Below, piece by piece: positions 1-64,000 of a stretch of DNA of 64,000 nt. A program made the translations under genes and the position numbers. The first letter of the stretch is position 1, and every line of letters starts with the position of its first letter. The DNA comes from Rhizophagus irregularis (Eukaryota; Glomeromycota; Glomeromycetes; Glomerales; Glomeraceae), in the NCBI RefSeq assembly GCF_026210795.1, contig NC_089429.1, forward strand, positions 3,906,001 to 3,970,000, given 5' to 3'. The notes below the pieces were generated by a model that had not been told where the DNA came from, did no database searches, and worked only from the letters and a program-made list of their open reading frames with translations.

Positions 1-650
1 TTGGATGTGACATTTTGGTAAGTAACTTTTTCTTTTATTTATTTTAACAAAATGTTTATTAACGCTTTATTTATTATTCTTTTTTTAGTCAACTTCAAAA
101 TTTCCTAGGCACGAATTCGTAAGTTTTTTTATATTTAATTTATTTCTTTTAACAAAAATTACTAATCATATTCATTTCTTTCTTTTTTTTAGTCAGTTTG
201 CTCTTCAGGTCTGAACATGTTAGATTTGGTGGGCTATTATTTTACTTTATTATTTGTTTAAACGAAATGAATGAAGCGTTTTTAACGTTTCAATTTTTTT
301 ATTTAGATGGTCAGGCCTTTGGTATGGAATATCAGTAGGAAAAATCAAAAATATTTTTTTGAATTTATTTCTTTTAGCAAAATATTCTTACTGACATTTC
401 AATCCTTCTTTTTTTAGGCGATCAGATTATTGGATGCGTAGATTTTAATTGGTATTAGAATTTTTCTTTGATTTATTTCTTTTTAACGAAATGCTTTATT
501 AACGCTTTGATTTATCTTTTTTCTAGACGCTCAGATCTTTGGACGCGTAGAATTTTGGTAAGGAGAATTTTTTTTGAATATATATCTTTTAGCGGAACGT
601 TTTTATTAACGTTTCAATTTTTCTTTTTTTAGACGACCTGGTCTCTATAT
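1..650 (+). repeat. Tandem array of exon/intron-like units (array 1)
   Basis: About six degenerate units of 105-125 bp. Each has a short G/C-richer block (for example 89-118, 193-228, 527-557) followed by an AT-rich block that starts with GT (GTAAG at 18, 119 and 558) and ends in a T-tract plus AG (87-88, 191-192, 305-306, 416-417, 525-526, 631-632). The AT-rich blocks share a TTTCTTTTAACGAAA-like core and an ATTAACG motif, as expected of copies of one intron. The blocks between them resemble each other (ATCAGATCTTTGGACGCGTA). Several are about 30 nt long, so splicing would give a short peptide repeat. This could be the 3' part of a gene lying left of the window or a decayed repeat. Confidence 0.5.
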
Positions 651-860
651 GTAGTGATGATCTGTGGCTTATGGTGGTCTGTTCTGCCTTCAGTTTTTTT
701 ATACCGCACTTTCTGCTACAACCAGAGAATGCATTATTTAATTTTGTTTCTTTTTGGCTGTTACTGAATATAATATCCTATTATATATGGAATTTCGCAA
801 ATTTCTAATTTAAATAGTAGTAAGGTCTGAAAAAGTAAATTAGTCATAATATAAAGATAC

Positions 861-1279
861 TACTTTACAGAAACTTTAAGTTTTCAAGTGATATCATTTC
901 AATATCATTTCAATATCATTTCAATATCGATTTAATATCGATACGATATCGAAATAAAGTATTATCACTTCGATATCATTTCGATATTAAATCGATATTA
1001 AAATGATATCAAAATGATAATAGAAATGATATCGAAACAACATCTTTAAGTTTAATTTAAAGATATCATTTCGATATCATTTTAATTATCATTTCGATAT
1101 CATTTCAATATCAATTTAATATTGAAATGATATCGAAGTGATAATACTTTATTTCGATATCGTATCAATATTAAATCGATATTGAAATGATATCGAAATG
1201 ATATTGAAATGATATCGTTAAGATAAACTTAACGATATCGATTCTATATTGATTAAAAATGGTAAGTTTCTGTAAAGTA
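861..1279. mobile_element. Palindromic MITE built from ATATCGATATC-type repeats
   Basis: The termini are perfect inverted copies: TACTTTACAGAAACTT at 861-876 and its complement at 1264-1279. The terminal TA fits a TA target site of the Tc1/mariner kind. The interior (about 890-1255) is a long, nearly self-complementary run of GATATC, ATTTCAATATC and TATCGATA motifs that could fold into one hairpin. It has no coding capacity. The superfamily assignment rests only on the TA ends. Confidence 0.7.
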
Positions 1280-2930
1280 TATATTATATGTAATATGATA
1301 TAATAGAAAAATATATAAAATATAATAATAAAATATAAATTATGCCGTAATAAAATATCAATACTAAAATGGTGTTTATTATATAATTAATTTAAGTAAT
1401 TTAATTATATTAATTTCTATTAATCAATTAGCAATAAAAAAATAATGCTTATCGAATACAAGCTGCGTTGAAACTTGTTTAATAAGCACTTAAATTAAAT
1501 ATTCTTAAAGCATTTAATAAATGGTTGGTAAATGCTTAGGTTAACTTCGTGATGATGGTACTGAAAACTTTGTTAGATCTTCAGAATATACGCGATATAA
1601 GTATAAAGAGGCAGGCAAACAGTATCCATGTGATTCGCTGGAAATTAACTATTTCAAATCTGCAGGTATTAATTTCTCAAATTTTAACAATAATTGTGAG
1701 TACGTGCAACGAGTTTTCTGAAACATAAGATAGTATATCATATATCCGTATATTCATATATTCATGTATTCAATAGTTAGCTATATAATACAATAAATCG
1801 ATATACTTTTTACCCACTATACTGCCACGATGCATGTAGTAGAACAGTGTACGACATAAATTAGCACGTTTTCAATCCTCGTTAAAGTATATATGATGTA
1901 ATAGGTGATACACCGCAAATCATCTATCTGCTTGTGCGACAAATTAATTTTCACACATAAGCCCAGAATATTTTGAATTTTTTCCCTATCTATCTGAATA
2001 GCATTTATTTATGAGTTTATTTCCTCTGATGCTAGAGGCTATTCCTACTAGATTTCGACCAGAGTATATTTATATAATGTTACTAGGCCTTTATTACTGA
2101 GCGGTCGGGCAAGTGAAATAAAGAAAAAAGTCTGTATATGCATTGTCCCCAACACCATTCTAAATGTCGAGATCTTCAATGCACATTCCGCATGCCCTTA
2201 TTCTTGAACATAAAATTTTGGCGTAAAAGTGCCTTGCATATTCTTCTACTTGATCCCAACATAAATTCAGGCTCAGAGAAGATGGTAAATGGAGATTTAA
2301 AAGGGCAAGTATATAGAATTCAAGTTATTTGTCGCTTATTATTCTTTCAGCGAAATTCTAACACTATATTTTCGTCATTATGTCTTCTTTCGCATTATAT
2401 GAAAATATTTATAATTTTTTACTTGATTCACCCTCAGACCATATTACTGCATTTTCTGTTATTTTTCAACTAATAGAAAATGATACGTGGTATCCAAAAA
2501 ATAAGTTAAGAGAAATAATTCATCAGGCAATTATAGTAGTGAAAAAGAATTACAATCAGACTTCGAAAAAATATCTAAAACTCGTTGATATTCCCTTAAA
2601 GATTAGTAATTATTACTATTATTTATCAGATTATAATCCCAAATGATGATTGCGCAGAATAATATTTTTATAACCAAATTAAGTGAGTACCCATAGCCAT
2701 GTGGGCACAGGTTTTATCAGATGCATTAATTCCTTAGACACACAAGGGTGGATCTTAGTTATGGTTTATGAAGAAAAAATATAGCATTCATGTACATTGT
2801 TAATTGTATGCAGGCCACATATAGTTGATAATTTACTTGAAATATGTTGATAAGTGTGCGCACATGATTCTAATATCAAAAGATTAATTACATTAGTACT
2901 AATATAAGGCTTCTGCGCTAGTTTGATGAT
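1280..2930. other. AT-rich region without a convincing gene
   Basis: Nothing strong is seen. Short open stretches exist at 2138-2473 and 2380-2646 on the plus strand (111 and 88 codons, overlapping in different frames), but neither has a recognisable motif. Around 1530-1670 the sequence is less AT-rich and may be a fragment of a decayed exon. Confidence 0.3.
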
Positions 2931-2945
2931 GCATATGAAGGTGTA

Positions 2946-4320
2946 AGTAGTCTTCAGAATATCAAAGAATCAAAACAGGAAGAACCGCTCACTAAGAATG
3001 AAATCAAGACGAACTTGCGTGTCTTGAAAACCAATCTTAAAAATAGCAAGGCTCCATACACCTACCACTTCCGTAAATATTTAAAGAAGAAAAGTGCTTC
3101 AAATTTATCATGGCGCGTTCTACTTGCTAGTCAAGTGATTTGTGCGGATTCAGAAATGGTGAGAACTTTGGAAGTAGAGGCATATAACTTTTTTATGGTA
3201 AGTAATTTAGCAAATAGTGTTTTGTATTACCATAGTCTACTTTCTGCAAAGAGTATTTATTATATTAATATTGTGATCTCTATAGGATCCGGCAGAGCGT
3301 ATGAAAGTAACTGCTCCAAATCTTGTCAAAGATAATTGTGATTCCTTTGTTTTGAATTTCATAGACAGTATTACAGATATCCCAAATAATAGACTTTACA
3401 TGATAAAAGTTGGAAAGAATCTAACGAAAAACTAGGAAAAGTTACGTTAGATATACTCAATATCTTGTAAGTATTTCAGTAACGAGCCTTAATATAATAT
3501 AATAATCATATTTGCCATTTCTTTTAACGAAAAATAGTGTTTAACATTATTTTTATAGGAGAGATATTTGGAAAAATTCTGCCTTTGGCCCAAAGTTGGT
3601 TAAGTCACAAAGTGAAGGGACATATATGACTAATGTGATAGTTCCAATGATTCGAGCATCATTAAAAGATCTTCCAATTGGGAAATCTGGTTATATTTCT
3701 ACAGCTGAGCGTCAAAGTATAGCTAGTAAAGATCGAAGAGGAATTGGAAAATGACCAGATGTTATATTTATCGCTAGTTGTAATGAAAGAATATATGAAT
3801 TAATTTATTGTGAGAGTTCTCGTATCATTTGTGATGAACAAAAAAAGGAAAATGATAAGGTAAAAACTTGGAGAGAGATGAATGTATTGGGCCCACAAAG
3901 GATGCAAACTGGACAAAGATGAATTTGGTATTATTGGAATCCAAGTTGCTGGAACTAAGATGTATCTAAATATCCTCATTCGAGGTATGGATGAGATACA
4001 TCGTTTCTATAATTTACGTACAGTTAAAATTCCGATACAACCAACAGATGTTTAAATTCATCGAAATTTTATTAACAATAATATGGGTATGTGGAATGCA
4101 GTTCTTATTCAAATTTTTATTTTACTTTCTTAAAATTAACACATACTTATAATTATAGAATATCTTGCATATCAATATTTCTCTTCTATATTACGCGCTT
4201 CCAACTAGTTCAAGTAGTAATACAGAAAATAGCTCCACTGTATCTTCTTCACCAAGATCATCATCACCACCAAAAATGAAAAAAAGAAAGTCTATGAAAT
4301 TCGAAAAAAAAATAATCTAA
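2946..4320 (+). pseudogene. Broken copy of a multicopy lineage-specific gene with three introns
   Basis: A reading frame opens at about 2946 and continues through three likely introns with GT...AG borders: 3198-3285, 3467-3558 and 4087-4158. The central exon reads as a block with IVPMIRASLKDL and STAERQSIASKDRRG, followed by PDVIFIASCNERIYELIYCE. After a frame change come DEFGIIGIQVAGTKMYLNI and a polar tail rich in Ser before TAA at 4318-4320. I recognise the block order from a large protein family of unknown function in Rhizophagus; that is memory, not a search. Lesions: an in-frame TGA at 3752-3754 where a CGA Arg codon fits, and a frameshift at about 3880 just after WREMN. No function is assigned. 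Confidence 0.6.
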
Positions 4321-4716
4321 TTGTTGTGTATATTACCGTTCAATAAAGTGCCCTGGTGGCCAATTATTTTTTATATATTCATCTGTTTTTTTTGTATGGG
4401 ATACACACCAGATAATAAAAATTTTTCTTGGCAAATTTGCGGGACTGCGTGGTCTCGGAAAACATGTGATTTTTTACTTTTGAATATTAACATACTAATA
4501 CTATATTACGCTAGCATGCAATCCAAAATAGATGAGACTGATTCATTGAAAATATACATTGCCAGGCTTGAGCTCGAGAATGATAAAATTAAGGTTGAGA
4601 ACAATAAAATTAAGGCCAAGAATCTTGAGCTTAAGGCCAGAGTTGTGAAATTGGAAGACATGCAATTGCAAAACGTATTAATAAAAAATATATTATCTGT
4701 ATCACAAAAGACATGA
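4321..4716 (+). pseudogene. Remnant of a lineage-specific gene ending in a coiled coil
   Basis: The open stretch has an aromatic, possibly membrane-associated start (residues about 10-35) and a strongly heptad-repeating end (residues about 65-120, with LELENDKIKVENNKIKAKN). Similar repeats of ARLE and AEN units occur in large Rhizophagus families. It stops at TGA 4714-4716, six bases before the target duplication of the 11.6-kb element, so the downstream part may have been lost when that element inserted. It is probably a fragment rather than a working gene. Confidence 0.35.
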
Positions 4717-4726
4717 TCATGTATTA

Positions 4727-4771
4727 ATTTTGGTGAAATTTCTTCAGCGCTGGGGTACCCCTGCCAAAATG
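4727..4771. repeat. Left terminal inverted repeat of the 11.6-kb element
   Basis: Starts directly after TATTA. ATTTTGGTGAAATTTC and the GGGGTACCCCTGCCAAAA block match, with small gaps, the reverse complement of 16303-16338. Confidence 0.55.
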
Positions 4772-4980
4772 ATTTTTTCTTGCTGACCAATGGTCGGGTG
4801 TCATGTGCATTTTTGATCAGAGTTTTCTAGCAGATCTTTCGTGATATTGACGCGTATAACTATATCCTGGTAGACTTCGTCTATATGGGTGACAGAATGC
4901 TCAGAATTCTTAGATTCTCAGAATTTTTCTTATAAAATTTCTGAATCTATAAAATTTTCAAAATTTTTTATTAGTTACCT

Positions 4981-5693
4981 ATGGTAACAATGACCGGTAT
5001 ACTAACACCAACTTTTCACGTATATTACTCAAAGCAACTTAACCAGCTCCCCCATTCCATTAAAATAGATACATGGCGATGTCTTACTTCACGAAAACAT
5101 CTATTATCGATAGAACAGGCAAGTAGTATCCACCCCGAAGTGGAAGATTTGTTAAATAAGGCGGTTGGAAATTATATTAACTGAAGCAAAAAGAGCGTCA
5201 GAAGATGAAGCCTATTACCCGCGACTGTGAAAATTTGTTAAGAAAAGAAAATGAGGAGTTGTATATATCAAAGCGGGTATTGGAAAAAAAGATTGAAGAG
5301 CTTCTCGACTTGCAAGAGCAATATAAGTCTTATGAAGTAGCCATGACCAGGTCTTTAAAAGAGAGTGATGGAAAAGTCACCCAATTATCAGATTCGGTAG
5401 CTTTCTTCAAAAGTATAATTCCTGATACGAGAAAAGCCATTGCATCAGCTGAAAAGTCCATTGACATATTAGAGAATAAATGCTAGCATCTGGAGGATAT
5501 TATTTCTGCTAAGGATAGGAAAATTATCACTCTTGTTGATCAGATCCTTTCCAAAACGAAGCATAGTGATGTGACTATAGAGCTGGAAATATATTCTAGC
5601 ACTCATGAAAGGAAATTATGGGCGAAGAGGCGTAGTGAATCTGAACATGATCTAGAAACTAGGAAAAATATACATTTCGTCCTTAGTACCTAA
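4981..5693 (+). pseudogene. Coiled-coil gene 1 of the Polinton-like element
   Basis: It starts at ATG 4981. A first segment of about 67 codons is followed by a frame change around 5160-5205 into a charged, heptad-rich segment with CENLLRKENEELYISKRVLE and VTQLSDSVAFFKS. An in-frame TAG at 5484-5486 interrupts it, but the same frame stays open and helical to TAA 5691-5693. The stop lies 7 bp from the 3' end of the oppositely oriented ATPase gene, the spacing of a compact element. The function is unknown. A structural or scaffold role in a particle is possible by analogy with the neighbouring genes, but nothing in the sequence proves it. Confidence 0.5.
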
Positions 5694-5700
5694 GAAAATT

Positions 5701-6429
5701 CTACTCATTAGCGAGAGGTACATCCCAGCCAACGCGTATCCTGTATGGATGTTCGCGAGGTACAGTTAGATCGAAAACAACGAATTTTTGTTCACATAAA
5801 TGCTTATCAATAATTTTAATCACATTATGCCAGTCATTAGCATATTGATGCACATAAATAGGCAGATATGTGTGAGATTTTTTTGTATTATCTTTGGGCA
5901 GTCAAAGTAACTCTGGGATACATATATCAAACTGATGTTATAGTGGCGCCCTTCGACGAAATAAGGAATAATTTTCTCTTGCACTTTTTTCAGATCAGCA
6001 TATACATCTTCGAATATAGGCACTGTACCTCTATCTGGAGAGAATGAATCCACCTTAGGGATTTTATCAGGCTTTATAGCCCGGAATGTAATATTTTCAC
6101 GGTATGGCTTTAGACTATTTGCAATTATCTGATACGCCGATTTGAGGTACATATATTTCGGCTCCTTAAGATTGTGACCAATGAGTAGCAAATCATCATA
6201 CTTGATGTAACGTGTTCCTCCTTTCTTCCCATTAAACATTTGATAAAGCTTATTTTCGAGCATGAAATTGAGAACTTCATTAGTTTTTCCTGAATTAGTA
6301 CGGCCACAAATTAGAAGGGTGAAAGGCCATTGGGGGACACTTGGATGTCCATTATATTTTTGGGCATCTTTAATATCGTTGATGTGATATACGAGCCTAT
6401 CAACTGGCTCGAGCTTTTTACTTTCATAT
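5701..6429 (-). pseudogene. A32/FtsK-HerA-type genome-packaging ATPase
   Basis: A P-loop is read on the minus strand as CGRTNSGKT (Walker A, 6282-6305), preceded by a WPFTLLI strand. A Walker B strand PIFEDV lies at about 6003-6021, and a downstream VSQSY motif resembles the SQ sensor of A32-like ATPases. Proteins of this type pump DNA into the particles of Polintons, adenoviruses and large DNA viruses. The frame is open from about 6429, without an ATG I can assign, to 5820. After a frameshift at about 5855 a second frame continues the C-terminus ([15 protein letters not shown]) to TAG at 5701-5703. The 3' end faces coiled-coil gene 1, and the nuclease-like gene lies just upstream. The family call is firm from the motifs; this copy is inactive. 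Confidence 0.75.
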
Positions 6430-6497
6430 TAGACTATCTATTACTAATGATATTCTAAAATAATCTTGCAATTTTCAGCGACGGCCGTCGTCCAAAT

Positions 6498-7109
6498 TTA
6501 TTTTTGAAGGAGAAGGAATCCTTTCTCGATTAGAGTATGTCTGATATAGGACAAGAGGTCAGCTGTGTACGGGACTTCAATGAAATATATTTCTTGATTT
6601 TTGCATATATCCCGCTTCTTCTGATCACGCTGACTTTGTGTTTTTAAACTTTCGCCTCCTTCAGTCTCCCGATGATAAAAACTATTGTGATGGTAGTGTT
6701 GAGGGTCCTGGAATTCGAATGCAAGACCCAACTCTTTGTTATATCCATTGAGATGCATTCTATTCAAGAATGATGGTCTGCAGGATGGAAATTTCTTGCC
6801 TAATAGATCCTCAAAAATATATTGGCATTAACGTTCACCGGTAGTGTGGTGGTATAGAGGACACCATTCAAATTTTTTCATATATTTTAGTGGATACTTC
6901 CACTAATACGCACCATTTTCACAAAACCAAAGATATATGTTATGACCATTTATTCGCCCAGTCCTTTCTAGATGTTGACCACCATGTCTTCTGGCATAAT
7001 CAATAGCTTGATCTAACTCGTTATTGATAGGAAAAGCATATGCAATATGTACAGATAATATGTTTTGAGATGGACGACCAACCCTTTCTGGATCAGCTAT
7101 TAACATGAG
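6498..7109 (-). pseudogene. Zinc-finger plus PD-(D/E)XK-like nuclease, in frame with the integrase C-terminus
   Basis: Downstream of the integrase, in the same reading frame, comes a degenerate treble-clef-like segment (CENGAY, then FEWCPLYHH, where WCPLC would be expected). It is followed by a block with [36 protein letters not shown] and IYFIEVPY. This pattern of an Asp/Asn-Gly-Tyr turn, a Glu-x-Gln strand and a downstream basic helix matches nuclease-like proteins I know from large DNA viruses and from glomeromycotinan families (memory only). In-frame stops interrupt it at 6903-6905 and about 6829-6831. It ends with TAA at 6498-6500, just upstream of the ATPase. Whether the intact version is a separate protein or fused to the integrase cannot be decided here. 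Confidence 0.5.
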
Positions 7110-8166
7110 CTCCTCTGTTACAAATCCTCGCTTTGGAGCAAATTCATCATCATCACTTCCGAGATAATATAAGACCAGCTCATTCTTTATAACAACAACT
7201 TTTCAGATTCTATGGAAACTTGGGTTGAATGTAGGGTCAGTTGCACGCTTCTCATTTTCCATACCCCTTCCCATTCTGCATTGGCAAGTAGGTAGTGGAC
7301 GGTATTTCCTTTCTTTAACCTTATTTCATCTTGTCCAACTGGGCGCTTATATTTTGTGGATGGTCTAGATTCGACTCGTTCTAAAGCAATAGCTTTCACA
7401 GGTTTAAGTCCCCATTTTTCTGATCCTGGTTCTCAAATAAGGCGCGTGGGATAGTTATTTAGATAATTAATAACCACTGGTAGAAATCTAACCCATGCTC
7501 TTATTAGTTTAGGATCAGAAGATATTAATTCAATAGCATACTGGATCTTGTATAGAATCTTCGAAAGTGTTTGATTGAAACGCTTCACAAATGCAAGACC
7601 TCGATGGAAATATGGACCGACCACTCGAATTGTGACATTATGCTCTTGCATTAGTTGAGAAGTCTCGCCCATCCATTCTCGCCTATTATCTGTTTAAAGT
7701 AATTTAGGATAGGTAAGAGAATTATTAGGGTCATCATAAATTTTTCTGAACGCTCTAGCAACTTCTGAACTATTCTTAGATGTGAGCGGAACTGAAGCCT
7801 TGTATTTGGAGGCGCAGTCTATAATGTTAAGTACTGCTTTATATTTTTTACCTCTATAGTGATCATGAGTAAAAAATAGTATATCGCACTGGTATACATA
7901 ATTAGGGCATATTATTCGCCATAGCTGGCTCTAGGAATGTATTTTGGAGAGGTTTTATTGATTTGGTATGACTCTTGATTTTCTAAAAAATTTTTGCATT
8001 CACTTAGGTGGAATCGATGCCCTTCTTTTTTACATGCGTCTCTTAAGGATTTGGGATTAGAATAATATCTAGTCAGGCAATAATATACATCACGCAATAT
8101 AAGATTTTTTTCGATTCTTTTAGCCTCATCAGGATCTATCACAATTTGCGGTTGGCTCATTCTCAA
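7110..8166 (-). pseudogene. Retroviral-type (RVE, DDE) integrase
   Basis: It starts at ATG 8166 with an N-terminal helical segment (LRDVYYCLTRYYSNP). After a frameshift near 7905 the catalytic core reads YQCDILFFTHDHYRGKKYKA (first Asp), then IIDCASKYKASVPL, TDNRREW (second Asp) and LAFVKRFNQTL. At the last site the expected catalytic Glu of a VERFN motif is Lys. A second frameshift near 7262 leads into a chromo/SH3-like C-terminus ending [13 protein letters not shown]. In-frame stops at 7694-7696 (TAA), 7433-7435 (TGA) and 7203-7205 (TGA) each fit a single C-to-T change from Gln or Arg codons. It would catalyse element insertion, in keeping with the 5-bp target duplication. It diverges from coiled-coil gene 2, whose ATG is only 44 bp away. 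Clearly dead. Confidence 0.75.
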
Positions 8167-8209
8167 GGTAGGATTATTATGATGGTACTATAAATTAGGA
8201 TGAAATACC

Positions 8210-9280
8210 ATGTTTGATCCAGCATATTCACAGCTTTTAGATACTAACCAGGAGCTTCGTAGTGAACTTCGAGATGAAATTTCTATTAATAAGAGTAATG
8301 AGAAAAAACTTCACTCTCTCGTGAAAGAGCTTGAGCAATGTTATCGAACTATCTCATTACAGGATAATACTATTATAACCTATGAGAAAGAGATAGAGAA
8401 ACTTAAATCAGAAATATCTAATTTGCGAAAACAGCTTAGGGTTTTACAACAGGATAAAAAATTCAAAGATGATGTTAGGTCTATTCAAGATGGCCGAATC
8501 ATAGAGTTTGAAAATAAGGTAGAACGTTTCAAGGCAAGAATCCGGATTTTCATAGACAAAAAAATTCCAATAGATAATTTAGATATGGCAACGACTAATC
8601 TTATTGGAAATGTTAATAGAAAGTTAGAACGAATTGAAAATCACATTAGGAGAGTCAGTACGCCTATGCAGAATCCTGCCAATGTTATAGATGGTATCAA
8701 AGGCTCGTTAAATACTATTCAGGTTACTTTGCAAAATATCACAACTGAAAGGGATCAATATCAGAACCTATTAAATGATTCAATTTGGCGGGTAGATGAT
8801 CTTAGAAATCAGTTAAATGATAGCGGAAATCAGAATTTACGATTACAACGTTTATTAGATGAATTCTGTGTTCAGGTTGAAAGAACTATGAGAGAAAGGG
8901 ATGTAACTATAAGGGGAAGAGATAATGCTTAAGAAGAGCGGGATATGGCTATTCTGGCTTATAATAATGAGAAAAAAGAATCCTGCCGTTGGTATTTCTC
9001 ATATCGGGATAAAGATAGGCGTGTTCAAGAATTATTGCGAGAAAAGTTTGCTAAACAGATATTATGTCAGCAGAATGTTAACTATCTTTAGCAAAATACC
9101 CGACAGTTGCAAACTAATGCTCAAAACTAAGTAAATAGGATGTTAGTCATTATAGCAAGAAAACAAACCCGCATTGGCAAATTGATACGTGAAAAGTTTG
9201 TTTTCCAGCTAGTGATTAGGCAAAGAGACCAGAATATTTTAAATTTGTAGGGACAAATTTTGGCGCTTCAGAATAACTGA
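8210..9280 (+). pseudogene. Coiled-coil gene 2 of the Polinton-like element
   Basis: An ATG at 8210 opens 240 codons of nearly continuous heptad repeats (residues about 10-100 and 170-240, with LKSEISNLRKQLRVLQQDK). After TAA 8930-8932 the same frame continues through three more stops, TAG 9089-9091, TAA 9128-9130 and TAG 9248-9250, to TGA 9278-9280. All four internal stops fit Gln codons (CAA/CAG) hit by C-to-T, so the original product was probably about 356 residues. The C-terminal part is Arg/Gln-rich (RDKDRRVQELLREKFAKQIL). The gene ends 14 bp before the Gag-like start, suggesting a co-transcribed pair. I recall similar Arg/Asn/Gln-rich coiled-coil proteins in Rhizophagus; the function is unknown. 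Confidence 0.55.
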
Positions 9281-9294
9281 ACCTAATTGTAAAC

Positions 9295-11430
9295 ATGGCC
9301 GATGCTAGACGTTTACCAGTATTAAATTTGATTGCACCTATTCTTGCTAAAAATAAGCCGTATACAGGCCAAGAACCTTCTGATAATTATTTGGATAGGC
9401 TTATTCAATCAATATCATTTGCGCAAAGACATATGACTGTTCTTGAAAATGCAAATGCCGGAGATTTTGATGATGCTGTCAAGTATGATATTTATAAAGC
9501 TCCGTCAGATGGGAGGAAAATATTTACCAGTTCCTGCCTAAGACTCATATAATGGAAATGCTAATATTAATACTCCAGCTACTTTACGTGTTTGAATGAG
9601 ATCAAAATATCAACATGAAACAGTAGGTAGTCGGCAGTCAGCACTGCAAAGGTTAATTCAAGAAAGATTTCTACCCACAGATTCACCAGATACTTATGAA
9701 AAAAGAATCTGACCTTTATTATTAGGTGTAGCGGATGGTGATGTCCAAACTGTAAGATTTCTTAAGAATCACTTGTTAGGTAATCTTTATACATGGATGC
9801 GAGCTGTTGCTCCTGCCGGTATTGATGCATTCTTTACACAACTTAAAGATATGTGGTTGGAGCGTGCTCCCAATCTAAATGGAGGTCAAAATTATCAGAG
9901 TAATTCTTCAACTGAGATTGATAAGTTAAATTCCAAAATAGCCTCCCTTGAAGCACAGTTAGTTCAACTGATTCAGGCACAACCCCAAAATAATGATGCC
10001 TTAGAAAAGATGTATATACGCGCAGTGCGGTTAGGAATGCCAGTTGATGCACCAAAAGATCTTACATCCTTAGATAATTATATTAATGATGAATTAATAA
10101 GGAGATTGGGCGTTGCTAATACCAATTACACCAAGCTTTCCAAAAAATACTCTCAAATGGTTAATGTGGTCAAAAAGTTAGCCAAGCATAAATGCTCTAA
10201 TTGTGGTAAAGCTGGCCACAATTCTCGTAAATGTCTCAGAAAAAAGAAGAGTAAGTCTAAAAAAGGTAAAGTAAATCTTGCCACTTTAGATTTAGGTTCA
10301 GATTCGAACACTAACTCTGATAAGTCGTCTGATGACTCTTCTAATTCTAGTTTGAGTTCTTCATCTGAATTCGAGTCTGAAGCTGATATTAATGTTAACA
10401 TTACTAAGGCAAAAAAAAAGTGAAGAAAGAATCAAGTAATCCTTCCCCTCCACTAAAAAAGAAATCAAAGAGCCACCTTACGGCCAAGTCTCAAGAGGTA
10501 ACAGATATAGAGACAGCTCCTTTGGTCTCAGCTCCTTTCTCTAAAAAGAAAAAGCGAAGTTCAAAATCCCTATCACAGGATAATTAATTCCGCTTGGAAA
10601 ATATTATTGAGAAAATTATTGAGAAGGTGCTTAATGAAAAGTTTGGCGCCATTATAGCCTTTTTTCAATCACAGAATTCTGCTTTTAGAATACTGGTTAA
10701 TAGTAGAGATGATCTCACTTCGAATACTCCTGAAACTCCAGACTCAGATAAAAAGACGAAATTCTAAATGAACCTATAGAAATCGATTTTGTTCAGAAAA
10801 AGGATCCTGCCACTGATGTTGTTACTACTAAGTGTAAAATCAAGCATCTGATCATTCCGGTTGCTGTGGTTGATTCTGGTGCTAATTTTGCAATTATGAC
10901 AGATGATATCTCTAAACGATCAAAGCTAGAAATTGATACAAAAGAAAAACATGATCTCAGAGGTATTGCTACTACTCCCACAAAATCTCTTGGAATTGTC
11001 AGAAATGTCCAGTAAATTTCACTTCCAGATGTACTATATATGCTGATTTTGCTGTAGTTAAATACCCTAAGCCGATACTAATCTTACCCAACACACTTCT
11101 TGATAAATATAATTATGATTTACTTGCATCAAAGCAGGAATTGAGACTAAAGTGTAATGGTAAGGAATTTTTTATCCCAAGTAATATGCATAAGGTCAAA
11201 AATAAGCTTGAGGTGAATTGTGCGATCACTACTTCCAAATGTGATGAATCCTCGACCCCGAACTGTATTTCGCAGGATTTAAGTGAGGATTATGATGTAT
11301 TAAAAAAAAAGTGAGTTATAAGGAACTTGAAAAAATGCTATATAGCACTCTTAAGTATAATGCAGAAATCAATAAGTATTGTGAAAGATTACAGGCACGC
11401 TATAATGAACTTCTTGCCGAAGACGCTTAA
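9295..11430 (+). pseudogene. Gag-like, CCHC zinc-knuckle and retropepsin polyprotein
   Basis: One degenerate gene of about 710 codons. The N-terminus (ADARRLPVLNLIAP, NKPYTGQEP) and the middle segment (SRQSALQRLIQERFLPTDS, PDTYEKRI) form a helical Gag-like domain. A knuckle CSNCGKAGHNSRKC (C-x2-C-x4-H-x4-C) is encoded at 10193-10234, followed by basic and Ser/Asp-rich tracts. Further on lies an aspartic protease: VVDSGAN with the catalytic Asp at 10872-10886, then IATTP and, after a frame change at about 11030, ILPNTLLDKY. The tail is helical and ends at TAA 11428-11430. Stops at 9539-9541 (TAA), 9593-9595 (TGA), 9710-9712 (TGA), 10585-10587 and 11013-11015 fit C-to-T or G-to-A. There are frameshifts at an A-run near 10415 and near 10765. 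No reverse transcriptase follows. Gag and protease next to Polinton-type genes is unexpected. Confidence 0.65.
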
Positions 11431-11447
11431 GGCAGAGAATAGGCGAG

Positions 11448-11966
11448 TTATTTTTCTAATATATTCTTCATATTTGCTATATTTTTTATGTTTCTTTCAA
11501 CTATCTTCTCATACAACGTGAGAATTGGTTGAGACTGGATAGGAGATGGTATTAGCGGTGGTATCCCATCCTTGGACTTCGATTTCTTCCCTTCGGCCTT
11601 TTTTGCCTTTTCACCTTCTTCCAAAAGTGAATCAATAGATTTGCTAGACTCTATCTTAGCATCATGTATTTGTTTTTCTAGCTCTGTAAATGGAGAAACA
11701 TCTTGGTCTTGGATCTCTGACTTAGTCCGCCCGCCTACAACATTTATATTAGAAAGCGAAACAGTCTCTCCAGGAGCAGCTGTTGACATATGAATTGGTT
11801 GATTCCACACAACCCCATTTTTTTCTTCACCTTTCCAGATCTGATAAATACGTTTTTGTGATGTACAATATTTATCTGTTAAATCCTTTAAAACTTTATC
11901 TCTAGGCTTTTTTTCAGCACATTGCATAATATGATCATAATCGGCTGGTGAAAAAGGGGGCATCAC
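11448..11966 (-). CDS. Small HTH-like protein of the Polinton-like element
   Basis: Intact 172-codon frame. The first 50 residues resemble a homeodomain-like helix-turn-helix: a basic helix with KKPRDKVLKDLTDKY, then CTSQKRIYQIWKGEE as the putative recognition helix. The rest is polar, with Lys/Glu-rich and Ser/Pro-rich stretches and a C-terminal amphipathic helix (LTLYEKIVERNIKNI). A sequence-specific DNA-binding or regulatory role in the element is plausible. The stop lies 17 bp from the convergent Gag/protease gene. The start is shared with a divergent intergenic region facing coiled-coil gene 3. I recall related short proteins in Rhizophagus but cannot name a family. Confidence 0.55.
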   Translation of the reverse strand: MMPPFSPADYDHIMQCAEKKPRDKVLKDLTDKYCTSQKRIYQIWKGEEKNGVVWNQPIHMSTAAPGETVSLSNINVVGGRTKSEIQDQDVSPFTELEKQIHDAKIESSKSIDSLLEEGEKAKKAEGKKSKSKDGIPPLIPSPIQSQPILTLYEKIVERNIKNIANMKNILEK

Positions 11967-12241
11967 ATCTCATGCGTCGCCTAAGCATAGTAGCAATATT
12001 TTTTTTTATATCTAATATAATACTCCGAAATAATTTATTAAATAGGATATATATTATTCTGAATATATAGGATATACAGGATATACAGGATATATAGGAA
12101 GATATTATTCTAGACGTATAGGATATATGGGATAAATAGGATATTTAGAAAGATTGTATTATTCTGATTGTATAGGATAAGTTTATTATCTCGGAAATAA
12201 ATTCATACATTTTTTTTCTAATATATAACCATGCTGATATT
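11967..12241. promoter_or_regulatory. Divergent intergenic region with GGATATA repeats
   Basis: 275 bp between two diverging genes of the element, the only longer non-coding gap between its genes. It contains clustered direct repeats of GGATATACA and TATAGGATAT and a repeated TATTATTCT motif at about 12049, 12105 and 12158. It is the most likely place for promoters of both genes. No experimentally recognisable element is visible. Confidence 0.35.
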
Positions 12242-13018
12242 ATGTCCAATGTGCATACATTAAATGATATAAAAGATAGAGAGGGTGGTTCTTATAAAAA
12301 ACCTGGTCATCGGCTAGGTAGTGCATATGAGCAAGAGCTCAAAAAAAAATTAAGATCTGTTACCGAATTTAACTCTGAGATTAATGATCTCAGTGAAAAG
12401 CTGGTAGATAAGTACAATGAGCGAGAAAAGGAGTCTCAGCGAACCTATGCTGATATTAGAAATAAGATTAGCCAGTTAAATGCGTCCAGTGCTAAAGTTA
12501 AATCCCAGCTTATTTCTGAACGGAAGTCTCATTCTGAGAGTTATCGTGAGCTTGAAGCCAAATATACTGCCGAAATCAAATCGCTCAAATCTTCTATTAA
12601 ATCATTGAAGAGAGAGGCAACTTTGGCCCAGAAAGTTTCGTCCGCCGACAAGATCAAGATTCTTTCTCTTGAAACTAAAGTACGTGAATTGGAAGGTAAG
12701 TTGGATGACTTGGAACTAGAACAGGTGCTCCACGATTTGAATGCAGTGGGAGGGGTGATAGAGGAGCCAGCCCAATCTGATCCTAAAAAGATCGATTCTC
12801 TCAGGCTTGAATTGGATCGAGTGAAGGAGGACCTTAATTCAAAAAATTATGAAATAGAATGTATGGAAAAAGGGAAAGAGGTGTCGGATAACATATACAA
12901 ACGGGAGCTAGATATTCGGTCTTCAGAACGATTAAAATTGATGGAGGAAAATAGTTCCCTCAGGGACCAGTTAGCGTTAAAGAAAGAGCCAAGAGGCGCT
13001 TCGCATAATGAAGTAGAT
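12242..13018 (+). pseudogene. Coiled-coil gene 3, 5' part, cut by a transposon
   Basis: An ATG at 12242 opens an uninterrupted frame. It has a short polar head and long coiled coils (residues about 30-75, 80-165 and 185-245; KTKVRELEGKLDDLELE-like heptads). The annotated stop at 13058-13060 lies inside the terminal repeat of the element at 13020, so the last 13 residues (TVTPLYSEPRYSE) are transposon sequence. Past that element (flanking TA) and the foldback element that follows, the same frame resumes at about 15592 with a membrane-anchored tail. The empty-site product would therefore be a coiled-coil protein with a C-terminal membrane segment. The body itself carries no nonsense codons, so disruption may be recent. 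Confidence 0.6.
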
Positions 13019-13019
13019 A

Positions 13020-14610
13020 CAGTCACCCCTCTCTACAGCGAACCTCGATATAGCGAATAACATGATATAACGGATCATACAATGTGGTACCGATTTTAAA
13101 TATGAAAAAAACCTTGATATAACGAAGTTTACTATTTATTTACCATATAACATAGTACGAAGTAAAGTGTGTGAATTTCTTATATAAAAATGCCTCTCGA
13201 TATAACGGATTTTTTTTATAACGAATTTTTTTCAGTTATAACGAAAAATTTCTTTATAATTAAATGTAATTATTAATAAATATTGATGCATTATGACATT
13301 AAATATCACCCCTGTGTTTTATATTTAAATTATGGATCAGGATTGTATCAGGATCGTATCAGGATTAATAATTCTGGCTATTTTATTTAATATTTAGGCA
13401 GAATTACATTAATTTACATTAATTCGGTTGTATTAGGATTCGATGTGAATTGTTATTAATTTATATTTATCACAGGGGTAAGGACACTCCTAGTTAAATT
13501 AATATATCATTAATAATTTATTTATTATATAGTCAGTTATTGTTAAACAGCATTCCTACAAAAAAAAGGAATTATAATAAACCTTTTTATATAGAACACT
13601 TCAGGAAGCATTCCCTATAATAAAAAAATAAAAAAAGAACATTAGTAAATATTCTTAAACGAAATTAAAAGAAAAAATTGAGTTGTCCCACTTACTTCTT
13701 GTCTCAAGCGTTCATTTCGAAGTCCCTACAATAAAAAAAAATAAAAAAGAATATTAGTAAATGTTCTTAAACGAAATTAAAAGAAAAAATTGAGTTGTCC
13801 CACTTACTTCTTGTCTTAAGCGTCCATTTCAAAGTCCCTACAATAAAAAAAATAAAAAAGAACATTAGTAAATGTTCTTAAACGAAATTAAAAGAAAAAA
13901 TTGAGTTGTCCCACTTACTTCTTGTCCCAAGCGTCCATTTCAAAGTCCCTACAATAAAAAAAATAAAAAAGAACATTAGTAAATGTTCTTAAACGAAATT
14001 AATAAAAAAAATCGAGTTCCCCACTTACTTCTTGTCTCAAGCGTCCATTTCGAAGTCCCTACAATAAAAAAAATAAAAAAGAACATTAGTAAATGTTCTT
14101 AAACGAAATTAATAAAAAAAATCGAGTTCTCCACTTACTTCTTGTCTCAAGCGTCCATTTCGAAGTCCAGGAAGTTCCCTATAATAAAAAAATAAAAAAA
14201 GAACATTAGTAAATGTTCTTAAATAAAAAAAATTGAGTTCCCCACTTACTTCTCGTCTCAGGCGTCCATTTCGAAGTCCAGGAAGTTTCCTACAATAAAA
14301 AAAATAAAAAAAGAACATTAGTAAATATTTTTAAACGAAATTAATATAAAAAACCCCCCAGTTCCCACTTACTTCTCATTCTAGGCATCTATTTTGAAGT
14401 TTAGAAAGCACCCCTATAAAAAAAAGATTAAAAAAAATGTTAAATTATCAGTAATCAGATCAACAAGTCACATGATCTGTATAACCGATATTCCTATACC
14501 GAAGAATTCATTATACAATACCGAATAATTCGTTATAGTGTTAACGAAGTTGCTTATAACGAAGCCCTGATCAGCTGGAACCTAGGGTTCATTATATCGA
14601 GAGGGGACTG
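13020..14610. mobile_element. pogo/Tc1-like non-autonomous element flanked by TA
   Basis: The left end CAGTCACCCCTCTC and right end GAGAGGGGACTG are inverted copies continuing into CGATATA-AACGAA-like repeats. TA lies on both sides (13018-13019, 14611-14612). The subterminal regions are full of ATATAACGAA motifs. No transposase is present. The interior holds the exon/intron-like array at 13690-14400. It is inserted in coiled-coil gene 3 of the Polinton-like element. Confidence 0.75.
13690..14400 (-). repeat. Tandem exon-intron minisatellite (array 2)
   Basis: Seven units of 110-118 bp. Read on the minus strand, each unit is a 30-nt block starting GGACTTCGAAATGGACGC and ending ACAAGAA, then GTAAG, then an AT-rich stretch with TTTACTAATG about 30 nt before TTATTGTAG, then the next block. 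Exon-like blocks lie at 13696-13725, 13808-13837, 13919-13948, 14029-14058, 14139-14168 and 14250-14279, with a degenerate seventh near 14375. The introns would be about 81 nt with consensus donor, branch point and acceptor. Each 30-nt block keeps the frame and encodes GLRNGRLRQE or close variants. Two copies have CGA changed to TGA. The units at 14139 and 14250 extend to about 40 nt. Confidence 0.7.
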
Positions 14611-14626
14611 TACTCTCAATGTCGGA

Positions 14627-15596
14627 CAACTTCCCGACAACCTTTTTCCTGACATACCCTTTGCCTGACAATGATTACCTGACAAGACATATTCCCAAAT
14701 GTATATTTTACCGACATGACACATTCCCTAATAGACATTATACCTACATGTTAGTTTTCCCGACATGACATTATCCCGACAACACATATCCCAACAGAAA
14801 TTTCCTGACATGTTGAGATGATTTACAAAAAGTAAATGTATCATGTTTATAAATATAAATATAAATGACTGTTATTAACAGTTCTTTATTTTCCTTTTTT
14901 TTCAATGTGATTTTTCACGACCAGCATGGTTTATATATATATATATATATATATTTAATAATTATTTCATTTTTTTTAATAATTTTTTAAAACCGTTTTA
15001 ATTTACTTTTTTATCTAAATTTATTTTTAATTTATTATCATTTTTTTTAAAAAATAACTATTTTATAACAATTTTTTTTTAAAAAAAGGTTTCTTAAACC
15101 GTTGTACTTTATAAGACATGGATATATTTAATAAGACAATTGTCTTATGGCAAATTCTTTTTTAAAAAGTTGTTAAAAAAATAACTGGAAATAAATAAAT
15201 GCAACTAAAATAAATTTTTGTAGGGACACAACGGGTTGCTGCAAGTTATTTTATTAAAAATTTGCACTATTAAAATGAAATATATAGTGTACATGAAATT
15301 GCGAATTTTTACTAAAATAAATATATGAATAAACAAATAAAAAAATTTTCTCCATATGTTTTATTTTAAATAATTGGGAAATTCGGGAAATCGCTTTTTT
15401 TAATGTATATGTCATGTCGAGAAAATGTCTGTCGGGAAATGTGTTGTCAGGATAATGTCATGTCGGGAGAACTAACATGTCGGTATAATGTCCATTAGGG
15501 AATGTGTCATGTTGGTAAAATATACATTCGGGAATATGTCTTGTCGGGTGATCGTTATCAGGCAAAGGGTATGTCGGAAAAAAGGTTGTCGGGAAA
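14627..15596. mobile_element. Foldback element with about 200-bp inverted arms of TGTCGGGAA repeats
   Basis: The left arm (about 14627-14820) and right arm (about 15400-15596) are long imperfect inverted copies. Both consist of repeated TTCCCGACA/TGTCGGGAA words separated by CATGT and TATTCCC motifs. The centre is AT-rich with a (TA)n tract at 14934-14955. It has no coding capacity. The exact borders and target duplication are ambiguous because the flanks resemble the repeat word. It lies just right of the element ending at 14610, also within coiled-coil gene 3. Confidence 0.6.
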
Positions 15597-15930
15597 TCGT
15601 GGTGTAACCAATACTCTACCCCTGCCTATGAATGATTCATCACAACCTTCCACTCTTAATCCTTCGTCCCAAATAATTTCTGTGGGTGGCACAGAAGCGG
15701 TATCTTTACAGGCGACTGCTCTTATCGTCACGAGCTTCTTGATGTCGCCTATATTAATATATTCTATACTTACCTTACTACTTATTGCAATTATATGGAT
15801 CGTGGTTGGGAAAAAAATATGGAATATATGGAAAAAAAGTAACCAATTTTTCACCTACGAAAATTATATAAATAGGGATCATGCAAAGCGCCTTTCGCCC
15901 AGACCAGATCATTATTATTTTCAATCCTAA
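15592..15930 (+). pseudogene. Coiled-coil gene 3, 3' part, with a membrane segment
   Basis: Just after the foldback element an open frame reads GNRGVTNTLPLPMNDSSQPS and then a Ser/Thr-rich linker. A hydrophobic region of about 45 residues follows (ATALIVTSFLMSP, ILIYSILTLLLIAIIWIVV) and then a basic tail (GKKIWNIWKKS) ending at TAA 15928-15930. Conceptual removal of the two insertions brings this frame into register with the 5' part at 12242-13018. The stop lies 4 bp before the convergent 112-codon gene. The upstream part of the open frame (from 15502) is foldback sequence, not gene. Confidence 0.5.
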
Positions 15931-15934
15931 TCGA

Positions 15935-16273
15935 CTACCGTATAAGTACTGGCGCAAATGGAACATCTTTGAATCTTTTCTTGGTGTGAGCTAATAGCTT
16001 TTCTGGTAAATCTTTGGGCGGATTTATTAAGACTTTTTTAGCTTGGACCACTGTACATGCTAATAACCAGCCAATATGGATCAGGTTACCTCCTTTACCA
16101 TTATGACCATGCTGTAGTAAATATCGATAGTCGTCCATTACGATATCTGCCATTCCTTCCTGATCTGCTATTATTTTACGAAACACCCACCTATCATCTT
16201 CTGTGATTGGGAGACGAATTTTGTTAGGTTCGAAGCCTATGTACTGGGAAACTTGGTCGCGTAGTTCAGCCAT
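15935..16273 (-). CDS. Conserved 112-residue protein of the Polinton-like element
   Basis: Intact frame from ATG 16271-16273. It has no membrane segment or signal peptide. It is a mix of charged helices (DDRWVFRKIIADQEGMADIV) and a Gly/His-rich centre (HGHNGKGGNLIHIGWLLACT), ending KRFKDVPFAPVLIR. I recall near-identical proteins in Rhizophagus, always uncharacterised. It is the gene nearest the right end, starting 30 bp inside the terminal repeat. Its preservation among decayed neighbours is notable. The function is unknown. Confidence 0.55.
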   Translation of the reverse strand: MAELRDQVSQYIGFEPNKIRLPITEDDRWVFRKIIADQEGMADIVMDDYRYLLQHGHNGKGGNLIHIGWLLACTVVQAKKVLINPPKDLPEKLLAHTKKRFKDVPFAPVLIR

Positions 16274-16302
16274 TATACCAATAAAGCTTATCTAAAATAT
16301 GT

Positions 16303-16338
16303 GTTTTTGGCTGGGGCCCCGGCTGAAATTTGCCAAAT
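16303..16338. repeat. Right terminal inverted repeat of the 11.6-kb element
   Basis: TTTTGGCTGGGGCCCC and GAAATTTGCCAAAT match, inverted and with gaps, the left end at 4727-4771. TATTA follows at 16339-16343. Confidence 0.55.
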
Positions 16339-16343
16339 TATTA

Positions 16344-16843
16344 TATGCGAAAAATACTAATGATCATCTCTGGGCATATCCGAGGCTGAGCTATATGATC
16401 GGAGATCAGAGAGATGTTCGCTTTGCAAACTCAGGTCGAATATAGAAATTGAAGTTAACCGGTAAATAAATATCACGAAAAATAATTCTAAGACAATGTT
16501 GTACAAAATAAATCTGGCCAATAAAATTTGTTGCGGTCACGTTACAGTAAATTTTTTGGTGGTGTTCTTGGGGTAGTTAATCTTGGTGTAATAACACTTG
16601 TTGCAATAATAAAAACAAATTCTGTCACACAAACAACTAGTACAACTAGTGACAACTTGCGATAAAAAAAAATCATCCCACGATGTCGTATGATCTTTAT
16701 TAGTTTTCTTTTTTGTATTTAAGCCATTAAGATAGCCATTACTTCTTATAAATAAAATAAAATAAAATTTAAGCCATTAAGATTTTTAGGGGTTTCGAAA
16801 ATTACTTTTTTGCTTACAGTTAATATTAATAAAACGGAAAATA
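16344..16843. other. Intergenic region upstream of the membrane-protein gene
   Basis: No open frame of interest. A short direct repeat AAGCCATTAAGAT occurs at about 16722 and 16772, and AT-rich sequence precedes the ATG at 16844. It probably contains the promoter of the downstream gene; no specific box can be assigned. Confidence 0.35.
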
Positions 16844-18446
16844 ATGTTTAAAAAAATCGTCAAATTTCTATTCTTCTCAACTTATTTTTTCCCTACTGCA
16901 TTAGCAAGAATACCGATTTCTGATATGTTTAACTTTGAAACAAAGGAATATGTTCCCTATATAATCGTCACTTTAATTCTTTTAATTACGCTTATTCCAA
17001 AACAAAAACTTCTACTTAAATTTATCAGGTCGATGATCTCTTTAATCTTGATATTCTTCTTAGCTCTTATTTTCCCCCTTCTATTCTGTTACAAAACACA
17101 AGGCTTCAGCAAGTTTATGATAGTTTTAATAGCTTTCTATTGTTCAATAATAACATGTATTATAATAATATGGTGTATTTTTAAATGTATAAAAAATGAA
17201 CTAATGAAAACAAAATTTATTGTCTCTGGAACCTTGATAATCCTCATAGCATTCATTTTCCCACCTTTATTCATATATGTGGCAGATGGTCTTAGCAAGT
17301 TAACAATAATTTCAACGGCCTTATATTGGAGAACTATTGCATCTATTTTAATAGCAATTATAACATTTCTAATTTCAAAAGACGAGTTAAATAAAAAAAT
17401 AGAAATAGCCATTATAATCCTCGCAATACCTTTAACATTAATTATGATAATTAGTCATCAACCTTTAGTATTTTATGCAACAAATAATCTTGATAGTGTA
17501 ACAATAACCTATTTGGTTTTACTTGATAGTCTTATTTTTATTGTCAATTTTCTTGAATTAGCAAAAAGACACTTCACTTCTTATTGCTCACCAAAATTAT
17601 TTACTTGGGGCGGGATAATGCTTGTTTTAATATCGTTGTCAATGGTTATTTATAGTGTAGTAATTGCGATCAAGTTTGGTTGGAAATACTCTTATATTAC
17701 AGCTATAGTTAGAGATGGGCATGTTATATAACAATATAAAATAACACAATGTTATATAACATATATAACATATATAACAGTTATATAACATAAATAACAA
17801 TGTGTAACAAATATAATACTGGCCAAAAAAATTGTATAGTGACTATAATTCTAGCCAAAATTATATTAAAAAATTTCTGATGTGATCGACGAAATAATTT
17901 CCTTTTTTGATTCTTGTGTAACAACTGTCAAAGATTTTCTCAATTTTTATTGGGAGACAAAATTTCCTTTTTTGGATTCTTGTGTAACGTCACGTGATAT
18001 GTGCCGAAATTAGAACTTAATTCCGGCTAACTTAAATTAATTTTGGCCAATTTTGTTATATAATGTTATATAATGTTATATATGTTATATATGTTATATA
18101 ACTAATATCAAAAAATGTTATATATGTTATATATGTTATAAATGTTATATAACGTGTTATATGCCCATCTCTAGCTATAGTTATTAATTTAGTGGTGTTC
18201 TATTGCCTTGAACTTTTATATAAAATGAAAATAGTTGGATATATAATAAGTACCATTTTATTTGGAGTAGATTACTACATTTTATTTTATACATTCCAAA
18301 ATGAAGTCAATTCAATTTCGCTCTTACTTTTCTGGGCAGATTTATGGAGTATATTATTTATAATTTATGTTAGCATTGAAAATGAAAGGGAAAATGTTGA
18401 GGGGGAAGAACCAGATTTTGATATTGAGAATTTCATATCACAATAA
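16844..18446 (+). pseudogene. Polytopic membrane protein gene split by a hAT MITE
   Basis: The ATG at 16844 starts a signal-anchor-like segment (KKIVKFLFFSTYFFPTALA). At least seven further hydrophobic spans follow, separated by short Lys-rich loops. The frame now ends in the MITE at 17729-17731. Removing the MITE and one copy of its 8-bp duplication restores an open frame that continues from 18183 through two more spans (VGYIISTILFGVDYYILFY and LLLFWADLWSILFIIYVSIE) to an acidic tail and TAA 18444-18446. The empty-site product would be about 376 residues. No other lesion is seen, so the disruption looks recent. I do not recognise a transporter family; the internal repeats (FPPLF/FPLLF followed by SKLT/SKF) suggest duplicated modules. 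Confidence 0.6.
17710..18173. mobile_element. hAT MITE, copy 1 (464 bp)
   Basis: Terminal inverted repeat TAGAGATGGGC, with an 8-bp target duplication GCTATAGT at 17702-17709 and 18174-18181, the hAT signature. The interior has subterminal GTTATATAAC arrays at both sides and a central module with two CCTTTTTTG...TTGTGTAAC blocks and a CACGTG. Every base I compared is the same as in the copy at 42780-43243. Confidence 0.85.
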
Positions 18447-19180
18447 GTATTATTATTACTATTACAATTATATATATTATATCCCATCAGTATTATGTAT
18501 ACACCAGGTAACTATTTCATTTCATTACACTCCCATGCAATAACTTTAGGACCACCTTATATTTAATAATATTAAATAAAGTGTATTGTTAATTAAATAA
18601 GATTTCTTTAAAAAAAATTTTTGTCATAATTCACATAACAAATTACAAGTGTATGATGATCATATATGGAAATGTAAAGATCGGATGATTTTTAGTGCTT
18701 TTATGTATTGGACTTTGAAATTTGATCTAACCATTAATAAAGTTAAACTAACCATAATTCCCAATTTGTATGAAAAACTCTCAAATATGCAACATGCCCA
18801 TTTCTTATTGAATATTCCACTCTATTTTTTATGTGGTTAGATTCACATAAATAATGTATGTATTATCTCTTTAAAAAACTTTTTTTTCGCTAGCATTTTT
18901 TTGCGCAAGAAGCATGGTGTATATGCAAGAAACTAGTATAAACTAACAGAGAAACTAGCAAAGTTCAAAATAAAAATTTTATATAATTTTGAACGAATAT
19001 GCTTGCTAGTAAAATATTGGATCAGTGGTAGTACCCCAAAGTGATCGATGTGGTAGTACTCCAAAGTGGTCGATGTGGTAGTATCCTAAAGTATCCCAGA
19101 GTAGTAACTATACAGGAATAGGGTCTAGAAGCTAAAAACAAGCAAAAAAATGGTGACCCACTCAAGCAGAATTATATATA
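18447..19180. other. AT-rich intergenic region with a 25-bp triplet repeat
   Basis: No supported gene; a 63-codon open stretch at 18649-18840 has no motif. At 19027-19101 three tandem 25-bp units begin GGTAGTAC or GGTAGTAT and contain CCAAAGTGRTCGATGT, the third degenerate. Confidence 0.4.
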
Positions 19181-20093
19181 CAGAGGGCGATCAGAATTAT
19201 CCGGCCACTTTTCAAGTTGGAAAAACTTATATATATATAATATAGCAATAATAAAAATTTAAAGTTAAACAAATTCATTATGTCTTTGTTTACTAATTTA
19301 GATAAAATTTTAATAATAAATTCTATCTCCATTTGCAAAAATAACTTCCCAATTCAATTAGTTATGCCATTGATAAATTTTTTATAATATTCTGGAGTAA
19401 TACCTTTTAATGCATCTTTAACATAGTACTTTTCAAGTAGTTTTATCAGAAAATTTAATAAGGTATGCAAGCATAATGTTGAAAAAGTATTATACCATAA
19501 TATTGCATATTAATTACAGGTATTATTCAAGTGTAATACTATATATGTAAATTATGAAATTTTTCGAGTTTGCGAAATTCGCAAATTTTAAAATTTAAAA
19601 TTGTATGTTAAGGATATTTCAAGATCTAGTGATTGAAATATTGTAATTTTGGGTTTATCAGATTCGTCTCACTGAGAGGATTTGAATGGTAATAATTTAA
19701 TATTTGTAGGATCGATATTCATCACATGATTACGCTCTAAAAGCCTAAATGTCACCTACGATATTTTCTGATCCTGTGATTGAAATTTTACGATTTATAA
19801 CTCTTTTGATCCGTCTCATTGAGACGATTCGAATGGTGGTAAGCACAGGTCTATCAGACCAATATTGGCGGAATTATGATATTTTTAAGATTTTTAAGTT
19901 TGTTTACACAAAATTGTAAAATTTATAAAATTTATACAATAGGTGATATCATATTTTCGAAAAATATGAAGCATGGGAATTTGTTTATTGTGATTATAAA
20001 TACAAAATTATATTTATTTATATTACATTAACACATCATAATCTACAAAATTTTAGCAAAATAAACTGGCCGGATAATTTTGATCGCCCTCTG
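19181..20093. mobile_element. Tc1/mariner-like non-autonomous element flanked by TA
   Basis: The left end CAGAGGGCGATCAGAATTAT and the right end, complementary to CAGAGGGCGATCAAAATTAT, both run on into CCGGCCA. TA flanks at 19179-19180 and 20094-20095. The interior is AT-rich without a transposase. It contains two copies of the ATTCG...GAGACGATT hairpin-like segment also found in the elements at 25576 and 30666. Confidence 0.8.
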
Positions 20094-20095
20094 TA

Positions 20096-21339
20096 GGAAA
20101 GAAAAAAGAAGTTATGCTCGAGTGAATCACCAGCAGGTGATAGGCAGGAAAGAGATTGGGAAGGCAAAAAGGTTTAGGAGAATACACGAAAAAAGGGTAT
20201 AAAAGCCATATAGCCTGAACTAATTCGGCATTTCGTGCCTCATCCTCGGCAATCAAAAAGGTCATAGAAGGTGGGATTGCAAGAATGGCACAACATCGGC
20301 ACTTTGTGCCTCACCGGCAATCAAAAAGTGAGTGAATGGATTGCGGTACATGAATTTAAGGTTGCTTGCCAAAATCAAGTAGTTTAGGCCAAGGCCGAAA
20401 CTTTTTTAAAACCGAAAGTTTAGACAATTAAAAGTAAATTTGCCGAAATTATACAATGCCGAAACTTTTACCGAAAGGCCGAAATTTGGCCGAAATTATT
20501 GGCCAACATTAATACTATAATTCTGGCCGGAATAATGATCGACGTGTAAATTTCCTTTTATGGAAATTTGTGTAACACTTGTGTGACACATTTCTCCGAT
20601 TTTACTGGGAAACAAAATTTCCTTTTTTGGAAATTTGTGTAACGTCACGTGACACAATATCATAATTTCGGCCGAATTTTAATTTTGGCCAAAATTAAGA
20701 CCGAGTTTCGGCCTAATTTCGGCATTTTCGGCATTTGATTTGATTGGCCGAAACCTTTCGGAATTTCCTTTTTAGTTTCGGCAGGTACATCTTTAGCAAA
20801 TAGATGGATTGCAAATTCGGCACTTTGTGTCTCATCCGGCAATCAAACAGATATCTCCAAACCACTGCCTTGAATGTGACGGCAAGGTAATGGGAAAGAG
20901 CCCGCAACTAGCCTGCAATAAGCTCGCAACTAGTCCGTTACCCAAAATTTTTGGCGCAGTAAATTTCAATTAATTTTGGCCAGCACTATTCCATAACTTC
21001 GGCCAGATTTTTGGATATAATAATTCGGCACCTAAGCTGGCATAAAACTGGCGAACAAATAGAAACTCTCTGGCTCCCTATTAGTTCCCTACCAATTCCA
21101 CATCAGCTCCATAACAGTTCCATGACACTACCAGGTTGCTACCATGACGCCAACTTGGATCTATCAGATCATGTATTCTAAAGATCAGTCAGAAATTAAT
21201 CACAGATCTACTGCGCCACCCGACATGATATTTTTTTACCATATTTCTGCATCTAGAAAGATAACCAAATAGGCGCGCACCTCATCCATATTTACTAACC
21301 AACAGGTCACAAAAAGAGAAAATAGACCCCATTTTTAAG
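20096..21339. other. Mixed repeat region with GGCCGAAA and CGGCAATCAAA repeats
   Basis: No gene. At 20355-20364 TTAAGGTTGC matches the left end of the piggyBac-like MITE at 40188, but no right end is found. Between about 20390 and 20780 the words CCGAAA/TTTCGG recur in both orientations. 20536-20652 is a copy of the module shared with the hAT MITEs (two CCTTTT-TTGTGTAAC blocks 67 bp apart, then TCACGTGAC). Three degenerate copies of CGGCAATCAAA plus a GTGCCTCA word lie at about 20223, 20290 and 20815. Confidence 0.4.
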
Positions 21340-21535
21340 ACATATTAATATGTGTATTATAATATCCTAGGACATATTAATTAATAGATTATAACGTCCT
21401 AGGACATTAATTAATAGATTATAATGTCTTAAGACATATTAATTATTAGATTATAATATCCTAGGACATATTAGTCTTGAACAAGTAGTGTCCTAAAACA
21501 TATTAATATATTAATATGTCTTAGGACACTACTAT
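21340..21535. repeat. Palindromic repeats around GTCCTAGGAC
   Basis: Four units of about 35 bp combine the self-complementary CCTAGG or CTTAAG core with ATTAATTAATAGATTATA. They end in a 50-bp near-perfect hairpin (21484-21533, arms AGTAGTGTCC...GGACACTACT). Confidence 0.6.
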
Positions 21536-21540
21536 TTTAT

Positions 21541-22050
21541 TATAGTATAATTACCTGGCCTCTCTCAAAATCTCGTTCTAAATTCGCGATAATATCTTTG
21601 GCCAGTACGCGTTCACAGCCGCCGCCCAGGGTTACCATTACGATAAAGGACATAGTTCTAAATATCAAAATCAGTTTGAATATTCGATAAATACATTTAA
21701 TTTATATGAATGTAATTTTATTTATTTACTTACATGGTAATCCCTGACGAGGTTCCTCCACTTTTAGCTGCATTGTTGCCCAGAAACCCTCGTTCTAAAT
21801 ATTCTATTTATTCTGATTCAATTAAATGGATTGGTTAATTTGAATTTAAATTCTTTCTTAAAGAAATTATAGATATTAGTTATATGAACCTATTGGCAAC
21901 AGAGTCCCAAAAATCATGGCGGCTTCTACCATTAATATTGTGGTAGGCGCGGTTTCTGTTCTTGGCGTATGTCAACAAGTTCGTCCATCATAGCCCAATT
22001 CTAATGGACGTTATAATGGGAATGACGTGAACGTGTGTGGTGAAGCATTA
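21541..22050 (-). other. G/C-richer island, possibly exons of an unidentified gene
   Basis: This stretch is clearly less AT-rich than its surroundings. On the minus strand a block at about 21738-21796 (LGNNAAKSGGTSSGIT) ends in GTAAGT. A second block at about 21545-21652 begins after TTTAG and, if spliced to the first, reads MSFIVMVTLGGGCERVLAK. The joined frame is open, but no family is recognised. A plus-strand reading from ATG 21919 is also possible. Treat as a hint only. Confidence 0.25.
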
Positions 22051-23400
22051 TTAGATTTGATTTGATTTTTATAATTTGATTTTGGGATGAGTAAAAATTT
22101 GAAAGAAAGTCGTAAAATGTCACTTTAAATAAAATTTGAACAATACCTCTTTGGTTTGATTTTATTTCTCGTTTCAATTAAAATTTAATTTATTAGACTT
22201 TTCATCATTAAACATTTTAATTAAATCTCATGCGGATATGGATTATCTAAATATAAATATGATTAAATCAAAAAATAAAAAAAATCTTAATTTGATTTCA
22301 ATTAAAAATAATTGAAAATCATGTATATGTTTAATTGTTTTAAATATAAGGCAATTTCTATTTGTACACGGGGTGTTTAAACACGGGTCATATTAGTAGA
22401 TTAAAAACGGCATTCAAAACCTCCTTTAATGCCTTAAGTAAATTTGCAGAGCAGGTGAAAATACATATATTTATCTGTAATATAATAAGAATAAAAAGTA
22501 AAAGAGTATAATGTCGGTAGCATTCAATTTCAAATTAAAAAACAAAAAATTAGTCTATTAAAAATTATATTTATATGACCCGTGTACAAACACCCCGTGT
22601 AAACTTAGAAATTTTCTAAATATAAATATCAATATATCATATTTAAAAAAAACAATTTATTATTAGCACATTCTATTGAATTTTAAATATTTCGCATACA
22701 TTTCTTAAAAAAATTAATTTTTTTTTAATCAATTTAATTTAATTAAAAATAATTGAAAATCATGAATTATTTTAAATATAAATATCAATATATCACATTT
22801 AAAAATAAAACAATTTATTATTAGCACATTCTATTGAATTTTAAAAAAATCAATTTTTTTTTTAAAAAAAAATCAACAATATATCATATTTAAAAATAAA
22901 ACAATTATATTCTGATTAAATATTTTGTGTACATTTCTTAAAAAAATCATAAAAAAAATCTTGTACATCGTACATGCAATTACTAAATATCATCCCCTTG
23001 TAATAAATAAAAAATTATGCAACACAAATTCAACACAAATTTAACACAAATTTAACAAATTTAACGAAATTTGGCCAAAATTAATAATTTTTTACCAGAA
23101 TTATCAATACAAATTGAACACAAATTGAACACAAATTTCAGTCACAATTTATTTATGTCACACCCGCTGTATGATGTACATGATTTTTTAAAATACAGAT
23201 TTCCGTAATTTTACGATATCGTATTTTCTGGCCAATCAAAATTAGGCTAATCCTTGCATATAATTTAATCATTTAATCATGCATGCGTTTTTTGTCTTAT
23301 TTATTTTTGTCTCTTATTTCTTTATTCTTTTGTTCAATATTTTTAATTTTTTGTCTCTTCTTTCTATTATTTCTTTAATTATATACAATATATTTACATA
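22051..23400. other. AT-rich non-coding region
   Basis: Only low-complexity A/T tracts and short repeats (TTTAAAAATAAAACAATT; CAACACAAATTTAACAC at about 23020-23130), apart from the MITE at 22367-22599. No gene is seen. Confidence 0.5.
22367..22599. mobile_element. Short MITE flanked by TA
   Basis: CACGGGGTGTTT at the left and AAACACCCCGTG at the right are perfect inverted ends, continued by ACACGGGTCATAT. TA lies on both sides (22365-22366, 22600-22601). 233 bp, no coding capacity. Confidence 0.8.
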
Positions 23401-23414
23401 TATTTCATAATTTA

Positions 23415-23905
23415 TTGCTTTGCAGATATAGAAATATTTGTTTATTAATACTAATTATTTTCATTTTTTTTTACTTCTTTATTACTTTGTGTCGTAATAC
23501 TAACAATAATATCCATGTTTCCTTTATTCCTTTTTACTTGTACTTTAATACTAATGATACTAACAATACTAACAACATGTTTGTTTTTTCCTTTCTCTTT
23601 ATTTCTTTATTCTTTTGTTCAATTACTTTGCAGGTATATAAATATTTATTTATTATTACTAATTATTTTAATATTAACGCGTTTTTTTACCTCTTTGTTA
23701 CTTTATGTCATAATACTAACAATACTATCTACGTTTTCTTTATTCCTTTTTACTTGTACTTTAATACTAACGATAATATCCATATTTCTTTTACTTCTTT
23801 TACTGTTTCTTTAACTCTTTTTACCTTAATACTAACAATAATAACAATATTTCTTTTATCTTTATATCTAATACTAACGTTACTCTCTTCTTTTTACGTC
23901 TAATA
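23415..23905. repeat. T-rich tandem duplication of about 206 bp
   Basis: The segment beginning near TTTGCAG at 23421 is repeated from about 23627. Both copies contain TATTCCTTTTTACTTGTACT and AATACTAACAATA words. Long open frames here are a by-product of low complexity (Phe/Leu/Ile/Tyr-only translations) and are not taken as genes. Confidence 0.55.
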
Positions 23906-24059
23906 ATATTGTTACTTTTTACTCTTTCTTTTTTTTACTTTTATGTATTCTGTATATATTAATAAATACTTGTAATTTTTTATGGTTTAATAAAATTATA
24001 TCTAATAAAACATACATTATATAAACTTATAGTACAGAAAATGAAGTATTATTTATCAA

Positions 24060-24500
24060 AATATTTTGAAATATTACGAAATATTAAGTTGTGTAAAATT
24101 ACAGAATATTACGAATCATTAAATTATGGAGCATTACGCATCATAGAATTTCGAAATATTTTAAAAAGTTGCGAAGTATTACATAGTAAAATTACGGAAT
24201 ATTACGAATCATAAAATTATGAAGCTTTGCATATAGTAATATTTCAAAATATTTTAAAAAGTTACAAAATATTACGCTTACGCAAACCTGCGGTAGGTCT
24301 GAAAATTTATGAAATATTATGTAAAATTACGAAATATTGCGAACCGCAAAATTACGGAATATTACAAATCGTAAAATTATGAAGCTTTGCATATCGTAAT
24401 ATTTCAAAATATTTTAAAAAGTTACAAAATATTACGCTTACGCAAACTTGCAGCGGGTCTGAAAGCTTACGAAATATTATGATGTGTAAACTTGCGCAAC
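24060..24500. repeat. Tandem repeats of AAATATTACG units
   Basis: About three units of 120-170 bp share ATTACGGAATATTACGAATC, GAAGCTTTGCATATCGTAAT and TTACGCTTACGCAAAC. No gene is seen here or in the following 200 bp. Confidence 0.55.
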
Positions 24501-24708
24501 TTTTTGCACTATATAATTTCCTGATGTATATGAAAGATAACAACTACCTTGGATTCATAATCTATTTACATAAATATTAAATTTAGATATATTTAACAAA
24601 TATTTAAATTTATTTGCAACTTTACCTTCAAGATTATTCAAGTAAATAAATTCTCCACTAGTTTGTTTTGCATTACGGGAGTAAAACTAAGAACAATCAA
24701 ACCTAATA

Positions 24709-25110
24709 TGGTGCGGCGCATCTATACTCATCAACAGTCCAAAAATTTATTTTAGGCCGATCTTTACCAAATTAAGTAATAGTTTAGCCTTATTTGGTAA
24801 CATCCCCATTGATCATTGCGTGATTTATTAAATTAGATTTACCTGATTGGCTCAAATCGTAATCACGTGGAAAATTGATTCCAAAATTTCACTATTTTAC
24901 ATAGACTTATATAAAAAATACTCCAACTTAAAAAGCTAATAACTTTTAATCTATAAAAGTTAGAGGAAATTAAATCCGATAGAATGAAAGAGAATCCTTT
25001 AATCTATAATTGTATCAGTTTACTTTTTCAGTTTAACATAAAATTTTAATGAGTTATTGAAGTTTAAAAATACCCAATTTTCATTTGATGAGTATAGATG
25101 CGCCGCACCA
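24709..25110. mobile_element. MITE with perfect 25-bp inverted ends flanked by TA
   Basis: The left end TGGTGCGGCGCATCTATACT and its exact complement at the right continue for 25 bp. TA is present at 24707-24708 and 25111-25112. 402 bp, non-coding. It lies at the 3' side of the decayed minus-strand gene remnant. Confidence 0.85.
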
Positions 25111-25575
25111 TAGTAAAAAATTTTTTCCCTTAGTATTAGCGTGGGCTATAGCAACATTTAATGCTTGTTTAGCAGATTCCTTTGCTTTTAATATGATGGT
25201 AGGAAACATCTGAGATTAATATCAATCATATGAACTTCTGCAACTTTGAATAGTAATATCCATAACTGCTAATGCATTTTGCATTGCATGATGATTATTA
25301 CCACTTGCCAAAGCTGCTTCTACAATAAGATGTGAAAAGCTGATCCCCTTAGATTGATTAAAATATGAATCCATATCAATTGTAATATTAAAACCAACAC
25401 AAGATATGTGATAAGATTTATTTTGGAGATTGGTATTATAACAATGGCTACAAGAATAGAAAAACACAAGAGAAAGGTATTATTCCATATCTATCAAGAT
25501 TATAGATCCTATTTTTTTTCATCTAAAATTTCATTTACTGACGTTTTTATTCTTTCAGATTTTTGGTTTCAAATA

Positions 25576-27124
25576 CAGTCAACTCTCTTTATAGTCACAC
25601 ATTTGGGACAGTCCATATTTGGTGATTATAAAGAGATGTGACTATATAAAAAATTTCTTATATTAGTATATCATAATTCCGGCCAAAAATTGACATAATT
25701 TTGGCCAAAATTATACTTAAAACTTTATTGTATCGTAACTCCTCCAATATTAATCGTAAAGAGATGATCTTACCGCCATTCGATTCGTCTTGATGAGACG
25801 GTTCTAATGGTATAAAATACATCGAAATCCAATCACTAGATTAATTTCCGAAATTAAAAAAATATTAATGGTTTTTGTGTAATAACTCTGCCAATATTGA
25901 TCCTAGAGAGACGATCTTACTACCATTCGATTCGTCTTGATGCGACGAATCTAATGGTATAAAATACATCGAAATCCAATCACTAGATTAATTTCCGAAA
26001 TTAAAAAAATATTAATGGTTTTTGTGTAATAACTCTGCCAATATTGATCCTAGAGAGACGATCTTACTACCATTCGATTCGTCTTGATGCGACGAATCTA
26101 ATGGTATAAAATACATCGAAATCCAATCACTAGATTAATTTCCGAAATTAAAAAAATATTAATGGTTTTTGTGTAATAACTCTGCCAATATTGATCCTAG
26201 AGAGACGATCTTACTACCATTCGATTCGTCTTGATGCGACGAATCTAATGGTATAAAATACATCGAAATCCAATCACTAGATTAATTTCCGAAATTAAAA
26301 AAATATTAATGGTTTTTGTGTAATAACTCTGCCAATATTGATCCTAGAGAGACGATCTTACTACCATTCGATTCGTCTTGATGCGACGAATCTAATGGTA
26401 TAAAATACATCGAAATCCAATCACTAGATTAATTTCCGAAATTAAAAAAATATTAATGGTTTTTGTGTAATAACTCTGCCAATATTGATCCTAGAGAGAC
26501 GATCTTACTACCATTCGATTCGTCTTGATTCGACGAATCTAATGGTATAAAATACATCGAAATCCAATCACTAGATTAATTTCCGAAATTAAAAAATATT
26601 AAATAGTTTTTAAGTAGTAACTCCGTCAATATTGATCATAGAGAGATGAGCTTACCACCATTCGATTCGTCTTGATGAGGCGATTCCAACGAGCTATTAA
26701 TCGTCTTTTTACAATCACTAGGTACCGAGATATTTAGCAAAATGTTAAATGGCACAGTAAACGTAAATCAAGGAATATAATAATGCCGATGCTTAACATT
26801 TTGTTGAATAACTCATCAGCCAGTGATCGTAAAAGGATAAAACTACCACCATTCGATTCGTCTCAGTGAGACGATTCTAACAAGCTATGGTGCATCTTTG
26901 TACGATTATTAGATGCCAAGTTATTTAATATATTCTTTATATAACTGTGATTATAAACAATTCTTTTTAATATAAGATTTTTGAGGATAGGTGTGATAGT
27001 GACTATAGATAGATTGTGACTATATAGGATAGATTTTAATAATAAAGTGTTTTGAACATTCAACTGGTGTGACTATATAGTAGAATGTGACTATAATGGG
27101 AGTGACTATAGAGGGAGTTGACTG
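25576..27124. mobile_element. pogo/Tc1-like non-autonomous element A
   Basis: Left end CAGTCAACTCTCTTTATAGT; right end complementary to CAGTCAACTCCCTCTATAGT. TA flanks at 25574-25575 and 27125-27126. The subterminal parts carry repeated GTGACTATA words, plausible transposase-binding sites. The interior holds five 147-bp tandem repeats. It has no transposase. It is the same family as the element at 30666-39487. Confidence 0.8.
25882..26616. repeat. Five tandem 147-bp units
   Basis: Unit starts (ATAACTCTGCCAATATTGAT) lie at 25882, 26029, 26176, 26323 and 26470, exactly 147 bp apart. The first four look identical; the fifth has one change (GATTCGACG) and diverges at its end. Each unit contains the hairpin ACCATTCGATTCGTC...GACGAATCTAATGGT. 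Degenerate single copies flank the array. The related element B has only one such copy. Confidence 0.85.
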
Positions 27125-27907
27125 TAGTCTTATCATTCAAATTGGATTTTTTATTTCAAATTTTGCAATCTTAGCTTTTAATCATTTAATATTATGATTG
27201 GCATTATACTGTATAATGCTAATTTATCTTTTTCATGCATCACCATAAGAGTTTGTGTGGATTCTGAAAAAATATTTTTTCCATTTTCATTCAATTTTAT
27301 TCCATGAATAATAGGATTTTCTTTATTGCTATAAATTTTTTCAAGTTCATCACTTTTTTATTTAAGGCTATGAACCAAAGTTTTTTCCTTTTTAACCTGA
27401 CTTCGATGGAAAAAACAATTAGAAAAAACCTTATGAACTGTTTTTTGTAGCATTTCTATAATGATAGGTTCATTAAGTCCTAATACTGAAGTATGTGAAA
27501 TATTCTTTAAATTATAATATTTCATCATTAAATGAAAACCTAATTTTTCTTGACCTTGAGCAATACTACAATTAGTAAAAGTAAAATCCTTGCCAAATTC
27601 TTGCCAAAAAAATTGCAAAAAAATCTCTTTTCTTTTAATAGAAAGTTTGAAAAACCTCTTTCCTAAAGAAGTATACACAGTATAGCCCAGCAATAATGGA
27701 ACTCATGAATTTTCATCAAAAGCATTATTTTATAAATGTATATATCCAACATTTACGTTTTGTCTTTGAGTTTGTTCAAGATTATAATGAAAGTTTTTTT
27801 TATTGAAAATTCTGATAACTCTTTATAAACTTTTATTTATCTGTTGGTAATTTTTATAGTTGGAAGGATTTTATTGAATAAGAAGCTAATACCAGGAATG
27901 TGACATA

Positions 27908-28064
27908 TGGGAGGTGGTCAGTAGAAAAGGAGAAAATCCAAATTTTGGTCAAAATTTTTTTTATCAGTTTACTTTGCCAATCATGATCATGGAAACAAAA
28001 TTAGCTTAATAACCAAAAATCTTAAAATTTTTGAATTTCCCCCTTTTCTACTGACCACCTCCCA
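27908..28064. mobile_element. 157-bp MITE flanked by TA
   Basis: TGGGAGGTGGTCAGTAGAAA at the left and its exact complement at the right. TA at 27906-27907 and 28065-28066. The arms continue imperfectly for a further 20 bp. Confidence 0.85.
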
Positions 28065-29300
28065 TATATAAATTTTATTATACTGTACATTTTAAATAAT
28101 AACAGTCACCGGAAATATCATATGCAGATCATTTCTATAATAAATCGATTTTGTGTAATATTGATCTAACAACTTTATTTTGTAATTAACCGTCAAATTC
28201 TTATGTACTATGCTTGTGTAAATTACAAAATTTATAGATAATCATGTGTTCTATTAATTTCTATCGTCACTTTCCATTTAAGTAATTTTTTTTTTTATTT
28301 CATGTAAAACCACCTTAAAAAAGTGGTTTTTTTGAGATTGAAGTTGAGAAAAAGAGAAAAATATACTTTTGACGATGATAATATATGCAAAATCACGAGA
28401 AGAAAATGTTTTTCTAAGTTAATAATGGTGGTTGTCTAAGCAGCTTTTGCGTAAAATATAAAAAATCAAATTTTTTCTATTATAGAAAGCATTTTTAATA
28501 CTAAAGACAAAAAAAAAAATAATAAAGCCTCATTTTTTTATGAATTATTAATATATTCTTGTATTTATGACTCTTTTAAATTATATTTGCTGATTATAAT
28601 AGTATTTGCTTATGCTAATTTCACTAATTTCTCTTTAAGTGAGCCAAAATTTATTAATGAATTTGGAATTTTTTATTCTTTTAACTCAGAATTTTTGTTT
28701 AAGGTAAGTTTTGTGCGATGATTTTTGATTTATAATGATAAATATTTCGATCACTAATTTATTTTTCGTTATATAGATTGAATAGATAGGCAATTTCTTC
28801 AATGATGTTAATTTTTGTAAGTTGATTAATACTAAAGTATTATTATTATTTTTTTCATGTTACTGTTACTTTTTTTGTATCTTATATATAGGTTCATTTG
28901 TCTTTTTTTTTATATAGGTTGAATAATAGTTAAAAATCATTTCTTAATGATTTTTGATTTTCGTGATGTCAGATGGATCAGGTGAAAAAAATGTAATTAT
29001 TTATGTGTGTTAATTTATTTTTTTGAAAATCAATTTATTTTTAATTTATATTTACTTATATAGATTATTTTTTTTTTCATGTATAATGGAAATTTCATTA
29101 TCTTTTTAACGCAAATCAAAATATTTCATACGTCATCAAAGAAATCAATTTTATTAGTCTTACAGTATTATGGTAATTGTAATGTTATTAAAATTGTATT
29201 ACATTAACTATTTAATTATTTTAATAAAAAATTTTTAATATTTTAATTAAAAAATGATTTTTTTTTTCATAATAGTGGGTAGTAGGTACGGGTAGGCATG
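28065..29300 (+). other. AT-rich region with possible splice signals
   Basis: An open stretch from about 28523 to 28703 ends ...EFGIFYSFNSEFLFK at a GTAAGT (28704). TTATATAG follows at about 28773-28780, and another GTAAG near 28817 precedes TATATAG near 28918. It may be a small multi-exon gene with a hydrophobic segment (YLLIIIVFAYANF), but downstream frames contain stops. A hairpin AAACCACCTTAAAAAAGTGGTTT sits at about 28306-28330. Confidence 0.2.
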
Positions 29301-31482
29301 GTAGTTTGGAGTTCAAGTGTTAGTTGTTTCTTCCTCACTTTCTCCTTCTCCTTTTCCTTGTTCCACTTCCTTTTCCACTTCCTCTTCCACTTTCACTTCC
29401 TCTCTCTCTCCCTCTCTCTCTCCCTTTCCTTTTCTCCTTTTCTTTTTCTTCTCTCATTTCTATTTTCTTTTCCTTCTTCATCTTAGTAATATCAGCAACT
29501 GTAACACGTATAATATTTCTTGCTCTTCTACCAACAGTTGTATAATGTTCTGTTAACAAAATTTCTTGATTTACTATTGTTTATAATCTTTTAATTCCAA
29601 TATCATATGCAGTAACTAATTGATTAACTCCATCATCATTTAAATTATTACAGAATTCAAATACTGGATTTTCAAGAGGATTTTCAGACTCAAAAGCGTT
29701 AATCAATAAATGTGCGAGTTCTCAAATCTTTTCCTTTCGAGATTGAACATTATGTGGACGAGAACTTTGAACAGAATCTCCAATGTAATCACAAATCAGC
29801 ATTTCTGTTCGCTCCTTTTCTAGTTGTGTAGCTTTTATTTTTAATTTTAATTCTTCCCCATCTGTTGGAATTCTTATTACGTTTTGTTTTACAAACGTTA
29901 CCTCAAATATTTCTAACGCTTCGTCATATGCAAAAAAATGTCCAGGGCTCGTTAAATTAACAGATGGTGCTATATGAAGCATTTTACGAAGTAAAGGATC
30001 ATTTTCTATACAATATATATGATATGTTATAGATCTTGCATAATTGGATTTACCAGCAACAGGAAACAAAGGTGAGAAAGCTTTTAAACTTTCATGTTGT
30101 AGATTGAATATTCCCTATCGAATTCCAAACCAATGTGCACGCCAATAGCTAGCCCATTGAAAATACAAATACCAAACTTTTACAAAATTATTTTCTTCAC
30201 TTAAAATACTATCTAACATTTGTTTTTTTTTTTTTAATATATATATAAATTGCAATTCCCACAGAAATCCAAATTAATTCCAACACTTTTGAAGTTGCTC
30301 TGAAGTCTACACCCTTTTCCAATTTATTTAAAAATCATACACCTAATATTCCTGCCATGTTGAATATCCCATAACCTGAAAAAATTGTAATTAATGTCAT
30401 CATCATGTCTTTATTTGTATGCCACTGCCCAAGAATCATTTTTGTTTTTTGATTTGTTTTACAATAACTAATACCTCGTCTAAATATTGCTTCATCAGCA
30501 ACTACATTAATATTTCCATTATTTTCCATACCAATTTCAGTTAAATACATCCTTAGGCATTTATCTACAGCAGAATCATTTGATAGTGGATCTCCAGCAT
30601 TAAGAATTATAACATTGGGAGGTGAAAGTTTAGAACCAACTTCAAAATGGGTCATAATTTGAGTACAGTCAACTCTCTTTATAGTCACACATTTGGGACA
30701 GTCCATATTTGGTGATTATAAAGAGATGTGACTATATAAAAATTTCTTATATTTGTATATCATAATTCCGGCCAAAAATTAACATAATTTTAGCCAGAAT
30801 TATACTTAAAACTTTATTGTATCGTAACTTCGCCAATATTAATCGTAGAGAGATGATCTTACCGCCATTCGATTCGTCTTGATGAGACGGTTCTAATGGT
30901 ATAAAATACGTCGAAATCCAATCACTAGATTAATTTCCGAAATTAAAAAAATATTAATGGTTTTTGTGTAATAACTCTGCCAATATTGATCCTAGAAAGA
31001 CGATCTTACTACCATTCGATTCGTCTTGATGATACGAATCTAATGGTATAAGATACATCGAAATCCAATCACTAGATCAATTTCCAAAATTAAAAAATAT
31101 TAAATGGTTTTTAAGTAATAACTCCGTCAATATTGATCACAAAGAGATGAGCTTACCACCATTCGATTCGTCTCGATGAGGCGATCCCAACGAGCTATTA
31201 ATCGTCTTTTTACAATCACTAGGTACCGAGAAATCTAGCAAAATGTTAAATGGCGCAGTAAACGTAAATCAAGAAATATTATAATGCCGATGTTTAACAT
31301 TTTGTTGAATAACTCGTCGGCCAGTGATTGGAAAAGAATAAAACTAAAAACAAAAACAAGAACTCTCTCCCGTTCTGCTCACTTGACAATATTTACGAAA
31401 AAATAAAAATTTTTTTTCGGAGTTTTTTATTACTTTTTCTTTATAATTTCTTTATTTTAGATAACTACTCGACACTTTACAA

Positions 31483-33503
31483 ATGGGTAAAGATAACAAA
31501 AAGAAAAATAACCAGTCTAACAAAGATACTACATCTAAACGTCCTGCCTCTAGCTCTCCAACTGGCAACGTTTCTGGTCAAGGTTCCTCTATGTCTGGCC
31601 CTTCGAACACTCCACCTTCGACCACCTCTACTAATAAACGTACCAGAGTCAGTGCTGACGACTCTGTCATGGATGTTGATAAACCTCTCACGCCTCCTGG
31701 CCCTGTTGAGACAACTTCCGCTGAGATACCTTCTCAACCCGATACCTCCTCTCTCGATGCTTCGCAACACGCCCCTGCTAACAACAACGATAAAGGCAAA
31801 AGCCCTGAAATTACTCCCGCAGTCTCCTTCCCTGAACGTGCTGCCTCTCCGGACGCGTCCCAAGCTGCAGTACAATCTCAACCTACACTTTTCTACGCCT
31901 CGGCCGCTCCTAATGATGTCAATGGCTTTTGGAATCACTTCGCTTCGAACCGTGATGCGTGCGACGCAGTTGATTGACAACTTTCCTTGTTCTCCTCTTA
32001 TGGTAGTCGTGCCACGTGTAGTGGATCCAACGATTTGAAGAGGATCATCGTACATTTCCGAAAAAAGGATGATCTAGACAAAGCCACAGCCTCCCCTATA
32101 GATTCTTTGTTTGGTTTGCATTTCCATGCATATGACCCCCAGGCTATTAAGGCAGATGAACACGCGCGTACCCTGGTGGTTACCGATATCCCCCTTTTTC
32201 TAACTGACGCTCTTTTGCGTAGTACCTTTTCTCGTTACGGCAATATTACTCGTTGCCATACCCGTTTATCTAAACTTTATCGTACTGCATACATTACCTT
32301 TGAATCTACTGGTGCTTTACAGAACCTCGACTCTACCTGGGGCGTCCTTTGTGGAGGACATTGTTTGCGTATCTGCCCCGCTACTTTCTCACCTGAATAA
32401 CGCGCTGAAAGACGCGCTTATGTTGCTTTACTTGCCGGTCTCCCGCGTGGCACTATAGTGGTCGATCTTGCTGAAATTGCCGATGAAATTTCTGCTAAAT
32501 CTATCAATGTTCCCTTCTCTATGAATTCTTACAATCCCAAACCTTACGCCTATTGCCATTTTGCCTCGAAACGGCTATGGAAAATGCTAAATCTATTTCA
32601 TGTGCCCTCAAGAAAGTTGGCCTTACCTGGCATTCTCCGGATGAAGTCACTTCTCTTTGTCATCGATGTGGTCGCCCTAATTGTAACCCTGATCGATGTG
32701 GTTCTTCATCTAGACCTAATCGCCCTTCTCGCCCTTGGCAATCTAATGATAAATTACGTGCTTTATATAATAAGCATCTACCTCCTTCTCATCCTGCTAA
32801 ACGACATAACCGTTTTGCCCGCCCTGATAACAATAATGATGGACAAAGCCGTACCAATGCTTCTCGCCATCGTTCTAAATCCAGACCTAACAACCGACAA
32901 CAATCTCGTTCTCGTTCTCAATATCGACCATGGAATCGCGACAATCTTAATAACAACAATAATAATCAACGTCGTGGTATTCCTGATGCAAATGAACTTG
33001 ATCACTATGCTGATGGCATGGATGTTACATACCCTGCTCCTCCTACTGTGCTTACTGATTGGAAATCTATTGGTGCTGCTCTTAAAAAAGTAGTTGAAGA
33101 ATTAGCCCTTCTTACCACACAATTTGCTACCATGAACAGCCGCATCACTAATTTGGAATCTGCTATGGCTGCTCGTGCTCCTATTCCTGGCCCTTTTGTC
33201 ACTAAACCTCCTTCCTACATCCCTTCCTCTATGCAAGGATGGGATGATACAGTGAATCGAAATGATAATAATATCCTCGTTGATGTTAATTCTCCTCCTT
33301 TGCAATCAACAAGTGGTTTTTCCCCAATTCCTCATTTTGCTCCCATTCCACCTTCTAACGTCACCCCTTCCTCTCCTATTGATATGGAACAGCGACTCTC
33401 CTCTCTTTCTGACACTGTTGCCTCTTTGGCTGGCTCGATTAAAGAAGGAATCCAACAAAACAACCTCATCCTAGCTCGGCAACAAGGCCAAGCTAATCAA
33501 TAA
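31483..33503 (+). pseudogene. LINE 1 ORF1 (RNA-binding, zinc knuckle)
   Basis: The ATG at 31483 opens a Lys/Ser/Thr/Pro-rich head. After TGA 31975-31977 the frame continues into an RRM-like domain (RTLVVTDIPLFLTDALLRST, TAYITFES). After TAA 32398-32400 it continues again, then shifts near 32570 into LTWHSPDEVTSLCHRCGRPN (knuckle CHRCGRPNCNPDRC). An Arg/Ser/Asn-rich region and a C-terminal helical part follow, to TAA 33501-33503. LINE ORF1 proteins bind the element RNA. ORF2 starts 49 bp downstream. The two stops fit TGG/CGA to TGA and CAA to TAA. Confidence 0.7.
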
Positions 33504-33552
33504 TTGTTCTCTTTTTCCCTCTTCTTTATTACCGATTTATCAGGGTGTAATA

Positions 33553-36500
33553 ATGATGGACAACAATAAATATAATTTTTCCCCTCACCCCTCTCCCCTT
33601 ATTAAATTTGGTCAATTAAATGTTAATGGTTTATGTTCCCCAGTTCGACAACAACATTTGCTTAATTTTTTTCTCCACTCCTCTTTTGGTGCTTTATCTA
33701 TTAATGATACGCGTCTATCCCCTTCAAATGCTAAATTTATTTTTAAAAATGAACACTCCCAACATCACTTTAAGTCCTATTGGGCTTGTTCATCTTCTTC
33801 TTCTCACCCTCATGATGGTGTTGGTATTTTGTTACGTAATCCCCTTCATAAACATGTTCAAACAATTGATCCTTGGAACGGTCGACTTCTTAAATTAGAC
33901 TTGTTCTTTCATCAAACTAAAATTTCTATTATTTCTATATATTATCCCCCTTCTGGTTCTGTTCATCAATCCATTTGCAATGATCTTATTGCCAAACTTT
34001 TTTCTTGGCTCGATTATGCCCGAGCTAATAATTATTTTGTAGTTATTCTTGGCGATTTCAATGCTGATGTAATCGCTCATTCTAATTATTCACCTAATCA
34101 TTTTAAGCTTCTTCGCTCGCTTTCTTCTCGGTTTTTTACCGATCATCAAGCTCACTCCTCTACAAATGGTCCTGATCCCACTTTCTTTCATGATAATGGA
34201 TCTTCTAGACTGGATTATATTTGGTCTTCACCTGGTTTTCCCCTGCCCCTGGTCTTTTTTCGCAAGTGGTTACTTGCCCGGATCTTCTTGATCGTCCTTT
34301 TACAGATCACAAAGTTCTTTCAACTGTTTTTGACTTCAGTTCTTGCCTGGCTATTTTGGCTAAGTCCCGTCTTAAACAAAAAAAAGAAATGCGTACTATT
34401 TTCTCTTACGCTTCCACTTCAGTTGAACAATGGAATAATTTTACCACTGAAGTAGATGATTCTCTTGGAGTTTATTTAGATAGACAATATCACCCCAATT
34501 TTGATTTCTCCTCTCTTTCTCTTGATCGTATGTGGCATGCATTGAAAGCTGCCATAATTAGTGCTGCAATTGAAACTTTACCCTTTCAAAAAGTCTCCAA
34601 CACACACCGACATTCGTACTCTCCTGAATTAACTAAACTTATTGCTATTAACAAGTTTTTAGATCGATTTTTATATCGCCTTACTACTCGTCGTTCTAAT
34701 CGGCTTACTCAGATTGCGCAAATGACTGCCGCTTTGCCCTTCCATCTTGATAATCTTGCATTCTTACTCCCTGATTACTCAATTCCTACCTATTCTACAA
34801 CCCCTGTATCTGTATTTAAATCGTTTTTACGATCACAGAAAAATTTAGTTTCTGCCTTTTTATCTACTAAATTCGCCCAACACCTTACGGACTCAGTGGA
34901 ATATTATACCGCACTACGTGACGAACACTTTTCGAACTCGCTCGGCACCTTTATAGATTCTGCCTTATCAGTAGAAAAACGTTCAATTGTTCTTGACCGT
35001 GTTCTGGTCGTTTTGGACTCAACTCCTACTTTATTAACGGATCCTTCGGATATTAAACAAGCTGCTGTTTCTCATTTTCAATCGATTGTTTCTCCTCCGT
35101 TGGTCCGCTATTCTTCCATCACTTCATTTCCCGCCCGATGGCAACAAGCTTACACTCCTCTTACAAATGTGTCTGCTTCATTATATGATCCTGTTTTGGC
35201 GCCTATTTCCCTACAAGAATGGTCTACTGTGATTTCCTCCATGCCAAATAACAAAGCTTCCGGCCCTTCAAAAATTTCTTATGAAATGATTAAACATCTG
35301 TCCGGGGAAGCCTTGGATTTCTCTCTTTTATTGGCCAATACCTGCCTTTCTCGCGGTGATATTCCTGCTGACTGGCGTGAAGCTGTGGTTTATCCTATTC
35401 CTAAACCTCACGAATTTGATGCTCAACTCAAAAACACTCGACCTATTACCCTTCTGGAAACAGTTCGAAAATGTGTTGTTAAGGTCGTCACGAATCGTCT
35501 CTCCAATATTCTTGCTGATAATAAAGTTCTCCAAGGAGGTAACTTTGCTGGCTTACCTGGTGGTTCTACTGATGTCCCTATCAAAATGCTTGATGCGATT
35601 ATCCATCAACATAAACATGACTCTACTGATGATCAGGAACTATGGATCGTTTCTCAAGATATCTCTAAAGCTTTTGATTCTATGGATTTAAATATGCTTA
35701 AACTAGCTTCAGATAGATTACATATCCCTGCACTTTTAGTGCGATTTATTTTGAATCTTTTTACACGCCGAAATAATAAGATTATTACTTGTCATGGCGA
35801 TACAGCTGCTTATAGAGTACGTGTTGGTATCGATCAAGGAGAAATCATTTCCCCTCTTCTTTGGGTTATTTATTTGGATCCCTTACTCACTGTTTTGAAT
35901 CAAGAAGCACGAGATCCTTTTATTTTAAAATCTTCAGCTCTTTTAAATTATTCTCCACTTGAATTTGAACAACATTCTTTAACAATTTCACATTTAACGT
36001 TTATGGATGATTCTACACTTATTGCTTCTTCAAAATCTGGAATAGAAGATCGTCTTTCTATTACTGCTGAATTTTATACTTTAAATAATGTTCAAGCTAA
36101 TTCAGCTAAATATGTTCTTCTTTCATCTTCTTCCCCTTCTTCAAAGGTTATTTTTGATCTTACACCTTCCTTTTTAGTCTCTGATTTATCTCTTTCCCTT
36201 TCTTCTCTATCTTCGCATGCTTCCTTTCGCTTTTTAGGCGTTTGGTTTTCTTTATCCGCCTCTTCTAATTTTGTTCTCAAACAAGCGCGCTCCATGGTTA
36301 AAGATATGGCAGCTCTCCTGGGACCGAAGAAATTATTAGCACAACATGTGGCCTATCTCTACAATGCTGTCCTTCTTCCGCGATTGGAATTTCGTCTTCA
36401 AACTACCCTTTTCTCTGAAAGTACTATTCAATCAATTGTCAAGCCTCTGTTTTCAGTACTTCGAAGAAAAGCTGGTCTTGCTATGACTACTCCGTTGCCC

Positions 36501-38942
36501 CTGTTATTTCTCAAACTTCCCTTTTCGATTCAAAATGCTTTCTATCGCTTTCTTTCTTCCCATATTGCATCTTGGCAAAAAATTTTCACTCATCCTGATT
36601 TCAAAGATTTTGCCCTTTATGCTATCTCCTATCTTCAAGGATATCTGGGTGCTGAAAGTTGCCCGACTACTATTAACTTAGAACCATGGTCACAGATCGT
36701 TTCTTTGCGAACGCACACTTTGTTTAATTCGTTATTGTTTTCTTCGCGTTTGAACATCACGTGGTCTCTTTCCTTCCGGCCTCCGAGGCATGATCTACAA
36801 CCTGCTCTGCCACTCCGATCTATTCTACCTCATTCCATTTTTCAATCGAGTTGGAAACTTTGGAAAAACTTGAATATATTTGTGCTTGCTCAGTTGGTTT
36901 CTCCTTGTGGACGTTATCTTATGAATTGGCCTGACCTTCGTTATCTTGGCATCGTTGGTCGTAAAGGACGAATCCCTAATTGGTTTACTTTTATCAATAA
37001 TAATTTTCTCTCTTCTTCTTCTTCTACTTTACTTTTATCTTCATATTTTATTAACTCTTCTTTTACTTTAGCTTCTCCTTGTTTATTAGATCATACTGTT
37101 AAAGATTATTCTTTTTATCCTCAATGGGCTATTAATCTTGACTCTGCTACTCAAACTTTATCTGTTGGTCGTGTGTGTATCACTTACAAGAAACAAAACT
37201 CGGCTATTATGTCTCATTGGCTTCCTGTATCTACCTCGGCTGATGAACGATCCTATGACCCTTGTCCCGGTTGTGCTCTTAATATTCCAGCACTATCCAA
37301 GAAATCTGCCATTAAACAACGCTGTAATAGCGAGAAGTGTTTTTTTAATGTAATCCTATCAGATACTATGGGCTATCCTACCAGAAATGCCAAAGTTTTC
37401 GCGGCTTACCTTCCCATTACTCTATCTACTTCATGGAGCTATGCGACTTCCTTGGCTCTCGTTCATTTTTCAAAAGCGTCTCCTGCTCTTTCTCCTCTCT
37501 TTACGGATAGAATCGATAGAATTGAAGACACTATCTTACCACTTTCTGTGCAATCTTTGTACACAGATGGTTCGTTCCATCCTGCCAATGATTCTTCGCC
37601 TTCTTCCATGACTTCTGCTTGGATTGCTCTTGATGATGTTGGACTTGTTCTGGAATCTTCTTCCATGCATCTCCCTTCTTACTTTCCTTCCGCTTTGCAT
37701 TTTGAAATTTCTGCTGTTCTATTAGGATTGAACGCCCTTTCCCGTGATTCGTCAATCTCTATTCATACTGATTGTAGTCAGTTAATTTCACTATGGACAC
37801 GGTTTGTTGATGCTCCTTTCTCACCGAAGTTGCTCCGAGAACCTAATCATCTTCTTTGGCTTTCTATTCGACAACTTATCATGGATCGTAATCTTAATGT
37901 CGATTTGATTAAAGTCCCTGCTCATGGCGATGATATCTACAATATACAAGCAGATTCTTTGGCAAAAGATGCTCATTCGTCTTTACAACCCACTACTTTA
38001 CTTTCAACATTTTGTTATGCTCCATGCTTGTTGACTTTTAACTCATTGCCTATTGACGTGAATATTCGACATTTTCTCCGCTCTATTGCAGATGCTCGTG
38101 CTCTTTTATCTTTCTGTTCACTAGCGCGTTTTACTGCTCTTGGTTCTCCTTCACTTTTTGATTGGGCTGGTATATATTTTTGCCTTTCACAAATTAAAGG
38201 TTTCGCTTCACATAGGAATGGTCGTCCTGAATTTTGGATCTTCCGCATTAAACTTCTTTTGGATATGTTGCCTACCTTAACTACTCTTCAACAACGCAAA
38301 CCTTACTTATATTCTCCTGACTGGCTCTGTCCGCAGTGTAATTCTGCTCCTGAAGATTTGAATCATCTTTGGACTTGTCCTTATATTTTACCGGATTTAA
38401 ATCCCTGTTTAACACACCGGTCTGAAGTCATTAAATTTAGAGATTCTTGTTTATCTTCTTTCCTATCCTTGAAATCTTTGGATATTTCCTTTCATACCGA
38501 ATTCTTTGCTTTGGATTGTTGGAACTATGAAGCTCCTTCTTCATCCTGTCTTTGGCTTACTCGTGGATTGTTGCCTGCGCATTTAACGGCATTTTTGAAT
38601 CAACACTTTCCTCTCTCTGTTATATACAAGATTATTTCTCCCCTTCTTAATGACTTCCAAGTCGAATTGTATGGTGAAATTTGGCTGTGTCGGAATGTTC
38701 TTTTCCATGCTTGGGAAGAGTCGCAGGGTATCTCGGCTGCTTCCAAATTACATGGCCCATCTATAAATTCTTCTCCTATTGTTTCTTCTTCACATACAAA
38801 TAACTCTTCTTTGGCGACAGTTTCTCAGGATTCCTGGATTTCTTGGATATCCTCTTCTATAATTCGGGGTGGATCATGGATCTCGCACTTGGATTTTCTG
38901 CGCCGCTTAACAGTTCAACCTCTTAGGATTTCTTTCTGGTAA
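33553..38942 (+). pseudogene. LINE 1 ORF2: APE endonuclease, reverse transcriptase, RNase H
   Basis: The endonuclease motifs are GQLNVNGL, NDTRL, ISIYYPPSGS, GDFNAD and RLDYIWSS. One frameshift near 34235, in a CCCCTGCCCCTGG tract, moves the frame, after which TDHKVLSTVF completes the domain. The second frame stays open to TAA 38940-38942. Reverse transcriptase motifs are QDISKAFDS (Asp), IDQGEIISPLLW and FMDDS (36000-36011). RNase H follows with SLYTDGSF, LHFEISAVLLGL, HTDCSQL and PAHGDD...QADSLAK. A C-terminal knuckle reads CPQCN...HLWTCP. It nicks the target and copies its own RNA into it. A single lesion in about 5.4 kb suggests a young copy or a sequencing error. Confidence 0.85.
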
Positions 38943-40187
38943 CGGACTGGATTTTTGGATGTTGGATAGTTGACTCACACTGGCCTTCGGGTAAAGTTGG
39001 GGTATGCGATTCTGTAATAGTCTAGTTTTTCTTTGCTTTAATTTTATTTTAGTTTAGATTTCTTTACTTGTATGAATCGTGAAGCTACTCTTTTTATTTT
39101 ATTAGTTTATTTTCTTATTTTTGTAATATTGTTCGTTTGAATTTTCGATGTTAAAATATAAATAAAATAAAGTCATAAGACTGTTTGCACAGGAAAAGAA
39201 TAAAACTACCACCATTCGATTCATCTCAGTGAGACGATTCTAACAAGCTATGATACATCTTTGTACGATTATTAGATGCCAAGTTATTTAATATATTCTT
39301 TATATAACTGTGATTATAAACGGTTCTTTTTAATATAAGATTTTTGAGGATAGGTGTGATAGTGACTATAGATAGATTGTGACTATATAGGATAGTTTTT
39401 AATAATAAAGTGTTTTGAACATTCAACTGGTGTGACTATATAGTAGAATGTGACTATAACGGGAGTGACTATAGAGGGAGTTGACTGTATATATATCATT
39501 TTCATTAAAGTCTGAATGATAATTAGGAGTGGAATTTTCATTAAAAGTAAGTAGTTTTTCAAAAACTGAATTAAAAATACTAAATGTTTGTTGTGAAAAA
39601 CTATTTTGTCCAAAAAGTTTTTGCTGATTTTGGGTTTGTATTTCAAAAATTTTGGGTAGTTTATCAGGCAATTGAAATTGGAAGAGCATACGTACGTAAT
39701 GTTACTAATGTAGCATGTGAATTACCTCTAATAGCGTCAAAAATGTTTCTATATCCAAATGTGCCTTCCTTAAAATCCACGTTATCAATTATTCCAAGAT
39801 TCCATATATTTTTATCATGTTGAATTCTGTCAGTTGGATCTACTAGAAGTGCACGAATTTTTTCCAAATTTCGTTCATGTCTCTGAGAATGGCTTGTAAT
39901 ATTGACAACTTCTAAAATTCCTTGCAGTGATGACAAAAGTTTTGGTTTTCTACATAAACTTGCCATTGTTCGAGGTAACCAAATTTTCCATCCTTTAAAT
40001 GCAATGTTTAAAATTATTGAAACAAAAAATGTAACTTGTTTATTAATTTTTTCATAATTTAAAGGTTTTAGTGGTTTCTTACGATGTTTTCTTTATTGAT
40101 CTACAATTTTCTTTTTTGTTTCATATAAAGTTATTAAAAGACCATCATAAAATTGTACTAAGCATGCCGGAAATGTAGTACAATTAA

Positions 40188-40425
40188 GGTTGCTTGTCTA
40201 AACCTCTTCAAAATCCTACGATTAGTTTCATCAAAATTTTACTATAGATTTATTATAGTTTCGGCAGAGTTTCGGCAGTTTCGGCATTTATAATAAGTTT
40301 CGGCAGTTTCGCCTTTCTCCAAAGTTTCGCCAGTTTTTTAATATAACTTTAATATAGTTTCGGCAGAATTTTGCTTTTCGGCGAAACGCCATCTTGCCTA
40401 AACCTTTAGATTTCGGTAAGCAACC
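40188..40425. mobile_element. piggyBac-like MITE flanked by TTAA
   Basis: GGTTGCTTG at the left and AAGCAACC at the right; TTAA at 40184-40187 and 40426-40429. The interior repeats TTTCGGCAG words. It is inserted in the DUF6589-like gene. A half copy of the left end is at 20355. Confidence 0.7.
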
Positions 40426-41673
40426 TTAAGTACGATACTCTTCTATAGAAGTAGGTGATTCAAGTATTTTTTTATGATTTTTTAATTCATTTTTTGCAAG
40501 TATTACCGAGTGTGCTAATACTTCTCCAAATTCAAAAAAATGTTTTGATATAAGATTTTTAGGATTTAATTTTTTTTCAAAATTATAATCAAATTTTGCT
40601 AAAGCAAGAATAATAAGAATTATAAACAAGGAAGGTACCTTATTGTTTATATTTTGTATTGATGGTAGTGTTGATAATGTAATATCAGATTTTTCTTGAG
40701 TATTAATAATACATAAAATAGGAGTTAAATGTGCCAAAAGTTTTTCTTGAAATGCTGCTTTATCAGAATTAGAAATATTAAGAATCCAATATCCGATGGC
40801 TTTTAACGCTTTCTTAGTATCATTCTTATGATGTGACATGTTATCACAATTTGGATCCTTTTTTACACCTCGTCCAACACGTTGGTAAATGTGTCTGCCT
40901 TTTTCTTCATAACAATTCATACATATATATCTTGCACGTTTACTTGATTTTGTTAAAATTACAAAAGAATTATATGTTTGCAATGCACCACATTTTATTT
41001 GTCCTATACAAGGTACTTGAATATTTTTACCTATAACTGTATATGAGTGTTCTTCACAATTAAAACCACGACTAAAAAAAATTTTATTTTTATTACAAAA
41101 TAAACACCTACGCCTATGAATAATACTTTCGGTATAATTTTTGGTTTGTTTCAAATTTGACAAATGTAATTGATTTTGATCATATAAAAAATGCGAATAA
41201 CAAACTCCCAAATTTTCAATTGAAAAATTTTTCGCCTTAACTTATTCTTCATCAATTTGCCACGTTTCAATCATTTGCCAAAGTCGTCTCAATTTTATTT
41301 GAGAATTACACCGCTGAATTTTTCCATCTATTGTATCAATTATAATACATGGACTTAAATTTTCATCATTTTGTAATTTAAAAATTATTTCATCATGCTC
41401 TTCATCAGATTCTGCCTCTGAAAAATTAATTCCCATATCACTTATATCTTCCTAATTGTCTTCTTCTTCTGAAATATTTTGTTAAGCAAATTTTTTTGCA
41501 CTTGCAAGCATATTTAAATCTAATTCAAATAAAGATTTTAAAGATTCACCTGTCCCTATATTACTTAAACTCTCATATTCATTATAGTCCTCATATTCAC
41601 TATAAAAAGTTTCATTTTCTTCCTCTAAATTTTCCTCTAAGTTCTCATATTCCAAGTTTTTCCCTAAATCCAT

Positions 41674-42230
41674 TAAATAAATCTAAAAAAAAAAAATTTT
41701 TTTTAAGTTATTAAACGAAAAAAATATGTTATATTTTATTGTTTTTGTTTAAAGTTTTAAATTTCCTATTGTATTTAGCAAAATTCAAATTTCTCTTACC
41801 TATTATTATTTTTAATGTCGAAAAATACAACAACTTCTAGCGAAGATTGAAGTTGAATAACAAAAAATATATGAGTTTTTTTTTAATAATTTTAAAGAAG
41901 CGATCAATACGTATGAAATTTATTATTGAAGTTAGATCGATTACATTGTGTAAAATGCAGTGTAACATATGACCAAAGTTTTTCAATTTAATAAAATTTA
42001 GGCCAGAATTACGATGTTGGCCGGAATTAACAAAATTTTGGCCGAAATTATGAATTTTTGATTGGCAAATTTTACCAGATTTAATTAATTCTGGCCAACT
42101 TTAATTATAAATATGTATTATACATTTAATGAAGATACTGCACCACAATTTTTTTTTTGCCGAACTTAGTGAAAAACATTTGCCTTTTTTTTGTAACATT
42201 TCCAGTGACTGATAAAAGTTTGTAAACGCT
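41674..42230. other. Intergenic AT-rich region upstream of the DUF6589-like gene
   Basis: No gene. It includes A/T runs at 41685-41710 and a cluster of GGCCAGAATTA-like words at 42000-42115. It may contain the promoter of the minus-strand gene. Confidence 0.4.
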
Positions 42231-42678
42231 TATAGGTGCCGTCGAAATTCCCTAATTACGGCATTACGGCATTACGGCATATGTCATAAATAATGCCGTA
42301 ACCGTAATAAAATGCCGTAATTAATTATGATCACGTGACTTAAATAATACCAAATGATCGGCAAAAAGATCTCCTTTTTTAGAACCTTGTGTAACCTTGT
42401 GTAACCCATTTCTTTGATTTATTGAAAGACAAAATTTCCTTTTTTGGAAATTGGTGTAATGTCACGTGATATAACGCTAAAAAAAGTTGACCGGGCATTA
42501 CAAATGGCTGAAATTAAGTTTACTAGTCTTATTTATTTACGGCATATTACATTACGGCATTACGGCGTCAAGTTAAATTACGGCATTACGGCATTACGGC
42601 AATTACGGTTTACGGTTTTTAATTACGGTGATTACGGCACGTGCCGTAACTGTAATAATAATTTCGGCGGCAACTATA
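42231..42678. mobile_element. hAT MITE rich in ATTACGGC repeats
   Basis: An 8-bp duplication TAAACGCT at 42223-42230 and 42679-42686. Ends TATAGGTGCCGTCGAAATT and complement of TATAGTTGCCGCCGAAATT. The interior consists of ATTACGGC words in both directions around the two-block CCTTTTTT...TCACGTGAT module (42354-42471). Confidence 0.75.
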
Positions 42679-42779
42679 TAAACGCTGTATATTGTGAAAA
42701 AAAAAGAATAAAAAAAAAGAATTATATACTCAATTTTATTAGCATATAAATATTGTTATGTCCAAATTAGAGTCACAAT

Positions 42780-43243
42780 TAGAGATGGGCATGTTATATA
42801 ACAATATAAAATAACACAATGTTATATAACATATATAACATATATAACAGTTATATAACATAAATAACAATGTGTAACAAATATAATACTGGCCAAAAAA
42901 ATTGTATAGTGACTATAATTCTAGCCAAAATTATATTAAAAAATTTCTGATGTGATCGACGAAATAATTTCCTTTTTTGATTCTTGTGTAACAACTGTCA
43001 AAGATTTTCTCAATTTTTATTGGGAGACAAAATTTCCTTTTTTGGATTCTTGTGTAACGTCACGTGATATGTGCCGAAATTAGAACTTAATTCCGGCTAA
43101 CTTAAATTAATTTTGGCCAATTTTGTTATATAATGTTATATAATGTTATATATGTTATATATGTTATATAACTAATATCAAAAAATGTTATATATGTTAT
43201 ATATGTTATAAATGTTATATAACGTGTTATATGCCCATCTCTA
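42780..43243. mobile_element. hAT MITE, copy 2 (464 bp), without target duplication
   Basis: Complete and identical by eye to copy 1 at 17710-18173, including both TAGAGATGGGC ends. The flanks (GTCACAAT left, ATAATACC right) do not match, so the 8-bp duplication is missing. The right flank is satellite DNA. Confidence 0.85.
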
Positions 43244-44118
43244 ATAATACCCTTAAAGAATTTTAATGGTTAATTCTAAAAGATTTAATAAATAAATCAC
43301 CAATTTTTTATATTATTATAAGATGTATAAAGATCGATTTGCTTAATAAAATTTCAATTTCAAATTGGATTAATTAAAGAAAAAATGCTTAAAAATTCGA
43401 TTTTAATTTTGGTAAAAAGTACTAAGGGGTAATCAGGTATTTTTTGAGATTTTTTAAAATGTTTAATTTGTAAAAAAAATTATATATTTAAGTGTAAAAT
43501 GATCTATTATCTAATCAAAATTTTATTTTCAAGGCAAGTTAATTAATAGAAAATAGATTTAAATCCATTTTTTTCATAATTTCTTAATTTCTACTGTGCA
43601 ATTTTTGGCCAGAATTATGACCAAATTTTTTGTATTTTTAATTACAAATTTGCAAAAAATAATTACTTTTTATAATATTAAATATACTATTATCTAATCA
43701 AAATTTTATTTTCAGAACAGTTTTTCTATTATGAAATAAATTAAAAATGTATTTTAATTTTTCAAAAAAATTAATAAAAATAAAACTAAAAGTCTTAATT
43801 TAAAGTAATTTTATAATCAATTTTAGAAAATCCAATGAAAAAAAACATTTATTTTACTATTATAAGATATACAAAAGTCAATTTACTTAATAAAATTTCA
43901 ATTTCAGATTAGATTAATTAAAGAAAAAATGCTTAAAAATTTGATTTTAATTTTGGTAAAAAGTACTAAGGGGTTTTTTGAGATTTTTTAAAATGCTGAA
44001 TCTGTAAAAAATAATCATATACTTAAATGTAAAATGGTTTATTATCTAACCAAAATTTCATTTTTAAGATAGGTTAACTAATAGGAAATGTGTTAAAAAT
44101 CCATTTCTTTCATAATTC
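43244..44118. repeat. Satellite, segment 1
   Basis: The segment between TAAAAAGTACTAAGGGG words at 43425 and 43969 shows a period of about 544 bp. Each unit carries AAAAATCCATTTCTTTCATA and TTTTTGGCCAGAATTATG. The segment is cut at 44118 by LINE 2 and continues at 50239. Confidence 0.65.
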
Positions 44119-44352
44119 TTTTTTTTTTTTTTTTTTTTTAATGATTTATATATGCTTTATTGATATGTAGTTTATATACCATACAAACAAATTATCATAA
44201 GCTATATCCACCCAGTAGGATGCAATCATCAAAATATGGATAAGAATAAATATAGAATAAGAATAATTAGTGTTGTATCTATTGATTATAGAATAAAAAT
44301 AATTAAAATTATGTCTATTGATTATATTATAGAAGTTGTTGTTATTATTATA

Positions 44353-44392
<40 letters not shown>

Positions 44393-47300
44393 CCTCCCTT
44401 TTTCCTTTCAAATTTGGTATATATCCAATTTAAGATTAATTATACTGTTGCTAAATCAATTATAACATTGTTAACAACCTTTTTTGTCTTTATATAAGCC
44501 CAACTAAACCACCAGTTATTATTAATTAATAAACACATTTGATCTTGAGCTTTTTTTTTCATTCTATAGCATTTTGATAATATGAGATTTTCATTTTTTA
44601 AGTTTTCAGGCTGTACTGAATCCAATTCCAATGATGTATCACCAAACTCTACCATTTGATCTTCCTGCGAATTTGTTATATTATTCTTCTTTAATTGTTG
44701 TTTATTCTGTTTTAATTGCTTGATCTGTTGATGAGGGGATTTAAAATAACGATCCATATTTTCAGATTCATTTAATTTGTCTTTTTTTCCAATATTTTTA
44801 GCCTTTTCCCATGCATTAGTGGCATTACATCTAGGCAACCAAATTAATTCCTTAAAGTGAATGATGAAGGAATCCAAAAGTGAGGCCAAAAATAAAATGT
44901 TTTTTGACTCTGAGAATCCAAATATTTGTTTTGATATTTTGGAAAAATTAGTGTTAATCTTAGCTTCCAAGGCCAATGAGCAGAAATCAAGAAATTTGAT
45001 ATCATCATGTTGTGTTCCTAGTATCTGGTTTAATTTCTTATTTATATTCTTAGGTGTATCTTCTGTTGTATTACTCCCTTTTTGAATTATGGAAATCACA
45101 TCATTTTGCATTCTGCTTTTGATTATAGGCCATAAGTCCTTATTGGCCTCACATTCAATAAAATGATGTCTGTTTTCTTCTTTATTAGCATTGCACCTTG
45201 GACAGACAAATTCTTTGTATAGATTTGGTTTTCGCTGTAAAAGAGTAGTACCTATAGGAAGAAGTTTAGCAAATAGTTTAACAATAAATATTAAGTGCCA
45301 ATGTTTTTTAACTAAAATACAATTAAACCCTTTATATCTATGAATTAAGTTCCAAGTTATATTCCAATCAATTGGAATTTCATGGCCATTTGATTTTAGC
45401 ATTGACCATTCTGCTGCCACTTTAGTATTCATTAGAGTTTTGATAAATTTCCTCAAGTTGTATTCAATGGGGATCTGTTTAAAAGTTGGAAAAAATCTGA
45501 CTTTCCTATTGCTATAGTTAAATCTGTTGTTAAAGTAACCACTGTCATTACTTGTGTTTTTAGCTAATTTATCTACCATTTCATTCATAACATTTCCACT
45601 GTGTCCCTTAACTTTCACTAACACTAGATCCATCTTTTTTTCCTGTAAAAGAATATCTATCTTAAGTAAAATTAAAGAATTAGACTGTTTCAGTAATTTT
45701 CTTCCCGATTTATTATGTCTATTATTAATCATATAGATGGCACTTTGACTATCTGTATATATCTTAATTTTTGCATTCATAGGACTTGTGAGTAATGCCA
45801 GAAAAATAGCCACTAGTTCTGCACGTGTAGAAGAGGGCCATAATGATAAATTTGCTTGGGCAGATAGGGCGGGTTCATCATTGACACAGAACGCCGCACC
45901 CATTTTTGTATGCACTAAATTGGGATCTTGTTGATCCCTTGATGTAGGGATACTTGTCCTGAGCGAACCATCTGTGTAGTATTCTACCGATATTCTCTCT
46001 TCTAATATATTTCTAATATCCATAAGTTTTGATTTCAAGTCATCATCATCTATCCATCTGTGAATCCATATGTCATGAACCAATGGTAGGCTAATTACGG
46101 AGCTTGGCGCTGATGTTGGTGCTCTATCTCCGGGTATCAAAGTGTCAAGATGATGAGTTGAAGATAACCATTCACTAGGAAAACTCCAACCACGCGAATT
46201 AGAGACTCTATCTAGAATTGCTCTCTTACAGCAATGAGCCGGTATAACTCGTCCGTTGTCCTGCCATCCAATTGTTCCATTATCATTGTATCCTGGACGA
46301 TAGCTAACTGAAATCCCCTGTTCATGATGATGTATTTTGTTGACTTTGCCAATTAACCATGCATCTGAATTAGCCAAAGGCTCTCTAACAAAAATTACTT
46401 GTTTGCGTCGTGCATCCGGTATAATATCTAATAAGAAGGCCCAAAGGTTAACTTTCGTAATCTCCAGATCATTGCTTACTGTTAAATTATCTGTCCTTGA
46501 TGTGCACAAATGAGCCACATCACGGTACCATCTAGCTATCCTTCCTTGCACCGGGAGTAGTGCTAAACTACGATATTGTTTCCATGTCATAAGATGTGTT
46601 CCCCTAATAAACAATTGATCAATATAAAATATTGGGTAATGTGAGCTTTGGTTAATTCTATATATATACTTCGTAAGCTGATATTGTTTAAAGAACTTTA
46701 ATATCGGCTCTTTCCCTCCTGATATACTCCAAGTTGATCTATCAATCGGATCTATCGCCATTGAAATGTCAAGGGATTTAGCTATTACCAAAGCGTTGAA
46801 TGGGACGTTTTTCTGGGCTTGAAGTTTTATCCAAGACGTTGCGTGAAGATCACAGTCAAAAATTGGATCAACGATGAGTGATTTAAGCTGCGCGTCTCTA
46901 AGCCTAATCTGTGTAGCTATCGCTGCGTATGAGTCACTATTCAATCTAATCGTTAAATCCGTTATAATATTGATACAATGGATTTTCCATGGGTGATCCA
47001 TACCTAAACACCCCTCATGAAATAATAGAGACGATGGTGTATTCTTGGGTAATTTCATCCAGTTTTTAACCAATTTCATTACTGGAGCGAACACTTGATT
47101 CCAGTCATGTTCTGACAGTGTCATGATTTGGGCTATATATATTAGTCTGGGAATCAATACTCTATTGATTAGATAAATACATTGTCCAGCTGGGACAAAT
47201 TTCCTACGAACTGTATCACAAAAGCTTTTAACCGTCGTGGACATACGTTGCATCCATCACCGCCTACTCGGTTTGTTAGAAAACCAGACCCCAAGGTATC

Positions 47301-50238
47301 TTATTTCGTCATTAGTGGCTTGAACTATGGAACGATCACGGCCTAATTCAATAACTTGTTCATGCCTTTCCACTGACGGGTTGATAATTATCATTTCTGA
47401 TTTCTTAACATTGATATCGATATCATTAATCAAGTAGAAATCATTTGCTATATCTACTATCTTTTGCATCCTGGATTTCGATGATTCTAAAAATACCGTA
47501 TCATCCATATATGCACATACCGGAACCTGAAGCCTGTAATGTGTCCATGTAGTAGGGTCATTAATATCATTTGGCCAGGTAATTTTCATTTCATATCCGC
47601 TGTCTTTAGTTTGTTGTATTCCTACTAGAAGTGGATCATAAAAAATTCGCCATAGCAACGGAGATAGTGCATCGCCCTGATCTATTCTGTCATTTCCAAT
47701 AAATCCATCACTTAACCCATATGCTGTGGCTATTCTAAGGGATCTGTGTTTGAAAAGGGCTATAATCCATTCAACCAGTGATGCCGGAATGTCAATACGA
47801 AGCAATGTCCGATTTAGCACTTCTAACCCAACTGAATCAAACGCCTTTTTCATGTCCTGTGTGAGGACCCATAGTTCTTTTTTATTTTCTCTGGCATCCT
47901 CAATAAAATTATTAACCAGGTGTATTGGTTCGTTTGTACTTTCTCCGGGTAAACTGCAACAATTGTATCCCTGTAGTATATTATATCGTTTCATAACTGA
48001 ACTCAACCTGTTCGTGATCATCTTTGTGAAGGTCTTCCGAAAACAGTCCAGCAATGCAATAGGTCGAGTATTCAAAATATTATATTCAAAGTTGGTGGGC
48101 TTAGGAATAGGGAGAATGATCGATGTTTTCCATGCCTTTGGTATAAGTCCAGTTTGTAACGTCAGATTTCCGAACTTGACCAAGAGGATGACTATTTCCT
48201 CAGGTAATTGTAGAATTATTTTGTAGTTAATACCAGACAACCCTGCAGTCGAATTTTTATTTAAATCTTTAACGGTATTGTTCCATTCTTCCATAGTAAC
48301 CTTTTCTATTGTAGCTTTCATTACTTCTTTAAATTTGCCTGCAGGTTCGTAAATTTGTTGCCAAAGCGGCGTCAAAGAATTCTCAAGTGTGTTCCTTTTC
48401 CTAAACATGCTCGCGAAATCATTGTCTACTGCTTCCTTAACTTCTCCCGGTTCTGTAACCAGTCTCTTAGTCGAACCTTCTGATTCTTCGTTCACTAACA
48501 CCTTATCTATAACTATATTGGCGTGAGTGTTTCTATCTAATATGCTAGAAAGCCATGTTGTTTGGTCTTTTTGTGTAATTTCAACTCTTTTCTCTATTTT
48601 ATCTTTAATGGATTTCGTCTCTGTTGCTTTGAATTTTTTATAATCTGCTCTTAGGCGATAATTCACTTTTTTTTTTAGATTGTCAAACCAGTTTTCTGAA
48701 AACATATCCTGTATGACTATGTTACATTTGTTATAGTCATCGGTTGATGTAACATAGTCTTGATTATATTTGGCAATTTTTCTAGCCCATCTGGATTTGG
48801 CGCCCACAGATGTGGTCATTTGTTGGTTGCCATAATAATAATTATGTAATAATTTAAGCAGCTTATTTGTATGACATTCTGGTCTCGTCTTTTTCTTATT
48901 ATAACGTATGAAGGTATTATGAAGTCTGATGACTTTCCTAGGGAGTTCTGAGTCCGCTGCGCTGACTATAACACTATTGAGTTTATCCCAATATCTATCT
49001 ATATCTTCTTGAGAATACTCCTTTATATTGACTTTATCCTCAATTACTTCTTGATCTAGAGAGTTTAGTTGACTTTTTATATTAAGTCAGAATTTATCCC
49101 ACTTTTCCGTTTTAATGTCATCACAATCATACAAGACTCTGGTGTGGGTGTTACCAATGGGTAATTTATCATATACTGTATTTTTCCTATTGTTTCTTAT
49201 GAGGATAGAGGTGTCCATGGTTAATGTAATTATATCATGGTCACTATGTGTGATAAACGTTGAGGGGGTAATTGAGAAATTTATTAAATTATTACTGATA
49301 TTTTCTGATATCCAAATCTGGTCTATTCTCGTGCTTACACCCTCTCTGTGATAAGTGTTTCCTGGTACTTCTTTATTAAGCTTTCTATAAGAATCTATAA
49401 GACCCATTGCCTCAAGATCATTAAAAATTTTGGGTTTTGATATATGTTGCGGTGGTGTACGATCGATATGACCATTTGAGATCAAATTAAAATCTCCCAT
49501 TAATCTGTGTACAATATTGTTTGATTTTTTTTTTATAGTTTCATCGCTCATTTCCCTTTTAAGTAGTTCTAGGGTATCGTGAAGGATTGTTTTAATTTGT
49601 GGTGACGCGTAAACAATCCATATACAGAATAAAATATTTCTGAACAGAAAGTATGCTGAGAGTAGATATGGTGAATGGAATTTGTGTCCTTGATAATGTT
49701 TATTCCATTTCCTTGAGCAAATTAACGCTACTCCAGAACCCTTATGTTTGTCGTTCTGTTTGCTTGACCAATATATATGAAATTGCTCTTTAAGACTATT
49801 AGGCGTTTTGAAAAACCCGTTCTTTTGGTCTAAATTAGTTTCATTCAAGGCCATAATGTCTACCTGGTTTTCTTGCATCCAACTTAGAATTCCATAAAGT
49901 TTTGCATTGTCCCCTGCCAATCCGTTAATGTTATGGGTTCCAATGTGGAGTGTAAGGTACAACGCGTCTAAATCTATTTGTTGTTGTTTCTCATACCGTA
50001 TTCGTTGACTATATAAAAAACTGTCTATATTTTCTATGTTAGCTTTGTTTTTGTTTTTGTTTTTGTTATTCTGTACTCTAATGTTCGACATAAATGTAGC
50101 ATTGTATAAGTTATTATATTAATGTTGTCCTTTCTATTAGAGCTATTTGTTCCAGCCAAATAGTCCCCAAAATCTTTTGAATGTGAATTCTATATTTCTT
50201 TTTCTATTGTATTTTAAATTAGTTTTATAAAAATAAAT
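44119..50238 (-). mobile_element. LINE 2 with poly(A), full-length ORF2 type
   Basis: A 17-bp target duplication CATTTCTTTCATAATTC lies at 44102-44118 and 50239-50255. At the 3' end (left on the plus strand) is a T-tract of about 20, i.e. the poly(A) tail. An unusual (A)n(TA)n tract lies in the 3' untranslated region (44351-44391). One long reading frame encodes endonuclease, reverse transcriptase and RNase H. No ORF1 is visible in the roughly 150 bp upstream of the start, so either this clade lacks it or the copy is 5'-truncated. Confidence 0.85.
44440..50091 (-). pseudogene. LINE 2 polyprotein: endonuclease, reverse transcriptase, RNase H
   Basis: From ATG 50089-50091 one frame of 1,884 codons runs to 44440 with only two stops, TGA at 49087-49089 and TGA at 47257-47259. 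Endonuclease motifs: HIGTHNINGL, NETNL, GDFNLI, RIDQIWIS, HSDHDIITL. Reverse transcriptase motifs: LTQDMKKAFDS, IDQGDALSPLLW, YMDDT (47500-47511). RNase H motifs: YYTDGS, STRAELVAIFLAL, YTDSQSAI, KGHSGNVMNEMVDKLAK. The C-terminal knuckle is CPRCNANKEENRHHFIEC. All catalytic residues are present. The two stops fit one change each from Arg (CGA) or Trp codons. It belongs to the same broad clade as LINE 1 but is clearly a different family. Confidence 0.85.
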
Positions 50239-50255
50239 CATTTCTTTCATAATTC

Positions 50256-51309
50256 CTTAATTTCTACTGTATAATTTTTGGCCAGAATTATGACCAAATT
50301 TTTGTATTTTAAATAATTATTTTTTATAATATTAAATGCACTATTATCTAATTAAAATTTCATTTTTAAGGTGGGTAGGTTTCTTATTATAAAATAGGTT
50401 AAATATGATATATTTAATTTTTAAGAAAATTAAACAAAAATAAAAGAATTTTAATGGTTAATTCTAAAAGATTCAATAAATAAATCACCAATTTTTTCAT
50501 TATCATAAGATGCACAAAAGTCAATTTACTTAATAAAATTTCAATTTCAGACAAAATTAATTAATAAAAAAATCACCTAAAAATTTAATTTTAATTTTGG
50601 TAAAAAGTATTAAGGGGGTAATGTATACATGCTGCCCAAATTATTTTGGGATGCCATAATTATAATTTGGGATGCTATAATTCATTCGGTTTATATATAA
50701 TTTACTATGTAAAGTGCCAAAATAATTTGGGATGCCATAATTGAATTTGGGATTTTACTTATAATTACGGCAGTCCAAAATAATTTGGGTGGCATGTATA
50801 GGGTAATCAGATACTTTTTAAGATTTTTTAAAATGCTAAATATGTGAAAAATAATCATGTATTCAAATGTAAAATAATCTATTATATAATTAAAATTTTA
50901 TTTTTAAGGCAAATTAACTAATAGAAAATTGGTTAAAAATCCATTTCTTTTATAATTCCTTAATTTTTACTGTGCAATTTTTGGCCAGAATTATAAACAA
51001 ATTTTTGTATTTTTGATATGTGAAAAATAAACATTTTTTATAATTTTAAATATACTATTATCTAATTAAAATTTCATTATCAGATAGGATTAACTAATAG
51101 GAAATTGGTTAAAAATCCATTTCTTTTATAATTTCTTAATTTTTACTGTACAATTTTTAGCCAGAATTATAACCAAATTTTTATATTTTGATGAAATTTT
51201 AAAACACAAATTTGTGAAAAATAATTACTTTTTATAATGTTAAATATACTATTATCTAATTGAAATTTTATTTTCAGAATAGGTTTTTTATCATAAAATA
51301 TATTAAAAA
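50256..51309. repeat. Satellite, segment 2, with a 173-bp MITE
   Basis: Continues segment 1 beyond LINE 2. TTTTTGGCCAGAATTATG-like words lie at about 50276, 50978 and 51157. It contains the MITE at 50626-50798 and breaks off at about 51310 at a LINE 3' end. Confidence 0.6.
50626..50798. mobile_element. 173-bp MITE flanked by TA
   Basis: TACATGCTGCCCAAATTATT at the left mirrors the right end (complement of TACATGCCACCCAAATTATT). TA at 50624-50625 and 50799-50800. The interior repeats TTTGGGATGCCATAATT. Confidence 0.75.
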
Positions 51310-51479
51310 TGTATTTTTTTTTTATTTTTTTTAATTAAGGTAGTGCAATTTGTGAGTTTATTAATTATATGTGAGAATATAAAAACATCTGTTATATAAC
51401 TAATTTATTAAAACTTCAAACCAGTTCCCCATCCATAAGATTTCTCCTGTGCCCTACCATTACCTTGTAAAATTCACCT
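51310..51479 (-). mobile_element. LINE 3' end fragment
   Basis: On the minus strand it reads GGTAATGGTAGGGCAC...AATAAACTCACAAATTGCACTACC and ends in an A/T-rich tail. This matches the 3' end of the LINE fragment at 62970-63111. It is abruptly joined to the LTR at 51480. Confidence 0.6.
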
Positions 51480-52048
51480 TGTGACACGCCGCCCATAGGA
51501 TATTAAAATAAAATATCGTATGTTGCCACCGACGTGTTGAGTTCGTATAGTATCTATGCTTGGTTTTAAAATAAAAATTAATTACAAAAATTACAAAAAC
51601 ATTATTTCTTACCGAAATTTTAAATTACAATAGTTTTTCTATATTTTCAATAAACCATTAATTAAAATGAAATAATTAATGTGGCACTTTTTACTCATAA
51701 GAAAAAGGCTAAAAGAATGTGTTTGTTTATTATTAAGGATGAAATAAAATTTTTATTTTTCAAAAATTGAACTGCAGAATTTCCTATCGAAATCCTCTTG
51801 TATTTATACATTTTTAAGAAAAATATTTCTAATATTTCTAATATTTCTAATAAAATTTGAAGATCTATTATCATATGACTTTCTCGTTATACTAAACTAA
51901 ACTATAAATATAATTTTATTGGCTAATTATTTATCCATCGGCTAAATATTTATCTGTCACTTACTGCGCCATGTAACTTATCACGTGACTTTTGTATTCC
52001 CAACTATTTCTTCTTGTGTAACCATATCATGTGACCTACTGCGCCACA
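51480..52048 (-). repeat. 3' LTR of the Gypsy element
   Basis: On the minus strand TGTGGCGCAG...GTGTCACA. It differs from the other LTR at seven positions, all transitions. It contains TCACGTGAC and TTGTGTAAC words and the TAATATTTC triplet. Confidence 0.9.
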
Positions 52049-52155
52049 GGATTTACTGCGTCATTTATTTATTATATTTTCAGTTATTACATTTATCCTC
52101 CTCTTGAAAAATTTATGTCCCATAAATTAAGAATCGAATTCGGGTCTCAAACATA

Positions 52156-53379
52156 TTATATTATTATATATGGTTCAAATATTTCCCTATCAAAATATTC
52201 CTTTAATAATTCTCCATTTACTGGTCTTCTTAAAATTCTTCCATTTAATTCTTTAATTTTGTACGATCCATTTATTATTACTTCATGTATATAATATGGT
52301 CCCTTCCATTTTTCTTCCAATTTTCCTGTATGTGTTTTGTATTTCGCCGTGTCAAAGTATAATACTTTATCTCCTATTTGAAAGTTTTGTTTTCGTTTTC
52401 CAATTTTGTCATGATATTTCTTTTGTTGTTCTTGTGCTTTTTCAATATTCTTCTTCGCTTCATTTCTTTTTATTGGTAATTCTTCTATTATATGTTCTAT
52501 TCTTTTAATCATTGTAATTCCTTTAACTTCTTCATCATTTGGTAATATTACTCTTCTTCCATAAGTTAAATAAAATGGTGTCATTTTACTTGATTTTTGT
52601 ATTTTACTCCTATATGCAAATAATATTGGTGCTATTCTTTGATCCCAATTTTTATCTTCATATTCTCTATTTCTATATATCGTTAATTTTTCTTTTACTA
52701 ATTTTGCCAATGATTCTATTAATGTTTTATTAAATCGTTCTACTAATCCATTTGTTTTAGGGTGATAAGGAGTTGAGAATTTATGTTGAACATTAAATTT
52801 TTCTGTAAGATCTTTAGTTAATTGATTATTAAATTCTGATCCATTATCTGTAAGTATTTTCTTTGGACATCCATGTCGACAAATTATTTCTTCATAAATG
52901 AATTTTGATATTTCTTTTGCATTTGCTTTTTTTATTGCTTTTGCTTCTAGCCATTTTGTAAAGAAATCTATTGCTACTATTATATATTTATTTCCTTCTT
53001 CTGTTCTTGGTAATGGTCCTATTACATCTATTCCAATCATATAAAAAGGTTCTTTTACTTCTATTGGATGTAATTCATGTAACCCTTGTGGATTATTTCT
53101 TCTTTGACAATTATCACAACTTTTTACATATTTTTCTACATCTCGTTTCATATTCTTCCACCAATATTTTTCTTTTACTTTTTCATATGTAGCTTGAATC
53201 CCAAAATGTGCTGATAATTCATGATCATGCATCATATACATTATTCCTTCTAATTCAAATCTTCTTATTACTCTAAACTTATTTTCATCTTTAATTTTAT
53301 ATAAAACTCCATTTTCTTGTACGTATTTTCCTTCTTTTTCTATATTCTTTAAAATTTTATCATATTCTTTTTCATCCAT
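52156..53379 (-). CDS. Gypsy integrase
   Basis: 407 codons. The zinc-binding head is HDHELSAHFG...CDNCQRRN (HHCC). The catalytic core is GIDVIGPL (Asp), LTDNGSEFNN (Asp) and TNGLVERFNKTL (Glu), all three present. The C-terminal part reads FQIGDKVLYFD and GKLEEKWKGPYYI. It inserts the cDNA copy. It lies in the same phase as the reverse transcriptase frame but is separated from it by about 200 bp with several stops. In another frame (about 53513-53370) a short open stretch VERIGLEIYIFII may be the true link. Otherwise intact. Confidence 0.85.
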   Translation of the reverse strand: MDEKEYDKILKNIEKEGKYVQENGVLYKIKDENKFRVIRRFELEGIMYMMHDHELSAHFGIQATYEKVKEKYWWKNMKRDVEKYVKSCDNCQRRNNPQGLHELHPIEVKEPFYMIGIDVIGPLPRTEEGNKYIIVAIDFFTKWLEAKAIKKANAKEISKFIYEEIICRHGCPKKILTDNGSEFNNQLTKDLTEKFNVQHKFSTPYHPKTNGLVERFNKTLIESLAKLVKEKLTIYRNREYEDKNWDQRIAPILFAYRSKIQKSSKMTPFYLTYGRRVILPNDEEVKGITMIKRIEHIIEELPIKRNEAKKNIEKAQEQQKKYHDKIGKRKQNFQIGDKVLYFDTAKYKTHTGKLEEKWKGPYYIHEVIINGSYKIKELNGRILRRPVNGELLKEYFDREIFEPYIII

Positions 53380-53580
53380 TTGTTAATAAATTTTCTATTT
53401 CGTTTTCAAATGGTAAAATAAATTTTATTTCTTTTTCTTCAAATAATATGCAATGATAATTTATATTTGTATGAATTATAAATATATATATTTCTAATCC
53501 TATTCTTTCAACCATTTTTTTTTTATTTTATTCATCTCGTTATTCATTATTATTTATTATTTTTTAAACTTTTATCTTTC

Positions 53581-55008
53581 TCATATTAACCTTGACATCG
53601 CATCAGCATTCTTATTTTCTTTTCCTAGTCTATGTATTATTTCAAAATCATATTGTTGTAATTCCATCATCCATCTTCCTCTTCTTCCTTTAGGAACTTT
53701 TGATGTACTTATAAATCCTTTTAATGCTGCATGGTCTGTTATTACTTTAAATTTTCTTCCAAATAAATATTTATGAAAATATTTTATTTCCCAAAATACT
53801 GCTAAACATTCTAATTCTGTTATCGGATACCTCTTTTCTGCATTTACTAAACTTCTACTTGCATAGCTAATAACTATTTCTCTATTATTTTCATCTAATT
53901 GTTCTAATATAGCTCCTAATCCTTCTCCTGATGCATCTGTTATTAATATAAATTCCTTTTCAAAATTCAGATGTTGTAATATCGGATAATTTATTAATTT
54001 CTTTTTTAATTCTTCTAATGCTTTTTGTTGTTTATCTGTCCACACAAAAGGAACATTCTTTCTCGTTAATTCCATTATTGGTTTTACTATTTTTAAATAT
54101 CCTTTCACAAATTTTCTATAATATGAACATAATCCATTTATTTCTCTTATTTGTTTGATATTCTTTGGCAGTTTTAAATTTTTAATCTTTTCTATTTTCT
54201 TATTATCTGGTTTTAACCCATCTGTTCCTACTATATGTCCCAAATATTCTACATTCTTTTTCGCCCATTCACATTTCTTTAACTTTAACATCATATTCGT
54301 TTTTCTTAATTCTTCTAATACTATTTTTATATGTTGTAAATGTTCATTCCAATTTTTCGAATATATTATAATATCATCTATATATACATTCATAAATTTA
54401 TCTAAGTATTCTTTAAATATTTTATTCATTGTTCTTTGAAATATTGCCGGTGCATTTTTTAATCCAAACGGCATAACATTAAATTCGTATAATCCTTGAC
54501 TACAAATAAATGCTGTCTTTTCTTTATCTTCTTCTTCCATCTCTATTTGCCAATATCCACTTGCTAAATCAATTGTTGTAAACCATTTTGCTACTCTAAA
54601 TTTTTCTAATAAATCATCTATTCTTGGCAAAGGATATGCGTCTGTTATCGTCATTTGATTTATTTTTCTAAAATCTATACAAAATCTTTTATCTCCTGTT
54701 TTCTTATTTACTATTACTACTGGTGACGACCATGGACTACATGATTCTTGTATTATTTCTTCTTTTAACATTTTATCTATTTCTCTTTTTATTATTTCTC
54801 TATTTTCCGTACTTTCTCTATATGCTTTTTGATTTATTGGCGTTTCATCTTTTAACCTTATATTACATTTTACTATATTTGTTTTACTTATTTTCTTATC
54901 TCCATATATACAAATATCTTCATATTCTTTAACTAAATCTTTTAACTCTTTTTCTTGTAATTTCTCTAAATCTTTATATTTTATTTCGTCTGTCCAGTCT
55001 TTGTGCAT
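53581..55008 (-). CDS. Gypsy reverse transcriptase and RNase H
   Basis: 475 codons. Reverse transcriptase motifs: SPWSSPVVIVNKKTGDKRFC, TTIDLASGYWQI, FNVMPFGLKNAPAIFQ, VYIDDIIIYSK (YIDD near 54373-54384) and VEYLGHIVG. The RNase H domain has LITDASGEGLGAIL, ELECLAVFWEI and ITDHAAL. It ends IIHRLGKENKNADAMSR, the usual end of this domain in Gypsy elements. All catalytic Asp residues are present and there is no internal stop. Confidence 0.9.
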   Translation of the reverse strand: MHKDWTDEIKYKDLEKLQEKELKDLVKEYEDICIYGDKKISKTNIVKCNIRLKDETPINQKAYRESTENREIIKREIDKMLKEEIIQESCSPWSSPVVIVNKKTGDKRFCIDFRKINQMTITDAYPLPRIDDLLEKFRVAKWFTTIDLASGYWQIEMEEEDKEKTAFICSQGLYEFNVMPFGLKNAPAIFQRTMNKIFKEYLDKFMNVYIDDIIIYSKNWNEHLQHIKIVLEELRKTNMMLKLKKCEWAKKNVEYLGHIVGTDGLKPDNKKIEKIKNLKLPKNIKQIREINGLCSYYRKFVKGYLKIVKPIMELTRKNVPFVWTDKQQKALEELKKKLINYPILQHLNFEKEFILITDASGEGLGAILEQLDENNREIVISYASRSLVNAEKRYPITELECLAVFWEIKYFHKYLFGRKFKVITDHAALKGFISTSKVPKGRRGRWMMELQQYDFEIIHRLGKENKNADAMSRLI

Positions 55009-55040
55009 CTTTAATGTCTCTCCACTATTATGGCCAAAAC

Positions 55041-55553
55041 CTAATAGTTTTCCTCTATGATATGTCCTTTTTCTTCATTATTTATTAAATATATTTCTCG
55101 TTCACTTGTTTCTTCATATTCATTTTCACTATCTTCATTTTCACTATCATCACTATCATTATCATCATTAATATTTTCATCATTATTTTCATATTCTATT
55201 GGTATTTCAATATCTTTTCCATCTTCTCTTAATATTAATGTCTTTTCATTATAGTCTATTATTCCTTTCTTTTCTCTTAATACATCATTTCCTAATATTA
55301 ATTCTTTTTCTACTGATTCTATTACGTCCATAATTATTTTCATTTCTGTATTTTCATTCATTTCTATTGTTATTTCTATTTTTCCTTTTGATGCTACTCT
55401 TATTCCGTTAGCCATTATAAATCTAATATCACTCTTTTCTATTATTGGAATATTTAATTCTTTTCTTAATTTATCTGATATTAAACTGACTGATGCTCCT
55501 GAATCTATTATTATTGATACTAATTTTCCTTTTATTATAACTTCACTTCTCAT
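55041..55553 (-). CDS. Gypsy aspartic protease
   Basis: 170 codons. The catalytic motif is IIIDSGASVSLIS, with flap region FIMANGIRV and a C-terminal LILGNDVL. A very acidic tail (Asn/Asp/Glu/Ser) follows. It is in phase with Gag but separated by the Gag stop and one further stop. It would mature the Gag-Pol products. The downstream reverse transcriptase is in another frame. Confidence 0.85.
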   Translation of the reverse strand: MRSEVIIKGKLVSIIIDSGASVSLISDKLRKELNIPIIEKSDIRFIMANGIRVASKGKIEITIEMNENTEMKIIMDVIESVEKELILGNDVLREKKGIIDYNEKTLILREDGKDIEIPIEYENNDENINDDNDSDDSENEDSENEYEETSEREIYLINNEEKGHIIEENY

Positions 55554-55607
55554 TGCTCTAGTTTCACTTTTATTATCTGCACTTTTTATTGGTTAGTCCG
55601 AGTGTAG

Positions 55608-57212
55608 TCATGCACTATTATCTTCATCATAATCTCTAGCTATTCTTCTAAATTTTGGATTTTCCTTATAAATTTGTCCATATGTTATATTCGCTTTTTC
55701 ATTATACATATCCATTACATATTTTTCTGGTGGTACATCAACTCGTACTCTAATATTTTTATTTCCTCTTTTCATTCCCGGATTTGGATATTCTTTTATA
55801 AAATGACCTCTTAATCCACATCTTTCACATTGGTTATGTATTTTTCTTGATCGATATGCTTTATCTCTATCTTCTTTATTAGAAAATCCTCTTTTTCTTT
55901 CACCATCAATATCCATTTTCATATCATATTCTCTTTTTGGTGGTATTGGAACATCTTCAATTTCCATTTCGATATCTTCATTATCTAAATCTCTTCCATA
56001 TTTTTTACCACTTCTTAAAGTTGGAAATATTTCTTTTTCATACTTATATGTTTCGTAATTATTATAATAATTACCATTATCATAATTTCTATTATTGGCG
56101 TAATATCTTTCATGATCCATTAAATTTATATTTCTATTATTACCATTATTTCTTCTTTCATTATTATTCCTATTAAAATTATTTTGCGTTCTATAATTAT
56201 TCCTTCGTCCTAATTGTGGACATTCTGGTCTTATATGACCTTCTTCATTGCATTCATAACATCTCATAGTTCTTGTATTTCTTGTATTTGTATTTCTATT
56301 TATATTTCTTCTTTGTTGATTTTTTATTTCATTTATCATTTCTCCCATAGCTATTTTTTCTGCTCTAAATTGTTCTAATGCTTTACTTAATTCATCAATA
56401 TCTTTTTCATTAACTGGCTTTTGCATTTTTTTATATATTTCATTTTCTTCTCTTTTATTCGTTTCTTCTTTTAAAATTTCTTCTATATTCTTTTCTTGTC
56501 TTATTTGTTCTATATTTACACCCGTTGTTTTCATTATCAATTCATTTTTAGCTTCTTCTTCTCTTCTTGCTATATTAATTGCGTCATTTAAATTCGTTGG
56601 ACTACTTCTTCTAACTTGGTACCCCAATGTAGGTTCTAATCCTTGGATATAATAATTTACTTGATACATATCATGTAATGCTTGACCTCTAGTTGCAATT
56701 CTTAATATTGATCTAAACCTTCTAGTATATTCTTCAACACTTTCATTTTTTTCTTGTTTAATCCTTGTCAATTCTATCATTTTTCTTCTTTTAACATCTT
56801 CTCTAGTGAATCTATTAATTAATTTGTTTTTCAAATTTCTATCATCATTATGATCACACCAGTTTACTAAATTAGCTGCTACTCTTTCTTTTTTCTCATT
56901 ATACCATTGTAATGCGGTTCCTCTTAAACATGTTATTGCTACATTTGCTTTATTTTGACTACATACACCTCCTCCAACATTTCCTTCTGTTCTTCCACTT
57001 ACTGTAAATGCTACTTCAAATTGTCTAATCCAATCGTTAACATCTTCATCTTCTTTTCCACTAAAAGTTGGCATACCTACTATTCCTCCCATTCCTGCAG
57101 TTTGAATTCTATCTATTAAAGTTTGTCCTGCTCCTAATGCATTATCTAATGTATTAGGTGCAAGTCCTATAGCATTTTCCACTATTCTCTTTATTTGATC
57201 TTGATTTGCCAT
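55608..57212 (-). CDS. Gypsy Gag
   Basis: 534 codons. A Retrotrans_gag-type domain lies at about residues 50-215 (FSGKEDEDVNDWIRQFEVAF, CLRGTALQWYNEKKERVA, MIELTRIKQEKNESVEEYTR). A helical and Asn/Arg-rich region follows. Knuckle 1 is CYECNEEGHIRPEC; the second, CERCGLRGHFIKEY, has Tyr instead of the last Cys (a G-to-A change). It forms the particle and binds RNA. It ends in TGA followed by CTA, with a second stop (TAA) five codons later, in frame with the protease. Confidence 0.9.
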   Translation of the reverse strand: MANQDQIKRIVENAIGLAPNTLDNALGAGQTLIDRIQTAGMGGIVGMPTFSGKEDEDVNDWIRQFEVAFTVSGRTEGNVGGGVCSQNKANVAITCLRGTALQWYNEKKERVAANLVNWCDHNDDRNLKNKLINRFTREDVKRRKMIELTRIKQEKNESVEEYTRRFRSILRIATRGQALHDMYQVNYYIQGLEPTLGYQVRRSSPTNLNDAINIARREEEAKNELIMKTTGVNIEQIRQEKNIEEILKEETNKREENEIYKKMQKPVNEKDIDELSKALEQFRAEKIAMGEMINEIKNQQRRNINRNTNTRNTRTMRCYECNEEGHIRPECPQLGRRNNYRTQNNFNRNNNERRNNGNNRNINLMDHERYYANNRNYDNGNYYNNYETYKYEKEIFPTLRSGKKYGRDLDNEDIEMEIEDVPIPPKREYDMKMDIDGERKRGFSNKEDRDKAYRSRKIHNQCERCGLRGHFIKEYPNPGMKRGNKNIRVRVDVPPEKYVMDMYNEKANITYGQIYKENPKFRRIARDYDEDNSA

Positions 57213-57247
57213 ATCTAATAATATATTCTCTTGAAATAATTCTTATA

Positions 57248-57540
57248 AATTATAATCAGATATTTCACTTTCACTATCAGAATTTTCAATATTTAATGAA
57301 TTATTCGAATCTGAATTTTGACTTAGACTAAAACCTTCTGTATTTATAACATTTTCATTTTCGCTCTCAAATTCATTCTCATTAAAACTTTCAATATTTT
57401 CTTCCCAAATCTCATGTTCCTCTGGATCTAATATTTCTCCAATCTTTTCTGAATCATCTGTATCATCATTTTCTTCTTCAACTTCTTCCTTACTTTCTTC
57501 AATTTCAAATTTCTTTAAATATTCATCTAATATTCTCCTT
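57248..57540 (-). other. Acidic leader frame upstream of Gag
   Basis: About 98 open codons in the Gag frame, very rich in Glu, Asp, Asn and Ser (EVEEENDDTDDSEKIGEI), ending in TAA at 57246-57248, 36 bp before the Gag start. No ATG is evident at its beginning. It may be an N-terminal extension of Gag lost through one C-to-T change, or a chance open stretch. Confidence 0.35.
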
Positions 57541-58398
57541 ATTTCTTTTTATTTTTATATTACATCATTTATTTTATATAATTCATTATTATCTTCTACA
57601 ATCTTTCATATCATTCTTTTATTGTAATAAAATTATTTCTCATATATCAAATAATAACATTTCAATATTTCTCATATTTACAATATCATTTAATTTTCTT
57701 TTTCATTTAGTAACCTATACCGGGCTTGCCTTTACCTTCTTCATAGAAGTATAGTAGTTTACGGGTTTGCTACTAATAACTTTTTCTTTTTCTCATAATA
57801 CTTTTAAATTTTTCAATCATTTATTAATTTCTTATTATTCACAAAATTCATTCTCATTATAAATTTTTATTCTCATTCAATTTTTAAATCTTTTCATTAT
57901 TATCTTGAATATTTCATTCATCCTTTCGATATATACTTTTTCAATATATCGTATATTTTCATTTCTCATATATTCCGTAATATTCCTTTTTCATAATATT
58001 ACTTTCACTTATTTTTCGTATATCATTCAATAATATTTTAATTTTTCTTATATATTTTCTTTTACTATATCCCTTTTCATATATAGTAACACTTTTCTCA
58101 TATTTCAGATAAGTCTTCCTTATCTATTATTTCTTTGATGATTTCTCATATCATCTATTACTTCTTTGATGATTTCTCATATCATCTATTACTTCTTTGA
58201 TGATTTCTCATATCATCTATTACTTCTTTGATGATTTCTCATATCATCTTTTACTTCTTTGATGATTTCTCATATCATCTTTTTCTTATCTTTTTCACAA
58301 ATTTTCTTTCATTTTCTCATATAATTTTCTTTTATTTCTCATTTAGATCTTGTATGAAGACAATAATCTTTTACTTTTTCGTGAGCATGCACCAAAAA
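57541..58398. other. Gypsy 5' untranslated region with 31-bp repeats
   Basis: AT-rich leader between 5' LTR and Gag. At about 58130-58283 five tandem copies of a 31-bp unit (TTCTTTGATGATTTCTCATA...) occur. ATTTCTCATAT words recur throughout, including the palindromic ATATGA/TCATAT. Confidence 0.6.
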
Positions 58399-58967
58399 TG
58401 TGACACGCTGCCCATAGGATATTAAAATAAAATATCGTATGTTACCACCGACGTGTTGAGTTCGTATAGTATCTATGCTTGGTTTTAAAATAAAAATTAA
58501 TTACAAAAATTACAAAAACATTATTTCTTACCGAAATTTTAAATTACAATAGTTTCTCTATATTTTCAATAAACCATTAATTAAAATGAAATAATTAATG
58601 TGGCACTTTTTACTCATAAGAAAAAGGCTAAAAGAATGTGTTTGTTTATTATTAAGGATGAAATAAAATTTTTATTTTTCAAAAATTGAACTGCGGAATT
58701 TTCTATCGAAATCCTCTTGTATTTATACATTTTTAAGAAAAATATTTCTAATATTTCTAATATTTCTAATAAAATTTGAAGATCTATTATCATATGACTT
58801 TCTCGTTACACTAAACTAAACTATAAATATAATTTTATTGGCTAATTATTTATCCATCGGCTAAATATTTATCTGTCACTTACTGCGCCATGTGACTTAT
58901 CACGTGACTTTTGTATTCCCAACTATTTCTTCTTGTGTAACCATATCATGTGACCTACTGCGCCACA
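58399..58967 (-). repeat. 5' LTR of the Gypsy element
   Basis: Same length as the 3' LTR (569 bp), TG...CA ends on the minus strand. The outer flank GGATTTCATTTTCAG joins satellite sequence directly. Confidence 0.9.
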
Positions 58968-59235
58968 GGATTTCATTTTCAGAATAGGTTAACTAACAGA
59001 AAATGGATTAAAAATCCATTTCTTTCATAATTCCTTAATTTCTACTGTGCAATTTTTGGCCAGAATTATGACTTAAATTTGATAAAATTTTAAATCATGA
59101 ATTTGTAAAAAATAATCATTTTTTATAATATTAAATGCACTATTATTTAATTAAAATTTCATTTTTAGGATAAGTTAAATAAGTTAAATATATTTAATTT
59201 TTAAGAAAATTAAACAAAAAGAATTTTAATGGTTA
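58968..59235. repeat. Satellite, segment 3
   Basis: Contains the unit words AAAAATCCATTTCTTTCATA and TTTTTGGCCAGAATTATG and ends with GAATTTTAATGGTTA (59221-59235), duplicated at 63112-63126 around LINE 3. Confidence 0.6.
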
Positions 59236-59711
59236 GTAATACAATGTTGCAATGGCTGCACATTAAATGATAAAAGAATTAACAAAGAAAGTAATAGTTG
59301 CTATTTCAATAGGGATTGATTGGATCTAACTTGCATAAACAGAATTTCTAGTTGTCAAAACACTCTCAACACCAAAATTATTAAAGATATAATAGAAACT
59401 AGAAATTACCAAGAGAGACAATATATCGCAGAATAGATATCTAGCTATATACAAATACATGACTATGATACGGCTTTTATTCAGAATACGTTATCAAACA
59501 GAGAATCTGTGTCATAACATATAGCATTATTGCATCAATTAAGATTACTGTTCAGTAAAGCTGCCACCCGAAATTAGGGAATTTTACCATTTGCCGAAAC
59601 CGAAATGGTAAAATTAATTTAGGAAAAATACTTAATTCTGAAATGCTGAAACTATTCCGAAATTTTGATTAGCTGTTATAATATCACGTGACCAAAATTA
59701 AATTTTTACCA

Positions 59712-60223
59712 AAATTATAACTATATTCTAATACCATAATTCTAGCTCCGTAGTGATCTTCCTAGTACGTATAGCTTCGATTTAAGCCAGAGACAATGAT
59801 TTTTTGTGATCACAGAATTTCACAGAAAATCACAAAATTTGGCTATAAAAATGTTGATAATTTTCAAGTTTTTGGCCTGATTTAGGATTTGAAATTATTA
59901 TAATTCTGGCAGACACTAAATTTGGCCAGATTTTATGAATCGTAATGTTGGGCAACCTTGCATAATTCTGGCCAAATCACAAAATTTCACAAAATTTACT
60001 TTTATCACACACAAAATTTACTTTATACCGCCACAAAAAATCATCGTCCCTGATTTAAGCCTATGTTCACTTTGTGTAATATATATACCATATAAGGAAA
60101 TTATGCGTCTTTATGCACTGATATTACACAAAGTGAATATAGGCTTAAAACGAAGCTATACACGTCAGAAAGATCGCTACAGAGCCAGAATTATGGAATT
60201 AGAATACAGATAAAATTTTAGCA
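59712..60223. mobile_element. Foldback element, middle nest level
   Basis: Inverted arms of about 75 bp: ATTCTAATACCATAATTC, TAGTGATCTTCCTAGT and GTATAGCTTCGATTTAAGCC match the right arm with a few changes. The centre holds a further inverted pair, GTTCACTTTGTGTAATAT and ATATTACACAAAGTGAA. Exact ends are uncertain. Confidence 0.65.
59788..60052. mobile_element. hAT MITE, innermost nest level
   Basis: An 8-bp duplication ATTTAAGC at 59780-59787 and 60053-60060. Ends CAGAGACAATGATTTTTTGT and complement of CAGGGACGATGATTTTTTGT. The interior has CACAAAATTT repeats and TTTTGGCC words. Confidence 0.85.
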
Positions 60224-60408
60224 AATTTATAAAGTCATGTGATTTTAGAATAGGCCAATCAGAAGTTTCGGACAATTTCAGAAGTTTCAGAAAGATTTCA
60301 GGATTTTGGAAGAATTTCGGGATTTCAGAATTAGTTTCAGGAATAAAATTCTGGCCGAAATTATTTCAGAATTAGGAAATAATTTCAGGCGGCAGCTTTA
60401 CTGTTCAG

Positions 60409-61387
60409 TCCATCTGACGTGATTAACATATATACTAATAGCTCAATGACAACCCAGTTTAATGTGAACCTAAACACCTTTACAAAACATATGGATACAG
60501 GATAGGTGATATTAAATGACAAAGAAGTAATATTAGAATGTAGCAGCTCAATCACAGAATGGCCTTCATTTACACGCGCAGAATTAGAAGCCATCCTATT
60601 AGCTATACTTGTCTTACAAACAGGACAGAGAGTAAATATACTCACGGACTCTCAAGCTGCAATAGATAGTATCAATCATATAAGAATAAATTTAACAAAT
60701 GGAAAAAATAAAATACGGGTATGGTGTAATACTAACAACTACAGTATAATTAGTAGTATAATTAATTTTATTGATAGCAAACACTTAGAGTTAAAACTAA
60801 TAAAAGTTAAAGGCCACTCAGGAATCAAAGGCAATGAAGAAGCAGACAGAGTGGCCAAAAATGATATGGAAAGATTAACTTGTATTACAATTAAGGACTC
60901 ACAACAAAAAGACTTAAAATATGATTTATACTGGGATGGTAATAGAGTTGACAGACACATTAGAAAATTCACAGATAACATATGTGAAGCGGCATTAGAG
61001 GCAGCATGCATGGTCTTCAATTGTGTAAACAGAACAATTTTTCAAGACACAACTCATATAATAGAAGAGAAAGTCACTTGGGCATTACTTAAAAAAAATA
61101 CAGGACTTAACTGTACAATGTCATCAATAAACAACAATTTCATCAAACATCTGAAACTTACAAACAATTTACTACCAACTTTAGAGATTATGAAAGAAAG
61201 GAGATATGATTTATATGGAGATGTAAAGTGTATGATGTGTCTTGAAAAAAATGAAGATGATGATCACTTAATCTACTACCAGCAGCTTAAGGATAAATGG
61301 TTAATGGTGGCTAATAATATTAAACATAAATGTGACCAAATGCTTAAAGACTTGCTTTCACAAGAGAAACACTTACAACTAAATTAA
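60409..61387 (+). pseudogene. LINE 3 RNase H domain
   Basis: After the MITE the frame reads VINIYTNSSM (a degenerate form of the YTDGS motif, first Asp lost), then TAG at 60504-60506. An open frame follows to TAA 61385-61387 with TRAELEAILLAILV (Glu), LTDSQAAI (Asp) and KGHSGIKGNEEADRVAK (His, Asp). The C-terminal CMMCLEKNEDDDHLIY is a degraded zinc knuckle. It is related to the RNase H of LINE 2 but is a separate family. Confidence 0.65.
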
Positions 61388-61402
61388 GAAGACACACAGC
61401 GA

Positions 61403-61920
61403 TTGATTTTATGGAATAGGAATTTTTTTATTCATATAACAGGTTCTAATCAAGAATTACCTATTCCTTTTATACATCTAATGTTAAGGAATTTCTTTCC
61501 AAAAGAGAGATATAGAAAACTCAAGTCTATTGTTAAGTCAGAAAAAGTTATACTAATAATTACTACTTTGTTTTTAGAAATATTTATTAACGAATTTTAT
61601 AGAATCATTTGGCAACCACGTTGTAACCTGGTAACAGAATGAGAACATACAAAAGAATCAAGAAAAAAGACCTAAAGAAGAAAATACCAGCAAACCAACA
61701 TATTACATATAAAAGAATTCCAACTCAGCAAGTAGAAAGTGATACATATGATTTAAAGGGAAGACGAATTCTCAAACACAATAAACAGTGGTCAATTGCT
61801 CTTGAAAAAACAAGGCAATATATAAATCAGTTTATTAGGAAAGGAAATAGGGTAATTTGGAAGGTATATAATAACATTAAGACATACAAATACAGATATA
61901 ATTCTTTTTCTTTTGTTTAG
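61403..61920 (+). pseudogene. LINE 3 C-terminal region
   Basis: Two open stretches (61403-61642 and 61639-61920, different frames) continue the LINE C-terminus. The first includes FINEFYRIIWQPRCNLVTE, matching the IWLPRCNATN context of LINE 2. The second is Lys/Arg/Gln-rich and ends WKVYNNIKTYKYRYNSFSFV with TAG at 61918-61920. One frameshift near 61640 separates them. Confidence 0.55.
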
Positions 61921-61945
61921 AAGCATATACTGAAGCTATATGATA

Positions 61946-62905
61946 AGGCTGCTCCAATTTAATAGTTTGTTTAACGTCCTAACTTTATATAAAAATTGAA
62001 GGGGGGGAGGGGGTCAAATTACACTGGTAAAAAAATGATTTATCCTACACATATCTTACACATATTGGGTACTCAAAATGTAGAAAATCATACACAAATA
62101 ATACACATATCATACATATATCGGGTACTAATATATATATCATACATATATCAGGTACCTGATAGGTATACTATATATATAAGTACCCAATATGTGTATG
62201 ATATGTGTATTATTTGTGTATGATTTTCTACATTTTGAGTACCCGATATATGTAAGATATGTGTAGGATATGTGTAGGATAGACCATTTTTTTACCAGTG
62301 TATTAAGTAAACATTTAAAAATAAACATATAAATTAATAACCTTTAGTTTAGCAAAATAAATATATAGTAGTAAATTTTTCTTCAAACTATCATCTGGCT
62401 CTAATAACTCATTTTTTTCCCCATGATAAAAACAAATAATTTCTGTTTTTAAATGATGTCATAAATAATATATAGCTTCAATTGGACTACTACAATAGAT
62501 TTTTTGTTTAACATAAACTGTTTCGTAAAGATTGTATTTCAGAAGCTATAGGAGATTCACAAATATAAATCACATTATTTAATAAAATTTCTAAATTAGT
62601 TTTTTCTTTATCACTCTGCAATTTTACTAAAAATATGGTTTATTACAGATAGTGCAATTGATAAGTTTATGTATATTACTATTATTAATTATACCACTAG
62701 GAATAAGAAATTTTTTTATTTATTTTTATTTATTTTTATTATGAAGACATAGATCTGGGAGATTCAAAGAAATTCTTTTAAATATTGACAGATCGGCGAT
62801 ATTGTTATAATCACGTGATATAACATATGTTTGTTTATTTTTAAAAAATTTTCAAAAACGAGGGGGGTGGGGTACATTATACAAACTATTAAATTGGAGT
62901 GGCCT
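61946..62905. mobile_element. Non-autonomous element with AGGCTGCTCC ends
   Basis: The left end AGGCTGCTCCAATTTAATAG and the right end, complementary to AGGCCACTCCAATTTAATAG, continue into TTTGT. Both are followed inward by G-runs (61999-62013 and 62860-62873). No clear target duplication is seen. The interior is AT-rich and non-coding and contains the palindrome at 62022. Confidence 0.6.
62022..62300. mobile_element. Palindromic MITE flanked by TA
   Basis: CACTGGTAAAAAAATG and its complement at the ends; TA at 62020-62021 and 62301-62302. Nearly the whole element is one palindrome (TACTCAAAATGTAGAAAATC on one arm, the complement on the other) with GATATGTGTA words. Confidence 0.8.
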
Positions 62906-63111
62906 AATAATGATCCTATATAATCTAATAGCTACTATAAGAGGATATAGGTGAATTTCATATTGGTGATGGTAGAGCACGGAAGCAATCTTATAGGATG
63001 GGAAACCAGTTCAGAGTTTTAATAGATTAGTTATGTATATACCAAAAATTCTGTATTACTATTATATAACTAATAAACTCATGAATTGCATTACCTTGCA
63101 AAAAAAAAAAA

Positions 63112-64000
63112 GAATTTTAATGGTTAATTCTAGGAGATTCAATAAATAAATCACCAATTTTTTCACTATTATAAAATGCACAAAAGTTAATTTGCTTAAT
63201 AAAATTTCAATTTCAGATGGAATTAATTAGTAAAAAATCACCTAAAAATTTAATTGTAATTTTGGCAAAAAGTACTAAAGGGGTAATCAAGTACTTTTTA
63301 AGATGCTAAATATGTGAAAAATAATCATGTATTCAAATGTAAAATAATTTATTATATAATTAAAATTTTATTTTTAAGGCAGATTAACTAATAGGAAATT
63401 AGTTAAAAATCCATTTCTTTTATAATTTTTTAATTTTTACTGTGCAATTTTTGGCCAGAATTATGATTTAAATTTAATAAAGTTTTAAATCATGAATTTG
63501 TAAAAAATAATCATTTTTTATAATATTAAATGCACTATTATTTAATTAAAATTTCATTTTTAAAGTAGGTTTCTTATTATAAAATAAGTTAAATATATTT
63601 AATTTTTAAGAAAATTAAACAAAAAGAATTTCAATGGTTAATTTTAGGAAATTCAATAAATAAATTACCAATTTTTTCACTATTATAAGATGCACAAAAG
63701 TCAATTTGCTTAATAAAATTTGGAATTAATTAGTAAAAAATCACCTAAAAATTTTAATTTTAATTTTGGCAAAAAGTACTAAGGGGTAATCAGGTACTTT
63801 TTAAGATTTTTTAAAATGCTAAATATATGAAAAATAATCATATATTCAAATGTAAAATAATCTAAAATTTTATTTTTAAGGCAGATTAACTAATAGGAAA
63901 TAGGTTAAAAATCCATTTCTTTTTATAATTCCTTAATTTTTACTATGCAATTTTTGGCCAGAATTATAAACAAATTTTTGTATTTTTGATAAAATTTAAA
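63112..64000. repeat. Satellite, segment 4
   Basis: At least one full unit plus parts. AAAAAGTACTAA words at 63268 and 63779 give a period of about 511 bp, with TTTTTGGCCAGAATTAT at about 63450 and 63951. It continues beyond the window. Confidence 0.65.

Follow-up and report, generated by a model that had tools for sequence, protein, structure and literature searches.

The occurrence of a packaging ATPase and a DDE integrase next to Gag-type and retropepsin-like genes in Rhizophagus irregularis raises the question of whether these genes form a single element and, if so, of which kind. The window analysed here is a stretch of 64,000 nucleotides, for which a preliminary description based on the letters alone had proposed a Polinton-like element of 11.6 kb between inverted ends at 4727 and 16338. 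Our comparison with related loci suggests that the window probably carries one member of a family of virus-like DNA elements that integrate into the genomes of glomeromycotinan fungi and measure ∼39-45 kb; the family is best read as a DNA virus-like lineage with a Gag-type shell. The copy in the window is decayed and truncated on the right. Its features are the following:

1540..1725, plus strand: remnant of a left-hand gene of 375 aa, with homologues in L034, L016, L017, L021, L022 and L024 (47-58% amino acid identity, E down to 5.8e-19)
2362..2646, plus strand: small left-hand gene homologous to L035:6203-6442 (32% identity, E 5e-11)
3545..4052, plus strand: further left-hand gene remnants, collinear with L034/L035
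4516..4716, plus strand: short coiled-coil ORF common to L009-L011 (59-69% identity)
4990..5486, plus strand: coiled-coil gene CC1, interrupted in this copy (95% covered, 2 HSPs, 2 stops); a 242-aa open frame in L026
5820..6428, minus strand: A32-type packaging ATPase, shortened in the window (Pfam Pox_A32)
6498..7202, minus strand: treble-clef and Vsr/homing-type nuclease part, broken in the window; forms a fusion with the integrase in L026
7187..8187, minus strand: retro-type DDE integrase, broken in the window (alignment A3, PDB profile search, HHalign)
8204..9276, plus strand: N-terminal coiled-coil portion of the Gag polyprotein (21/21 loci)
9277..10423, plus strand: type I capsid (CA) domain of the Gag kind, with broken frames; fold predicted for a relative; CCHC knuckle at ∼10193-10234
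10752..11314, plus strand: retropepsin-like protease (DSGAN), split in two frames (family profile against DDI1 retropepsin-like domains)
11448..11969, minus strand: gene at the position of the 188-aa gene of the C8 copy, without a match to that gene at 1e-3
12176..15930, plus strand: coiled-coil and transmembrane gene CCTM (ORFs 12176-13060 and 15499-15930), split by an insertion; collinearity gap
∼12986..15610, no strand: later insertion, outside the element proper, that contains tandem repeats of 110 bp and inverted repeats of 181 bp; interrupts CCTM
15935..16291, minus strand: conserved small gene, 118 aa open (112 aa from the first M), matched in 19/21 loci; median dN/dS 0.28
16292..16486, no strand: conserved stretch from the small gene to PolB (PolB in other copies); homology stops at ∼16486, the truncation point of the window copy

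To the window copy we added 20 fetched loci. The genes for the ATPase, integrase, nuclease, coiled-coil and retropepsin-like proteins keep a constant order and strand in all 21, and the Gag shell domain is matched in 20. Since 28 of 32 Gag/protease places lie no more than 15 kb from an integrase/ATPase place, the gene cluster is no chance nest. Such a nest of unrelated elements might be suspected from the later insertion and the broken genes of the window copy, but the constant order and the co-location reduce its probability to almost nothing; the recurrence of Gag/protease with the ATPase, whose absence would have counted for such a nest, was found. The comparison thereby bears out that Glomeromycotina contain a separate integrating group, present in multiple copies, with these genes as one unit. 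It shows a cassette co-inherited across copies which, by its predicted products, consists of an A32-type ATPase, an integrase-nuclease, a coiled-coil-Gag protein (with a CCHC knuckle in some), a retropepsin-like protease and a coiled-coil/membrane protein, together with an asfarvirus-type B-family polymerase (PolB) beside 19 of the 21. Several of the element genes are degenerate in many copies. Protease and ATPase are under purifying selection by dN/dS, calculated from pairs that have sequences in common and are not independent (ATPase median 0.18, 4 pairs). A scan of viral contigs with the integrase family gave 56 pattern matches, none of them confirmed.

The extent of the element follows from paired palindromes of 48-50 bp that bracket six copies. 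The three shortest of these measure 38.8-45.1 kb; the other bounded intervals (60.1, 79.5 and 87.5 kb) exceed them, for which we assume nested insertions. A 5-bp target duplication was present in both palindrome-bounded copies tested. In the four pairs whose letters were compared (those of C23 and C32 were left out), the palindromes are identical, in the C4 pair as reverse complement; because one palindrome type recurs unpaired at C9:1936105, identity within pairs is weak evidence when taken alone. By our own pairing, 7 of 19 palindrome sites are without a partner; a PolB place lies no more than 13 kb from 9 of the 19. At 4727 and 16338 the proposed end strings do exist in the window, but they are internal to the element: homology continues past 4727 to ∼4340-4470 in three copies and past 16338 on the right to ∼16486. 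Gene remnants collinear with other copies extend left to 1540, so that the window copy, with its remnant at 1540..1725, reaches well beyond the start proposed for it. A similar end-like motif is found at 4428 and twice inside the C4 copy, and the supposed TATTA duplication is thus most likely a coincidence; the size of 11.6 kb gives way to the ∼39-45 kb of the bounded copies. Two further candidates were dropped: a ∼50-bp left terminal repeat at 8813-8860 of the joined C9 stretch, which adjoins another gene and is not palindromic, and TTGGCAAATTT as a promoter signal upstream of genes, which had 11 matches in 20 loci where shuffles gave 0.6 and is not claimed because the C8 copy has none, the rest of the window has 2 in 46 kb, and the loci are related.

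The apparent lack of a polymerase also turned out to be true of the truncated window copy only, as PolB, which the preliminary description had suggested looking for in longer relatives, is encoded beside 19/21 copies. It matches PF00136 (7e-41) and PF03104 (6.6e-17) in Pfam, not PF03175, and its best PDB match is 8ywg (E 1.4e-223, 748 bits, ∼1000 residues), which we take to be the African swine fever virus polymerase. By these sequence matches, the PolB is of the asfarvirus type and not protein-primed. A whole-genome search with PF03175, in which 91 of 181 candidates were scored, gave no match at any of 31 PolB places. An R. irregularis DNAP was reported to branch within Asfarviridae in the part of PMC5294986 available to us. 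Thus, of the original sequence observation the gene set stood, while the ends and the missing polymerase did not; of its interpretation the multi-copy unit stood, while ends, size and polymerase had to be revised.

The term “Polinton-like” is therefore a mere analogy. With Polintons/Mavericks and Polinton-like viruses the elements have in common that they are integrating DNA elements with a retro-type integrase and an A32/FtsK-type packaging ATPase. The target duplication of Polintons/Mavericks is 6 bp. An ordinary Polinton/Maverick would account for integrase, A32-type ATPase and PolB within one mobile element, but it can practically be dismissed in view of a PolB of the RNA/DNA-primed (PF00136, PF03104) instead of the protein-primed (PF03175) type, palindromic ends, 5-bp duplications, Gag and retropepsin-like genes, and a length of 38.8-45.1 kb, about twice the 15-20 kb given in the accessible part of PMC4028283.

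Asfarviridae and other Nucleocytoviricota have the A32-type ATPase and the PolB type in common with the element, and the hairpin ends of asfarvirus genomes resemble its hairpin-like termini. In contrast, the element is only ∼40 kb long, has its own integrase and Gag-protease, and in the part read contains no detected capsid gene of a known kind. The copies could be pieces of an endogenous giant virus (asfarvirus-like) that chromosomal rearrangement has scattered, as the PolB type and a 1.5-Mb asfar-like insertion in one strain of the fungus (PMC10640383) might suggest. This is very improbable given the sharply defined palindromic termini, the target duplications of 5 bp and the integrase gene; moreover, as far as the consulted part of the same source goes, the 1.5-Mb region is without an A32 ATPase, and none was detected in five strains.

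The packaging ATPase was borne out, as the window ORF (5820-6428, minus strand) matches Pox_A32 at E 2.3e-6, above the curated cut-off, and an intact 263-aa copy at 2.8e-10. Likewise, the nuclease-like ORF matches the phage nuclease families phrog_27771 (5.5e-10) and phrog_9084 (1.7e-8), as its earlier naming implied. The DDE integrase held in part: the remnant (7187-8187, minus strand) aligns with the D-D-E family (alignment A3), but it is broken, and the third catalytic residue is K (FVKRFN) in the window and C8-type copies and E (VERFN) in others. The single sequence had no match in PDB; with the profile, 59 among the best 60 of 86 matches were integrases or Pol polyproteins. A Ty3 element is present in the same window, and its integrase aligns with that of the element at E 1.3e-9 (HHalign).

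Four types of shell region occur, all behind one coiled coil. By predicted structure and by profile, the Gag domain groups with the capsids of retroelements: the predicted capsid fold is that of Arc, PEG10, PNMA2 and Ty1 p22/Drt2, with VIA scores in the range where helical bundles can match by arrangement and in a PDB rich in HIV capsids. Those relatives are host genes, unlike the element Gag, which sits in mobile DNA. The folds nearest to the model include Arc and the restriction-factor Gags Ty1 p22 and Drt2. Foldseek returned nothing for the model at E ≤ 0.001 (best 0.47), and a second model was poor overall (mean pLDDT 60.9, pTM 0.26). Against PDB, Gag profile A2 found no retroviral capsid by sequence, only DDI1 (via the protease part) and coiled-coil proteins. 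Retrotrans_gag is absent among the families listed for all 31 proteins of the type I set and appeared, under the cut-off, in 2/6 element Gag proteins scanned later. The Ty3 Gag query matched 11/20 loci, none of type I; the L018 shell domain was recognised by eye only. The CCHC knuckle was recovered at ∼10193-10234, and its pattern is lacking in 10/21 loci, including L009-L011 and L025-L028. Under a stricter length rule, type II shell pieces gave one comparable pair (dN/dS 0.62 and 0.73) and type I pieces no usable one. PHROG and Pfam matches of the coiled-coil proteins were discounted as coiled-coil noise.

For the adjoining DSGAN protease, the fragment at 10752-11015 gave sub-threshold Pfam matches by itself (best 0.033), and Asp_protease scores below the cut-off; the claim was upheld by the family profile, which matches DDI1 retropepsin-like domains, its nearest in PDB, at 6.3e-6. 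Some copies carry DSC and others DPG at the active site, so the protease is possibly dead in those. A Ty3 protease query matched none of 20 loci by tblastn. Taken together, the family resembles the Ty3 element of the window in its Gag, CCHC, retropepsin-like and integrase parts, with Gag scores below Pfam cut-offs. Its ends are short palindromes. Unlike Ty3/Gypsy, it encodes a DNA polymerase and an ATPase for DNA packaging, and the loci read yielded no reverse transcriptase: a query with the RT of the window's Ty3 element matches nothing at 1e-2 in 20 loci and extended stretches, with ∼19 kb of the left half outside.

If Gag provides the shell, a conventional capsid should be missing. Pfam found neither a jelly-roll major capsid nor a minor capsid gene in 10 window, 10 C8-copy and 14 left-flank ORFs, and no adenain-type cysteine protease in 20 right-half and 14 left-flank ORFs. 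A conventional capsid could lie in the ∼19 kb of the left half that, in the two best-bounded copies, were outside the scan. The left-half stretches beyond it are C8:3458511-3477499, C4:3979675-3998899 and, in the C32 copy, the part past 1309399. A genome search with PF04451 matched nothing, controls included, and is hence uninformative. It is conceivable, if unlikely, that the same integrating DNA virus-like family has a diverged jelly-roll capsid in this unscanned part and employs the captured Gag-protease otherwise, either blocking retroelements or rival elements, as Ty1 p22 does, or carrying RNA, as does Arc. The nearest folds (Ty1 p22, Drt2, Arc), the ∼19 kb per copy and the degenerate protease motif of some copies would agree with this. 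Against it, protease and ATPase are retained together in 21/21 loci, and according to the part of PMC10640383 at hand, five strains gave no match when capsids from several groups of viruses were used as tBLASTn and HMM queries.

The hyphae of Glomeromycotina-type fungi are coenocytic. A pure intracellular transposon, whose Gag coats or delivers nucleoprotein in this shared cytoplasm and whose A32-type ATPase serves transposition rather than particle packaging, would agree with this, with the lack of a known extracellular form and with the degenerate state of several genes across many copies; no particle has been seen. We consider it improbable, as purifying selection on a packaging-type ATPase, the protease next to Gag and the exchange among several shell types resemble virus biology more than a bare transposon.

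We return to the DNA virus-like lineage with a Gag-type shell. A giant-virus-type PolB and packaging motor combined with retroviral shell and protease genes may explain elements without the usual DNA-virus shell. Tentatively, at somewhat less than an even chance, we propose a double-stranded DNA virus or virus-like lineage in which the jelly-roll shell gave way to a retrovirus-type Gag shell with its retropepsin-like protease while the old A32 motor still does the loading, so that structural modules of two virus realms were crossed and the shell domain was repeatedly exchanged. In the main reading, the element's own PolB would copy the linear genome, probably via hairpin ends, and the retro-type integrase would insert it, generating the 5-bp duplications. 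The Gag domain would build the shell on the coiled coil, the protease would trim it, and the A32 motor would load double-stranded DNA. The capsid module would have been acquired from Ty3-like retroelements and then re-exchanged several times at one junction. Bidnaviridae, as presented in the available part of PMC4061559, are a precedent for DNA viruses assembled from genes of different groups, although from other parts and with no mention of Gag there.

By sequence, a Gag-protease unit is carried by copies in whose scanned part no conventional capsid gene was detected; Gag may have replaced their capsid. By title or the start of the abstract, the open-licence literature (preprints outside the scope) holds no description of Gag within such an element, which is no proof of absence in print. 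A survey of early “Polintons” of R. irregularis, in the part of PMC7805220 available, detected no recognisable capsid gene, and the Gag-protease unit offers a directly testable answer. The abstract of PMC10640383 states that no fungus-infecting double-stranded DNA virus is known. If true, our reading would suggest that arbuscular mycorrhizal fungi have a DNA virus-like lineage, and capsid modules, a mainstay of the top ranks of virus classification, would be swappable between retroelements and DNA viruses.

Searches of the R. irregularis assembly (146.7 Mb, 32 contigs) with four pieces of the element gave match lists that are lower bounds and fall largely on the same places. After clustering, and among the matches listed, an integrase/ATPase place lies no more than 15 kb from 28 of the 32 Gag/protease places; conversely, 28 of the 38 integrase/ATPase places have a Gag/protease place at such a distance. 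The zone searched makes up 0.8% of the genome. Four Gag/protease places (two on contig C25, one each on C29 and C6) and ten integrase/ATPase places show no such neighbor within the same lists. We fetched 20 places picked from these lists and looked for 13 reference proteins, or pieces of them, there and in the window. The ATPase, integrase, nuclease, Gag coiled coil, protease and coiled-coil/membrane protein matched all 21 loci, the 118-aa protein and the first coiled-coil protein 19 each, the 188-aa protein 18, and the shell domain 20; at the fetched stretch L018 the shell domain was recognized by eye only. Gene order and strands are identical throughout. By the measure we had set beforehand, co-location and constant order therefore speak strongly against a chance nest of unrelated elements.

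The ATPase, integrase, nuclease-like, CCHC and DSGAN features listed in the preliminary description are all present in the window (C1:3906001-3970000), and by protein comparison the closest relatives of its genes are proteins named R. irregularis and other Glomeromycotina. The window copy is decayed: its integrase, first coiled-coil gene, Gag gene and protease are each split over several frames, and its coiled-coil/membrane gene is interrupted by an insertion of ~2.6 kb.

Later insertion in the window copy
12986-15610: whole insertion
13612-14423: tandem array of ~110-bp units
14626-15600: 975-bp unit with 181-bp inverted repeats

The inverted ends first placed at 4727 and 16338 proved to be internal, because homology with other copies continues past both positions. 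Leftward, remnants of additional genes reach up to 1540; rightward, homology stops at ~16486, where other copies continue into a DNA polymerase gene. The window also carries a complete-looking Ty3/Gypsy element, which served as an internal control, and two putative non-LTR (LINE-type) elements, classed as such from the appearance of the ORFs for endonuclease and reverse transcriptase.

Other elements in the window
52156-57242, minus strand: Ty3/Gypsy element
55608-57242, minus strand: its Gag with CCHC
55041-55592, minus strand: its retropepsin
53581-55074, minus strand: its reverse transcriptase
52156-53382, minus strand: its integrase
33475-38942, plus strand: putative non-LTR element
44440-50118, minus strand: putative non-LTR element

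A B-family DNA polymerase (PolB), broken in some cases, lies on the minus strand in all five right flanks fetched. In the stretch L029, where the frame is open, Pfam assigns it to PF00136 (7e-41) and to the exonuclease family PF03104 (6.6e-17), with no match to the protein-primed type PF03175. The best PDB match is 8ywg and its kin (748 bits, residues 78-1073), which we take to be the African swine fever virus polymerase; polymerase delta reaches 81 bits. R. irregularis polymerase sequences have already been placed within Asfarviridae (PMC5294986). A genome search with the L029 protein returned 71 matches grouped into 31 places, 12 of which touch no fetched locus. PolB lies within 12 kb in 19 of 21 loci, the exceptions being L015 and the window, so that the search for PolB in longer relatives was positive and the idea of a missing or host-supplied polymerase does not hold for the family. 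The PF03175 model has at least 63 genome matches of its own (including C9:1348281). Genuine Polinton/plasmid-type polymerases are thus numerous in this genome as well, separate from the element family. Horizontal spread or culture cross-contamination may explain why the PolB of two distant hosts is unexpectedly close to that of R. irregularis: the proteins P0230/P0236 carry the names Paraglomus brasilianum (80% identity) and Funneliformis geosporum (91%, with 71% of the query aligned).

The right end of the copies on contigs C8, C4 and C11 is a palindrome of 48-50 bp, AGTGGGATACCAC...GTGGTATCCCACT, perfect except for one unpaired central base in C4. This pattern occurs at 19 genome sites versus none for the reversed control, and six same-contig pairs bracket both a Gag/protease and an integrase place; these intervals measure 38,831, 42,312, 45,078, 60,067, 79,476 and 87,536 bp. 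In the C4 copy, the left palindrome is the reverse complement of the right one. Pattern searches found the first bases of the right flank, GATCG in C8 and ATGTT in C4, again immediately before the left palindrome; a 5-bp target duplication is therefore present in both copies tested. A palindrome at both ends would fit a linear genome with hairpin ends. Four single palindromes (C15:4650508, C14:2712457, C11:2855597 and C3:614985) have a PolB place 1.7-2.5 kb off and no partner palindrome was found for them; they are probably copies with one end lost or mutated. Within the bounded C8 copy, ORF L034:6622-8000 encodes a TET/JBP-type 2-oxoglutarate oxygenase domain (PF12851, 6.3e-13) and could be either an element gene or a passenger. 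Likewise, a compact plus-strand gene row upstream of the C9 copy (L033:7624-8802 and L033:5605-5925), with a RING-finger protein (best zf-RING model 1.7e-4) and, by eye, a ubiquitin-like ORF, could belong to the left half of the element or be neighboring genes.

Eight of nine PDB matches of the protease profile up to E 10 are DDI1-type retropepsin-like domains (best 6.3e-6), a likeness that would suit derivation from a host DDI1-like gene; the position behind Gag, however, favors a retroelement source. Most copies with a type II shell have DSG as the active-site triplet, as do the window and Gigaspora. C8-type copies have DSC instead, and L009-L011 and L025 read DPG; in L026 and L009-L011 the altered triplet stands in frames still open. 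The catalytic E of the integrase is replaced by K in the proteins P0106/P0116 and in the window.

Median pairwise dN/dS (stop-free stretches, synonymous distance 0.05-1.5; pairs not independent)
Gag coiled coil: 0.11 (3 pairs)
Integrase: 0.15 (19 pairs)
Nuclease: 0.15 (72 pairs)
Protease: 0.16 (42 pairs)
ATPase: 0.18 (4 pairs)
118-aa protein: 0.28 (52 pairs)
First coiled-coil protein: 0.30 (17 pairs)
188-aa protein: 0.36 (5 pairs)
Coiled-coil/membrane protein: 0.48 (31 pairs)

On the whole, these ratios show that the element genes were maintained by selection during the spread of the family. For the shell itself the case is weaker: the C-terminal piece of type II gives 0.21 (15 pairs) when the length rule is relaxed to 80% and 0.73 (one pair) at 85%, the N-terminal piece 0.62 (one pair), and type I yielded no usable pair.

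Direct observation covers the gene set, how constant it is, the kind of polymerase, the element ends and the target duplications; beyond this, a most likely mode of working can be proposed. The element's own polymerase would copy the genome via hairpin ends, the retro-type integrase would insert it, Gag would form a shell trimmed by the protease, and the A32 motor would load the DNA. Nine capsid-less Polintons are described in PMC4028283 as having lost ATPase and maturation protease along with the capsid gene. The present elements, by contrast, retain an ATPase under constraint, an argument that packaging of some kind continues. A capsid gene further left, in the 19 kb of the left half of the bounded copies where one could lie, would make Gag an accessory and overturn this reading. 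Pfam identified no capsid or protease in the 14 left-flank ORFs scanned, and against such a gene PMC10640383 reports that tBLASTn and HMM searches of five R. irregularis strains, made with capsids from several groups of viruses, found none. The published negatives are not absolute, because the A32 ATPase likewise went undetected there and yet is encoded by these elements with a score above the Pfam cut-off.

According to PMC7805220, no capsid gene could be detected in the early "Polintons" of Glomus intraradices (now R. irregularis), and that study did not find one either. "Maverick" repeats of R. irregularis are counted in PMC8647823 and PMC11075540, and the latter does not contain the word "gag". 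We found no published description of this family in the literature searched. The label "Polinton-like" is an analogy only: polymerase, size and target duplication set the element apart from Polintons, and it differs from Ty3 elements in that no reverse transcriptase was found in the loci read. In its workings the element most resembles an integrating virus of the Polinton type, with some parts from asfarviruses and others from retroelements.
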